Below, piece after piece: positions 1-64,000 of a stretch of DNA of 64,000 nt (position 1 is the stretch's first letter; every line of letters begins with the position of its first letter). Source of the DNA: Aplectana chamaeleonis (Eukaryota; Nematoda; Chromadorea; Rhabditida; Cosmocercidae); the NCBI GenBank assembly GCA_029168955.1, contig JAPDOI010000039.1, positions 1,736,001 through 1,800,000 on the forward strand, in the 5' to 3' direction. The notes under the pieces were generated by a model, which worked only from the letters and a program-made list of their open reading frames with translations, ran no database searches and was not told the DNA's origin. Made by a program: the position numbers and the translations under genes.

Positions 1-45
1 TGCCCACACAGTTCATGTGTGAATAGCTGAGTGATGCAGAACGGG

Positions 46-116
46 GTGTCGGTGGTGTAATGGTAACACTCTCGCCCGGAAAGCGTGCAATGCAGGTTCG
101 AGTCCTGCCTGACATC
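46..116 (+). tRNA. tRNA-like unit 1
   Basis: This is the reference unit. The acceptor is GTGTCGG/CTGACAT with two G-U pairs. The D arm is GTGT/ACAC, the anticodon stem is CTCGC/GCGTG with one T-T mismatch, and the loop is CCGGAAA. The variable region is CAAT and the T arm is GCAGG-TTCGAGT-CCTGC. The formal anticodon is GGA, but position 33 is C instead of the universal U, so decoding is doubtful. The D arm resembles tRNA-Gln or tRNA-Gly. The variable arm is short, unlike a real tRNA-Ser. Confidence 0.5.
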
Positions 117-338
117 TGAGTTTTGCGTTCAACTCAGCTACCTTGTGATAACTTGTGATCATATACCATGCCATAATAAGGCATCAAATATTCAAAAACA
201 TCAAAATTCTGTCTTCAAAAGGCCTCAGCTTAACTGGGTTTAATGCCGATTTGTGCTTACCAGATCATACCCGTCATCGGGTGATTGCTGTTGTGCCCAC
301 ACAGTTCATGTGTGAATAGCTGAGTGATGCAGAACGGG

Positions 339-409
339 GTGTCGGTGGTGTAATGGTAACACTCTCGCCCGGAAAGCGTGCAATGCAGGTTCGAGTCCTG
401 CCTGACATC
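339..409 (+). tRNA. tRNA-like unit 2
   Basis: Identical to the reference unit, with loop CCGGAAA and intact boxes and terminator. Confidence 0.5.
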
Positions 410-631
410 TGAGTTTTGCGTTCAACTCCAGCTACCTTGTGATAACTTGTGATCATATACCATGCCATAATAAGGCATCAAATATTCAAAAACATCAAAA
501 TTCTGTCTTCAAAGGCCTCAGCCTAACTGGGTTTAATGCCGATTTGTGCTTACCAGATCATACCCGTCATCGGGTGATTGCTGTTGTGCCCACACAGTTC
601 ATGTGTGAATAGCTGAGTGATGCAGAACGGG

Positions 632-701
632 GTGTCGGTGGTGTAATGGTAACACTCTCGCCCGAAAGCGTGCAATGCAGGTTCGAGTCCTGCCTGACAT
701 C
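632..701 (+). pseudogene. tRNA-like unit 3, six-base anticodon loop
   Basis: One base is missing from the anticodon loop (CCCGAAAGC). The A and B boxes remain perfect. Confidence 0.5.
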
Positions 702-921
702 TGAGTTTTGCGATCAACTCAGGTACCTTGTGATAACTTGTGATCATATACCATGCCATAAAAAGGCATCAAATATTCAAAATATCAAAATTCTGTCCTC
801 AAAGGCCTCAGCTTAACTGGGTTTAATGCCGATTTGTGCTTACCAGATCATACCCGCCATCGGGTGATTGCTGTTGTGCCCACACAGTTCATGTGTGAAT
901 AGCTGAAGGATGCAGAGCGGG

Positions 922-968
922 GTGTCGGTGGTGTAATGGTAACACTCTTGCCCGGAAAGACGTGACAT
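922..968 (+). pseudogene. tRNA-like unit 4, T arm deleted
   Basis: The A-box half is present, but the variable region and T arm (B box) are lost. The next unit follows after 272 instead of 293 bp. Confidence 0.6.
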
Positions 969-1193
969 GTGAGTTTTGCGTTCAACTCAGCTACCTTGTG
1001 ATAACTTGTGATCATATACCATGCCGTAATATGGCATCAAATATTCAAAAAAACATAAAAATTCTGTCTTCAGAAGGCCTCAGCTTGACTGGGTTTATTG
1101 CCGATTTGTGCTTACCAGATCATACCCGTCATCGTTTGATTGCTGTTGTGCCCACACAGTTCATGTGTGAATAGCTGAGTGATGCAGAACGGG

Positions 1194-1264
1194 GTGTCGG
1201 TGGTGTAATGGTAACACTCTCGCCCGGAAAGCGTGCAATGCAGGTTCGAGTCCTGCCTGACATC
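1194..1264 (+). tRNA. tRNA-like unit 5
   Basis: Intact cloverleaf with loop CCGGAAA. Confidence 0.5.
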
Positions 1265-1486
1265 TGAGTTTTGCGTTCTACTCAGCTACCTTGTGATAAC
1301 TTGTGATCATATACCATGCCATAATAAGGCATCAAATATTCAAAAACATCAAAATTCTGTCTTCAAAAGGCCTCAGCTTAACTGGGTTTAATGCCGATTT
1401 GTGCTTACCAGATCATACCCGTCATCGGGTGATTGCTGTTGTGCCCACACAGTTCATGTGTGAATAGCTGAGTGATGCAGAACGGG

Positions 1487-1558
1487 GTGTCGGTGGTGTA
1501 ATGGTAACACTCTCGCCCTGAAAGCGTGCAATGCAGGTTCAGAGTCCTGCCTGACATC
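1487..1558 (+). pseudogene. tRNA-like unit 6, B box interrupted
   Basis: The loop is CCTGAAA (formal anticodon TGA). An extra A in the T loop (GGTTCAGAGTCC) breaks the B box. Confidence 0.5.
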
Positions 1559-1780
1559 TGAGTTTTGCGTTCAACTCAGCTACCTTGTGATAACATGTGA
1601 TCATATACCATGCCATAATAAGGCATCAAATATTCAAAAACATCAAAATTCTGTCTTCAAAGGGCCTCAGCTTAACTGGGTTTAATGCCGATTTGTGCTT
1701 ACCAGATCATACCCGTCATCGGGTGATTGCTGTTGTGCCCACACAGTTCATGTGTGAATCGCTGAGTGATGCAGAACGGG

Positions 1781-1851
1781 GTGTCGGTGGTGTAATGGTA
1801 ACACTCTCGCCCGGAAAGCGTGCAATGCAGGTTCGAGTCCTGCCTGACATC
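1781..1851 (+). tRNA. tRNA-like unit 7
   Basis: Intact cloverleaf with loop CCGGAAA. Confidence 0.5.
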
Positions 1852-2073
1852 TGAGTTTTGCGTTCAACTCAGCTACCTTGTGATAACATGTGATCATATA
1901 CCATGCCATAATAAGGCATCAAATATTCAAAAACATCAAAATTCTGTCTTCAAAGCGGCTCAGCTTAACTGGGTTTAATGCCGATTTGTGCTTACCAGAT
2001 CATACCCGTCATCGGGTGATTGCTGTTGTGCCCACACAGATCATGTATGATTAGCTGAGTGATGCAGAACGGG

Positions 2074-2144
2074 GTGTCGGTGGTGTAATGGTAACACTTT
2101 CGCCCGGAAAGCGTGCAATGCAGGTTCGAGTCCTGCCTGACATC
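2074..2144 (+). tRNA. tRNA-like unit 8
   Basis: Intact. Base 27 is T, giving a G-U pair at the top of the anticodon stem. First member of the CAGATCATGTATG subfamily. Confidence 0.48.
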
Positions 2145-2366
2145 TGAGTTTTGCGTTCAACTCAGCTACCTTGTGATAACATGTGATCATACACCATGCC
2201 ATAATAAGGCATCAAATATTCAAAAACATCAAAATTCTGTCTTCAAAGGGCCTCAGCTTAACTGGGTTTAATGCCGATTTGTGCTTACCAGATTATACCC
2301 GTCATCGGGTGATTGCTGTTGTGCCCACACAGATCATGTATGATTAGCTGAGTGATGCAGAACGGG

Positions 2367-2437
2367 GTGTCGGTGGTGTAATGGTAACACTCTCGCCCGG
2401 AAAGCGTGCAATGCAGGTTCGAGTCCTGCCTGACATC
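2367..2437 (+). tRNA. tRNA-like unit 9
   Basis: Intact cloverleaf with loop CCGGAAA. Confidence 0.5.
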
Positions 2438-2659
2438 TGAGTTTTGCGTTCAACTCAGCTACCTTGTGATAACATGTGATCATATACCATGCCATAATAA
2501 GGCATCAAATATTCAAAAACATCAAAATTCTGTCTTCAAAGGGCCTCAGCTTAACTGGGTTTAATGCCGATTTGTGCTTACCAGATTATACCCGTCATCG
2601 GGTGATTGCTGTTGTGCCCACACAGATCATGTATGAATAGCAGAGGAATGCAGAGCGGG

Positions 2660-2730
2660 GTGTCGGTGGTGCAATCGTAACACACTCGCCCGAAAAGCAT
2701 GCAATGCAGGTTCGAGTCCTGCCTGACATC
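2660..2730 (+). pseudogene. tRNA-like unit 10, degenerate A box
   Basis: The A box is altered (TGGTGCAATCG), the anticodon stem is weakened and the loop is CCGAAAA. The B box is intact. Confidence 0.5.
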
Positions 2731-2952
2731 TGAGTTTTGCGTTCAACTCAGCTACCTTGTGATAACTTGTGATCATATACCATGCCATAATAAGGCATCA
2801 AATATTCAAAAACATCAAAATTCTGTCTTCAAAAGGCCTCAGCTTAACTGGGTTTAATGCCGATTTGTGCTTACCAGATCATACCCGTCATCGGGTGATT
2901 GCTGTTGTGCCCACACAGTTCATGTGTGAATAGCTGAGTGATGCAGAACGGG

Positions 2953-3023
2953 GTGTCGGTGGTGTAATGGTAACACTCTCGCCCGGAAAGCGTGCAATGC
3001 AGGTTCGAGTCCTGCCTGACATC
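2953..3023 (+). tRNA. tRNA-like unit 11
   Basis: Intact cloverleaf with loop CCGGAAA. Confidence 0.5.
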
Positions 3024-3245
3024 TGAGTTTTGCGTTCAACTCAGCTACCTTGTGATAACTTGTGATCATATACCATGCCATAATAAGGCATCAAATATTC
3101 AAAAACATCAAAATTCTGTCTTCAAAAGGCCTCAGCTTAACTGGGTTTAATGCCGATTTGTGCTTACCAGATCATACCCGTCATCGGGTGATTGCTGTTG
3201 TGCCCACACAGTTCATGTGTGAATAGCTGAGTGATGCAGAACGGG

Positions 3246-3316
3246 GTGTCGGTGGTGTAATGGTAACACTCTCGCCCGGAAAGCGTGCAATGCAGGTTCG
3301 AGTCCTGCCTGACATC
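3246..3316 (+). tRNA. tRNA-like unit 12
   Basis: Intact cloverleaf with loop CCGGAAA. Confidence 0.5.
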
Positions 3317-3538
3317 TGAGTTTTGCGTTCAACTCAGCTACCTTGTGATAACTTGTGATCATATACCATGCCATAATAAGGCATCAAATATTCAAAAACA
3401 TCAAAATTCTGTCTTCAAAAGGCCTCAGCTTAACTGGGTTTAATGCCGATTTGTGCTTACCAGATCATACCCGTCATCGGGTGATTGCTGTTGTGCCCAC
3501 ACAGTTCATGTGTGAATAGCTGAGTGATGCAGAACGGG

Positions 3539-3609
3539 GTGTCGGTGGTGTAATGGTAACACTCTCGCCCGAAAAGCGTGCAATGCAGGTTCGAGTCCTG
3601 CCTGACATC
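3539..3609 (+). tRNA. tRNA-like unit 13 (GAA loop type)
   Basis: Intact, with loop CCGAAAA (formal anticodon GAA). This is the second recurrent loop type in the array. Confidence 0.48.
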
Positions 3610-3831
3610 TGAGTTTTGCGTTCAACTCAGCTACCTTGTGATAACTTGTGATCATATACCATGCCATAATAAGGCATCAAATATTCAAAAACATCAAAAT
3701 TCTGTCTTCAAAGGCCTCAGCTTAACTGGGTTCTAATGCCGATTGGTGCTTACCAGATCATACCCGTCATCGGGTGATTGCTGTTGTGCCCACACAGTTC
3801 ATGTGTGAATAGCTGAGTGATGCAGAACGGG

Positions 3832-3904
3832 GTGTCGGTGGTGTAATGGTAACACTCTCTCGCCCGGAAAGCGTGCAATGCAGGTTCGAGTCCTGCCTGA
3901 CATC
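3832..3904 (+). pseudogene. tRNA-like unit 14, 2-bp insertion
   Basis: A CT duplication lies before the anticodon stem (ACTCTCTCGC). The boxes are intact. Confidence 0.45.
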
Positions 3905-4126
3905 TGAGTTTTGCGTTCAACTCAGCTACCTTGTGATAACTTGTGATCATATACCATGCCATAATAAGGCATCAAATATTCAAAAACATCAAAATTCTGT
4001 CTTCAAAAGGCCTCAGCTTAACTGGGTTTAATGCCGATTTGTGCTTACCAGATCATACCCGTCATCGGGTGATTGCTGTTGTGCCCACACAGTTCATGTG
4101 TGAATAGCTGAGTGATGCAGAACGGG

Positions 4127-4197
4127 GTGTCTGTGGTGTAATGGCAACACTCTTGCCCGAAAAGCGTGCAATGCAGGTTCGAGTCCTGCCTGACATC
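4127..4197 (+). tRNA. tRNA-like unit 15 (GAA loop type)
   Basis: Loop CCGAAAA. The sixth acceptor base is changed (GTGTCTG) and creates a mismatch. Confidence 0.42.
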
Positions 4198-4419
4198 TGA
4201 GTTTTGCGTTCAACTCAGCTACCTTGTGATAACTTGTGATCATATACCATGCCATAATAAGGCATCAAATATTCAAAAAACATCAAAATTCTGTCTTCAA
4301 AAGGCCTCAGCTTAACTGGGTTTAATGCCGATTTGTGCTTACCAGATCATACCCGTCATGGGTGATTGCTGTTGTGCCCACACAGTTCATGTGTGAATAG
4401 CTGAGTGATGCAGAGCGGG

Positions 4420-4490
4420 GTGTCGGTGGTGTAATGCTAACACTCTCGCCCGGAAAGCGTGCAATGCAGGTTCGAGTCCTGCCTGACATC
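4420..4490 (+). tRNA. tRNA-like unit 16
   Basis: D loop GG changed to GC (TAATGCTAA). Otherwise intact, with loop CCGGAAA. Confidence 0.42.
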
Positions 4491-4712
4491 TGAGTTTTGC
4501 GTTTAACTTAGCTACCTTTTGATAATTTGTGATCATATATAATGCCATAATAAGGCATCAAATATTCAAAAACATCAAAATTCTGTCTTCAAAAGGCCTC
4601 AGCTTAACTGGGTTTAATGCCGATTTGTGCTTACCAGATCATACCCGTCATCGGGTGATTGCTGTTGTGCCCACACAGTTCATGTGTGAATAGCTGAGTG
4701 ATGCAGAACGGG

Positions 4713-4783
4713 GTGTCGGTGGTGTAATGGTAACACTCTCGCCCGGAAAGCGTGCAATGCAGGTTCGAGTCCTGCCTGACATC
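4713..4783 (+). tRNA. tRNA-like unit 17
   Basis: Intact cloverleaf with loop CCGGAAA. Confidence 0.5.
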
Positions 4784-5005
4784 TGAGTTTTGCGTTCAAC
4801 TCAGCTACCTTGTGATAACTTGTGATCATATACCATGCCATAATAAGGCATCAAATATTCAAAAACATCAAAATTCTGTCTTCAAAAGGCCTCAGCTTAA
4901 CTGGGTTTAATGCCGATTTGTGCTTACCAGATCATACCCGTCATCGGGTGATTGCTGCTGCGCCCACACAGTTCATGTGTGAATAGCTGAGTGAGGCAGA
5001 ACGTG

Positions 5006-5076
5006 GTGTCGGTGGTGTAATGGTAACACTCTCGCCCAGAAAGCGTGCAATGCAGGTTCGAGTCCTGCCTGGCATC
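5006..5076 (+). tRNA. tRNA-like unit 18
   Basis: Loop CCAGAAA (formal anticodon AGA). One changed base in the 3' acceptor strand (CTGGCAT). Confidence 0.42.
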
Positions 5077-5295
5077 TGAGTTTTGCGTTCAACTCAGCTA
5101 CCTTGTTATAACTTGTGATCATATACCATGCCTTAATAAGTCATCAAATATTCAAAAACATCAATCTGTCTTCAAAGGGCCTCAGCTTAACTGGGTTTAA
5201 TGCCGATTTGTGCTTACCAGATCATACCCGTCATCGGGTGATTGCTGTTGTGCCCACACAGTTCATGTGTGAATAGCTGAGTGATGCAGAACGGG

Positions 5296-5365
5296 GTGTG
5301 GGTGGTGTAATGGTAACACTCTCGCCCGAAAGCGTGCAATGCAGGTTCGAGTCCTGCCTGACATC
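5296..5365 (+). pseudogene. tRNA-like unit 19, six-base loop
   Basis: One-base deletion in the anticodon loop and an acceptor change (GTGTGGG). Confidence 0.5.
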
Positions 5366-5587
5366 TGAGTTTTGCGTTCAACTCAGCTACCTTGTGATAA
5401 CTTGTGATCATATACCATGCCATAATAAGGCATCAAATATTCAAAAACATCAAAATTCTGTCTTCAAAAGGCCTCAGCTTAACTGGGTTTAATGCCGATT
5501 TGTGCTTACCAGATCATACCCGTCATCGGGTGATTGCTGTTGTGCCCACACAGATCATGTGTGATTAGCTGAGTGATGCAGAACGGG

Positions 5588-5658
5588 GTGTCGGTGGTGT
5601 AATGGTAACACTCTCGCCCGGAAAGCGTGCAATGCAGGTTCGAGTCCTGCCTGACATC
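5588..5658 (+). tRNA. tRNA-like unit 20
   Basis: Intact. Starts the second block of the CAGATCATGTATG subfamily. Confidence 0.5.
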
Positions 5659-5880
5659 TGAGTTTTGCGTTCAACTCAGCTACCTTGTGATAACATGTGA
5701 TCATATACCATGCCATAATAAGGCATCAAATATTCAAAAACATCAAAATTTTGTCTTCAAAGGGTCTCAGCTTAACTGGGTTTAATGCCGATTTGTGCTT
5801 ACCAGATTATACCCGTCATCGGGTGATTGCTGTTGTGCCCACACAGATCATGTATGAATACCTGAGTGATGCAGAACGGG

Positions 5881-5951
5881 GTGTCGGTGGTGTAATGGTA
5901 ACACTCTCGCCCGGAAAGCGTGCAATGCAGGTTCGAGTCCTGCCTGACATC
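5881..5951 (+). tRNA. tRNA-like unit 21
   Basis: Intact cloverleaf with loop CCGGAAA. Confidence 0.5.
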
Positions 5952-6173
5952 TGAGTTTTGCGTTCAACTCAGCTACCTTGTGATAACATGTGATCATATA
6001 CCATGCCATAATAAGGCATCAAATATTCAAAAACATCAAAATTCTGTCTTCAAAGGGCCTCAGCTTAACTGGGTTTAATGCCGATTTGTGCTTACCAGAT
6101 TATACCCGTCATCGGGTGATTGCTGTTGTGCCCACGCAGATCGTGTATGAATACCTGAGTGATGCAGAACGGG

Positions 6174-6244
6174 GTGTCGGTGGTGTAATGGTAACACTCT
6201 CGCCCGGAAAGCGTGCAATGCAGGTTCGAGTCCTGCCTGACATC
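6174..6244 (+). tRNA. tRNA-like unit 22
   Basis: Intact cloverleaf with loop CCGGAAA. Confidence 0.5.
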
Positions 6245-6465
6245 TGAGTTTTGCGTTCAACTCAGCTACCTTGTGATAACATGTGATCATATACCATGCC
6301 ATAATAAGGCATCAAATATTCAAAAACATCCAAAATTCTGTCTTCAAAGGCCTCAGCTTAACTGGGTTTAATGCCGATTTGTGCTTACCAGATCATACCG
6401 TCCTGGGGTGATTGCTGCTGTGCCCCCACAGTTCATGTGTGAAGAGCTGAGTGATGCAGAACGGG

Positions 6466-6536
6466 GTGTCGGTGGTGTAATGGTAACACTCTCGCCCGGA
6501 AAGCGTGCAATGCAGGTTCGAGTCCTGCCTGACATC
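6466..6536 (+). tRNA. tRNA-like unit 23
   Basis: Intact cloverleaf. The spacer before it carries several private changes. Confidence 0.5.
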
Positions 6537-6758
6537 TGAGTTTTGCGTTCAACTCAGCTACCTTGTGATAACTTGTGATCATATACCATGCCATAATAAG
6601 GCATCAAATATTCAAAAACATCAAAATTCTGTCTTCAAAAGGCCTCAGCTTAACTGGGTTTAATGCCGATTTGTGCTTACCAGATCATACCCGTCATCGG
6701 GTGATTGCTGTTGTGCCCACACAGTTCATGTGTGAATAGCTGAGTGATGCAGAACGGG

Positions 6759-6829
6759 GTGTCGGTGGTGTAATGGTAACACTCTCGCCCGAAAAGCGTG
6801 CAATGCAGGTTCGAGTCCTGCCTGACATC
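6759..6829 (+). tRNA. tRNA-like unit 24 (GAA loop type)
   Basis: Intact, with loop CCGAAAA. Confidence 0.48.
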
Positions 6830-7049
6830 TGAGTTTTGCGTTCAACTCAGCTACCTTGTGATAACTTGTGATCATATACCATGCCATAATAAGGCATCAA
6901 ATATTCAAAAACATCAAAATTCTGTCTTCAAAAGGCCTCAGCTTAACTGGGTTTAATGCCGATTTGTGCTTACCAGATCATACCCGTCATCGGGTGATTG
7001 CTGTTGTGCCCACACAGTTCATGTGAATAGCTGAGTGATGCAGAACGGG

Positions 7050-7120
7050 GTGTCGGTGGTGTAATGGTAACACTCTCGCCCGGAAAGCGTGCAATGCAGG
7101 TTCGAGTCCTGCCTGACATC
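7050..7120 (+). tRNA. tRNA-like unit 25
   Basis: Intact, with loop CCGGAAA. The spacer has a 2-bp deletion in the CATGTGTG element. Confidence 0.5.
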
Positions 7121-7342
7121 TGAGTTTTGCGTTCAACTCAGCTACCTTGTGATAACTTGTGATCATATACCATGCCATAATAAGGCATCAAATATTCAAA
7201 AACATCAAAATTCTGTCTTCAAAAGGCCTCAGCTTAACTGGGTTTAATGCCGATTTGTGCTTACCAGATCATACCCGTCATCGGGTGATTGCTGTTGTGC
7301 CCACACAGTTCATGTGTGAATAGCTGAGTGATGCAGAACGGG

Positions 7343-7413
7343 GTGTCGGTGGTGTAATGGTAACACTCTCGCCCGAAAAGCGTGCAATGCAGGTTCGAGT
7401 CCTGCCTGACATC
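7343..7413 (+). tRNA. tRNA-like unit 26 (GAA loop type)
   Basis: Intact, with loop CCGAAAA. Confidence 0.48.
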
Positions 7414-7634
7414 TGAGTTTTGCGTTCAACTCAGCTACCTTGTGATAACTTGTGATCATATACCATGCCATAATAAGGCATCAAATATTCAAAAACGTCA
7501 AAATTCTGTCTTCAAAAGGCCTCAGCCTAACTGGGTTTAATGCCGATTTGTGCTTACCAGATCATACCCGTCATGGGTGATTGCTGTTGTGCCCACACAG
7601 TTCATGTGTGAATAGCTGAGTGATGCAGAACGGG

Positions 7635-7705
7635 GTGTCGGTGGTGTAATGGTAACACTCTCGCCCGGAAAGCGTGCAATGCAGGTTCGAGTCCTGCCTG
7701 ACATC
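7635..7705 (+). tRNA. tRNA-like unit 27
   Basis: Intact cloverleaf with loop CCGGAAA. Confidence 0.5.
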
Positions 7706-7927
7706 TGAGTTTTGCGTTCAACTCAGCTACCTTGTGATAACTTGTGATCATATACCATGCCATAATAAGGCATCAAATATTCAAAAACATCAAAATTCTG
7801 TCTTCAAAGGGCCTCAGCCTAACTGGGTTTAATGGCGATTTGTGCTTACCAGATCATACCCATCATCAAGTGATTGCTGTTGTGCCCACACAGTTCATGT
7901 GTGAATAGCTGAGTGATGCAGAACGGG

Positions 7928-7998
7928 GTGTCGGTGGTGTAATGGTAACACTCTCGCCCGGAAAGCGTGCAATGCAGGTTCGAGTCCTGCCTGACATC
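7928..7998 (+). tRNA. tRNA-like unit 28
   Basis: Intact cloverleaf with loop CCGGAAA. Confidence 0.5.
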
Positions 7999-8220
7999 TG
8001 AGTTTTGCGTTCAACTCAGCTACCTTGTGATAACTTGTGATCATATACCATGCCATAATAAGGCATCAAATATTCAAAAACGTCAAAATTCTGTCTTCAA
8101 AGGACCTCAGCTTAACTGGGTTTAATGCCGATTTGTGCTTACCAGATCATACCCATCATCGGGTGATTGCTGTTGTGCCCACACAGTTCATGTGTGAATA
8201 GCTGAGTGATGCAGAACGGA

Positions 8221-8291
8221 TTGTCGGCGGTGTAATGGTAACACTCTCGCCCGGAAAGCGTGGAATGCAGGTTTGAGCCCTGCCTGACATC
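8221..8291 (+). tRNA. tRNA-like unit 29, variant
   Basis: Acceptor TTGTCGG restores Watson-Crick T-A at the first pair only in part. The B box is changed to GGTTTGAGCCC, with the T stem still paired except for one position. Confidence 0.4.
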
Positions 8292-8513
8292 TGAGTTTTG
8301 CGTTCAACTCAGCTACCTTGTGATAACTTGTGATCATATACCATGCCATAATAAGGCATCAAATATTCAAAAACGTCAAACTTCTGTCTTCAAAGGACCT
8401 CAGCTTAACTGGGTTTAATGCCGATTTGTGCTTACCAGATCATACCCATCATCGGGTGATTGCTGTTGTGCCCACACAGTTCATGTGTGAATAGCTGAGT
8501 GATGCAGAACTGG

Positions 8514-8584
8514 GTGTCGGTGGTGTAATGGTGACACTCTCGCCCGGAAAGCGTGCAATGCAGGTTTGAGCCCTGCCTGACATC
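8514..8584 (+). tRNA. tRNA-like unit 30, variant
   Basis: Shares the GGTTTGAGCCC B box with unit 29. The D loop is changed to GGTGA. Confidence 0.4.
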
Positions 8585-8806
8585 TGAGTTTTGCGTTCAA
8601 CTCAGCTACCTTGTGATAACTTGTGATCATATACCATGCCATAATAAGGCATCAAATATTCAAAAACGTCAAAATTCTGTCTTCAAAGGACCTCAGCTTA
8701 ACTGGGTTTAATGCCGATTTGTGCTTACCAGATCATACCCATCATCGGGTGATTGCTGTTGTGCCCACACAGTTCATGTGTGAATAGCTGAGTGATGCAG
8801 AACGGG

Positions 8807-8877
8807 TTGTCGGCGGTGTAATGGTAACACTCTCGCCCGAAAAGCGTGCAATGCAGGTTCGAGTCCTGCCTGACATC
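8807..8877 (+). tRNA. tRNA-like unit 31 (GAA loop type)
   Basis: Has the TTGTCGGC 5' end of unit 29, the canonical B box and loop CCGAAAA. It looks like a patchwork of two subfamilies. Confidence 0.42.
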
Positions 8878-9099
8878 TGAGTTTTGCGTTCAACTCAGCT
8901 ACCTTGTGATAACTTGTGATCATATACCATGCCATAATAAGGCATCAAATATGCAAAAACATCAAAATTCTGTCTTCAAAAGGCCTCAGCCTAACTGGGT
9001 TTAATGCCGATTTGTGCTTACCAGATCATACCCATCATCGGGTGATTGCTGTTGTGCCCACACAGTTCATGTGTGAATAGCTGAGTGATGCAGAACGGG

Positions 9100-9170
9100 G
9101 TGTCGGTGGTGTAATGGTAACACTCTCGCCCGAAAAGCGTGCAATGCAGGTTCGAGTCCTGCCTGACATC
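9100..9170 (+). tRNA. tRNA-like unit 32 (GAA loop type)
   Basis: Intact, with loop CCGAAAA. Confidence 0.48.
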
Positions 9171-9392
9171 TGAGTTTTGCGTTCAACTCAGCTACCTTGT
9201 GATAACTTGTGATCATATACCATGCCATAATAAGGCATCAAATATTCAAAAACATCAAAATTCTGTCTTCAAAAGGCCTCAGCCTAACTGGGTTTAATGC
9301 CGATTTGTGCTTACCAGATCGTACCCATCATCGGGTGATTGCTGTTGTGCCCACACAGTTCATGTGTGAATAGCTGAGTGATGCAGAACGGG

Positions 9393-9463
9393 GAGTCGGT
9401 GGTGTAATGGTAACACACTCATCCGGAGAGCGTGCAATGCAGGTTCGAGTCCTGCCTGACATC
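9393..9463 (+). pseudogene. tRNA-like unit 33, last copy
   Basis: The terminal copy of the array is the most decayed in the anticodon arm (ACTCATCCGGAGAGCGTG). The B box is kept. The array homology ends about 35 bp later. Confidence 0.5.
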
Positions 9464-9519
9464 TGAGTTTTGCGTTCAACTCAGCTACCTTGTGATAATT
9501 GGTGGTAGCCTTCAGACGC

Positions 9520-9647
9520 AGAACAGTGTTGAAAAAAAAACGGATTCGAATGCCTTCCCAGACGCAAAAAAGCGATTTCGAAGATTTCCCAGTGGGAAAG
9601 TCCGGCCTCCTTGGGTCTAGTTGTTGTCGTCGACACCGGCACGTCTC
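9520..9647 (+). repeat. Dispersed repeat fragment at the array edge
   Basis: This stretch, with CCTCCTTGGGTCTAGTTGTT at its core, matches the reverse complement of 16735-16860. It abuts the end of the satellite and may mark the insertion or recombination point that ended the array. Confidence 0.6.
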
Positions 9648-10597
9648 TATGGCAGCGTCCATCCCAGGGATGTGCGGAAATTTCTGTTTTCTGTTTTCTG
9701 TTTTCTGCCCATTTTTGGCCATTTTTTCTGTTTTCTGTAAAAATAGGCAAAAATTGGACAGAAAACAGAAAAAAACGTGCACCTCGATTCGCAGTAGGAC
9801 TTTCCTAGGAAAAAGTGGCCGGACTTATCGAAGCTGAGACGATAGAGTGAAAGTGTACTTCACTCAGGCTCTCTGCAGTTGTACCACGACGCTATACACT
9901 TTTATCTCGCTGTAGTGGTTATCCATAAGGGCACGTGTGGGGTGGTGGGAGGAAACGGTGCTGTTCGCTGTACACGGTCGGGTTCGAACCTCGCCGAAGT
10001 GAACCGAACCAACCAACCCTCCCGGGTCCTTCGATTGGTCACAGATTCATATAGAGAGATGAAGGCACTCAATGGGAAGTCGGCTGTGCCCCTGCAAGCC
10101 ACTCAAAAAGCGTGAACCCCATTCCTCTGAGAAAATTTGCAGCGTCAGTGCCACGAAAGTACCGTGATCCTCGACTGTGGTGCGATAGTTCCGCGATAGT
10201 GCCGCAGCGGCTCCGTGATCAGGCGATTCTGCTGCCATGTCTTGAGCCTCGACATCGCCGCAATAGTACCGCAGCGGCCCCGCGTTAGAACCGCGAGGAT
10301 GCAGCAGCGAACCCGCGTGGAGTACGATGTACTTTCCTGTGTGGTAAAACAAAACTGTCGCCGGTTAAATGTACCTAATTTTGAGGTACAATCCAAATTT
10401 CCTTGCGCGCAAAAGCGGCGGTAAGCTCTGTCCTTATCAGACAAAGGATGAAACGATCGCAAGTGCGAATTTTTGTTCTTACAATTAGGACCCCCCCCCT
10501 AATTGTCTCCTAATTCTTGAATAACTTCATATCACACATTCTCTCGGAGCCGCTGCGACATTATCGCGAAGCCAAAGCGGTACTGTCTGGTCCCCGC

Positions 10598-10986
10598 TAT
10601 ACTTTGATATCGAATGATTTCGAATGGTTTTATAAATGGGTTTTTTCTCTTAAATGACGGAATGGTTCGAGCCGCCTTCGGTTTTCAGACAACAAGTAAG
10701 AGGTAAGCTTCTCGTAAGACAGGTCAGAGCAGAACTCCCTGCATTCACAGAATCAGAATTATCAAATATTCGAAAAAATAGTCGACTTCGAATGACAGTC
10801 GACTATTTTTTCAAATTTTTGATAATTTCGATTTTGCTAATGAAAAAAATTCCACTCTGACATGACTTACGAGAAGCTTATCTCTCACACGTTGTCTAAA
10901 AACCGAACACGGCTTGAATTATTTTGTCATAAGAGAGAACGAGCCCATTTATAGGATCATTCGAAATCATTCGATGTCAATGTATA
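10598..10986. mobile_element. Foldback MITE nested in hAT-like copy A
   Basis: This is a 389-bp near-complete palindrome. Its arms share the GAATGATTTCGAATG and AAGCTTCTCGTAAG segments and meet at TAGTCGACT. The ends are TATACTTTGATATCG and its inverse. Flanks GTCCCCGC (10590-10597) and GTCCCGGC (10987-10994) look like an 8-bp target duplication. Copy B has a single GTCCCCGC (63158-63165 on the minus strand) and no insertion. The superfamily is uncertain. Confidence 0.8.
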
Positions 10987-11644
10987 GTCCCGGCTACGTC
11001 TCCGCAGCAGTGCCGCCGCAACTCCGCGATAGTGCCGCTTCGGTCCCTGTCCGCCCCAAAACGGCACTATCCCGGAGCCGCAGCGGCAATTTCTCTCAGA
11101 GTCAAGCCTCTACAAATACGACGTCGAATGAGCTGCGCATCCCAGTAGGGACTCAGGAAGCCGGTTCATTATCTTTATCTGATAGTGGATACTTTTACCC
11201 AAAGGTTTATCGTTGGCGAATCCCTCAGAGGTAACGCAAAGCAGTAAAGTGAAAGGCAAACTGCAATGTGACTCTATACTAAAAGGTATAAGCCATAATA
11301 CTACTTAACCCCACTATTCATACCCGCTCCCAGCGTATCCGCTTTGGTGGAGCGGGGTAATGTTGGTCCCAACTGTGCCATGCACGCTAAACTCTGAATA
11401 GGTGCTTTAATTCACTGCAACGCAGATGGCACAAAATTCAGTTAAGAGTTAGAGAGATTCTTGGCGCAGTGAAGCGCCTTCAAAGGTGACTTGAAGTCAC
11501 CTGCAAGGATTGGCCTCGAAATGCCGAGTGAGCACTCATTGCGAAGGAGCGCCTTTTATACCCTTCGGTTAGTTTTTTTTCTGAGCAAGAGACTGGTACC
11601 AGAAAAGAACTCGTCAATGATTGATAAGTTTCACCGTGTAAAAT

Positions 11645-11780
11645 TTGAGCGGGCGGATCGCTGGCTATCAAAGCACTTGCGGGCGGATCGCTGGCTGGTT
11701 GCGGGCGGTTCGCTGCATCTCATAGCTCAGCGGTCGGATTGCTGGCTATCGAGGTCCTTGCGGGCGGATCGCTAACAGAT
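11645..11780 (+). repeat. GCGGGCGGATCGCTGGCTATC minisatellite remnant
   Basis: About five imperfect copies of a GCGGGCGGATCGCTGGCTAT core occur at irregular 30-45 bp spacing inside hAT-like copy A. Copy B has no counterpart, so they arose or were acquired after the copies split. Confidence 0.6.
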
Positions 11781-12866
11781 TGGGAGCGGATAACCGCTAT
11801 AGAGCTCGCCGGCGATCCACCCGCTAGCGTGATCAACATTCCCAGGTGCCGCTATTCGCCCGCGGAGACAACGAGAGGCATCGATCCGCCTGGCGAGGTA
11901 ACCTATTGTCTGAGTATACTCTAACGGCAATGGTGCGCGGTACGGGCGTGATTTTCAGCTCTGTGGAGTAGTACAGTCTCAAAACCAGCAGTTATCCCAC
12001 AATCAGTGTCAAAATATGTACACTAAGGAACGGAAAGCTAGCTCTGACTGCACTACGTACTCCTTGCACTGACATACATATGTATTGAGCTTCTAATAGA
12101 GTAATCGACCTTCTTTTGCCTGGGAAAAGGGAGATTCGATGAACATTTGTAATCTCATCGCACTTATAATCTGCATTTCTTAAGCGTCTATACTTTTTGC
12201 TCTGGCCAACTGTAAGGTTTTGAAAATTTAATGAAAGAAGCATAGACCTCTCAAAAAATGTAAAAAAAAAGTTTAGTTTTGAAAAATTTCGTTTAGTCTA
12301 CGCTGAACACCCTTTATTGATTTTTGGAAATTTTCTGTTTTCTATTTTCTGCCCATTTTCGGAGATTTTTTTCTGTTTTCTGTCAAACTAGATTTTCTGT
12401 TCTCTGTTTCCAAAAATATTTTTTCCGCACATCCCTGGTCTATACGTCGCGAGAGCGGGCGCTCCCGCTGTTGTGCGCCTCTCGACGCTCCTCAACGCTG
12501 CCCGCAAATCAACACAGGCAAACACCCGCCACCTCGTGTTGATTCGATTGAAAACGTTTGATCAGGTGATCAATCGCTCGAGTCGGCGCAACGGCTGATG
12601 ATTTCCTATGGTTTTCGACTTTCGTGGACGGATTGTGAAAAACAAGGGCAGTAGTTTTGTTATAGGTTTAGTGCCACCTGCTTTAGTGATCGAGCAGTAA
12701 GCTTGAAACTTGCTGCTTGCTCCGTGGTGCTGGCGTAAGCGTGCGGGAGCGAGCGAGCGAGGGCGCGCGAGAAGGAGCGTCTGTGAGCGGCTAGCGAATC
12801 GTGTGCCCACGATGACCATCGATTTTGCGCAATCGCACGCTCTCGCCACGTATGGACGGAGCCTAT

Positions 12867-13129
12867 CACTGCCAAGCTTTGACCTGTGATCATCGGCAAT
12901 GGTTTTTCATTGAAAGAGAGTTTAGATTTGAGAATTAGTTGTTGGTAACTTCCGGAAATCTTCTTCAGGTAAAAATCTTGTCAATTCATAACCCAGTTCG
13001 ATGAAAACCACTGCTGATAATCGCAGGTCAAAGCGTGGCGGCGACGGACTCTCAGATACTCGCGGCTTAGTAAGGCAGCACGAGGGGATTACTAACGCAT
13101 TTACTCGTCGAGGTGTAAGCCCCTTTCGT
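12867..13129. other. Short unassigned stretch
   Basis: No recognised gene or repeat. On the minus strand a splice-like site at about 13012 precedes a 29-codon open stretch with a stop near 12922. It is too short to call a terminal exon. Confidence 0.3.
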
Positions 13130-13345
13130 TCCCCCAACTGCTGCCCAGGGCAGCACTTTGTGTCATCTTGCTCCGCTCACTGCCCCAACTGCTGCTCGTA
13201 TAGTTGCCCCACCTGCTGCTACAGTCGCCCCAACTGTTCCAGTCGTCGCCCCAACTGCTGTTCTTCATTGTGGCCCCAACTGCTGCTCTTCTCTCCCCAA
13301 CTGCTGCTCTTTATTCTCGCCCCAACTGCTGCTCCTCAATTATGA
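13130..13345 (+). repeat. GCCCCAACTGCTGCT minisatellite
   Basis: About nine imperfect copies of GCCCCAACTGCTGCT are spaced by 3-12 bases. Open frames here are repeat artefacts rich in Cys or Pro. Confidence 0.8.
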
Positions 13346-14894
13346 TCTTTTCTTTTTTCTTATAATTTTTCTTTCGCAGGTGATATGTCGCTTTCAGCAG
13401 CAGCGCTGCAGCGACCCATCAAAGATAAAGACCCCAGTGAGGACTATTGATATCCCTAACGGGTGTTTCATTCTTGATTATATCCTTTAATCTTCGCCAC
13501 CGATCGAGGAAATGATGCCCGCATTGCCGACTGTCTCATGCCCATGTAAGACTGCCTCGTATCTGGCACGAGTTTGCGAGGGCCGTTCAACACAGGCCTC
13601 GGTCGGTAGTGAATGTGAGTGTCCCAAAAACATTTCTCAACAGAGAAATTCTCTATCCCTAAACAAGAATCTATTTTCACTGGGTTTTGTGACCGTGAAG
13701 ATAGGAATTAGGCACAATATTCTGTTTTTCTCGATTTCAAAGACGAATCATGGTTTTCTTCGGGAAAAAAGTTATACCCACATATTCCAAAGATGAAAAT
13801 TTCCTCAAAATATTCTTAATTCACTGAAATTCGCACTGGTTAGAGGAATGTCTAGGGCGAACGGAATTGCAAATATCAGAGTATCCATGCGATCTCTCTA
13901 TAAATGGTGATTTTTTCCTTCCGAAAAAGCAATGGTTCAATGAAAATGTTTTCTTCTTTCGAAATTATTGTCGTGAACTTTCTCAGGATGGTTTACAATT
14001 GTTGAATTAAATGCAAAGTAAATTTTGAGAACTGTCTGCTTTGAATATTGTGGACATTGTGTTTTTCGTAAAGAAAACGTATTGGACATGTCGTTCCATT
14101 TTCGGCAAACCATTGCCGCTCAGCATATGAAAAATACAAGTCTTCGTGGTCCTTGTCCAAAATTAAAAAAAAATGTCTCACTGGAAAATGCGAGTAAAGT
14201 TCAAAGTCATGAAAACGAATTTTATAGTAAGAACGTGATTTTCCAAAGTTTTCGACACATACCTTCAAGATATGAAAAAAACTCAAATTGTTGTCGAATC
14301 TTGTAGAACACACTGAATCAATTATTTCAAAAGAGTTGAACATCTCTCAAATTTTCGGTCGGTTCCACACGACCATCATCCTATGAGAATGACGACTCAT
14401 CATTTTTTTCAGGTTAATTCATCAGTCTTTAACCGAGCTGTACCATTCACATTGCTCGCAAGGAACTATTTTACTCGAGTGTACCATCTCAAACCTAACG
14501 AAAATCCTTTTTTTCTAGACGGCGTTCGATTTGATGATCAATAAAGTACCAGATTTTTTTGGAAGACTTGATGCAACGAAAATGTGAATTTTGCATAAAA
14601 TTACCTTTGAGGTGGCCGCGCAGGTGAACAGGTAAATCGCTCACGCGCAGAACTAAAATGTGAACGGGCAAGACCCCAGACTCAGACCGTGCCAAAAACT
14701 CCGCGTGTCCGCCTCCCGCCGAGCACATGTTGCGGCGCCCCACCCTGCTTATCCGATCCGAAAGCTCACTTGAATGCATTCTTCCTGGATTTCGATGGAA
14801 ATGATTAAAAATCACCAAAACATGTTTGGTAATATACAGATTTCCTAGTTTATTACAGATTTAATGTTTTATATGCTCTCTATTTTTAGTCTAA
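13346..14894. other. AT-rich stretch without a recognised gene
   Basis: Mostly AT-rich sequence with short frames on both strands and no family I recognise. On the minus strand a GC-richer open stretch (about 14770 to 14603) ends at a donor-like AAAG/GTAATT. It resembles no known domain and is not called as an exon. Confidence 0.3.
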
Positions 14895-15930
14895 TGCTCA
14901 TTTGTGCCTATTGCTTCAAATGTTCATTCATAATCACTTTCTGGAGAGACAGCTTTCTGGGATGAGCTCAAGAACTGAGCAGCACATCAATGTACCCCGA
15001 AAAGTTCACCAAACCATGGAGAAGTGTGACATAACTTTCTCCGCAGATTCTCTTCTTTAAAATCTGTGTCAAACTGTGAGGGGTTATGCATTGCAATGCA
15101 TAAGTACCCTGTGTAAGCTTGATTGAGAACAGTGTAACTGATTTCCTTGAAAACATACAGGAGTGCGCAAGTTTTTTTTATCGCAAAAAAGCTTTTTGTG
15201 AAGTTTTTTGCTCATACAACTCTGATATATATTGCCGCGACTTCGCCGCAACTCCTCCGGTTTGACGCCTGCCGGAGGAGTTGCAGAAGAGATGAGAGGC
15301 AGAACCGCGGACGATTCTTTATTGACCGAATCGCGTTAGGGTCGCGGAATCGCAGAAGAGTTCCGGGGGAGTCCCAATAGAGTAGCGAAAGCGTGATCCA
15401 CGGGGAAGTCGCGGCAAAGCCGCCGAAGAGTCCAGGGTCGCTCGGGAGTCGCGAAGGAGTCGTTGGGCAGCAGAGGAAGAGTCACGGCAATATTTCTCAG
15501 AGAAAGCGCCTTATCGCCATATCTCGCTTCAAAATTGACGAAATGAAATTTTGAGGTAGTTTTTGTGTTCCACTCAGTGAGGCCAATGTAGAGTCATTGC
15601 GACTCCGGTATCCTATTGAAAAGGTGCATTTCCTTCAGAAATTCATGTCGACCACAGATCAGAAAATGAAAGATTTCTGCTAACATGATCATCTGACCAA
15701 TTCATAGTGAGGGATTTTTTCGTGCAAATATGCATTTTTCGATGCCCACTTGTGTTCAATCTATTGTTTTCTAATACTATCGTACAGGACTCAATGAAAA
15801 CAATTTAGAAATTACTTCAAAATTGAAATCGGACCACTTTGAAGCAAGTTATAGCGATGCAACGCTTGGTGAGCGCAAAAAAACGCCGCAAAATGCTTTT
15901 TTTGCGAAAATTTGTGCGGAACTGTACCTC
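14895..15930 (+). repeat. 1-kb dispersed repeat D, copy 1
   Basis: This segment matches 28655-29675 in inverted orientation over about 1 kb. It contains GC-rich GCCGCGACTCCTCCG repeats near 15230-15480. The borders are set by where the two copies stop matching. No terminal repeats or protein were identified, so the class is unknown. Confidence 0.7.
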
Positions 15931-16316
15931 AGGGGTAAAATTTGATATTATAGTCCGCCCACCATGTATAGCAACCCTGTCAAGCTCGAGATCTCAATTC
16001 GATCAAATAAGTGAGAAACTACACGGAAAAAGTCGACTCCGCTCACAACACCCTAAAAGCATAATCAAGCGTTTCGACCCCGAAAAGGTAACCCAAATTT
16101 TTGCAAACGGAAAAATTAGTTTGTGTGGCGATGCTCAAAAGCAAAATGTACAATAGCAGAGCTCTTGGTTCCCTTTCCGGGGCGATGCAGTTAGGCTTTT
16201 GGGGCGGGGCCGACTTTTTCCTTGAAGTTTCTCACTTATTACAGCGAATTGAGATCTCGCGCTTGGCAGGGTTGCTATTCACGGTGGGCGGGCTATAATA
16301 TCAAATTTTACTCCTG
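15930..16316. mobile_element. Foldback MITE, CAGGGG ends
   Basis: Two arms of about 100 bp, containing AAATTTGATATTATAG and CGAGATCTCAATTCG, are inverted around a GC-richer centre. The ends read CAGGGGTAAAA and TTTTACTCCTG, resembling hAT-type CAG ends. No clean target duplication is visible. Confidence 0.7.
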
Positions 16317-16324
16317 ATGTTGCA

Positions 16325-16445
16325 CTGTGCCTTCAAGGCTGTTTAGCGCAGCGAGGCACTGCTCTGTAATTCAAATAATCCATAGATCTTAAAGCACGCC
16401 CACAAGTACGCCGCGAAGCGGCGTGGGTGTGCACCTTGTATACAG
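16325..16445 (+). repeat. Short repeat E, copy 1, with GC hairpin end
   Basis: Matches 28055-28180 in inverted orientation. It carries a compact hairpin (ACGCCGCGAAGCGGCGT) next to CACGCCCACAAGT. Similar GC hairpins occur at 41523 and 41914. Confidence 0.65.
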
Positions 16446-16559
16446 ATATCCAGAAGTCTAAATGTACATGCTCAAAAGAAATAACTCTCCAAACTGATTA
16501 TGAATGTCCTTGTAGCTGCCCAAATGAACCACTTTGAGCAAGGTTACCACACTGCGCTG

Positions 16560-16690
16560 TTCAAAACGGGGAGCAGCAGCTGAGGCGACGAAAGGAGGAA
16601 GAGGGCAGCACGTGCTGCTAAGAGCAGCACAAAGGCAGCACGTCCTGCTCAAGCAGCAGCTCTTCCCCTCGTGCTGCCCTCGCTATCCTC
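16560..16690 (+). repeat. CAGCACGTGCTGC-type degenerate repeat
   Basis: Several GCAGCACGTGCTGC-like palindromes containing the E-box core CACGTG lie in irregular tandem. A similar cluster is at 23195-23300. Whether the E boxes bind anything is unknown. Confidence 0.5.
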
Positions 16691-16734
16691 GTCGAGGTGA
16701 AAGCCTATTGTGCTCCATTACGACCCCGCGATCC

Positions 16735-16860
16735 TCTGAGCTCGTGTCAGTGTCAATGCGAACAACTAGACCCAAGGAGGCCGGCCGGCCTTCCCCACTG
16801 AGATAATCTTCAAAACCGTTTTTTGCCTCTAGGGATGCGTTTAGATCCGTTTTTTAACAC
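16735..16860 (-). repeat. Dispersed repeat fragment, inverted copy of 9520-9647
   Basis: Shares the GGGTCTAGTTGTT core (on the minus strand) and flanking sequence with the stretch at the end of the tRNA-like array. Confidence 0.6.
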
Positions 16861-16945
16861 AGTTCTCCTTATTAGGGCTATCACAAATGTTTTTCATTGA
16901 AGGTTCAAGAACGAAGTTTATCGTGAACAGTGCCTTTAAGCATAC

Positions 16946-17065
16946 CGTAATGGTCTCTTGTAGTTTTTCTCGAATTGTTGCTTCTTCGGCTGTTCCTTGG
17001 ACCTCTTTCGCCCTCATTGCCAATGAAAACAGTGGCACGTCTCGGATATTAATGGCGTCCATAGA
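16946..17065 (-). CDS. Legumain-like protease, post-catalytic exon (DVPL region)
   Basis: An exon of exactly 40 codons, bounded by a strong acceptor (GTGTGTTTCAG, ending 17066) and donor (ACG/GTATGC, from 16945). It encodes a segment with RDVPLFSLAMRAKE followed by a charged helix-like stretch. This fits the legumain (family C13) activation-peptide region, where DVPL followed by a basic helix is conserved (recognised from the family, not from a search). It starts and ends in phase 0. The 60-bp intron upstream joins it in frame to 17126-17249. Exons further downstream, which should hold the C-terminal prodomain, were not found. A TTAA-type transposon end lies about 20 bp into the downstream intron. 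Confidence 0.72.
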
Positions 17066-17125
17066 CTGAAACACACGAATCAGTCAGTTGAGTGGAGAGG
17101 GAATACCAGATGTAGAGGCGCGTAC

Positions 17126-17249
17126 TCGATTCGCGTTATGAATCATCTGCTCTTTATGTGGAATGGAAGTCGCGGATGCCATTCCCTGAAAGAAGCCTAC
17201 GGGATCTTGGGTGATAGAACTGGAGCCGAACATCTGAACTGTTGACGAC
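17126..17249 (-). CDS. Legumain-like protease, exon after the catalytic domain
   Basis: An exon of 124 bp with acceptor GCTCTTCAG (ending 17250) and donor CGA/GTACGC. It encodes STVQMFGSSSITQDPVGFFQG and a further 20 residues. The family pattern here is SHVMQYG...FQG, the end of the legumain catalytic domain. The FQGM match and the spacing to DVPL in the next exon agree with vertebrate and plant legumains. It begins in phase 2 and so needs an upstream exon with two overhanging bases. The exon-like stretch 17618-17733 would supply them. Confidence 0.72.
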
Positions 17250-17617
17250 CTGAAGAGCAATGAATCTCAATCGTTTGAAAAATTGTGATCTGAAAATCAC
17301 CCTCACTACAGAACCGTCCTTGACCTTTACCAAAGCAGCGTCGCTTAAACGTCGTTTATGTAGTTATTACTTTTCTGGAAGTGGTCCGTTTAGGTAGTTT
17401 GAGGTATATTCGAATCAGCATCGAAGGTGTTTTTTGTGTATTCTTAGTGTACAAGCGAGGAACTGAGCTTCACTGTCCGGAAACGACCGCTGTAAGGCTA
17501 CGGAGTTGCACGCCGGTAATTCGTAAAGTTAACAGGCGTCGGCTTCATTGGAGACGCACTATAACAACATTGCACTTAAAATCAGGTGCTCCCAATGTTG
17601 ATTTCGAAGGTACTTAC

Positions 17618-17733
17618 CCCGAACTACCAAAACCATCAATGTAAATAATTGAGCGGCTTTCGCGGGGCGAAGAGAGCACCGCAAACGCAGTTTGATCAAA
17701 AGTCACGGTCAGCACTGCAGTGGCAAACTTTTG
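17618..17733 (-). CDS. Possible exon of the legumain-like gene
   Basis: An open stretch of 38 codons plus two bases. It has an acceptor with a good pyrimidine tract (CCTCTTTTCTATAG) and a consensus donor (GGG/GTAAGT). Its end phase matches the next exon at 17249. The residues (including FDQTAFAVLSSPRESRSII) are not clearly legumain. It may be a divergent exon, an alternative exon or a chance frame. Confidence 0.33.
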
Positions 17734-17851
17734 CTATAGAAAAGAGGCATGACCAACTTCACTTGATTTTTCACTTCTGCATACTGCTGCGATATTTGAA
17801 GCTCTAGAAGATTGTGCTGAAATCAATATGTAGAACAGAGTCAACGTGACC

Positions 17852-18302
17852 TTAAATGGAGTTTCCACGATAAAAATTGCTTTAGAGTTTCCACCAGAAA
17901 ACGAAGGTTTGTAGTCAGTGAAGAAAGAATCATCAGTGAAGAAAGAATCATGAAAAACGCTGCGAAACATCCAAAAACAGCTCTTCTTTTCGAAAGCCAC
18001 ATTTCAACGGTGGATGAGTTGCGCGGGCATGGGCCTGAACTAGAAACCGTGCGCAAATGCGCCCCAATGCTAAAATTCAGCCGCGCTCGCGCTCCAATGC
18101 TAATGAAGAAGCGGATCGAACTGTACCTCGGAAAACTCGACCGCGGGCGGAACGGCTGGCGCGAGCGGACTTCGGAGCCGTATAGAGCTTTTTCGGCCCC
18201 TTTTTCGATTGTTCTTCCGACCCCAGTGCTCCAACGAGACCCTGAACTTTCGATTTCCGGCCAAAAACCGAGGACGAAATTTATCGTGGACACTGCCTTT
18301 AA
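17852..18302. mobile_element. TTAA-flanked MITE
   Basis: The left end TTAAATGGAGTTTCCACGAT and right end ATCGTGGACACTGCCTTTAA are inverted relatives of the TTAAAGGCAGTGTnCACGAT family. TTAA targets suggest a piggyBac-like or Kolobok-like origin (inference). The right TTAA is shared with the next element, which starts at 18299. Confidence 0.65.
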
Positions 18303-18349
18303 AGACAGCATTCACGCTCGTAAACGTGTTTGAGATAACTATGGAAATA

Positions 18350-19937
18350 CAGTGTGTCGCATAAGTATTCGAGCACCCTGAAATTTCATGGTGGGACCAT
18401 TCGAGCGGCGTTTCAAGCATCGGCACCTATGTTTTCCGCTATGCCGAAAACGGTAGGTCACATTTTTGGAAGGCAAATCGTACACTTTTTCCTTTTTCAC
18501 ATACAGAAATTCATTTTTTAGCCGTCGCATAAGTTAACGAGCACTTGGGAAATTCCTAAATTTATCGAATAATTTCAAACAATACATATGGAAAAAGTCT
18601 TCAGTATGATGTTACACCACCGTTACGCGAAATAAGTTCAAACAGTCTATCTGTCATGCTATTACTGAGGTTCTGGAGGGTCCCTTGGTCAATTTCGTTC
18701 CATGCGTCCACGATGGCCTCCTTGAGTGACTCCACAGTTCCGTATTGCCTCTCATCCTTGTAGATCTTGCGAACAATGATTCCCCAAAGGTTCTCGATAG
18801 GATTCAGCTGATCGCTGGCCAAGGCAGAGTATCGACGTTGTTGCACCGGAGCAACTCCAGAGTAGATCGGCTGACGTGTATAGTGGCACTATCTTGGACA
18901 TAACGGAAGCCCTGACGTCTCCGACGACGAAAATACGGAAGAAGATGCGAAGCCAACACTTCCTGGTACTCAACTGAATTCATACGATTCGATACGAATG
19001 CGATTCCGACCTACCCAGTTGCTGTGAAGGCTGCCCAAACCATCACGTTTCCTCCGCCAAAGTTCCTGCGACTGGAGAAAGCCGGCTCCTTCCGAAGATC
19101 CCGCTAGTAGTGCCTCGAACCATCCGGACCATCGCAATTAAAATTTTCTTGTCCGAAGAGACAACCTGAAGCGAAGGGTTCTAAAATTTTCCATGAAATT
19201 GGATAGCACGCGATTCAGCTCACCTTCCTCCAATTTGTACCCAAGTTTGAACGGGCGAACTGGAGCCTGGCCGACTTGTGGCGTTTTTCTGAGCGCGGAT
19301 CCTTTTTCATTGCGGTTCTTTCGATGTTTTCGTTGCGATGGATCGAATGGGGAATGGTATCCTTTGACACATTCAGCGAGAGTTCGGAGCGGACGGTCGC
19401 GCTAGACACCATTTTGTTGGAGACTTTTCTGGCGATGCGTAGTTCGTCGTGTCCAGTGAGCTTCCGAGGTCTCTCAGAGCGAACACGCATTCCGTAGGAG
19501 TCCGGATTCTGTAGACACGAAGAGATGCAGCTTGGTGAACGTCCAATTTACCGAGAGATTTGTCGGACTCCATTACCGGCGGTGTAGAGAGCCCAGGCCT
19601 GGGCCTGTTCTTCGGAAGAGAGATGTGAACCGCGTGGCATTATTATAATTTACGCATACAACTACATTCTTTACTATACCGCTTGAAGCAGGATTTTTTC
19701 GTATGTCTCTTGTACAAAAATTTCGCTTCTCTGAAGTGTTCGTATACTTATGCGACGGCTAAAAAATGAATTTCTGTGTGTGAAAAAAGGAAAAACTGCA
19801 CGATTTGCCTTCCTACAATGTAACCTACCGTTTTCGGCATAGCGAAAAAAATAGAGACCGGTGCCGATGCTTGAAACCTCGTTCGAATTGCCCAACTATG
19901 AAATTTGAGGGTGTTCGTATACTTATGCGACGCCTTG
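18350..19937 (-). mobile_element. Tc1/mariner transposon, decayed
   Basis: A 1588-bp element flanked by TA on both sides (18348-18349, 19938-19939). Its terminal inverted repeats include GTCGCATAAGTAT and extend inward for well over 50 bp (CACCCTnAAATTTCATnG). The length and TA target are those of Tc1/mariner elements. It lies within a family O foldback, whose sequence continues directly across the site. Confidence 0.88.
18601..19490 (-). pseudogene. Tc1-type transposase, frameshifted
   Basis: Transposase fragments lie in different frames on the minus strand. An N-terminal piece (19490-19215) has an RPRKLT...SSATVRSELSLNVSKDTI DNA-binding region. A middle part carries QDSATIH-like residues, corresponding to the second catalytic Asp. 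The C-terminal end (18846-18601) has LNPIENLWGIIV with the third catalytic acid and runs to a stop at 18601. Frameshifts and at least one stop separate the pieces, so no active enzyme is expected. Confidence 0.82.
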
Positions 19938-20478
19938 TAGGATGGTATGGCTCACATTACAACGCCTACACATTTTGAAACGCCAACACTACCCGCAGTG
20001 CCGCAACACGAGTGAGAAGTTGTCCCCGCCCTTGTATTTCTCCGCCCCTTATATTTGCCGTCCTCCTCTCAAAGAAGAGTGCTGAGCCATTCACACCGTC
20101 TCCGATGTATATGGTTTACTTATTGTACTCATTTCACCACCCACAAACGTCTCCGACGGTGGGAATGGCCCAGCACCCCTGTTTTCGAGGAGGACGGCAA
20201 ATACAAGGGGCGGAGAAATACAGAGGCGGGGCCAAGTTGTTACTTGTGTAGCGTCATTGTGGGTCGTTCTGGCGATCCAAAATGCGTAGGCGTTGTGTTC
20301 TGTGCCAATCCATTCTATTATATTTCCGTACATAATATCTCAAATGCGAGCGTGTATGTTGCCTTCGAAAGAGGAATAAAAAGATGCACACAACTAAAGC
20401 TCAGGAAGGAAGTAGGAGTGTAAATGCTTCAGAAAAAAGTCAAAATCTTCGGATCAGCAAGTGGTATAGAATTATGTA

Positions 20479-20644
20479 TAGTTAGGTCCGTGGCCTGTGT
20501 CTTCAAGAAAAAAAAACGTTTAAATTCAAACTGCGGCTGGCGCGGCGGTTCAATTCTCAGAGATTGAGATTTAAACCGCCACGCCAGCCGCGATTTGAAT
20601 TTAAACGTTTTTTTATTGAGGAAATAGGCCGCGGATCTAACCAT
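20479..20644. mobile_element. Small palindromic MITE, family H copy 1
   Basis: A 166-bp foldback with GTTAGGTCCGTGG and its inverse at the ends and CGTTTAAATTCAAA arms around GGCTGGCGCGGCGGTT. A second, more decayed copy is at 56947-57148. Confidence 0.75.
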
Positions 20645-21122
20645 ATTAGGTTGGTCGGGAAGTCTTGTACAAAAGGCATGCCAGCGATTTTCGTTGCCCA
20701 TCTGCGATCAATCGATCAAGGGTCATAAAACAATCAAAAGCTCAGCTCTTCCTCTACCTATGTAATAGCGTGTATCGCAATGCGTTCAGTAAATAAGATG
20801 TGGTAGAAAATGTCATTCTTGAAAGGTTTTTATAAAAAGATAAACTCGCTCCTTTGGAGCATTTTTGCGAGTCCAATCTGGTGCAAGAATTTAGCATCGA
20901 CGTGTTGAAATGTTCCATGCATTCAAGCAGCCCTGGTGGTTAGAAAGAAGTAAATGAGGGACGAAGGGAGGGATTTATTGTACTCGTGGCCACTTCTACA
21001 TTTGAACGCAAAATTTCAAACAGGTGGAGTTTTCCGTGTGTTAAGTAGAGGGATTGCTTGGCATTCGAATTGTGTGCCACACTTGATCGAAAGATAGCTG
21101 ACTAGCAAGAAAACTCGAGGAC
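20645..21122. other. No recognised feature
   Basis: Unique-looking AT-rich sequence with no gene or repeat I can support. Confidence 0.3.
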
Positions 21123-21282
21123 CTACATAACATCGGCGTGGACCCTGAAGAGACTTTGCGTTCCCCATTGGAGGTTGGCGCAAGCTCGGTGCACCTATGT
21201 TATAGCATAGGGCACCGAGTTTGCGCCAATCTGCAACAGTGAACGCAAAGTCTCTTCCGGATCCATGCCGACGTTATGTAGA
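21123..21282. mobile_element. Small palindromic MITE, family I copy 1
   Basis: A foldback whose arms contain AACGCAAAGTCTCTTC and GGTTGGCGCAA, centred on a CACCTATGTTATAGCATAGG core. Partial relatives are at 25108-25212 and 26784-26832. Confidence 0.75.
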
Positions 21283-21295
21283 GTTCGCACTATAA

Positions 21296-21419
21296 TTTTA
21301 GTCTGATTAATGGACGGGGCTGCGACGGTAGATCACCCCGAGCGAATCTAAACCTCATTCTCCAGTGAGGTTGCCAACCCCGCGCGGCCAGCCGCCATGT
21401 CCATGCATCAGACTAAAAC
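21296..21419. mobile_element. Very short foldback MITE
   Basis: The ends TTTTAGTCTGATTAATGGAC and GTCCATGCATCAGACTAAAA are inverted around a GC-rich centre, about 124 bp in all. Confidence 0.65.
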
Positions 21420-21619
21420 GAATACGGAAACCATACGTTTGGTGCAGAACTTTCGGACAAACGTGATACTTTTTTTTGATACGGAAGTAAATTTGCCACA
21501 CTAGCAACAGAAAGTAAAACATATAGTCGTAGTCAACTTTGAGGCTTACTGGTGAGTACGTCCTCGTATTTGGAGATTCCTTCGAACTCTGATTTTCGGT
21601 GAAAAAAGACTAGCTCATA

Positions 21620-21800
21620 CACTGCGGAGGGGGGGGGGGCAAGCGCCGGACAATAGAGTCCGTTTTCGACTTGGGGGCAGGGCAGGGCACACGTTCCAGC
21701 ATAATGATTTTGAATATGCACCCCCTTAGCTCGGTAATTTTTAGCCCCCCCCCCCCGTTTGGGGAGGGGGGCAAGCGTCGGTGCTCCGAGGGTTGCCCCC
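21620..21800. repeat. G/C homopolymer-rich tract
   Basis: A G10 run near 21630 and a C13 run near 21745 are each followed by GGCAAGCGnCGG-like sequence. It is an imperfect duplication around homopolymers. Confidence 0.6.
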
Positions 21801-23054
21801 CCGTGGTGCTGCGCTAGCCTCTCCAGTGTATGAGAGATTTACCTCCTCTATAGGAAAGTATTAATGCTTCTAACAATCCTTATTTGCCATTTCTTCATTA
21901 AGCTTTGGTCTATCGATTCAATCATACTGGCCTTCGAGGTCACATTATGGAACCGATGCTCACCTGCTCAGAGTTAGTCATCCATTTGAAGCTGAAATCA
22001 TCAGCATAGCATATTGCACCTGCGCAGTTTGAAGCGTAGGAATCCTGGCTCGCGTTTGAAGCTGTCAACCCACTCACTGCAACATGTCTCGTTATTTAGA
22101 AGTCTCATTTTTGATCACCGTTTCCATGTACAACAAAGATGTTCCCCAATAAGGACGTTATTACTCAGACGTTCGCCGTTGTCTACAGGACGTCGATCCG
22201 CCCAGAACGAGTCACCGCTGGCGAACAGGCAGCTCCACGCGGGACCGTCTCGGTGTGCTGTTTAGCAGGGGACGACGGGCTGTTAAACAGCCCATGGACC
22301 AGCAATCCCGCCGAGTGCCACAAATCGATGCAGACCGAGTTTTTGTCTACAGGACGACAATTCGGGATGTCTACGGCGGTGCAGGTCGATGGGCTGTTCT
22401 ACAAAACATTCGCGAGGAGGGGTGTTTGTAACGTCCATCAATCAATGTATCACGAAGATTGTGCCATCCGAGTTCTCATTTTTGGTTATGTTAGATTCGC
22501 AAGTCGTTTTTTTTTAAATGACGCTGTAAGCTTCTATAGTAATTCTTCTTATTTTTTGATAATGTGAGATCTGTGATTCATTTTTTAATAACGTCTTTTC
22601 GTGGAAAGGGTGTCGGTGTCCTGCCGAGAGGTGAACCTCGAGGGGTTCCCCGTGGTGGACTCGAAGAATTCCGTGGTTTACGGAGCTTTAAGGAACCGCC
22701 TTCGTAGGCAGATTTCGTTTTTTTTTCGTCCGTTTATGTGTGTCATTTGATTCGTCATTTTCAGATGTTTGAGAGAAATCTCTGATCATTCGGTGGTGTT
22801 TATTTACCCTGATTCTCATCCATTTTGTCAATACTCGAGGAGAGGTATAACCTAGCTCCCTCGTTTTGGGCCGGTCGAAGTAAAGCTTATCGGGCTGATT
22901 ATGTCAAAACCTCCTTATCACTGTTATATTTTGCCATGACCGACCGGTTCGCTGCTTGCTCCGCCCGGACTCATCCGAGCAAGCTAGGCTTCAAATGTAG
23001 CTAGAAGAAAAAAATGTAGATAAAAAAATAAGTGTAGTCAGCTGATATCACCTT
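21801..23054. other. Unassigned region with GTCTACAGGA motifs
   Basis: No gene recognised. The motif GTCTACAGGA or a close form recurs at 22178, 22344 and 22370. It reappears at 26040-26250, including an inverted stretch sharing CTCAGACGTTCGCC next to it. Confidence 0.35.
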
Positions 23055-24015
23055 TTCTGGTTGACAAGGGAAGTCATTTTAGCGTAGTTCGGAATGAGCG
23101 AAATGGAGTACATTGCTGCGTGCTCAAAAAAAAATCGCCGCATTCTTTGCGTGTCGAATATGTATCCAACTCGAGTGACCACACCCATTAAAGGGGTGTA
23201 TTGCAGGGACACATGCTCCAAACAGCACCACGTGCTGCAAAGTTTTACCGGAGGAGCATGTGTTGCAAAATTTAATCGCTGGAGCACGTGCTGCTAGGTA
23301 GTCCAGCGTTATCGTAGCAGCACACCGACATGCAAGTCGGCCAGCTCGCCGAGCACAATCTGCGGATTTTTGAATTTCATTCAAAAGTCCGTTTTCAAAA
23401 TATTCGCATATTATTTGAAAGCCAAAATTCTCGAATTTTGAATTTTTCGAATAATTTTCGAATATAAAAATTCGGTACGAAGTATACCAAATAGCCAACA
23501 TGGAAAAAATTGGGACACGAAGAAACATTTTAGTTTTTATGGTCCGCCTACCGTTCTGAGATAGAAACTTTTTATGATCTGCGAATAGGCCAGAGTCACT
23601 CACAGCTTTAACTACTAGTTGCGAGTATACTTTGACCGAACCGAATGATTCGAATATTCATTCGACTGGAAAATTCGACTCCGAAAGGTCGAATATTCGA
23701 AAGGTGTCAAGTTCCGAATAATTCGAAAAACCGAATATTCGAAAATTGCGAATTCCCGAATTATTCGAAAACCGACTATTCGAAAATTTTCAAGTTCCGA
23801 ATGATTCGAAACCGAATATTCGGAAATTCGAATATTCGAAAAGTTCAACTTTTCGAATTATTTAAAAAACGCAAATTACGAATTATTCGAAAAGTCGAGT
23901 ATTCGAAAAAAAAATTGGAAATGTAAAAGCATAGTAGCGAGGTGATCCTCGCAAGGTACTCCATTTTGCTCATTCTGGACTACGCTAAAATGGCTTTCCC
24001 ATCAAGTAGTATATA
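23055..24015. mobile_element. DNA transposon-like element with TTCGAA satellite inside
   Basis: Inverted ends near 23065-23115 and 23955-24005 share CATTTTAGCGTAGT and AATGGAGTAC. No transposase is visible. The right half (23635-23920) is filled by a TTCGAA repeat and the left half contains GCACGTGCTGC palindromes. Confidence 0.65.
23635..23920 (+). repeat. CGAATATTCGAA degenerate satellite
   Basis: Dense irregular copies of ATTCGAA and CGAATATTCG, spaced about 10-22 bp. Long open frames here are repeat artefacts. Confidence 0.8.
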
Positions 24016-24086
24016 ACGACTGTGACTAACTAGGGAACCTCGCATGGTGTACCCCTGGATCAGAAAGCTGATAAATGTTTTCTAGT

Positions 24087-24799
24087 CAGGCACTCGGGGA
24101 CACGGCCGCCGCACCATTGGCTGCCGAGCCGCGCCTCCGATCAGCGCATCGATGTCGAAAGGTACGCGGATCGGCGTCCTCCGATGAAATCTGTCGATCC
24201 GTGGCCCCTGAGCGGTCCAAAATTTGTCCATAAGCGGCTGAAAGAATGTCCATGTCCATTTTCGGCGTTTCCGGATTCGCACAGGGGACCCGGGAACATC
24301 CCACGAGGATCGCCCCTGTTGGGATCCCCACGGAGGGGGAGGGGTGACCCCAACTCCACGGTCCGCAGTGGGGTGCACCACCCCACCGTTGACCGTGGGA
24401 AGATGGCCCCCAGTTGGGTACCCCGCCACCCCCTCCCGAACCGTGGGAGCCCTCTCCCTTCGGCGACAAAAATTATCCTCCGTATCCGGTGGATCTTCTG
24501 GGAAGTGACTCGAGGCCACCTTCCAGGTCCGGCTCCGAAGAGCCGACTGAGGCACACGGTGAGATGAGGAGCCTTTTATATCAGCAAAATTGTTAATACT
24601 TTTGTCTAAACATGATGATGATCCTGAGCAACTGCGTAAAGGCGCGGATGGCTGTAACTGCCGATGTGCGTAGACGCGTCGCGGTCGAGAATCTGCGTCG
24701 CGGTCGAGAACGGGCGCGGATGGCCGAATAACTCTCTCAAGGTTGGGGGATGGCCGATTCGGCCTCAAAAGTGTGGCGGGCCGTCCCCCCGAGTGCCTG
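24087..24799. mobile_element. Non-autonomous DNA element, CAGGCACTCGGGG ends
   Basis: It begins CAGGCACTCGGGG and ends CCCCGAGTGCCTG, with AGT on both outer sides (a possible 3-bp duplication). The interior is GC-rich. A 228-codon frame spans it on the minus strand, but it is Pro/Arg/Ser-rich, matches nothing I know and probably reflects composition. Confidence 0.65.
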
Positions 24800-25107
24800 A
24801 GTAGTCAACTCTAGCACGCCCTCTTCAAATCTGAACTTGGATTTTGCTACGGACGTTTGCGGTAAAAGTTATAGTCTGTCAAATTTCGTATTTCCCGCCT
24901 TTTTTCTACCAAAAACGCGCACTAGTGTTTGCGAAATCCGTGAACGGACCTCATGCTTGTGTTCAGCGCCCGAGACTACCACACTGAGCAAATTTTGGGT
25001 GAAGGCACATTTTCCAAACTTTGCACACACAGATAGCATTTTAGACTTGTACGGATTTTCGGTTGGGCTCTTATTTATACCTCTAAAAGCTTTCGAAAAA
25101 AATTATT

Positions 25108-25212
25108 GAAGGTTGGCGCAAACTCAGGGCCATATGCTATAACATAGGTGCACCAGGTTTGCGCCAACCTCCAAAGAGGAACGCAAAGTCTCATTAGGAT
25201 CCACGCCGATAT
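25108..25212. mobile_element. Family I MITE fragment, copy 2
   Basis: Carries GGTTGGCGCAAACTC and its inverse with AACGCAAAGTCTC, as in 21123-21282, but the left arm is truncated. Confidence 0.6.
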
Positions 25213-25311
25213 TAATTTTTCCCTAGAAAATTTGGTTGAGAGAGTTCAATTTCTCTGTTGCGGTTAGATTAGAACCGAAATAGATAAAATCGAGCCTCAT
25301 TATCAAGTTTC

Positions 25312-25971
25312 TTAAAGGCAGCATACACGCTCGCAAGCATAGTCGAGATAACAGCATAGATCGGTCCGCACGGCCCGCACTATGTCGTCAACGACGTTTG
25401 AAGCGCTGAAAACTGTCCAGGATGACAGTATTTGACAATGTTTGAGCAATCTTGCCTTCCACGCCCGTATTTTCACATCCCTTTGAGTAACAGAATGAGA
25501 ATCGGTACTTGTGAAAACGTGTGATAATTGAGAGTGATAGCACTATCAAATGGGAGTGCAGTAGAGAAAAAACTTCATTTACCTGAATATAACATGTCTG
25601 CATACCTAATGACTCTCGTCCACTTTCGAGAGTGCCGCTCAACTTTGGCTTACCTCTTGAAATGGAGGATTTTATCAGTGCACAAACATGTTATACCCAA
25701 GTAAACCAAGCTATTTCTCTCGTGCACTCCCATTTGATAGTGCTATCACTCTCAATTATCACACGTTTTCACAAGTATCGATTCTCATTCTGTTACTCAA
25801 AGTGGTGTGAAAATACGGGCGTGGAAGGCAAGATTGCTCAAACATTGTCAAATACTGTCATCCTAGACAGCTTTCAGCGCTTCAAACGTCGTTGACGACA
25901 TAGTACGGGCCGTGTGAACCTATCTATGCTGTTATCTCGACTATGCTTACGAGCGTGTACGCTGCCTTTAA
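25312..25971. mobile_element. TTAA-flanked long foldback MITE
   Basis: A 660-bp palindrome with arms of about 310 bp, starting TTAAAGGCAGC and ending GCTGCCTTTAA. The CACGCTCGCAAGCATAGTCG ends relate it to family O. The two arms are so similar that each carries nearly the same short peptide frame, which has no coding meaning. Confidence 0.85.
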
Positions 25972-26478
25972 GGAGATAAACCCCCTTCCGATTGGTGACG
26001 TCATAAGGCGGCTGTTGCTTCACTCGGATGGTAATATCAGGTCTACGGGATGTTGATAGGATGTGAACGCGGAATCCGGGATGGAGACCTTCCTCTGATG
26101 GGATGTCTACAGCAAAAGCGTTTCCGCGGATAGGTTGTCTACGGCACCATGGAGGGGGGCGACGGGCAGTTCCCGACGGGCGATCTGTGCCTTTTCGGAT
26201 ATCTACAGGAAGCATTGCGTGAGATGACATCTCATTCGTGTCCTGTAGACAATGGCGAACGTCTGAGTATGAGAGAAGTTTTTAAGCCTTCGAAAAAACT
26301 CGAGCTCAAATTCATGCATGGTATAGGTAAGAAAAACTAGGCTTCGTCTTCTTACATCTTCTGCTAATCCCACGGCAAGCATCGGATTTTTCGAACGAAA
26401 AAGATGTGCACACTATTTACAGTTATGTTTTTGGGGCGGTGCCCAACCTTACGACCATCAACCAACCATCACTTCTAG

Positions 26479-26733
26479 TACTCACTTTGCGCTGGTATTG
26501 CTACGAATTCGGGAGATCGTTTTTATGAATCATCTAAAACTTGGGCCGTATTCATAGGACCCTTAGAATTTTACAAAGGTGTGCTGGCAATTCTTGAGCA
26601 GAACTTTACTGGAAATGAAACCTGGTCTGTGTGGGGCAACCTTGATAATCCCTCAGGACACTTGTACTACCAGACAGCAGAGCTTGGCGATTATGAGACG
26701 CGCAACTTCGTTTACACTCCATTTGAAAGCAAG
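26479..26733 (+). CDS. Unidentified exon-like open stretch
   Basis: Exactly 85 codons between an acceptor (ATCACTTCTAG, ending 26478) and a donor (AAG/GTCTAC, from 26734), phase 0 at both ends. The protein looks genuine in composition. It has two N-glycosylation sites (NFT, NET) and segments such as WAVFIGPLEFYKG and WSVWGNLDNPSGHLYYQT. I do not recognise the family. It lies on the opposite strand inside the inferred legumain intron. The frame stays open past the donor into a family I MITE fragment (26784-26832). It could be an exon of a nested gene or a relic. Confidence 0.4.
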
Positions 26734-26783
26734 GTCTACTCGGCTAAAGTCGGCACGGATCTAGTTTTGGTTCCTCATTGTGT

Positions 26784-26832
26784 GCTGGCGCAAACTCGGT
26801 GCACATATGCGTGCACAGAAGTTGCGCCATCG
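26784..26832 (+). repeat. Family I MITE fragment, copy 3
   Basis: A short match to the GCGCAAACTCGGTGCAC core of the family I foldback. Confidence 0.5.
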
Positions 26833-27503
26833 CATAATATAAAATCAAAAGCATCAGTGCGACCCGTGCGTACTTGACCCACGAATCATTCGACCCCTAG
26901 CCCGGCAGTCCGACTAGTTGCCGTGGACCTACCCAAAGTATAGGGTTTCGGATTTGCCTCTAGTTTGTGGAGAGGTTGTAAAATTTTCAACTTTCTCGAG
27001 TGTGATTCAAGAGCTCGATTGATTGAATTGCAATTAAAGGCACTGTGCGCCCTCAGCTCTGAATTTGGGTATTCCCATAATTGTATAGTGGACCCCTCCT
27101 GTATAACACTTGCCAAGTGCGAGATCTCAATTCCTCCATATAAGCGATATATAGGCGAAAACTACTAACCCGACCCTTTCAATTACCACCAGTGGCCATG
27201 CCCCATATCCTGAATTTCGAACTAAATCTCGACCAGGCAGACGTATGAATTTCAGCCTCATATTTGATTTTCACTCCCTTGCCGGTCTGTCTCCTCATCC
27301 TGGTTTGCTCTCGGCCAAGCTACAGCGATTAAAAAGAAATACAGGCCTGGGCCAACTCGTCCTCCAAATGTCCTCACAAAAAATAAAATTTTTAACGAGA
27401 AGTCATGACTCTGTTTGTGGGCTCCTAATGTGTACTCCGAAAAATGCAAGACACTAAAATTATAATGCACATAATTTTGCTTACGGTGCCTTCAATGAAG
27501 GAA

Positions 27504-27565
27504 AAGTTTCATCAATGACAGGGCCCCACAAGGAAATATGTGGGGCCCTGTCATTTATGAAACTT
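27504..27565. ncRNA. Perfect 27-bp hairpin, microRNA-precursor-like or tiny inverted repeat
   Basis: Arms 27504-27530 and 27539-27565 pair over 27 bp with one mismatch, around an 8-base loop (AGGAAATA). The core is CAGGGCCCCACA. Both the size and the pairing fit a pre-miRNA, but a minimal MITE or foldback relic is equally possible. No expression evidence can be seen. Confidence 0.35.
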
Positions 27566-27569
27566 CCAC

Positions 27570-28050
27570 AAGTTGCACTACTCATAAATTCTGACAATAT
27601 ACTTTTCCACTGTGAAAAAGTTTTCGTAGAGAAATGAAAAATTTCATTATTTTTCCGAAAATTATCGCAAACATCGTGGCTTTTCAAGTATTGACAAATG
27701 TTGTAGCCACAACCATATGCATTCTTACGCTTCTTTAGAGTTCGCAATTGTATTAGCGATAAAAGCCGGATTAATTAACTTTTGAATTATGTAGACCATT
27801 GAAATAAATTTGATGAAATCTAATCGAACACTGCAACCTGCAGACCTATTCAAAATCGAAAACACAAAATGCTCATTCCAATACAATTTGATATTCGCAG
27901 TAACTTGAGAACATTCTCGTGAGAATTCGAATACTTCGGAGTAGTTTTGAAAAAATCTGCGTGAGCGTCGGAAATTGAATAGGTGACAGTAATTTTGTCG
28001 GAAGGTTGCCATCGCCTTGGGCCTTACTGAACGAGTGTTCAGAGTCGGAC
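27570..28050. other. No recognised feature
   Basis: AT-rich sequence with short frames only and no gene I can support. Confidence 0.3.
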
Positions 28051-28054
28051 TGTA

Positions 28055-28180
28055 GTTACCACAAGGTGCACACACACGCCGCTCCGCGGCGTACTTGTGG
28101 GCGTGCTTCAAGATCTATGGACAATGTGAATTACAAAGCAGTGCCTCGCTGTGCTTAACAGCCCTAAAGGCATATTACGC
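28055..28180 (-). repeat. Short repeat E, copy 2
   Basis: Inverted counterpart of 16325-16445, with the same GC hairpin (ACGCCGCTCCGCGGCGT). It lies on the same side of repeat D as copy 1 does, so D and E may have moved or been duplicated together. Confidence 0.65.
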
Positions 28181-28654
28181 GCAAAAAACGGTGTCTTATT
28201 TTTCCATGTTTTCGAGAAGGCAAACTCTTGAGGTAAGCGATAGTAGCAGAGAAACCCCGAAAAGATTCCTGATTTGAATAAATAAACGCGTTTAAAAACC
28301 TTTTGAAAAGTTGATTTTTCGCCCCTCCATCGAATCGGGTGTGTCCAGTGCAAAAAGGTTTTCTGAACGTCCTAAGCGATTTTACGCTATGAACTTTCTA
28401 GTAGAGAAAATTTCTTTTGCCTTCCTTCTACCAGAATCACTTGAAAAGAAAAAGCTTCAACTGTGCAAATTTGGATGGTAAGTGCTAGATAGCGGATGAG
28501 AAGTGGTGGCGAATCCTCATCTTTACCCCTTCCAACCTCATAACCCTACGTTGCTGACGGGCCAAAGTTTAACGGTGTGGTCTACCAGGCTCATTCATGA
28601 AATTGAGCCAAAAAATGGAAAGTGGTTTCAAAGGATGCCTTTCAGCCCGTACAG

Positions 28655-29675
28655 TACCGAACAATTTGTTGCAGAAAAAGCATTTGCGACGTTTTTTGGC
28701 TCGCAAAGCGCTGCATGGCCACAACTTGTTTCAAAGTGGTCCGATTTCAATTATGAAGTGATTTAAGAATCGCTTTCATTCAGGTCTATACGATAGTGTT
28801 AGAAAATATTATGTTGAATTTAGGAAATGCATCGAGAAATGCATTAGTTGCACCACATAATTCCTCACTATGAACTGGTTAGCCGATCATGATAGCAGAA
28901 ATCTTTCATGCTCTGATCTGTGGTCGACATGAATGTTAGAAGAAAATACACATTTTTCAACAGGATACCGGAGTTGCAATGACTCTTTACATTCGCTTCA
29001 CTAAGAGGAGCACGTAAACTACCTATAAAATTCGTTTCGTCAATTTCGACGCGAGATATGGCGATGTGGCGCTTCCTCTGAGAAATATTGCCGCGACTCT
29101 TCCGCTACTGCCCCTCGACTCCACCGCGATCCCGGACTGTCCCGCAACTCCCCAGCGACCCTTAACTCTTCCGCGGCTTTGCCGCGACTTCTCCGTGGGT
29201 CAAGCTTTCGCAAATATACCGCGACTCCCTCAGGACTCTTCCGCGACCCTACCTCGATTCGGTCAATGAAGAATAGTCCGCGGTTCTGCCCCGCATCTCC
29301 CCCGCGACTCCTCCAGCAGGCGCCAAGCCGAAGGAGTTGCGGCGGAGCGGCGGCGATATTTATCAGAGTTGTATGAGCAAAATACGTCACGAATTTGCAA
29401 AGAAAGACTTCTGCGCTACTGTATGTTTTCACGGAAATCAGTTACACTGTGCTCAATCAAGCTCACGCAAGGAACTTTCGCAATGCTTTGCATAGCCCTT
29501 TAGAGTCTGACACAGATTCGAAAGAAGGGAATCTACGGAGGAAGTTATGACACACTTCTCCGTGGATTGGTGATGTCCTACTCAATTGTTGAGCTCATAG
29601 CGGAAAGCTGCCTCTCTAGAAAGTGATAATGAATGAACAGTTGAAGCAATAGGCACTCATGAATCCTAACATATG
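28655..29675 (-). repeat. 1-kb dispersed repeat D, copy 2
   Basis: Inverted match to 14895-15930, including the GCCGCGACTC-rich section (29085-29350) and the GTGCCTATTGCTTCAA-type end. Confidence 0.7.
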
Positions 29676-30345
29676 CAGTGGAATGTTTGCCCATTGACAC
29701 GGGAGGTCAATCACCAAGGCTGCATGCGTGGACAATGTGTGTGTGACAACCGGGTGTCAAATGTTAAAGACGGGTGGCGATGACTAATTTCCGTTCATTG
29801 TCACACACATACACACACATACAGACGGTCACACACACCAAGCCAAATATAGTTAGTAGGATTACTTTCGTCTATTTTTCTCCTCTATGTTTTTTGAGGC
29901 GAGTCGCTCTCTAGAAAATTCTCAATAGTTACGTATTTGTGAAATATGGCTTGCCATGGGTGGTGTCAAGCCCGTTTCGGGTAGAGGAATTCATGTTTCA
30001 GATAGTTTTTGTGGAAAAGAGTTGCTTTGTTCGCTTGCATTCAGGGATAAAGAATAGGTAAAAATATAAGATGAACATGGAAATAAACGAAAATGTAGCC
30101 AGCTGCATTTCCGCTGGGTGACTTCTTGTCCTTAGCGTCCGGCGCGACGGCCGTTCAGCATGCAAGCCGAACGCGTGGGTGGATAATTGTATTCAGACAG
30201 ACTATATGAACTACAGATTGCGAAGTGGCGTCGCTCATGCAACGTCTTACGGAACCGGGAAAGGCTCTCTAACTCAGTCCCTTTTCGCATTGCGCAGCAA
30301 TTCGAATCCTCATCAGTATTCTACCGCGACCAAATTTGATCTAAC
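29676..30345. other. Inferred legumain intron sequence with AC-rich patch
   Basis: An ACACACATACACACAC patch lies at 29800-29840. No legumain exon could be recognised downstream of the catalytic Cys exon here. Confidence 0.3.
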
Positions 30346-30475
30346 CGAATTTATTGTTCTCCATTCCAGCTAGCATGGAACCGCTTTCGCAGGCTTCTAT
30401 GTAGATTGATAGCTTGTGAAACTTCCCGATGGTACGAGCATGTTCAATGTAAGCAGCGAGATCAGAACGTGTTAT
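30346..30475 (-). CDS. Legumain-like protease, catalytic Cys exon
   Basis: The exon begins after ACTATTCCAG (30476) and encodes a 43-residue segment ending in LSIYIEACESGSMLAGM plus a short tail. IEACESGSM contains the nucleophilic Cys of family C13. The catalytic His (previous exon) and this Cys are 42 residues apart, against 41 in human legumain. It is legumain rather than GPI8 transamidase, which has a different Cys motif. The donor is a weak G/GTTAGA, and without it the frame stops two codons later. The following ATTASN-type exon was not found. Legumains are secreted or lysosomal asparaginyl endopeptidases. Confidence 0.82.
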
Positions 30476-30557
30476 CTGGAATAGTGCAATACGTGTCGAA
30501 TCCATGGACATGTAGTCAGACAATGAACAGGTATAAAGGTAAAACCAAGTAAGGTAC

Positions 30558-30636
30558 CGGTTTTCCGCTCGGCATGCCCAAAACGTTGTATGCTCCATGA
30601 TCTGTGTAGTAGATGAACACGTTGTCGGAGCTAGTA
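30558..30636 (-). CDS. Legumain-like protease, catalytic His exon
   Basis: A 79-bp exon with acceptor TTTTTTCCACTTTAG (ending 30637) and donor CCG/GTACCT. It encodes SSDNVFIYYTDHGAYNVLG plus MPSGKP. YTDHG holds the catalytic His of legumain, and VLGMP after it resembles plant and invertebrate enzymes. An 82-bp intron joins it in frame to the catalytic Cys exon. It starts in phase 2, so the preceding exon must end with two spare bases. Confidence 0.85.
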
Positions 30637-30639
30637 CTA

Positions 30640-31560
30640 AAGTGGAAAAAAGGAAATTTCTCTAGTTGTTGCCGTTGAAGGTATTTTCTACGAAAATATG
30701 TGAAATTCTGTGTAGACCGGCAGGTCACATGGAGCTCGCATGATGTATGTAGTATTGTGAGCATTCCTCTGCTGCCTGCTCGCACGTTGATTGGGTCTAT
30801 CGTGGGAAAGGCGATGAAAGCTCGCTCGATACGACTGGATAGCTTCCCCCGAAAGGGGGAGGGGAGGCAAAGGAGACCTCCCGACTGTGTGGCAGGGAAG
30901 TTCCCACAGCAAGACTTCTATTGTTCTTCCCGAGTGTAGGTCTTCCCCATGATGTCTCAACCCAGCACCTATTCATTGATTGATCAAAAGTGAGTTCGGC
31001 AAAACTAGCCGGTTCCGGCAGTCCCCTGTCTTTACAGAGATAACTAGGAACAAAAATTATGACATCCGATACAAGGTTACGGAAAAGAAAACCTACATCA
31101 GTTCGGTAATCTTTTTTGTGAACTTGGACGATAGCTTTCTTGGACGCAGTTTTTGTATTTTTGCCTCGAATCGGTAGCCACCCGCGTGATGAATGAACGT
31201 TGTACCAAAGAAACATGACACCACATCAATCCTTACTTCATACAAGACAAGAGAGTAGTGTTTATTCCTTCATCAAAACAAACTTCGACAGCAACTATGA
31301 ATTATTGCGAACACAACCTGCATCCCTATCAATGATTTGAAATCTTTAAGTGTTCGACTCAGAAAGCGGAGAAGAAGATATGGTAATTCAGAAGAATAGT
31401 GCGTACTACTTTTTTCCTTAAATTCGACAGAACATGCACTTCGTTCTTTTTTTGGTGTTCGGATTAGGCACCCCCTTTGCCCTCTCTGCAACGTCTAATA
31501 TACACCCCTGCTCCGAGCTGAGGCAGTTGGATGCGCTGCCCTTGTCATTGCCCCGCCGGC
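30640..31560. other. No recognised feature
   Basis: A plus-strand frame at 31434 begins with a signal-peptide-like stretch (MHFVLFLVFGLG) but runs straight into the transposon at 31561. No supported gene. Confidence 0.3.
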
Positions 31561-32015
31561 TTAAAGGCAGTGTTCACGATGAATATCGCACTCGAGTTCG
31601 ACCCAAGAATGGAATTGTTCGGTCGTGAGGTAACTAATAGTGAAGAAACAGGGAAGAAAAACGTCCAGAATAAGTCAAAATAATGGTTTCTAAATTCAGG
31701 GCGTGGACGAGAATCATGGGCCCTGCTGATTTCGGCAAGCGCGCGCTAATCCCGAAATCTGCGCGAACCGATAATGCTAACTGCGGCAGAGTTGCTTGGC
31801 AATTCGCCATCGAAACGTGTGCGACGCCACAAGCTCGTCCGATTGGGGGGCGGACCGGGATAGGTAGGCGCATCGGGAGAGATTTCATAGCCGTTTTCAT
31901 TGATTGTAGGCCAGTTTTCGTTGCTTTCTTCGACCCTATCCTCTACAGCACCTGCCAACTTAGTGTTTCACACCGAGACCTCGAGAACGAGATTTATCGT
32001 GAACACTGCCTTTAA
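31561..32015. mobile_element. TTAA-flanked MITE
   Basis: Starts TTAAAGGCAGTGTTCACGAT and ends ATCGTGAACACTGCCTTTAA. About 455 bp with a non-coding interior. Confidence 0.78.
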
Positions 32016-32164
32016 CATACCGATTTCGCTGCCCTGCGTGCCCCGCGCCTGCCCGAACCCCGAGATTCGTGTTGGTGCATCCGGTCCCTGGGCGACAGCG
32101 GTGCCATCGCCAGAGATAGAGAGACGCAGAATCGATTGTTCTTCGAGTGATAACGTGCGGCTCA

Positions 32165-32540
32165 CGTGATCAGCGGGTGTAATGTCGGGATAATACTTTC
32201 CGCGACCAGCGACAGTGCATATCGGCATATCAATTTTTGGTCGATTTTCATGGTAAACATTGCGTCACGTCGCTCGTCGTGGAAGTATGATTCCAGCCTA
32301 AGGCCGGGATCAGACTCCAGCGAAGAGCGACGCGACGCAATGTTTACCATCAGTATCGACTGAAAATCGATATGCCTGATATGCGCTGTCGCCGTCGTTG
32401 GTCGCTATAAGTATAATCTCGGCCTAAGGCATAGTGTATACTTCCCGCGACGGGCGACGCGACATCTTGTTTGAGATAGATATCGACAGAAAGTCGATAC
32501 GGCTCAAATGCACTGCCGTGGTCGCGCGTCGCGGCTAGTA
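32165..32540. repeat. Cluster of inverted GCGACG-rich repeats
   Basis: Arms such as ATGGTAAACATTGCGTC / GACGCAATGTTTACCAT and CGATTTTCA segments form an imperfect foldback around 32300. A third related block follows at 32440-32540. Confidence 0.6.
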
Positions 32541-32631
32541 TGAACTAGTCCTAAAAGCGGCCTGTCTCGTATAGACGGTAAGTTGACCTTTTGAGGCCCC
32601 ACTCCGTAGAGGTGATTATTTCATGAACCCG

Positions 32632-32907
32632 GCCCTATGTAGCGCTGTTCGGCTCAAAGCTTCGTCCATGAAATTTTGGATGCGTTTCCACATCCGGATA
32701 GCCAATTACTATACGTGGTTTTCATGAACGGAACCGCACCTATGTGCCCTCAGGGCATGAAAACAGGCTCCGCCCAACCTATGTAGCGCTGTTCGGGTAA
32801 AAGCTGTGGCCATGGAATTTTGGGTGCGTTTTCACATACGGATAGTGAATTACTAAATGTGGTTTTTATGCCTGAAACCGCACCTTCATATGTGCCCTCA
32901 GGGCTCT
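32632..32907 (+). repeat. Two tandem copies of a 148-bp unit
   Basis: CCTATGTAGCGCTGTTCGG opens each copy (32632 and 32780) and TGTGCCCTCAGGGC closes each, with about 80 percent identity by eye. Confidence 0.75.
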
Positions 32908-33289
32908 AATGAATGTTCAGTGATTGAACAAACATTTGGTGTCACCTTCGCTGGAGAGTTGTTTTTGTCTGCTATCTTGGAAAACATTGATTTATTGCAT
33001 TTTTAGGATTAATGAATACAATCGATGCATTAATGTAGTCTTGACCTGAAAATTCGCTCACTGTAGAAAATTCGCTCACTAAAGAAAATTGCGAAATGAG
33101 GACCCCCGGTCGTCGCCATCACTTTTTCCCAGGGAAGGGGGCTGAGCAAATCGCTTGACTTGAGTGGGGGGTCGCACCAATGTTGGGTTGTATCACACCT
33201 CGCGCCGTAGCCTGCTCAGATATTCGCCGGGTCCGACCCCAGCGTGAACGGGATCCGTACCTAGATTTCTGTTGGGTCGGACCCTTTAG

Positions 33290-33362
33290 CATTGTCCCCC
33301 CCCCCCCACGTAGTCCCAAAAGAGTGGGAATAATTTCTACATTCCACCCCCCCCCCACGTCG
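33290..33362 (+). repeat. Duplicated poly-C tract
   Basis: Two runs of at least ten C, each followed by ACGT(A/C)GTC, about 50 bp apart. Confidence 0.6.
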
Positions 33363-33500
33363 TCTCAGTTGGAAGAAGTGAGGAGTACGTACAGTTCATC
33401 TAGGTGTTCGATACGAGATGAATCAGCGGTCGGAACCTCTGAGTTTCTGAGCCTCAGAATATTGAGGCGTCTCGAGATTTCCGAGGGGGGACTCAAACAG

Positions 33501-33968
33501 TTTGAAGGCAGCATACACGCTCGTAAACGTAGTTAGGATAACAATGCGAATCAAACCGTGCGGCGCACAACATAATGCCTACGCATTTTGAAGCGTCAAA
33601 AACGACCCACAATGCCGTTATAGGAGAAGCAATTTAGGCCCCACCCGTATTTTCCCACCCCCTGTATTTGACCTTTTCCTCCAACGCGGGGCTGCTGGAT
33701 CATCTTCACCGTCAGTGACGTGTGTAGTTCACTTGTTAGGCCGTCCACGAAGAGTACCAACGGTGCAAATGACCCAGCAACCTTGCGTTGCGGGAGAAGG
33801 CCAAATACAGGGGCGTGAAAATACGGGCGGGGCCAAACTTGACACTCCTGTAAAGGCATTGTGGGTCGTTTTTGACGCTTCAAAATGCGTAGGCATTATG
33901 TTGTAAGTCATACGATTCGATTCACGTTGTTATCTCAACCACGTTCACGAAAATGTATGCCGCCTTTA
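33501..33968. mobile_element. TTAA-type foldback, family O copy 2
   Basis: Ends GAAGGCAGCATACACGCTCG and TTTAA with inverted arms (AATGCGTAGGC, CCCACAATGCC, GGCCCCACCC). The left TTAA has decayed to TTGA. Confidence 0.75.
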
Positions 33969-34040
33969 ATGAAAATGCAATGAAGAGTATCAGGCGGCAT
34001 TCAGAGTTCATTCGCGGAGCGAAGCGACTTTTTAGGCCTA

Positions 34041-34164
34041 TTTTAGAGTTCCATCGCAGCGCGGCGCGATGATATGTTCTCAGTGGGCATCGATCGATAA
34101 CGCGCCGCTCGTCGATTCGCATATGAGGTATGAAATCGCGCCGCGCCGCGGTGGAACTCTAAAA
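34041..34164. mobile_element. Short foldback, GGAACTCTAAAA ends
   Basis: TTTTAGAGTTCCATCGC and its inverse GTGGAACTCTAAAA bound a GC-rich palindrome (GCGCGGCGCGAT) of about 124 bp. Confidence 0.7.
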
Positions 34165-35116
34165 ACCCCCTTACAGTTAGCCTGCGTAACGATCAAGCAA
34201 GGTCGCGCGCGTCGTCGCTAGATGTTCACACTGGCCCATCGCGTCGTGGCGTTATTCGAAATGATGAAAATCTCAGTCGCTACACGTCATTCGCGTCGCC
34301 TTGCAATAAAAAGCGTCGCGCTGGACGTCACGCAAAGGCAAGTTTGTTACAAACACGTAAAAACTGTTACTGATGCAACAAAAAATGCTGCTACCTGCTT
34401 ACGCGAAAATGCGTGCGTAAGCATTTGAGCGTAGTCCTCTAGCGTTCGCGTAGTGTTCACACCTGTTATCCTGCGTGACGAGATTTTCGCGTCGCCCCGC
34501 GTAAACTCTGAACACTGCCTTGGTATTCAACCAAACACTTTTCAAGCGTTGTTGAATGCGGTAATTTTTTGACATGAACTTGTTTCAACCAAATATACAG
34601 ATGTACAAATATACAGAGATTGAAAAAGTAGAATGCTCTGCCGCGCTTAATTTGATCTGGATAGAAGAGTGCAAAAAATCCTGCTCCATTCTGTATATTA
34701 TCGATGTTGTTTACGTGGAGGGGCTCGCCCACCTTTAAAAAAAACCAAAAGAAAGCTAAGTAGAGGCTGTCGAATTCATCCAAAATGGGCGTTTATCATG
34801 GAAATAGTCCGCGATGATATTTTATCGTGAATACTGTCTTCAATAACATAATATCTAGAGTCTTCTTTGCTGCGAAACTTCATGGTTCTTCAGTTGTTTC
34901 CAGAGCGAGTGCCTTTTTGCACCTTTTTTCGAATGCTTTTCTCGTCGCGACCACGGACGTTGAAATTTTAGTGTGTCGAAATAAAGGCTATTCATAACCA
35001 ACAACATGATAGAAGGAAAAAAAGAAAATGAGGGAAGTTTAATTGTATTGGTGAATGCTCTTTTTTGATTCAAACACACGCTCACTCAAAGGTAGCATAC
35101 ATGCTCGTAAATGTGG

Positions 35117-35610
35117 TTAAAGGCAGTGTCCACGATAAAAAATGTGTTTAACTTTCCACTAGGAATGGGTAGTGGAGGGGCACACTGTAACGTTGACGTT
35201 GAAAGAACGCATGAAAACGAGCCAGGAAAAGCTCCAAAAGAGTCCGAAGTTCCCACTTCGAGCGCAAGGCCAACCCCAGAAGCGCATTGCCCGCCCACCC
35301 ACGTGAACAAATGAAAGCTTGAAATCGTGAGATGAGCGATTATTTCCAATCATTAGCCCTGTTCTTCCCTTCATTCTCAACATCTCTCTTTACTCAGGTC
35401 AGCTCCCATACATCGACTCCGAAAGACGGAAGTTACAAGACTCGGACAACTCGTCCATCATGTTACTTCGGCTCAATTTTTGAGGGACCATAACTTCGTT
35501 CCCAGAAGGTCTTGTACGATTTCAGAGACATCATTGGAATCAGCATGGGACCGTTTTCGAGATAGGTGGGGAAACAGAAAAACGATTTTCACCGTGAACA
35601 CTGCCTTTAA
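35117..35610. mobile_element. TTAA-flanked MITE
   Basis: Starts TTAAAGGCAGTGTCCACGAT and ends CACCGTGAACACTGCCTTTAA. The interior is shared with 48800-49100 (TCGGACAACTCGTCC). Its right TTAA is also the left TTAA of the next element. Confidence 0.78.
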
Positions 35611-36011
35611 GAGAACTACGGAATTTTCATGAAAACAATCCACAATGGCGCTGCACGAGTGAGATGTTGGCCCCGCCCCTGTATCTGCCCGCCCCCTGTA
35701 TTCGCGTCCTCCTCCAAAACAGGGCTGCTGGGCCGTTGCCACCGTCTTCGATGGGTGTGCTTTACCTATTGTACCTATTCCACCACTCACAAAAGTCGCC
35801 GACGGTGGGAATGGCCCAGCACCCCTGTTTTGTAGGTGACGGCAAATACAGGGGCGGGCAGATACGGGGGCGGGGTCAACTTCTCACTCGTGTAGCGGCA
35901 TTGTGGATCGTTTTTAACGCTTCAAAATGCGTAAGCGTTGTGTTCTGTGCCATACCATTCCATTTCCGTAGTTATCTCAACCACGCTTACGAGCGTGTAT
36001 GCTGCCTTTAA
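35607..36011. mobile_element. TTAA-type foldback, family O copy 3
   Basis: Right end GCGTGTATGCTGCCTTTAA. The arms contain CCGCCCCTGTATCTGCCCGC and its inverse. The left terminus is shortened where it meets the MITE at 35117-35610. Confidence 0.7.
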
Positions 36012-36924
36012 CGAGCTCACCTCTGAAAAACTCTTCCACTTCCTTGGTAGAGGCCAGCAACGACGCTATCACCGTTGAGAACTGCTTGAAATACCACTTT
36101 ATTCACAGAGGAAGTCCTGAAAAATCTGCTCATTATATGTACAAGTGCATGCTTAAGAATATAACTTCGGAGTGCAAAAAATATTCCCAAAAGGGAACTA
36201 CTTTTAGCCAGCCTGGCCATTCCGGATGAAATGCACTTTTCTAGAACCATTATACATAGACGTAGAATTCAAGTGTGCTAATCGCTGCTGCCTAAAATCA
36301 CTCTGAAAAAAGTTAAACGCGTTTTTCAAAGCCTCGCCACAAAACAAGGCCAATCAGGAAATGTTGAACAGTGTTTTGATCTTTTTTCGGTTTCTGCTCA
36401 AAACTTGTCTGTTAAAGGTAATCTAGGACGGTGCACATGAATCTGGAGCACGCTTGTCGCAATTCTGCAATTTACTGAAAGTCACGGTAGGTACCACGCC
36501 ATTTACGTGCCAAACCTGCCCTAATATTTCAAAAACTGACATCAAATTCGTATCCACATCCCAAAATAATCTTCGCGTACAAATTCTCAGCCAAATCTGA
36601 TACTTTGAGAAAACTACCTCATTAGTTTAGTTTAGTTCAGTTTATTACGTCACATAAGGCAAACGTTATAGAACAAACACAAAAAAAGCGTCAGCATTAC
36701 ATATAATCTAGATGAAGGTACGAGATAACCGAGTGCAAGCCCAAAGAAATCCACGCTACGGCTTTAATAGCAGTGCAGCGAATTTGCGCCTAAAACAGAG
36801 TTGTGATAGTGGCGACAGTTCCGACTTCGTCAACTTCAAGCATGCAGAGCCCGCTCGGCCCACCGTAATATACCGCAACCTGTCGAAAATCGATGGACGG
36901 GCCGCAGATTCTTGTTGAGCACTT
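36012..36924. other. No recognised feature
   Basis: Mixed-composition DNA without a supported gene. A TTTAGTTTAGTTCAG patch lies at 36624-36640. Confidence 0.3.
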
Positions 36925-37800
36925 CAAATACTATACCCGCTCTAATTTTCTTAAAAAAAGCCACAAAAGTCGCGAAATCGCGACTTTTCCAACTTTTCGT
37001 CATAACTCCGGTCAAAATGCTCTATTTGAGAAATGAACGACATATTTCGAATCAGCATCGAGAGCTCTTTCATTTGAGCTCTAGCATGTCTTACGGCCAA
37101 ACAAGGCATATAGGGCTAACACAATCAATCGAGTTGGCGAAAGGGAAATTCAAGTATTTTCTGGTTATTTGACGTATTTCCTCGTCCCCCTCAACAGTGT
37201 TGACGTGATAGACAACAGTTTAATGAACTGTCTGCTGCTGACCGATTTCTTCTGTGAAATCTCGGTTCCTTGACTTTCTAAACCCGAATATGTCACCATT
37301 TCTACAGCGACGAGCCTACTCTTGCTTAGATTTACAGAGAGTAGCAATGTTTCTCTCATAAACTGTGTCTGAATCCACCCATGGTGGAGAACTTGGAGAA
37401 AAGTTAGGACGTGAAAAGTGGTTAGCAGCGACGTCAAATGAGCGATTTGACTGCAGCCCTTCCAAGAAGACCCGTACTCTCTCAGGGGCTGGTAATATTT
37501 GCACCTGCTCGCTGTGCAGAATAAATAGTTCGGAAAACCATCTCGGATTGTTTGCCATCAATTCTTTACGAACTCAAAATCGTGTAGTAATCATCGATAA
37601 CTTCTATCTGTTCTCCGATACCCACGATCAGCCGCTTCCCGAAATTCAGAAAGCTGGTGGTAAGGGCTTTCCAACGGTGTAATGTTTGCTTGTTTAAGTT
37701 GGGATAAATCCTTCGGTTTCTCAGAGCCAAAGGAGTAATTTATCGTTAATCCCTCGCTTTGCGTCTGTGCGTCTCTGCCTTTCCGAGCCGGAGCATTGAC
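36925..37800 (+). repeat. Dispersed repeat F, copy 1
   Basis: About 870 bp matching 52853-53722 in inverted orientation. It contains a GTCGCGAAATCGCGAC palindrome. No terminal repeats or known protein are evident. Confidence 0.72.
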
Positions 37801-38010
37801 AACCCGGCACGCGGGGTGTTCGAGTCAGTATGATGAGCGCGGAGGACGAAAAGAAAGGCGATGACAGCCGGCCTTGCACTCTCTCGGCCGGTCAAAGTGC
37901 AAGCTGGCTATCTCTGCGTCTCTACGGAGACGGATTATTCACAGCTTTGGCTGTACAGTACAAGGATGGGAGCAATTCTAGTTTGGGGAGGGAGGAGCAC
38001 TTATGGTCTA

Positions 38011-38156
38011 GTTCCGCAATCGCGTTCAGTTCGCAAAGTCTAATTATCACAATCGTAGAAGCAAAGCGATTGAGAATGATTCTAGTTGATTTTTTTCTAA
38101 AACAACCGCTTCGCTTCCACGATTGTGATAATGAGGACTGAACGCGATTGCGGAAC
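38011..38156. mobile_element. Small foldback, GTTCCGCAATCGCG ends
   Basis: Arms GTTCCGCAATCGCGTTCAGT and inverse, with ATTATCACAATCGT nested inside, about 146 bp in total. Confidence 0.72.
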
Positions 38157-38164
38157 GGAACTTT

Positions 38165-38810
38165 ATGCGTAGATTATCTAACTGTTCTGCTTTGCTACGG
38201 ATTAGTTTGATTTGGAAATGTGACATTTGTGAGAAACTCGTTAAAAGAAGTGAAATGTCTTATGCTACTGATTTGGCATGGGGATAAACTCAAAAGAAGC
38301 GCTAAAAACTCAGTGAAATGATTCATCGTTGATTTGGCTGTGCACTTGTTTACCAAACAACAAAAATTGAGTGTGACATTGAAGAACCAAATCACGCACT
38401 TGTTACTGAGCATTTATGTATTCGTGTGACAGCAATTCTCTTAGTTGACAACTTTCGCATTAACTCACTACGTGATGTTATTTCCACTTTCATCGGAACA
38501 CAACATAATTTTGCAAGGACCTGAGACTTGTTAACCTAAACTGCAAGCGTTAGGTTGATTTCAGAAGAGATGTGCGTGATTTGGCTTTTCAATGTCACAC
38601 TCAATTTTTGTTGTTTAGTAAACAAGTGCACAGCCAAATTAACGATGAATCATTTCACTGAGTTTTTAGCGCTTCTTTCGAGTTTATCCCCATGCCAAAT
38701 CAGTAGCATAAGACATTTCACTTCTTTTAACGAGTTTCTCACAAATGTCACATTTCCAAATCATACTAATCCGTAGCAAAGCAAAACAGTTAGATAATCT
38801 CACTTTATTT
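38165..38810. mobile_element. Foldback element with 240-bp arms
   Basis: Arms 38165-38405 and 38565-38810 are nearly perfect inverses (ends AGATTATCTAACTGTT), separated by a 160-bp loop. Each arm contains a 72-73 codon open frame giving almost the same peptide, on opposite strands. Confidence 0.85.
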
Positions 38811-38969
38811 TAGCAAAAGTTTTCTTTTAAAGGCACATTACGCCCTCTGATATGACTTTCAATGTCCATGCAGTTGTGTAGTAGACTCCTCTTGCATAAC
38901 ACTTGCCCACCCCTTCTAGCGCCACCGCAGTTCACACCCTTTTTCTTGGTTTCCAAACCCAATGACGAC

Positions 38970-39300
38970 TAGATGAAACAATAAGAACGTAGAGGCTAAC
39001 CGAACATTGCTCGACACAACGCGGTCGCGTCACGGCTCTATAATTTTCTATAAGTTTCTAGCCCAATTTTGTCATATCTTGACCACCGGTGGTGCTGTTT
39101 ACCTACTTCCTAGCCCAGGCAGATCCTGAACTGCTCAACCCTGTAGAAGGACGGTTTATGTATGAAAACACACCGCTCTTCACTTCTTTTATACCCTACC
39201 CTTTATTATCATCAATTTTGTTTACGAGAGCCGTGACGCGACCGCGTCGTGTTGAGCAATGTTCGGTTGGCCTTTACGTTCTTATGACGAAACAGGATTA
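38970..39300. mobile_element. Foldback with GCGGTCGCGTCACGGC arms
   Basis: AAGAACGTAGAGGCTAACCG at 38983 and its inverse ending near 39290 bound about 55-bp arms, with an unrelated loop. Confidence 0.65.
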
Positions 39301-40028
39301 TAATTTGCCACCGGCACAAAATTCTCACGGAAGTGAAGAAATTTTTCTTACCAGAGTTTTTCATGAGTAGGCCCCAATATCGTGTTATCTCTATCACCGG
39401 TGAGGCTGTATCCCTAATCCCTAGTGTGTTCAGCTTCAGCCGCTCACCTCCGGAGAATGACGGTGTGTGAATGAAAACACACCGCTCTAAATTTCTTTCA
39501 TACCCTACCCTTTATCAACTGGTTATCATCAATTTTGTTTACCGTGATTATTTTTGCCGGTGGCAATTTATAATCGTCTCTAGATGAACGTATGAATCGC
39601 AACCGCGTTTTCGATTTCCACTCCTTTGCCGGTCCTCCCACTTGGGTCAAACACACGATCCGTGACGCTTGGCGTACTCCCAGTTGGGTCCCACCCTCTT
39701 TCCCCGGCGCTTAGCGCACTCCCAGTTGAGTCCCTCACGCTTTCCTCGGCGCTTGGCGCACCCGAAGTTGGGTCCCGCACACAAGCACGCTCATGCCGAT
39801 CATTTTTTTCCGCAGGGCTACCGTAACCCTCCTTCAAAAATTTTCCAAGTGTCAGCTTGGTTATGAGCACATCCTAATAGCCAACAAACATGTTTGTACA
39901 ATTTCGACCTCCCCAGCCACTCCCCAGCGGCTTCTCGAGGAGAGCGGTGTGTGAATGAATGCATACCGCTCCTCCACTTTTTTATACCCCGCATGTTATG
40001 AGCGTGTGTTTACATTCGTTATCATGTT
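39158..40028 (+). repeat. Three spaced copies of a CACACCGCTC...TATACCC unit
   Basis: Segments at 39158, 39472 and 39955 share ACACCGCTC, TTTTATACCC and TTATCATnAATTTTGTTTAC. They lead into the 42-bp minisatellite. Confidence 0.6.
39655..39790 (+). repeat. 42-bp minisatellite, first block
   Basis: About three copies of the unit described at 40075-40775. Confidence 0.75.
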
Positions 40029-40074
40029 TTGTTCAAGAATGGCTACGGTAGCCCTGCGGAAAAAATGTTCGGCA

Positions 40075-40775
40075 TGGGCGTGCTTTTGGTCCCGCACACG
40101 TTCCCCGGCGCTTGGCTTGTTCCCAGTTGTGTCCCGCACAATTTCGACGGCGCTTGGCGCACTCCCAGTTGGGACCCGCACATGTTCTCCGGCGCTTGGC
40201 GTGCTCCCAGTTAGATCCCGCTCACTTTCCCCGGCCCTTGGCGCGCTCCCAGTTGGGTCCCACACACGTTCTCCGGCGCTTGGCGTGCTCCCAGTTAGAT
40301 CCCGACTACTTTTCCTGGCCCTTGGCGCACTCCTAGTTGAGTCCCGAACACGTTCCCCGGCGCTCGGTGAAATTTCAGTTGGGTTCCGCGCAGGTTCCCT
40401 GGCGCTTGGCGCACTTCCAGTCAGGTCCCACACACGTTCTGTGGCGCTTGGCACATTTCCGTTGGGGTTCCGCACACGTTCGCCGGCGCTTGGCGCACTC
40501 ACAGTTGGGTCCCGCACACTATTCCGGTCGCCTGGTGCCTTTTCAGTCAAGTCCCGCACACGTTCCCCGGCGCTTGGCGCACTCTTGGTTGGGTCTCGCA
40601 CTCCCTTTCCTGCGCTTTGCGAATTTTCATTCGGGTCCCGCGCACGTTTCCTGGCGCTTGGCGCACTTTGAATCGGATCCTACACACGTTTTGTGGGGTT
40701 TGTCACACTTCCAGTTGGGTACCGCGCACGTTCCTTTGCGCATGGCACACTTCCAGTCGGACCCCGCACAATAAA
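40075..40775 (+). repeat. 42-bp minisatellite, main block (about 16 copies)
   Basis: The unit contains CGGCGCTTGGCGCACTCCCA and GTTGGGTCCCGCACACGTT. Because 42 is a multiple of three, frames stay open on both strands (14-residue repeats such as SRTRSPALGALPVG forward and VRDPTGSAPSAGER reverse). No splice context, start or known domain supports translation. Confidence 0.85.
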
Positions 40776-40909
40776 CGGTGTGCATACGGTTCCTCATGGA
40801 CGTAAAGGAGACCTACTCTAACGCTTGCAATCAATTCACTCTTATCACAAAACCACTCCATTTCTCTCAATTGGCCAACCATGTTTCTTATCATTCAGTT
40901 TCACCGGAC

Positions 40910-41337
<428 letters not shown>

Positions 41338-41522
41338 ACACATTTTAAAATTCACTAATTTTTCAATATCTCGAGAACCACAAAGCAGATTTTCCTGAAA
41401 CTTGGGGAGTGTTAAGAACCTTTACTGCTCTACATCTTGTGAAAATGCCAAGTTTGGAACTATCTTCCAAACCGAGATTCTGTAACGAGGGGTGTGCGCA
41501 GAAGCAATCCTTTTCCAAATCA

Positions 41523-41934
41523 GGTGCGCGCTTCGCGCGCACCACAATTCCTGAAAGGAGCGAAAAATACAGCTTCCAAAAATCAAAGGATTTCTATGGA
41601 GTTTCTATGAAAGCAATGACTGATAACGCTATCAGATATCTGATATCAAAGGAAATTTTGATTTTCATTTATGAATCCTGAGTAGCCCCCTCAGCGATGT
41701 TTGCACCCAAGCACGAATCTCTGAAGTAATCGATTCCTAAATCAATCCTCTGAAAGGCGTAGTTGGCTGTGCTTTTTCAATGTGGTGAAACAGGAGAACC
41801 GGGTAATAAGTTGTCTATTTACTAGTTATCAAATCAATCGCTTTCTTTCCTCGCTGCTCTCAGTCCTATTATAACAATCATTGATGCAAAGCTGTTGTTT
41901 TTCAAAATATTGTGGTGCGCGCGGAGCGCGCACC
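41523..41934. repeat. Pair of GGTGCGCGC hairpins
   Basis: GGTGCGCGCTTCGCGCGCACC at 41523-41543 and a near copy at 41914-41934 each form an 8-9 bp GC hairpin with a tiny loop. They may bound a 400-bp element, as similar hairpins do in repeat E. Confidence 0.55.
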
Positions 41935-42439
41935 AGATTTGGCTTTAACTCGCCCATGCGCAACTCTGTGATTCCGAATTCAGCTTTCAGAGTGACTGTG
42001 GAGATGCGGTTTTTTCTTCATTGGAAAAAGCGTAAAAAGTTGACTTACGTACCCAACATTGGTTCAGAATGGTTTCTTGGCACTTGAGAAAAATGGTGAA
42101 AACCACGTGATTTTGATCGAAAAACTGTTAATCTCCTTTTTTTTCAGACGGCGTTCACGATCTTGTGTAACCACTTCCCGTTCAGCTAAGAAGCTGATTT
42201 TTGGGCAGGAGGCTGGAAATGGATGCAGCTAGCTCCTATTCAATTTTGGAGTTGAAAGCTCAGTTTTAGCGGAGCCTTAATATTGAGGGCCAAGACGCGT
42301 AAAAACATGTAAACATGTTGTTGTAAACCATCCGACGTTCACTGAACTTAAAAAATGAACTAATGAAAATCAACACGGTTACTGATAAGCTTCTTCCCAA
42401 GATTGTGCCCTGGTCGAGACGGTTGGTGAGAATATAATT

Positions 42440-42655
42440 TGAGGAGTCCGCAGGACGCCGCAGAAATTGGGCGGCCCCCAATGAGAGTGCGCAGGACGCC
42501 GCAGAAAGTGTGCGGGTCCCTGGTGGGAATGCGCAGGATGCCGTAGAAAGTGTGCGGGACCATAGTGGGAGTGCGCAGGACGCCGCAGAAATAGTGCGGG
42601 CCCCCAGTGGGAGTACGCAGGACGCCGCAGAAAGAGTGCACGGGATCTCAGTAGG
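42440..42655 (-). repeat. 42-bp minisatellite, inverted block (about 5 copies)
   Basis: The reverse complement resembles the 40075-40775 unit (CGGCG...GCGCACTCCCA...GGGGTCC). The two blocks lie in opposite orientations about 1.7 kb apart, with the CA tract between. Confidence 0.75.
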
Positions 42656-42774
42656 AAAGGAAGGGTCGTTTTTTATGTCTGCGGGTCACAATTTTTAGGA
42701 GTTATAGCCGTCCGACCACCCCGATCGGTAATGATTCAATTATTTACCGTAGGCAAAAGCTTTCATAAAAACTT

Positions 42775-43325
42775 TTGCCTCTTCAGAATGGGAATCGCTA
42801 AGTTGACAAAATAAAATAAAAAAAAAACAACTCGAAATATGTTTGAAAATGATTTGGCACAAAATAACCAGAAGTGATGAAAAACTGAGAATTGTAGTGA
42901 AGTGACCAGAACCGGATTTGGCGGTCATTCATAGGCCAACTTTTGATAAGTAGTGACTGAAGAGGGATTACATTTTACAAGATTCTCCGTTAAACTTATC
43001 AAAGGTAAATCAAGCGCGCAAGGGAAACCGTAAAACATTTCATTGAAGCTGTAATACGGAAATCAGCATGGGTTGAGCTATGTAACGTAACGCTCGAATC
43101 CGATGCGCGCTTGATTTCGCTTTGATAAGTTTAACGAAGAATCTTGTAAAATGTAATCCCTCGTAAGTCACTACTTATCAAAAGTTGCCCTATGAATGAC
43201 CGCCAAATCCGCTTTTGGTCATTTCACTACATTCCCCAGCTTTTCATTATTTCTGGTTATTTTGTGCCAAATCATTCTCAAACATACATATTTCGAGTTG
43301 TTTTTTTTATTTCATTTTGTAAACG
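42775..43325. mobile_element. Foldback element with about 220-bp arms
   Basis: Arms contain GGATTACATTTTACAAGATTC, ACTTTTGATAAGTAGTGACT and CGGTCATTCATAGG with their inverses, meeting near 43060. Confidence 0.78.
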
Positions 43326-43389
43326 TCTATATTTCTTGTAGTTATAACATTGCCAAATCATTACTTTTGCCAGGAAACTAAACTTTTGG

Positions 43390-44554
43390 GAATTCATCTA
43401 TGAAATTGGTGAGAAAATTCCTTAAAATCACATCACTCCCATGGAAGTGATACAGCGAGCTGCGAATAACAGGAAAATGGAGGTTAGATTTTTTGATCAA
43501 ACCGCTAGAACACGTTATGAGCTGCGTTTTTCGATGGGGTGGATAGAGAAACTAGTTAACAAGTTGGTCACTTACTATTTATCGTATCAAACTATACCGA
43601 TTTGCTAATCGTGAAGATATTTCGTGGATATTACTACGTAATACCAAGAGAAAGTGAACAATTTTAACTAAATTGGTTTCTCCAGCAAGGTTTGGCGCTG
43701 GCAGAAACGCTCCAACAAAAAGGATCATCAGGAAAGTGGAAGTCTACGAAGAACTAAAAATATTTCTTGAGATCCGATTTCCGTGTATAAAACTTTTAAT
43801 TCCACGAAACAAACCGTTTTGGTATTTCACATAGAAAAGCCCTAGGATTTTCTAAATAGAACTACTTGGTTGAGAAGGTTCATGTGTTATTATTTTCGCT
43901 TGCTACTGCACTTTCACTGGTTTACTTTTCTGGAGAGCAAAATGAAACCCTTTGTGTGAAATTACTAACGTCATGTTTTCTTTTCAATATAAAGTATTGA
44001 GTGCACGAATTTTCTTTGGTACTAGAATATAACCGAAGAAATGGAAGTCATTATCAGAACCCCAAAGTTCTTTTGGGAATAATAACAAAACGACCTGTGG
44101 TGGTAGTAAACGGGGTGTTAAACGCGAATAAACCGCCACCTCCAAGCCGCCAACATACCGCGACATAAATGCAGTAGAGCCGCCAAATTAACGCGAACAA
44201 ACCGCCACCTCCTGGCCGGCTACGAACCGCGACATAGGTGCCACGGTTTGTTGCCGGTTTAACGAAAGCTGCCCTCTGCTTACACATACATTATGCGTGA
44301 CCTTCGTCCGCATAAGTATTTTCTACACTTGGACACGAACGACGTTTACGGTGGAAAGACGAGGGATCGGAAAGATTATACAAGTAATGCTATTTATTTT
44401 ATTCATAAGGAAGAGCACTCAAAGGGAACTTTGTAATATTTCGATTGTTCGAAACACGATCAGAACGCAATTTTTCTTGGAAGTCCTAATTCTCGTATTT
44501 TTTATGAGCTCCGTGAGTTTTCAGGACCACTCTCGAAAAGACATGTTAGGTTAA
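43390..44554. other. No gene; short tandem duplication
   Basis: 44105-44240 holds two copies of a 75-bp unit (ACGCGAAnAAACCGCCACCTCC). Nothing else recognised. Confidence 0.4.
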
Positions 44555-44779
44555 TCATTAGCCATTGGGGGTGTGTATACAAGTCTGTTGGTACCTGCTC
44601 GTTGGTGCCCCTGCTTCTACTGAACCCAGCAGACGTTTGAGTGTACACAGGGAACGTTCGAGCGATATAGCGTGCACAACTATATCGCGAAAGTATCCCG
44701 CACATTGCATAAAGGTGTCGCCGTCCGGCACACTAAGGCCTCTGGTCCATAACACCTTAGGATCCGTACCTAGGGAGTC

Positions 44780-45880
44780 ATGGAGTCTTTGGCCACAAGC
44801 CACAATTTCGCCACCCTGAACTGTCGATCGCTGTCGAGTGATATCCAAAAAACTGCGCTATCCAGACTTCTGAGCTATTTCCATGCACCGTTTGCTGCTT
44901 TACAGGAAACCCGCCTCAAGGATAGACCCGTCATCAGCGTCGGAGAGTACACCATCTACTGCGGCAACGCTGACGATAGGAGAGTGGGAGGCTGTGCAAT
45001 AGCTGTAAGGAAGGATTTCAATGGTATGGTCAAGGAGTTCGGCTCAACGTCGTGTCGGAATGCATTCGTACGACTGCGGGATCACAGAGGATTCAATCTG
45101 TGGATAGTGAGTGCTCATGCGCCCACTGAAACCGCCGAAGACAATTCGAAGGATGCGTTTTATGAGGAACTCAATACGTTGCTGGCCAGGATACCTTGTC
45201 AACATGCTGTTGTCGTGGGATTGACGCAAATGCGAAGATGGGACTTGATCAGGAATCCAGTAGTGGGTAAATGGTTCTACCCAGTGGAGCAAACATCGGA
45301 CAATGGCTACCGCCTTGTCGACTTTTGTGAACGCAGTGGTCTGATTATTGCATCGACATTCAAGAGGAATCATCGCCGCCATCAGCTTACGTGGCAGGGA
45401 CCAACCCGGCTATCTCCAGAAGAGCAGCGGAAGCGGAAGATGACAACTTTGAAACTACAGCTTGACTATGTCCTGACGAGGAATATTCCAGTATCGGACA
45501 TTCGAAGATCTAGAGCTGTGTGGGATGTCGCATTCGATTCGGATCACCGTCCTGTTCTGTTGAACTTCACTGCGAGGATTCATAAGAGGAAGCGAGGGGC
45601 TCAGCCTCTCCAGAGGATTGACATGACAAGTCTCAGAGATGAAGAGTGCAGAAGGAATTTCCGACAACGCGTTTCTATTCACATCGGAGTACGGACTAAG
45701 AAGAAACTTTGCGACGCGGATTCTTTTGTCAAATGCATCCAGGACGCTTCTGAAAGAAGGCACTCCCGGTTGTACAGCCTAAGAAGAAGTTCGCCTACGT
45801 CTCAGAAGAAACAACATCTACCTACAACAGAGTATGTGCTCTCCGAACTGCAGGAAACTTCGTGGAGGAGAAGCGTCTGA
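44780..45880 (+). pseudogene. RTE AP-endonuclease domain
   Basis: A 366-residue frame begins FATLNCRSLSSDIQKTAL and contains AALQETRLKD, NLWIVSAHAPTE and a C-terminal DSDHRPVLLNF. These are the exonuclease-endonuclease-phosphatase motifs, including the catalytic Glu and the final His. The central DxNAK motif is read out of frame (VVVGLTQMRR instead of a GxDANAK-like string), showing a local frameshift. The protein normally nicks target DNA for retrotransposition. Confidence 0.85.
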
Positions 45881-47803
45881 GGAGGAAGTTGCGTCGGCAG
45901 CTTCAAAGTGACCGCGAACGAGAGTGGACGTGTAGAGCTAAGGAGTTCGAGAAGGCTTGGGAGGAGAAGAATCCGAGGAAAGCCTACACGTTGCTGCGAC
46001 AGTATAGCGGGAAGATGAAGAGATGTTCTCCTGTCTTGAACACTACCAATGGAGTTGCAGTTGGTGATGCGACGCTGCCAATATGGAAGGATTACTTCAG
46101 TTCACTACTGAATCGTCCAGCGCCATCAGTACCTGAGCTCCCGCATGTTCAGAGAGCACATTACGATGTCAGTGAGGAACCGCCGACTGAGTCTGAAGTT
46201 TTGGATTGTGTCCGGAAAATGAAGAATGGAAAGGCAGGTGGAGATGACAACATCACTGCTGAAATGCTGAAAGCTCTTCCTCCGTCTGGGATTCGTGAAA
46301 TGACCAACACCATCCGTGCCATATGGATGAGCGAAAGGATACCCGATTCGTGGAGACATGCGATCATCGTACCTCTTCACAAGAAGCTATCCGTCACGGA
46401 TCCTAAGAACTACAGAGGAATCTCTCTACTTCGTGTCATGTACAAGGTTTTAGAACGTATCATTCTCGAGCGACTTATCAAACATCGTGAAGGAACGACC
46501 AGAGATGAGCAAGCCGGTTTTCGACCTGGAAGATCGACCATCGACCAAGTGTTCGTCGTGAGGAAGAGTAATTGAATCGTGGCAGCGGTTTTCGAAGCCA
46601 TTACAGCTTGCTTTTTGGACTTTGAAGCCGCGTTCGACTCTCCTCATCGTGATCGATTGCTCAATGCTCTGCGAGCAGATGGAGCCCCGGAAAAGTATGT
46701 TCGGTTAATCGAGGACATGAACAAAGGAACAACAGCAGCAGTTCGTACACCTGTCGGATTTACGTCAGCTTTCGAGGTGAAAACAGGAGTAAGGCAAGGA
46801 GCCGTTGCAGGACCTTTTCTTTTCAACTTCGTCGTTGATGACATCATGCGTAGAGTTGCAGAACAGTTTCCTGCGGATGTGATCCTAACACCATCAGGAC
46901 GCTCCCTTGTCGACCTGGAGTACGCCGACGACATTGTGTTATTCGCTGAAAATAACGCAAAACTGCAAAGGATTGTGAACCTCGTTTCGAAGTATGCCGC
47001 AGCCTATGGACGTCGTCTTCGTCCCGACAAATGCAAGCAGATGTGGGTCTCTCAGAGGCCTTCAACTGGAGTTTGTGTGGACGGACAACGTATCGAACTG
47101 GTGGACGATTTCTGTTATTTGGGCTGTTTGCTGAAGAACGGTGGTAGTTATTCAGCGGATATTCGACAACGATGTGCGAAAGCTACGTCTGCATTTAATT
47201 CTCTAACCAAGTGTTTGTGGTCTACCACCATCGCGAAGGAAGTCAAGTTGCGCGTCTACCTATCCGCTATTCGCCCTATCATGATGTACGGATCGGAGAC
47301 GTGGACAGCACCGAAAACGCAGATGGAAAGGTTGGATTTCACGGAGAGGAAGCTTTTTAGGCGTTTGCTTGGATATTTCTGGCCGCGTGTATGCCATAAC
47401 GAAGACCTTTACAAGGAAATCGACGCAGTACATCAACGCTTGACACGAGGGAGGTGCCAGCATCTCCTAACGCCATCTCAAGCAGCAATGGAAAGTCGAC
47501 TTCGACTGCTCGGGCATATACTGAAGAAGAACGCCGGATCGTCTCGTACAACACGCTTTAAGAATGCTTCCAAATCCTGTCTGGAAACGGCCACCTGGGC
47601 GTAGGCGAAAGTTCTGGACGGATGTGGTTAAAGAGGATTTAAAGTCACTCGGCATCGAAAGACAGTTCAGGCGCGATGTTTCGTTTCGCAGGAAATGGAA
47701 TAGTGACAGCTGGATGGAATGTGTTCAAATTGTGGCTGAAGACCGTGAAAAATGGACACGGCTGACTACTAGGACGGCACACCTCGGTGAAGATGCGGAA
47801 TGA
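45862..47803 (+). pseudogene. RTE reverse transcriptase and C-terminal region
   Basis: The RT starts in the frame 45862-46575 (NYRGISLLRVMYKVLERII, DEQAGFRPGRSTIDQ). It is interrupted by a stop and frameshift at about 46573. It continues in 46579-47604 (LDFEAAFDS, TGVRQGAVAGPFLFN, catalytic YADDIVLF) and shifts again near 47590 to the C-terminal RPPGRRRKFWTDVVKEDL and a final AHLGEDAE. The catalytic YADD is preserved but the reading frame is not. Confidence 0.88.
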
Positions 47804-47853
47804 CCGCGTCAGGCGAAAGCCAACCGATTAAGTCAAGTAAGTCATTAGCCATT

Positions 47854-48621
47854 AATCAAACAAATGCGCGTGATCTGACAGAATTTCGCATTTGTAGTAA
47901 CTTTGTTATCGTTTTTTTTTAAATTTTTTCAAACAAAAGTTTTTTTTGAAAAACAAAAAATTTCTCCAAAAAAATTTTTGAGCGAACGAAAATTTTGAAA
48001 TTTCTGGATGAATTATTTACAAGGTGTTATTGGGAAGGTAACGCTAGGTGCGAAAAAGACATTCCGAAACTCGTCGAGTAATGCTTAGATTCAAAGAATG
48101 TCCTGCAGTGAACTAAAATGGATAGTTAAAAACTTATAAGAATGATGATAAACTAGATAGTCTATTTGCGTTTTTGAAAAGAATTCAAGTGTTTTTTTGG
48201 AAGCGTGCAACTGAAGTCTGGCGTCCGATATTGGGGTAATGGTGTGGTTCCGGTCATTGATGCAGTTGAATTTGTGAAGTGTTTGCCGTCTTCTTAAAAT
48301 GAAACAAATCCTTCGCCCGCAGTTAGTGCTGAAAATATATAGAAACACTGTTACACACTCATATGCGCATCATGCAAGGAAAATATTTTGTACACATAGT
48401 TCAAGGTAAGAATTCAAAACACTTCGAGTGGCTCTACCAATGCACCAACGCAACTGCGTTGCGGACCCTCACAAAAAATAGGAGGTCACGATGGCACTGG
48501 TCTGGCAATGAAAGAAGAGTATTCGAATCTTGCAGAAAAACAAATATATGTAGTTGGTTTAGAAACAAGTTTGCTTTTCTTTCCCCACAAAACTCGCCCG
48601 ATACAACCCGACTTATGCTGA
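47854..48621. other. No recognised feature
   Basis: AT-rich, with T and A runs at 47910-47990. No supported gene. Confidence 0.3.
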
Positions 48622-49100
48622 CTAAAGGCACAGTCCAAGCTCAGGGACGAAATCTGAGATTTCCACATAATTGTGAAGCAGGCTCACCCTAGATAGCTCC
48701 TGCCAAGTGCGAGCTCTCAATTCCTCCGATTAAGCGAGATATAGGAGGAAGCCACCGTGGGGCTCCCACGTCCGGAAGCCACTTTAACACGCCCCTTTTA
48801 CGATCTTTCGAGCTCAACAGTGGCAAGATGAGCTATGGTTTTCGATCAATAAACCCCTTCTTCCCTTCATTCTCGGTATCTCTCTTTATTCCGGGCGGCT
48901 CGCATCCATCGGTTTCGAATGAAGATAGATACAAGCCTCGGACAACTCGTCCACCATGCTTCCACAGCTCAATTTTTGAGGGGCCATAACTCCGTTCTCT
49001 GGGGGTCTTGTACGAAGACATCATTCGACTTGGCGTGAGACCGTTTTCAAGATAGGCAGAAAAACAGAAAAACGATTCTGAGGTTGGACTGTGCCTTTAA
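48622..49100. mobile_element. MITE with TAAAGGCACAGTCCAA ends
   Basis: TAAAGGCACAGTCCAA at the left and TTGGACTGTGCCTTTAA at the right. The interior from 48800 matches 35330-35600 in direct orientation. Confidence 0.75.
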
Positions 49101-50740
49101 ACATTACTAAAGCACTAAATCACTTGAAAATCAGTCGCTTGGAAAATTTTCACTTTTTTTGCGCTAAAAAAGTTGTGGAAACCTGTTCGAAATGCGCAAA
49201 TAATTTACTACATACTCCTCATAGCCTGTGTTATGCAATGAATTATGAAAATGAAACTAACCTGATAATAGCGAAGCGAATGAATTTTGGAAGAAAATAA
49301 ACAAAAGCGGGAGAAATGTCGCCACTCGCCAAAAAATTAACAGCTGATTTGGAGGATTGATTAATGCCACCAAAGAAGTCGGCCAACGTGTTTCAACAAT
49401 GACCCCTGGGGTGCGTTCCAAGAAGATTTCCATGGGAGGAAAATGGGTCTGATAAGATATAACGAATGTTAATCTAACAGATAGGCTCATTTCATGCGGT
49501 CTCTCAACCTATCATTGGTCGGCTCTTATCAGATTCATTTTTCCTCCCGTGGAAATCCTCTTGGAACGCACCCTGCTTTGTTTTTGATCCCTCATCGCCC
49601 ATTTCCCTGGCGGAAGCAGTTAAAAGACTATCCCTTGAAACATCTTTCAGTTTTAAAGATAGGCTGACGTCCTGAATCAAAATGGCTAACAGTGCTATGA
49701 AACTTGCTTAACCCTCTGCAATAATTAAACTCGTACTTGCCCTCAGTATAGATGGTCAAAACTGTTCCTACTGTATCTTGCTAACCGCATCCAAAAACTC
49801 TTCGGGAGAAGTTTTTCGTTAACAGCCAGTTCCTCACATTTCAGCACTATTTCGGTGCTGTCTGCGAGAGTATGTTAAACGCGAACTTACCGCGAGGATG
49901 CCACATGTCGGAATTCTAGAGAAAAAACAGCCCTGACAAGTTTTGAAATCGCTATTTTCCGCAACAAAGGTTACAATTGTCGCTTTTTCGAGGCGTTTTC
50001 ATGGAAAGTGTAACAAATGCCTACCACTGAGAGATGTTAGGGTGAAACTAGAGCGGACTCTCTCCCAACTATTAGGAGTCCTGCTCAGATTCTGTTGTGG
50101 TTAAACTCGCGTTTAACGCGAACTTAACGCCTGTTAATTCGCGTTCAACATCCCCAATTACTACTACCCCTGTTTTTGCGAGTTACAAGTTTCAGCCACG
50201 CGAATCGGTTCTCGATAAATACTGATACTTTTTCATCGACTTGTCCACTCCACTTTCGCATTACTAACTTTTCTTTGGAACGTTTCTCTCAGCATTAATC
50301 AAATTTGCTTAACAAATCCGCTTTTTGATAGAATTTCCTTTGCTTTTCCTTTTTTATCACATGTGTAATCAGTAGCGTCAGCGAAGAATTCAGTAAATGA
50401 GTAATTTTGATCAAGAAATTCCGTGTCTTGCTATAAAGGAGCAAGCGCTGGAATTCTTCCCGACCGATCGAACATAAAAATATTGGTAGAACTCTAAGAA
50501 AATGTTTTGCAAGAAATGCATTTACAAGTGTGATTGTGATTACAGCCTCAGAATCCACAGAGAAGAAGCTGTTGAGGCTGTTTGACAGAATTTTCATCGA
50601 AACCTCAATCATTCGAGATATGCCAGTCGATAGCACAATGATAGCGTCTTTTTCTTTGTGTCTCCGCTGCAAGAAGTGGGGTGGAGAGCGCAGCAAGCGC
50701 GAGGGAAAGTGGGCGAGGCACCCTTGGTTGTCAATGGTAC
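49101..50740. other. No gene recognised
   Basis: Contains one small MITE (next entry). A minus-strand frame of 235 codons (51002-50295) runs through two transposon ends and has no recognisable domain, so it is not called. Confidence 0.3.
49408..49573. mobile_element. Small MITE, GGGTGCGTTCCAAGA ends, copy 1
   Basis: GGGTGCGTTCCAAGA and TCTTGGAACGCACCC are inverted, with CCATGGGAGGAAAA / TTTTTCCTCCCGTGG inside. The second copy is at 59536-59705. Confidence 0.8.
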
Positions 50741-50747
50741 CGTAACC

Positions 50748-52860
50748 CTCCGAGCCCTGCACAGCCCCACTTTTGATGGTGTCGAAAGCGCAGGTACAGG
50801 GGCTCTCTACACACAGTTGCCCCGCTTTTGGCGGCCACAATTCCACTCGGGACCACTTCACTCGCGTTGAGGCGCGTGACATTTCAAACTGCAACAATGG
50901 GACAACTCCTCCCTCGGTGTGTAGACAGCCCCTGTCCCGAAAGCGCACTGACTTGCCTGTCTCGCTCATGAGCGAAGTCCACGCGAAATGGATCGAATCC
51001 ATGGGCAGAGTTTTACTCGGGCGACGGTAAGAGCGTGGGTTGAATCAGTAAGATGAATGCAGAAAGAACCGGAAGAGAAACATGAGAGGAAGGTAATCAC
51101 AAGGGAGGTTCCTGAGTCATCAACGGGTAGAGATAGGCTGGTAGGGGATTCAACGGGATGGATAGTCCCTAGCTCATCAGTGATAACAGATAGGTTGAAA
51201 AGAAAGTCACTCCAAGGGGCTAATTACTAAATATTAACGTCCCGAATTCAATGTAGTGAATTGAACTTTACGGATGGTCTCCAGATCATCGGCTAATTCC
51301 TACCGCTGCGTTGAATCACAACGCGGTGCGGTCGACGCCATGCGATGCTATACCACGCGGTAAGTTATTCATAGGCATTCGTGAGCCACGTAATGAAGAC
51401 GTGTTGGATTTTGATGAGAATTTGTTCAAGAACGTACTTCGACTATTTATTTATTTTTATCTATTGTGACGTGGCCGATGGCTCACGTAAAAGAAAAACA
51501 TAGCAACATCTAGAAAAACCTCAAACTCTGAAAACGAAACCTGATTAGAAAACATATTCACGGTTTTGTTACTTGTTTGAATAAATAAATGATTACGCCT
51601 GTAGTCCTCCACGCGATTCTGAGCGAGCGGTCGCGTCACGTGCGTCACAGATTTGATATTAACAGATGCGTGGAAAATTCGAATGAATGGACGTAGCAAT
51701 TACAAAACGCGAAGAAGAAGATTGACCGTGCAGAGCGTTGTTGCATAAATTCGGCCGCATTGCGTCGCGCTGCAGCGCGGCAATTAGAGTGAGCAATAGG
51801 TTAAGGCCTGAGTACGAAAAAAATTTAAAAAAGTTTTTTTGGACCGAAAAGTCCGCGCGAGCGGTACCGTCGTGTATGCGACAAGCCGCGTGAGGCGCAG
51901 TCTTGATGTCGGCAGATTTGTGATAGATTTGAACTGCTATCGGTCTCAGAGCCGAATTCCGCTCCGCAATCGCAGACCACGGCGGTTGCATCATGCGACA
52001 CGTGATAATGGTGCTAAGAGAAAGGTGAATCGTACCGGGACCCAAGTGGTCCCAGCACGATTATCACATGTCGCATGATGAATCAGCCGTAGTTCGCAAA
52101 TGCAGACAGGAATCTGACCCTGAGAACGACAGTACGTGGCTTAGCATTGCTATAATACACTGAAGATGAGAACCATGATAAAAAAGACTTGGACGCGGAA
52201 GTTTGAGCAAGTCACGAGCGGACGATATACATGGAGCTAGGCGCGCCTCAATCTTGATGTTGAAACGGACTTTGTGCGATGTTTCAGTAATCTATGTCAT
52301 TTCTCACCATGCATATAGAAAAATTTCAAAGATAATTCTTTGAAAGCCTGGCAGATTCCTACTATGTACGTGGGTCATGAATGCCTATGAATAACTTACC
52401 GCGTAGTATAGCATCGCATGGCGTCGACCGCGCCGCGTTGTGATTCAACGCTGCGCTAGGAATGAGCCGATGATCTGGAGACCATCCGTAAAGTTCAATT
52501 CACTACATTGAATTCGAGACGTTGATATTTAGTAAGTAGCCCCTAGGAGTGACTTGCTTTTCAACCTGTCTGTTGTCGCTGATGAGCTAGGGACTATCCA
52601 TCCCGTTGAATCCCCTTTCAGCCTATCTCTACCCGTTGATGACTCAGGAACCTCCCTTGTGATTACCTTCCTCTCATGTTTCTCTTCCGGTTCTTTCTGC
52701 ATTCATCTTACTGATTCAACCCACGCTCTTACCGTCGCCCGAGTGAAACTCTGCCCATGGATTCGATCCATTTCGCGTGGACTTCGCTCATGAGCGAGAC
52801 AGGCAAGTCAGTGCGCTTTCGACACCATCGAAAGTGGGGCTGTGCAGGGCGCGGAGAGTC
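50748..52860. mobile_element. Large foldback element with arms of about 500 bp
   Basis: The left arm (about 50748-51400, interrupted) and right arm (52360-52860) are inverted over their whole length, for example GTGGACTTCGCTCATGAGCG. The left arm is split by the MITE at 50793-50937. The middle (51400-52360) holds a second hairpin (GCATCATGCGACACGTGATAAT and inverse near 51985 and 52060). No transposase. Confidence 0.82.
50793..50937. mobile_element. 145-bp MITE with 10-bp target duplication
   Basis: Ends GGTACAGGGGCT and AGCCCCTGTCC with TCTACACAC inside each arm. It is flanked by CGAAAGCGCA on both sides (50783-50792, 50938-50947). The other arm of the host foldback has the same sequence once (52812-52821, inverted), which is the empty site. 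A 9-11 bp duplication suggests a Mutator-like origin (inference). Confidence 0.85.
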
Positions 52861-53722
52861 AGAGACGCACACACGCAAAGCGTGGGACTAACGATAAATT
52901 ACTCCCTTAGATCTGAGAAGCCGAAGGATTTATCCCAACATAAACAAGCAAACATTACACCATTGGAAAGCCCTTACCACCAGCTTTCTGAATTTCGGGA
53001 AGCTACTGATCGTGGGTATCGGAAAACAGATGGAAGTTGTCGATGATTGCTACACGATTTTGAGTTCGTAAAGAATTGATAGCAAAAAATCTGAGATGGT
53101 TTTCCGAACTGTTCATCATGTACAGCGAGCAGCTGCAAATATTACCAGCCCCTGAGAGGGAGTACGGGCCTTCTTGGAAGGGCTGCAGTCCGATCGATCA
53201 TTTGGCGTCGCTGCGAACCACTTTTCACCCCCTAAATTTTCTCCAAGTTCTCCACCATGGGTGGATTCAGACATACATATTTGATCAAAAAAATTGCTAC
53301 TCTATGTGAATCTAAGCAAGGGGAGGCTTGTGGCTGTAGAAATGGTGACATATTCGGGTCTAAAAAGTCAAAAAAACCGAGAATTTGCAGAAAAAGTCGG
53401 TCGGCAGCAGACACTTATTAAACTGTTGTCTATCACGTTAACACGGTTGAGGTGGACGTGAAATTACGTCAATTAACCAGAAAATCCTTGAATTTCCCTT
53501 TCGCCAACTCGATTGATTGTGTTAGCCTTATATGCCTTGTTTGGCCGTAAGACAAGCGAGAGCTCAAAAAAAAGAGCTCTCGATGTTAAATCGAAATATG
53601 TCCTTCATTTCTCAAATGGAGCACTCTGGCCGGAGTTATGACGAAAAGTCGGAAAAGTCGCGATTTCGCGACTTTTGCGGCTTTTTTTGAGAAAATTGGT
53701 GCGGGTATTGTAGCCTCAGAGA
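52853..53722 (-). repeat. Dispersed repeat F, copy 2
   Basis: Inverted match to 36925-37800. It directly abuts the large foldback, and part of its flank (CAAAGTCGCGTTTTG) recurs past the CR1-like element at 56430. Confidence 0.72.
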
Positions 53723-54445
53723 AGGATTTCGAGCCACATATAACGTAACGTTCCAGAAATGGTGCAAAGTCGCGTTTTGGAAAAAAATTCTCCCAATGGG
53801 AAGCCTTGAACAAAATGAGTCTGAAATTTTGAAAAACCTCAGAGTTGTATTGTCAGTATCTCTTGAGCATCTATAGTAAAACTTTGCAGTACCCCGTCCC
53901 GAGCAGCTGGTTGAAAAAATTTATTTTTCGTTCTTCAAACCGCGAAAAGTTACGGTACCCATCAGGCAATTTTTAGGGTGTTTAAAAAAATCGGATTCGG
54001 CTTAAAACGTGTAAGGGGTTATTTAGGTTCCGTCCATAGCAGACAACCTAGCGCCAAGTGACTCTGGGGTTTTGCATATTTAGCATTCGTTATTGATCTG
54101 ACTCCCCAGCGACTCCCCAGCGACCACTGAAGCCGGCCTGTCGCTTACGGTGGAGGCATAGCGGCAGTAGCGGCTGTCACTAATATTATCGATACCATCG
54201 TTAACCACGTGCCGTCCTCGGACACGTTGGATGCGCCAGCCGTCGAGCGTCATGCGCCGGCGTTTCAGCGCTGGTTTATGATGCTCCGACGCCTTGACGC
54301 TCTCAAGCTGGTCGTCTGCTATGGACGGAGCCTTAGAGTGACGATAAGGATTCTGTGGTTCGCTGGTCAAAATTTTGAGGTTTACAGCATTCCATTTAGG
54401 GGGGAAACCTACCTTAGTACTTCGAAAATCGACAAATGGAAGTTG
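53723..54445. other. No gene recognised
   Basis: Starts as flank of repeat F. A GACTCCCCAGCGACTCCCCAGCGAC tandem lies at 54100. Nothing else supported. Confidence 0.3.
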
Positions 54446-56290
54446 AATTTATTTATTTATTTATTTATTTATTATTACGTGGAGTTCCACGCCTAATTCA
54501 CAAAACACAAGGAATAAGGTAAACATTAGTCAAGAACAAAATGAGAATGTCGGGAAAAACAGATAGAACAATATCAGACAATGACTTTATCTGTGGTAGA
54601 ACTAAGCAGCCTCTAATTCATGTAAGTACTTTTCAACAAGCTTTTTATATTGAGGAAAGGACACTGGTATAGCGTACTTCTTGGAAAGTTCCAAATATTG
54701 AGAGCCTACTCTCTGTGTGAAGAATGAAGAGCTCTCAAGCAACTTTTTGCCCTCGAAAAATTCAATTTGAACTGACCCCCTCTGGTGTTGGACGGGGAAA
54801 ATGTATAAAAATTTTTTGACACAATTAGGTATTTTACCGGAGATTATTTTGTAGATCATTATGAGATCATATTTCCTTCTGCGGTATTGTAAAGTCGACA
54901 GCTTAAATATTCTGTTACGGACAGAAGCCGAAGGAGTAGTCGTGTAATCATATCCATGTAAACGCATCCAGAGTTTCTAGTAAAACTGTTTTGAACTGAC
55001 TCCAGTCTCTGAATGCTGCGTTTTGAATTTGGGTTGAACACTGAATTGCCATATTCTAGTAGTGGACGAATATATGATTTGTAAGCTATTATAAGGTGTT
55101 GTGATGAATTTGTGGATAAAGCCTTGAATAGATTGTATATGGCCTTATCTGCTCTATTTGCAATTGTTTCACAATGCTCATTGAAAGTGAGATGCTTGTC
55201 CAGTATGAAGCCTAAATCTCTCAATGTGTCTGTACTATCAAGCTCAAGCTCTCCAAGATTGTAAATGCATCGATCAACGGAATCTCCAAGATGGAGCACC
55301 TTGGTCTTGTTAGCTGACAGTGAGAGCTTCCACCTGGCTGACCAATCAGCAATTGAATCAATTGCCAATTGAAGAGCAAGACAGTCGCTACTGCTTTCGA
55401 TATCTTTATATACCTTGATATCATCAGCAAACATTTTACAGGAAACATTACATTGATTAGTTAGGCTGGGGATGTCAGAAGTGTACAAATTAAAAAGAAT
55501 AGATGAAAGGACACCGCCCTGTGGCACACCACTAGTAACTGGGTATGTTTGCGAAAACGATTCATTAATTTTTACTTTGAATGACCTTCCAGTTATAAAG
55601 TTGTGTATCCATCTCACTATTCTAGGATGTATGCCAAATGATAAAAGTTTAGAATTATTTTCTCGAAAGGGACTTTGTCAAACGCTTTCGTAAAATCGAA
55701 GTAAATAATATCAACATTGATTTTTCGATCAAGGGCTTTCGTCCAATCTTCCATTGCCGTTAATATTTGTGTTTCAGTGGACCTATGAGCTCTAAATCCA
55801 TATTGATTATCAGGTATCAGCGAGCTAGTCTCGATAAAGGTAACCAGCGTCGATTTCAGGATCTTTTCGAAAACTCTAGCGAATACGGATGTAATGCTGA
55901 TTGGACGATAGTTAGAAGCAAGATTACGAGGCGGTTTTTTTGGTATAGGTGTAATGAAAGATTGTTTCCATCGGGCGGGAATCTCACAATACATAAGGCT
56001 ACAGTTAAATATGTGCTCCAGAGGGTAAGATATAGCAATCGCGATCTTATTAATGAAGTACGATGGTATCTCATCAGGAGTTGCAGAAAAAGAAAGCGGC
56101 AATTTACACAATATACTGTAGATAAGTTCTTTATGGAACCATACAGAACTATCCGCTGGTGAGTTAGAAGAATTCGTATGGGACCAGTCAAATGAGAAAG
56201 CCGAATCTTCGGAGAAAGAAGCTCGGAGAAAGAATTCGTACTCAGCACGCCGAATAAACCTCGCATATAAATTTGGAGCCAAATCTTAGA
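54446..56290 (-). mobile_element. CR1-like non-LTR retrotransposon, 5' truncated
   Basis: Reverse transcriptase sequence on the minus strand ends, after a short 3' region, in an (AAAT)n tail (54447-54474 read on the minus strand). The endonuclease half is missing, the usual outcome of incomplete reverse transcription. The clade call (CR1 or close) rests on RT sequence style and the missing RNase H, and is moderate. Confidence 0.78.
54602..56282 (-). pseudogene. CR1-like reverse transcriptase, frameshifted
   Basis: Three frames in order. The first, 56282-55617, has NYRPISITSVFARVFEKIL, NQYGFRAHRSTE and YFDFTKA.FDKV. The second, 55617-54859, has TSGVPQGGVLSSILFN, catalytic FADDIKVY, LSANKTKVLHLG and YKSYIRPLLEYGN. 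The third, 54967-54602, has LQYRRRKYDLIMIYKII, the typical C-terminal region. Frameshifts near 55625 and 54960 break the protein. Confidence 0.85.
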
Positions 56291-56946
56291 CTTTGACCAA
56301 ACTACCGTATACTCACCGTAATCTACCGCAAGTTGTCAAAAATCGACGATTGGATCTCAGATTTGGGTTCAGCTTTCCAAATACCCATAGAGAAACGATT
56401 TGAGCCATATCTATCGTAGCATAGTGGAAATTGTCAAAAGTCGCGTTTTGCCCTCAAATTTTCCCCAGATAGTAGTTTTATGTTAAATCTGAAAAAATTT
56501 AAACGCTTTTGAAACCCCAAAATTGCTAGAAGCAACTGTCAACAAACAATTCGTACAAGTCCAAAACGCCATCACTGTGTACAGAATTCGAAGAACGTGC
56601 TTCAAGCCAAACTTCGTCCAGGGGGATTATTTTGGGAGCTAAGCACGAATAGGTAGTCTGTTTACAGATTTTCGAAAGACCACTGCGCGTTTTGGAAAGT
56701 GCATTGGGTACGAAAATCTGAAGAGAAATGTCTATAACTTTTCAGAGTGGTTTTAGGCAGCTAAGGAGGGCATATTCGGACCTTACGCTTAAAAATGGCT
56801 CTAGAAAAGTACATTTCAATTGGGGTAGCCAGGCAGGCTAATTGTGGTTTCGCTGTCAGAAATGCTTGTTTATCCTGAGTTCTTCATGGTCTCTTGCTCA
56901 ATGCCATACCGAAACTCCCTTAATACTGGGTTCTTGAAGTTATACA
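56291..56946. other. Repeat-derived, no gene
   Basis: 56291-56460 resembles the outer flanks of repeat F (36820-36940, 53722-53820). The CR1-like element therefore appears to have inserted in a longer F copy. Confidence 0.4.
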
Positions 56947-57148
56947 GTTAGGCCGTGGCTTGCTTCCTCAAGGAAAATACACACCCACGGCTGGCTTGGG
57001 CGGTTTAAATCTCACCAGCGGCTGGCGGTAAGCTGGTCAGCTGCGCTCTTCTTTCGACCTGAATCGATCAGCGGGCCGGCGCACGCGACCGCCGCGCCAG
57101 CTGCAGATTTGAATGTTTTTTCCTGAGGAGGAAAACCACGGACCTAAC
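56947..57148. mobile_element. Small palindromic MITE, family H copy 2
   Basis: Ends GTTAGGCCGTGG and CCACGGACCTAAC, with GGCTGGC-rich arms, longer than copy 1 by a central CGATC-containing segment. Confidence 0.65.
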
Positions 57149-58058
57149 TATATATACCTATCAGGGTACGGCGCGAGGTATGAGGCGTCACAGTGGGAGG
57201 TCTGAGCTCCGGTGATCTGGGGAGGCCCCCCTCCCCGGTCGTCGTCGTTTGTTTTGTTAGGAAGAATAGCACTATTATTATCCTAAGTATGGAATGCGAT
57301 GTAATAAAAGTTTTAATAATTATTTTAAGGTTGAAATGTTATAATTTTATAAAATTTTCAGGAGTTTATCACATAAAGGAGGAGGGGAAAGTGAGCATGC
57401 ACGGTATGTTTATCAAATTGTGGTTTTTATATTTAACTGGTATGTATATGTTCATAAATAAGTGTTTTAATGAATTTCGTTTCTTGTAATAAATAATGTT
57501 GGTAATTGAAAGTTTGTAAATAGTGACATATTAGGTGAAACCAGTGCAGAGATATTCGAACTCCAGGTTAAGAGGGAAGGAGAATAACCAGTAGAGAAAC
57601 TTGGTGAATATATACAACCAGTTGGATCATGATGAAACTACGAAGCCAACTTCAAACCGAAAATGAACAAATGGCTCGAACGTACGGATGACGTGAAAAC
57701 GGAAGCGGTTTAATTGATGGAAGGGAAGCGGGAGAGTCGTTCGGCGGCGAATAAATGACGTATGGTGTAATTGCACTACACCCCTTTGAAGGAAAAGTTG
57801 GCGTAATCGATTTGAACCGAGGCAACGAGAACTGTCGTTAGGCCTAAACGGTGGACCATACACCTGTGCTACAACACAGAAAATTTCATGTCGGACGGTT
57901 GATGCGGAGGGTCGGTGAGGTCTAAAAAGTACGTCCCGAGGTGGTAGAAGTTAAAAAAAGGTAATTTCCCACATATACAGAAATGATTTTCAGTACATTC
58001 GCGACATTTTGGGACCTACTTTTTTGGTACCAAAGTTTTGTCTTCTCAGAGGTAGGAG

Positions 58059-58489
58059 TGAGGCTCCGTCCATACGTGGCGAGTTACGCAAAATCGATGG
58101 TCATCGTGGACACACGTTCCGCTAGCCGCTCACAGGCGCTCCTTCTCGCGCGCCCTCGCCCGCTCGCTCTCGCGCGCTTGCGCCAGCACTGCGAAGTAAA
58201 CAGCAAGTTTCAAGCTTACTGCTCCATAACTAAAGCAGGTGGCATTAGACCTGTATCAAAACCACTGCCCTTGTTTTTCATAATCCCACCACGGAAGTCG
58301 AAAGCCGTGGGAAATCATCAGCTGTTGCGCCGACTCGAGCGATTGATCACCCGATCAAACGTTTTCAATCGAATCAACACGAGGTACGGGGGGTGTTCGC
58401 CTGTGTTAATTTGTGGGCAGCGTTGAGGAGCGTCGAGAGGCGCACAACAGCGGGAACGCCCGCTCTCGCGACGTATTGACGCTGCCTCA
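58059..58489. mobile_element. MITE (TGAGGC type), intact copy
   Basis: Inverted ends TGAGGCTCCGTCCATACG and CGTATTGACGCTGCCTCA. Nearly full-length match to the split copy at 9648-12866. GTATTGAC at 58473-58480 is the unoccupied target of the hAT-like element there. Confidence 0.82.
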
Positions 58490-59100
58490 GGTGGTGGTGG
58501 AGGTAAAAAAAGGTAATTTCTCATCTGCACAGAAGTGAATTTCAGAACTTTTACAACATTTCGGGACATACTTTTTTGATAACAAACATTTTTTGAACAA
58601 ACTTTCCCCATTTAAAAATGTTATAATTTTCTTTGTAAACGAGATTCACCTGTGAAACTGTGACTGGGTAAGGTTTAGGTCCGGGGTAGTGGTCCAAGGT
58701 ACTTCACAGCCCCGAGAAAGGGCTTTTTTAAGTTAATTTCTAGGTGTGAGGGAACGACAAAATCGACGATTCCCTCACATCTAAAGGAATGGAACTGGGT
58801 GTGCGGAACTCGTCGATTTTGTCGTTCCCTCACACCTACCAACTTCTTCGAGAAAGCTGTTCTTTTGGGCTGTGAAGTACCATAGACTACTACCCCGGCC
58901 CTAAACCTTACCCAGTCACTGTTTCACGGGTGAATCTTTTTTGCAAAGAAAGTTGTAATGATTTAAGTTGAGAAAATTTTGTAAAAATTTTTTGATATCA
59001 AAAAAGTAGGTCCCAAAATGTAGCAAATGTTCTAAAAATCATTTCTGTATAGGTGGTGCAGGTGGAAAATTACCTTTTTTTAACCTCCACCACCACCTGA
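58488..59100. mobile_element. Long palindromic foldback, TCAGGTGGTGGTGGAGG ends
   Basis: About 300-bp arms are inverted around 58790, including GACTGGGTAAGGTTTAGG, GGTACTTCACAGCCC and GGTGTGAGGGAACGACAAAA with their inverses. Confidence 0.85.
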
Positions 59101-59423
59101 CTCGGACCACCTTAGAAAAAATAATTTTTTGGTACCAAAAAAGTCGGTCCCAAATTATTGCAAATGTGCTAAAAAATCATTTCTGTATAGGTGAGAAAAC
59201 GGGCTCACCACGCCCGAAATAGTTGAGGTTGGGGGGGGGGGGGCTGAGGGTGACCTTGCTGGAGGGGGGGGGTCTGACCGCTAACGGAACCCCTCACACC
59301 TCGTGCCGTACCCTGATATATTCCTATCTATCCCATTACCCACTACAAAAAATGTCTAAACCTGGAGAGACGTCCAGGAAAAAGTTGTTCGGTCGCCAAA
59401 AGTTCCTCGAATAGAACTTTTCC

Positions 59424-60138
59424 TTAAAGGCAGTGGTCGCGCTCAAATATGCTCGTCTTCTTTTCCTCTCTAAACCCTTTTCTGGGTATAGAGTAGTAGA
59501 ACCTATAAGAAAAATCGCGAAAAAATGGCTGTTCTGGGGTGCGTTCCAAGAACATTCCTATGGAAAAACGCGTCCATTGCAACGTAGCCACGGCCACGTG
59601 GGAGCAATTTTCAGTTATAATTCGTATCCATGGAAAGCAAATTTGTCCATGGGAAGGTTGTTCTTCCTCCCACGGCGTCGTGGAAACGTTCTTGGAACGC
59701 ACCCCTGGGCGAAATTCGAAGCCTGAACTTTCTTGTCTCTTGATGGTGGACAAGTCAACCCCACATCATCGGCATCGATGATCTCTAATATCAAGAACAT
59801 CAGCCGGATTGAAATTGAATTTCAATCAATGAACTTTCGGATTTATGTACACATCTAGTCAAAAACATTGGTTGAAGTGCTTGCTTTTTTGTTCAACTGT
59901 TTTATTAGGTAAATTTGCATTTATTTCTTCCTCCGAGTGTGGATGATTTTTGACTGCTTGGCATGAGACTGTGATCTTTCTGTGCACGTGTGCACGAACT
60001 GGAAATTTAGGGTCTTAATAACTCTAATTCTAGCCCGTTTTTCACCGCGCTACCTTCAGAGTTTTCAAGCTGTTTTATATCTAAGCTGATTTTTGTAGTT
60101 TTTTCGATAACGTTTTTCATCGTGACCACTGCCTTTAA
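59424..60138. mobile_element. TTAA-flanked MITE containing a second MITE
   Basis: Ends TTAAAGGCAGTGGTCGCG and CGTGACCACTGCCTTTAA. The small MITE at 59536-59705 lies inside. Confidence 0.75.
59536..59705. mobile_element. Small MITE, GGGTGCGTTCCAAGA ends, copy 2
   Basis: GGGGTGCGTTCCAAGAAC and GTTCTTGGAACGCACCCC are inverted around CCATGG-containing arms. Related to 49408-49573. Confidence 0.8.
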
Positions 60139-60259
60139 CAAGAGGAAAAACCTCTTCATGACCCAAAATGTGGTCTAGCGATGTGAACACAAACATTGTT
60201 ACTCCACTCTGTCTCAGAATGACGGTCCTATTTTTTAAGCTCTTTTCCTGTTTTATTAC

Positions 60260-60438
60260 CGTTCTCGAAAGGTTTCGAAAGCGATTTGATCGACCCGTGA
60301 GCATTTCACTACGAAGCTCAGAAGGCTGTCGAAAAACTGAAAAAAAAACAAACCTGTAGTCAACTTGCATTCCTTTCCGGTAATCTGGCCCGTTCGGAGA
60401 ATTGCGCAGCTCGCCTGGGTTGGGATTTCTGTAAGGCA
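60260..60438 (-). CDS. Legumain-like protease, pre-catalytic exon
   Basis: Acceptor CCCTTTTACTTCTTAG (ending 60439), then 59 codons to a donor ACG/GTAATA. The protein reads NPNPGELRNSPNGPDYRKG, then MQVDYR, and later PSELRSEMLTG. The family pattern is NPxPGxIxNxPxGxDVYxGVxxDYxGxDVTPENFLxxLxG, just before the catalytic domain. A T-rich stretch between DYR and PSEL (60337-60353, GTTTG-T9-CAG) adds residues not expected in the family. It looks like a 17-base splice-signal relic, or a homopolymer error. The exon ends in phase 0, whereas the His exon at 30636 needs a phase-2 partner. Either an exon is missing between them or this is a separate fragment. Confidence 0.65.
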
Positions 60439-60439
60439 C

Positions 60440-60757
60440 TAAGAAGTAAAAGGGCGAGAGAATGTTTTCCACCCGCCTTTCTTCATTAATATTTTTTTAC
60501 GATAGAATCTGTGATATTGATCGGCGGCACAGTTGACAATGCCAAGTCCCTCCTGATATGTGCCTACACTCTCAGGACTCGCGTTTTTCGGCGATCTTTC
60601 GAAATAACTTTCTCAGAATCAAATCTTTTCAGAATTGAGAAATGATTAAGGACTTTGGTGAGTAGAGCTATTCAACAATGTAATGTTTGCCAGGGTCTAG
60701 ATTTGAGCAAAATGTTCGAAGTGACATCTTCAGATTGCGATGCAGTACATATAAATA
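60440..60757. other. No recognised feature
   Basis: No upstream legumain exon (the GSNGW...YRHQADV region) could be identified here. Confidence 0.3.
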
Positions 60758-61036
60758 GTGTCCGAATGAGAATGGTGGCCCATGCGGCTGGCGTGCTTAG
60801 CAGGCGGCCGTCCCGTTCATCGCTCTCGGACGAGCATGCAAAACCTCCCCCACAGCCTTCGACTACGAGCGGGGCCGGCACCGGCTGGTAGCAAACACTG
60901 CGCAGATCAATCAGTTCTACATCGCGGGGGAGGTGGATGGCCAACGTTTGGATCCAACACTCGTCCGAGAGCGGCACATGCGACGGCCGCCTGCCAAGCT
61001 CGCCGGCCGCATGGCCCGCCATTCTCATTCGGACAC
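60758..61036. mobile_element. Foldback MITE, GTGTCCGAATGAGAATGG ends
   Basis: Arms of about 90 bp are inverted (GGCCCATGCGGC, GGCGGCCGTC, GCTCTCGGACGAG and inverses) with a GC-rich loop. Confidence 0.8.
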
Positions 61037-62299
61037 ACTTTAGCGCTCTGCAGTCCAGTATTTGTGAACTTTGTGGCATACTAAAAACTCATTCAACACT
61101 TTTTGTCTTCAACTGAAACCCTTGCAATAACTATACCCTTTGACGCCCGAATATTTGATAAATTTTCAGATTGGGGATTTTTTCGAGTTGATGATACATA
61201 GCTATTGAAAAAGCACGCAAATAACGCGAAAATGCCGCATGCTAACCAAGTCCTACGAGCGGTATCGCAAATGCCACCCGAGCGGAATAGCGTTAATGTC
61301 CTTCCTAGAGTTCTTTTCGTCCATTTTTGGTCGAGGCTGAGAACTAAATGTACTAAACAGACTCATCGTGATGTGGTCCGTCTCCATCCCAGTATATTTC
61401 TGTGATATGGCTATCACAGAAACGAAGCAAATATTCTTGTTAAAAAAGTTGGTAAAGAAGAAAAAAATCATAGTGTCCCCCCGTGTCGAAATGATGTCAC
61501 AGCAACGGTTCGGTTTACTTCTAGACGGACACGAGCAATATAATGTATTTCCTGTAATTGGACACCCGGGTGTACTATTTTCAACCTCTTCCAAAAGGGG
61601 GTTCAATCAGAGGGAGGGGTTCAAATAGCGGGAAAGGTTCTAATTTTCAACCGACAATTCATGAGTCAATATGGGCAAACAAAGTTTATTAGGCAAACCG
61701 AAGTGGGAAAATAATCAATTGCTCGGCGGACTTCAAGAAATCATCATTAAAAAAGTCATAGCTTAAGTCCTTCTCAAGATCAATCTCTTCGAAAATGTCA
61801 ACAAGCTTCTAGCACGTAGCAGTTCACGTCCCCAAGGAATGGGTCTCCAATGTCTTCTCAGCTGAAGGGGGGGGGGGCTCTAATAGAGGGGAGTGTTCTA
61901 TTCTTCAAACTCCACCTGAAGGGGGATTCAATTACAGGTAAGGGTTCAAATATAGGGGGGGAGGTCTTCAATAACAGGAAATGCGGCAACTATAGAAGAT
62001 ACCTCAGACAATCGTAGCGGCGGTGCACTAGTCGCCTACCGGCTGGAAGATAGCTGGCATTTAGCTGGCTCAAGGTCGAGTATTGGCTCTCTCCAGCCAC
62101 ATTTTGTTCAGGATTGGCAGAAATTACGTTCGATCTGCTAATGATAGCCGGTACGCAAATCAGGCGCATGCGAAAATTTTGAACCCTGGGGGAACTCCTT
62201 CACGGCTCCTTAGCTGGGAGGTGGAGCTGGTATTTTATTGCAGACTGTGACGTAGGTTACCTTTAATGCCAAGGTTGACGGTGAGAGACCTTTTTGAAC
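61037..62299. other. No gene; G-rich degenerate repeats
   Basis: GGGGTTCAAATA-like copies occur at 61598-61640 and 61865-61985 with G runs up to 11. No other feature supported. Confidence 0.35.
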
Positions 62300-64000
62300 C
62301 AGGGATGTGCGGAAAAAATATCCTTGGAAACAGAAAACGGAAAACAGAAAATCTAGTTTGACAGAAAACAGAAAAAAAAATCCTCAAAAATTGGCAGAAA
62401 ACAGAAAACAGAAAACAGAAAAATTTCAAAAAATCAATAAAGCGTGTTCAGCGTACACTAAACAAAATTTTTTAAAACACTGAACTTTTTTATACATTTT
62501 TCGAGTGATCTATGCTTCTTTCATTCAATTTTGAAGACCTTACAGTTGGCCAGAGCAAAAAGTAAAGACGCTGAAGAATTGCAGATTATGAATGCGATGA
62601 GGTGACAAATGTTCATCAAACCTTCCTTTCCCAGGAAATAAAAGCTCCTCGATTATTTATTAGAAGCTCAATACATACTGTACAAGGAGTACGTATTGAA
62701 GTCGGACAAAGCTTTCCGTTCCTGGGTGTACATATTTTGACAATTATTGTGGGATAACTGCTGGTTTGAACACTGAACTACTCCTCAGAGCTGAAAGTCA
62801 CGCCCGTACCGCGCGCCTGCGCCGTTAGGGTATAAATGACCTGACGTTCCACCGTTGAGAGCCTCTCGTACCTCTGTGGCAGAATTATCATCTGCCTCAT
62901 CGGCTCACCATCAATTTCTTGGCGCTTCATCTCAACTGAATTCTGTGACATCTGCGTTGCAGTAAATTAAAACACGTATTTAGGACTTTGCGTGCATGGT
63001 ATAGTTGGGGCCAACATTACCCAGCTCTACCAAAGCGGGTACGCTGGGGAGCGGTTATTCGTAGAGGCTTGACTCTGAGAGAAATGGCCGCTGCGGCTCC
63101 GCGATAGTGCCGCTTTGGCGCGTGCAGGCAACGAAGCGGCACTACCGCGGAGCCATAGCGGGGACCCGACAGTACCGCTTCGGCTCCGCGATAACGCTGC
63201 AGCGGCTTCGAGAGAGTGTCTGATATGAAGCTATTTAAGAATTATAAGACAACTAGAGATGGTCTAGTTGTAGGAACAAAAATTCGCACCTGCGGTCGTT
63301 ACGTCCTTTGACTGATAAGACAGAGGTTAACACCGCTTTTGCGCACAAGGAAACACGGAATGTACCTCAAACTTGGGTATAATGAACCGGCGACAATTTC
63401 GTTTTACCACACAGGACAGTGCATCGTACTCCATGCGGGTTCGCTGCTGCATCCTCGCGGAGCCGGCGCGGTTCTAACGCGATGCTGCTGCGGAACTATC
63501 GCCGCGATGTCGGGCTCAAGGCACGGCAGCAGAATCGTCTGATTACGGAGCCGCTGCGGCACTATCGCGGCACAGTCGAGGAACGCGGTACTTTGCCGGC
63601 ACTGAAGCGGCACATTTTTCAGAGGACTGGGTTTCGTGCTTATTTAGTGGGTTACGGGGGCCAGCCGTCTTCCCAATGAGTGCCTTCATCTCCCTACATA
63701 AATCTGTTCCAAATTGAAGGATTTCGGAGGGTTGGTTGGTTTGGTTCACCTCGGCGAGGATCGAACCCGACCGTGTACAGCGAACAGCACCGTTTCCTCC
63801 CACCACGCAACACGTGCCCTAATGGATAACCACTACAGTGGGATAAAAGCGTCTAGCGTAGTACAGCTGCAGAGAGCCTGGATGAAGTACACCCTCACCC
63901 TATCGGCTTAGCTACGAAAAATTCAAAAAAAACAGTTCTGCTGCAAATCGGGGTACACGTTTTTTTCTGTGTTCTGTCCAATTTTTGCCATTTTTTACAG
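62300..64000. mobile_element. Non-autonomous hAT-like DNA transposon, copy B (runs off the window)
   Basis: Begins CAGGGATGTGCGGAAA, followed by ACAGAAAAC runs. Over its length it is the inverted counterpart of copy A, including the CCGCGATAGTGCCGC-type GC repeats (63080-63620). It lacks the foldback and the minisatellite found in copy A. The other end is expected shortly past 64000. Confidence 0.8.

Follow-up and report, generated by a model that had tools for sequence, protein, structure and literature searches.

A 293-bp tandem satellite of the nematode Aplectana chamaeleonis, probably seeded by a tRNA and carrying predicted pol III signals

Tandem arrays of tRNA genes and satellites with a tRNA-like segment have been described in several eukaryotes. 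In the strongylid nematode Nippostrongylus brasiliensis, a tRNA-Trp repeat of roughly 200 bp occurs in about 150 copies and a tRNA-Ser repeat in 90 copies, with a species-specific spacer (PMC5765664). The arrays of Entamoeba contain almost all tRNA genes of E. histolytica, with one to five types per unit and short tandem repeats between them, with concerted evolution regarded as the probable cause of their homogeneity (PMC2652664). Among amphibians, the PolIII/TAN (Hirt) satellite of the newt Cynops has a unit of ~360 nt and is transcribable in vitro, and Rana/polIII of green frogs has a unit of ~250 nt and reaches up to 10% of some genomes (PMC10702118). At the human 1q23.3 locus, comparison with mouse shows conservation limited to the tRNA genes and a 24-bp CTCF site (PMC4041453).

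The present locus fills the first 9498 positions of a 64,000-nt stretch of A. chamaeleonis DNA (the window). It is a satellite of 33 near-identical 293-bp units, the last one partial. We consider it probable that it was seeded by a tRNA and homogenised by exchange, and that its pol III transcription, predicted from the motifs, is not what selection maintains.

The array, its tRNA-like segment and the pol III signals

The features of the array and of its first unit are as follows.
1..9498, + strand: tandem array of 32 full units (293-bp consensus) and 151 bp of unit 33 (TRF, unit coordinates, pairwise identity)
46..116, + strand: 71-nt tRNA-like segment in unit 1, equal to the consensus; recurs in the other units, damaged in unit 4 (Rfam RF00005, 53.4 bits)
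53..63, + strand: A box of unit 1, TGGTGTAATGG
78..80, + strand: anticodon position of unit 1, GGA; in the array GGA 22, GAA 7, one-base deletion 2, TGA 1, AGA 1
95..105, + strand: B box of unit 1, GGTTCGAGTCC
121..124, + strand: TTTT terminator of unit 1, the sole + strand run of at least four T in the consensus unit; in 33/33 units
125..293, + strand: 3' spacer part of unit 1; joined with 117-124 and the first 45 bases of the next unit it gives the 222-bp spacer
877..1148, + strand: unit 4, 272 bp, with unit positions 86-109 (T arm, B box) deleted
9348..9498, + strand: unit 33, which stops at unit position 151; the right end of the array

TRF reported a head-to-tail repeat with a period of 293, 32.5 copies and 96% matches. 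When the array was recut to one frame, the full units measured 272-295 bp and pairwise identity between units averaged 0.970 (range 0.907-1.0), which is the long head-to-tail arrangement of near-identical units expected of satellite DNA. The array is still open at the left window edge, and the 33 units are those inside the window only. A double copy of TTAGGC, the telomere motif, was absent from the window. Beyond the array, the ORF at 26479-26877 gave no homologue.

Among 20000 first-order resamplings of the unit sequence, none combined an A box, a B box and a TTTT in this order. The degenerate box patterns were passed by 27/33 units, unit 4 solely via a second B-like motif in its 3' flank, and the B pattern stood at its tRNA position in 29/33. 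The array thus shows what marks pol III satellites, a repeat of a few hundred bp whose units have a tRNA-like segment containing both boxes. Pol III transcription of the units is predicted; TFIIIC would bind them occasionally, and the short products, similar to pre-tRNAs and roughly 85-100 nt long, would end at the TTTT.

The first-pass annotation had described tRNA-like units that bear pol III signals and are arranged strictly head to tail as a satellite, and TRF, Rfam, the boxes and the TTTT all bear this out. Some of its details need correction. There are 33 units, the last of which is partial, and exactly 293 bp is the length of 23 of the 32 full ones. Near-consensus boxes, which it gave for about 28 units, are indeed found in most, and the count with both boxes exactly consensus is 26/33 (boxes are broken in units 4, 6, 10, 16, 29, 30 and 31). 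The downstream TTTT, which it had assigned to all but the deleted unit, is found in unit 4 as well.

The 71-nt segment equals the consensus in 15/33 units, and 32/33 reach at least the gathering score of RF00005 (36.9-54.2 bits), the single exception being unit 4; no other Rfam family was found at gathering level anywhere in the window. The consensus cloverleaf forms 20 of 21 pairs, and in this respect the unit is like those of the working tRNA gene arrays of Nippostrongylus and Entamoeba. ARAGORN called a tRNA in 31/33 units, two of them with undetermined amino acid, and named the other 29 Ser or Phe tRNA genes, a labelling of satellite units that calls for caution in annotation.

U at position 33 is the rule for tRNAs, and tRNA-Ser has a long variable arm. 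Here position 33, the base before the anticodon, is C in 33/33 units, and the variable loop has 4 nt in the Rfam alignment, whereas the majority triplet GGA would read Ser. A triplet other than GGA occurs in 11/33 units, with five triplet states in all, and a single kept anticodon fitting the tRNA body together with U33 was not found. A reading of the units as decoding Ser or Phe tRNA genes was rejected on the drifting anticodon and the invariant C33. With these two features a decoding role of the units in translation is unlikely, and we infer that they take no part in it.

Variation among units

Between adjacent units there were 38 sharings of variants against 11.2 expected, and none of 2000 permutations reached 38; at lag 2 there were 22 against 11.0 expected (27/2000). 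Sharing was also mildly raised at lags 11 and 12 (85 and 58 of 2000 permutations), which would fit the copying of a block of 11-12 units. Such an excess among neighbours is the pattern left by unequal exchange, and local homogenisation of the satellite type is thus evident at lag 1. The similarity of the units is likely maintained by unequal crossing-over and by gene conversion among close neighbours.

The tRNA part was not more conserved than the spacer. There were 25 distinct substitutions in the 71 tRNA sites (0.352 per site) and 65 in the 222 spacer sites (0.293 per site), a ratio of 1.20 within the array (CI 0.76-1.91). Variable sites numbered 24/71 and 62/222, respectively (Fisher p = 0.37), and private to shared variants 18:7 and 51:14 (p = 0.58). 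CpG decay was rejected as the source of the tRNA-part variation: the 10 CpG sites of the tRNA part had 8 variants and the 10 of the spacer had 4, and the non-CpG rates were equal (17/61 in the tRNA part, 61/212 in the spacer). This comparison of substitution density had been proposed in the first-pass annotation, and its outcome falls on the inert side. The first-pass annotation had also pointed to a promoter and terminator conserved to the same degree as the spacer. As a sign of maintained function this lacks support, since a passively copied satellite predicts the same. As the tRNA segment varies like the spacer and the anticodon is not kept, the array is likely a passive satellite rather than a set of functioning tRNA genes.

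For the boxes and TTTT together (26 sites), the ratio to the spacer was 0.79 (CI 0.34-1.82), and because this interval is wide, moderate or weak constraint on them is possible. Unit positions 117-127, which hold the TTTT and seven surrounding bases, had zero substitutions across the 33 units; the least variable 39-base stretch was 89-127, and the scan was not significant (P = 0.22). None of the five T-arm pairs varied, with letters there in 21 of the 22 distinct sequences. The substitution-free stretch, the ratio of 0.79 and the invariant T-arm pairs count against the passive account.

The T-arm pairs, the exact boxes and ubiquitous TTTT, and the 20 of 21 consensus pairs would also suit a working pol III small-RNA array, in which most units give a non-decoding tRNA-like RNA with a function outside translation (tRNA fragments, decoy) at a dose set by copy number. 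We regard this as unlikely: the variation of the segment is not lower than that of the spacer, 7/11 distinct stem substitutions disrupt a pair against a random expectation of 72%, and no covariation was found. The density of B boxes, at the tRNA position in most units, is in line with a chromatin element, i.e. a cluster of TFIIIC-binding sites acting as boundary or attachment site whose RNA is unimportant. A boundary role has been proposed for the human 1q23.3 tRNA tandem repeat, although that proposal relies on a CTCF motif (PMC4041453). In the present array the B box alone varies like the spacer within error (0.62, CI 0.15-2.54), and a chromatin role appears very improbable.

The flanking inverted repeat and the founder

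The cloverleaf sits atop an inverted repeat, given here for unit 1.
24..45, + strand: 5' arm, flanking the tRNA-like segment (duplex energy and shuffles, listed pairs)
116..140, + strand: 3' arm, including the TTTT and the second B-like motif at 127-135

The 21 flank pairs form a duplex of -25.9 kcal/mol, a stability equalled in 0/2000 shuffles. Variants in the array disrupt these pairs. Of the distinct non-consensus pair states, 3/15 still pair where ~30% is expected, and neither a sign of selection on the flank hairpin within the array nor covariation was found. The hairpin may be the founder's dyad. It has no place in purely passive copying, and counts against that account.

It is conceivable, though we give it little credence, that the unit serves to produce an RNA hairpin capped by a tRNA, with a non-decoding cloverleaf on a 28-pair rod of seven acceptor and 21 flank pairs. 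RNase P and tRNase Z would excise the cloverleaf from a read-through transcript, and the same arms would then pair across the 222-nt spacer, closing it as a panhandle. If so, uniform tRNA-like RNAs and closed spacer RNAs would come from a nematode satellite, at a dose set by copy number.

The inverted repeat has TA at both ends (unit 24-25 and 139-140). A MITE with a TA target leaves TA at both ends, and the repeat fits such an element. The satellite could thus derive from a transposon, by tandem amplification of a piece of a SINE, of a MITE bounded by terminal inverted repeats, or of a Helenus-type short LTR element, whose LTRs are tRNA-like. For one Helenus-type family, tandem arrays are described in zebrafish (PMC10886601). 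However, there was no copy of the unit in the 54.5 kb from 9499 to 64000 (best E 0.32) and no A-rich tail was visible by eye, and we find this origin improbable. Within the 64-kb window, the lack of dispersed copies also upholds the earlier statement that the unit is not a SINE. Exact unit patterns were absent from viral contigs (3 patterns) and prokaryotic genome contigs (1 pattern), both being non-nematode collections, so that this result carries little weight.

For the favoured tRNA-seeded satellite, seeding by one tRNA gene or tRNA-derived element is likely. The nearly complete pairing of the consensus cloverleaf suggests that the fold of this founder was likely intact at the time of spread. 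When unconstrained drift was simulated from a lamprey Gly tRNA, which forms 20/21 pairs, the share of runs that retained at least 20 pairs was 13% when identity had fallen to 95%, 3.6% when it was 90% and 0.3% when it was 80%. The comparison with possible parents covered 13 printed tRNA sequences of 8 isotypes, all non-nematode and a selection of the rows in their papers; the best three matches were Gly-GCC of lamprey (43/71), Gln-TTG (44/73) and Arg-TCT (44/74), and no single isotype stood out.

Comparison with described arrays and satellites

The following comparisons are by description. The Nippostrongylus arrays are likewise nematode, long and tandem, with one tRNA unit and a spacer. The tRNA-Trp of these arrays is described as conserved (PMC5765664). 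Ordinary tRNA genes can thus occur in arrays of this sort, a point that counts against a passive account. Unlike the tRNA-Trp and tRNA-Ser repeats, the present unit is 293 bp long, lacks a recognisable parent isotype, has C at position 33 and shows five anticodon states. The Entamoeba arrays are also long tandem arrays of tRNA units (PMC2652664), whereas the units here combine a drifting anticodon with C33.

PolIII/TAN and Rana/polIII share with the present array a unit of satellite size that contains a tRNA-like segment, and for none of them is a SINE parent evident; they are amphibian, and a flank hairpin is not mentioned for them in the extract (PMC10702118). OAX / satellite I of Xenopus is also tandem with a tRNA-derived centre, and differs in a unit described as too long for a proper satellite (PMC10702118). 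The human 1q23.3 variable number tandem repeat consists of tandem tRNA genes too, in 7.3-kb units that bind CTCF (PMC4041453). Helenus elements are short repeats that also carry a tRNA-like pol III promoter, and one of their families occurs in tandem arrays; they are defined by two LTRs, a primer-binding site, a polypurine tract and target duplications (PMC10886601).

The array makes it testable whether a satellite is transcribed when most of its units contain an internal pol III promoter, and with what consequence. As seven box-broken units lie beside 26 intact ones, unit-specific reads could settle the question of transcription. Tandem tRNA arrays (Nippostrongylus) and tRNA-bearing pol III satellites (amphibians) are already known, and the present array is set apart from them by its drifting anticodon. 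It goes a step beyond the Nippostrongylus arrays in that the fold and the pol III signals are kept, the anticodon is lost and the tRNA part drifts like the spacer.

Array layout and pol III signals

The tandem satellite that the first-pass annotation had placed at window positions 1-9498 is real, and it forms a single array with a period of 293, 32.5 copies and 96 % matches. When recut on its own consensus, the array gave 32 full units of 272-295 bp, 23 of them exactly 293 bp, and a unit 33 of only 151 bp, the right end being at 9498. As the array starts at the left edge of the window, further units may lie leftward. The mean pairwise identity of the units is 0.970. The features of the unit, in unit 1 coordinates, are:

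46-116, tRNA-like cloverleaf of 71 nt (tRNA segment), the other 222 bp being the spacer
53-63 and 95-105, A box and B box
78-80, triplet at the anticodon position
121-124, TTTT, pol III terminator
24-45 and 116-140, arms of an inverted repeat round the tRNA segment (flank dyad)
127-135, second B-box-like motif GTTCAACTC, in the 3' arm just past the terminator, in most units

The units had been described as tRNA-like, and the Rfam tRNA model indeed matches 32 of the 33 (36.9-54.2 bits), with no match at the gathering score in the window outside the array units. ARAGORN called a tRNA in 31 of the array's 33 units. In unit 4 the T arm is gone via a 24-base deletion. Well-kept boxes had been claimed for about 28 units; 26 of the 33 have both boxes identical to the consensus, and none lacks TTTT. 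We regard the array as a nematode satellite that was probably seeded by a tRNA and is predicted to be competent for pol III transcription.

Judged by their sequence, the tRNA-like units do not decode. Position 33, the base preceding the triplet, is C in every one of the 33 units, and the triplet is GGA in 22, GAA in seven, TGA in one and AGA in one, with a base deleted in two, i.e. 11/33 units differ from the majority. In tRNAs U33 is the rule, and serine tRNAs have a long variable arm. A serine identity read from GGA clashes with the variable loop, which has four bases.

Variation among the units

The comparison of substitution densities proposed in the first-pass annotation did not show the tRNA segment to be better kept than the spacer. 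Distinct substitutions, counted across the 33 units (unit 33 up to position 150), numbered 25 in 71 sites vs 65 in 222, a ratio of 1.20 (CI 0.76-1.91), and for the tRNA segment taken whole the interval thus excludes any reduction greater than about a quarter. Variable sites (24/71 vs 62/222; Fisher p = 0.37) and the proportions of private to shared variants (18:7 vs 51:14; p = 0.58) were similar. For the boxes and TTTT, 26 sites in all, the ratio was 0.79 (CI 0.34-1.82), and those sites may thus be under moderate constraint. Unit positions 117-127 had zero substitutions, and 89-127 was the least variable 39-base stretch (P = 0.22 in a scan-corrected test). In the cloverleaf stems the pair was kept in 4 of 11 distinct substitutions (36 % vs 28 % expected), and no covariation was seen in the units (22 distinct sequences). 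As had been suggested, pol III output from the array may be large; its sequence shows no sign of selection for such output.

In satellites, unequal crossing-over and conversion leave variants shared between neighbours. Here, 38 variant sharings were found at lag 1 vs 11.2 expected, a level reached in 0 of 2000 permutations, and at lag 2 the observed level was reached in 27 of 2000. Lags 11 and 12 were mildly raised (85 and 58 of 2000 permutations, respectively, uncorrected for 25 lags); units 8-10 resemble 20-22, and units 13 and 15 resemble 24 and 26. The two processes would have clustered the shared variants among neighbouring units.

The flank dyad and the founder of the array

The inverted repeat capped by the cloverleaf is a feature new to this analysis. 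Unit positions 24-45 and 116-140 form 21 pairs with a duplex energy of -25.9 kcal/mol, and 0 of 2000 shuffles were as low (mean -11.1, sd 2.8, lowest -22.4). When a pair of 25-base arms with a 71-base loop was placed at each of the 293 circular positions, the six best placements were those round the tRNA segment. The 121-base stretch of unit 1 gave z -2.66 when folded as DNA (1/200 shuffles equally good) and z -2.77 when its reverse strand was folded as RNA (2/200), while the cloverleaf by itself is an ordinary fold (z -0.57, 57/200). Between one cloverleaf and the next, the spacer too is enclosed by the paired arms (z -3.41, 0/200). The 3' arm would be incomplete in a pol III transcript that stops at TTTT, so that the dyad more probably stems from the founder (an inverted-repeat element with TA at either end would be an example) than reflects a property of the transcript. 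Of the 15 pair states in the array that differ from the consensus, 12 no longer pair, indicating that the dyad is not being kept there.

The founder probably had an intact cloverleaf. In the consensus 20 of 21 pairs form, and a lamprey Gly tRNA forms 20 of the same 21. In simulated unconstrained drift of this tRNA, at least 20 pairs survived in 13 % of the runs with 95 % identity, in 3.6 % of those with 90 % and in 0.3 % of those with 80 %. The pairing and the simulation together leave two options: a near-intact tRNA gene from the same genome may have given rise to the array, or its ancestor may have been constrained to the cloverleaf fold until shortly before the spread. No parent isotype was prominent among 13 printed tRNAs of eight isotypes, taken from PMC11277137, PMC11096365 and PMC12217144 (best Gly 43/71, Gln 44/73, Arg 44/74).

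Other elements of the window and known tandem systems

Further elements of the window are:

9664-12438, candidate hAT-like element, separated from the array's right end by about 165 bp, with the 17-base sequence CCAGGGATGTGCGGAAA as inverted end on either side
39666-42639, minisatellites of 42 bp and 84 bp flanking a 432-base CA run (40911-41342)
44774-47604, broken non-LTR retrotransposon, its endonuclease and reverse transcriptase domains spread over three open pieces
54859-56285, minus strand, second non-LTR reverse transcriptase, split across two frames

The first of these, possibly a hAT-like element, has an imperfect 8-base flank repeat (GTCCATCC / GTCTATAC, 6/8). A second, incomplete copy lies on the minus strand (within 62298-64000). 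Both copies contain a stretch resembling a degenerate tRNA-derived head (GTAGTGGTTA ... GGGTTCGA; 9900-10000 and about 63748-63835), for which Infernal gave no tRNA report at E up to 1. Directly past the array, 9499-9643 is repeated at 16743-16887 on the minus strand (75 %), the homology beginning within about 1 base of the array end. The longest minisatellite overlaps a 238-aa stop-to-stop frame (39955-40671). Among the best 120 of 406 matches, those closest to the last piece of the retrotransposon are copies from Necator americanus (best match 74 %, covering 90 % of the query), and the downstream piece of the second reverse transcriptase has its best named match in Ancylostoma ceylanicum (63 % over 85 %, 28 matches); both fall short of species-level identity, and a nematode source, perhaps related to hookworms, may be inferred from them. 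A long inverted repeat at 35630-35917, which reads as a foldback element, scored far under the gathering score of the MIR839 model (103.4 vs 200 bits).

Tandem tRNA arrays have already been published from nematodes, namely from Nippostrongylus brasiliensis (PMC5765664), and further nematode cases may be in print. The arrays of Entamoeba (PMC2652664) and the human tRNA repeat (PMC4041453) are arrays of tRNA genes, and a survey of tRNA clusters named Entamoeba in 2010 as having the sole tRNA tandem repeats reported by then (PMC2888827). PolIII/TAN of newt, OAX of Xenopus, Rana/polIII and Hy/polIII are tandem repeats discussed for tRNA-like segments in PMC10702118, according to which the segment is doubtful in Hy/polIII and PolIII/TAN is transcribable in vitro. 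Compared with the published nematode tRNA arrays, the present array differs by its lost anticodon and by the flank dyad.
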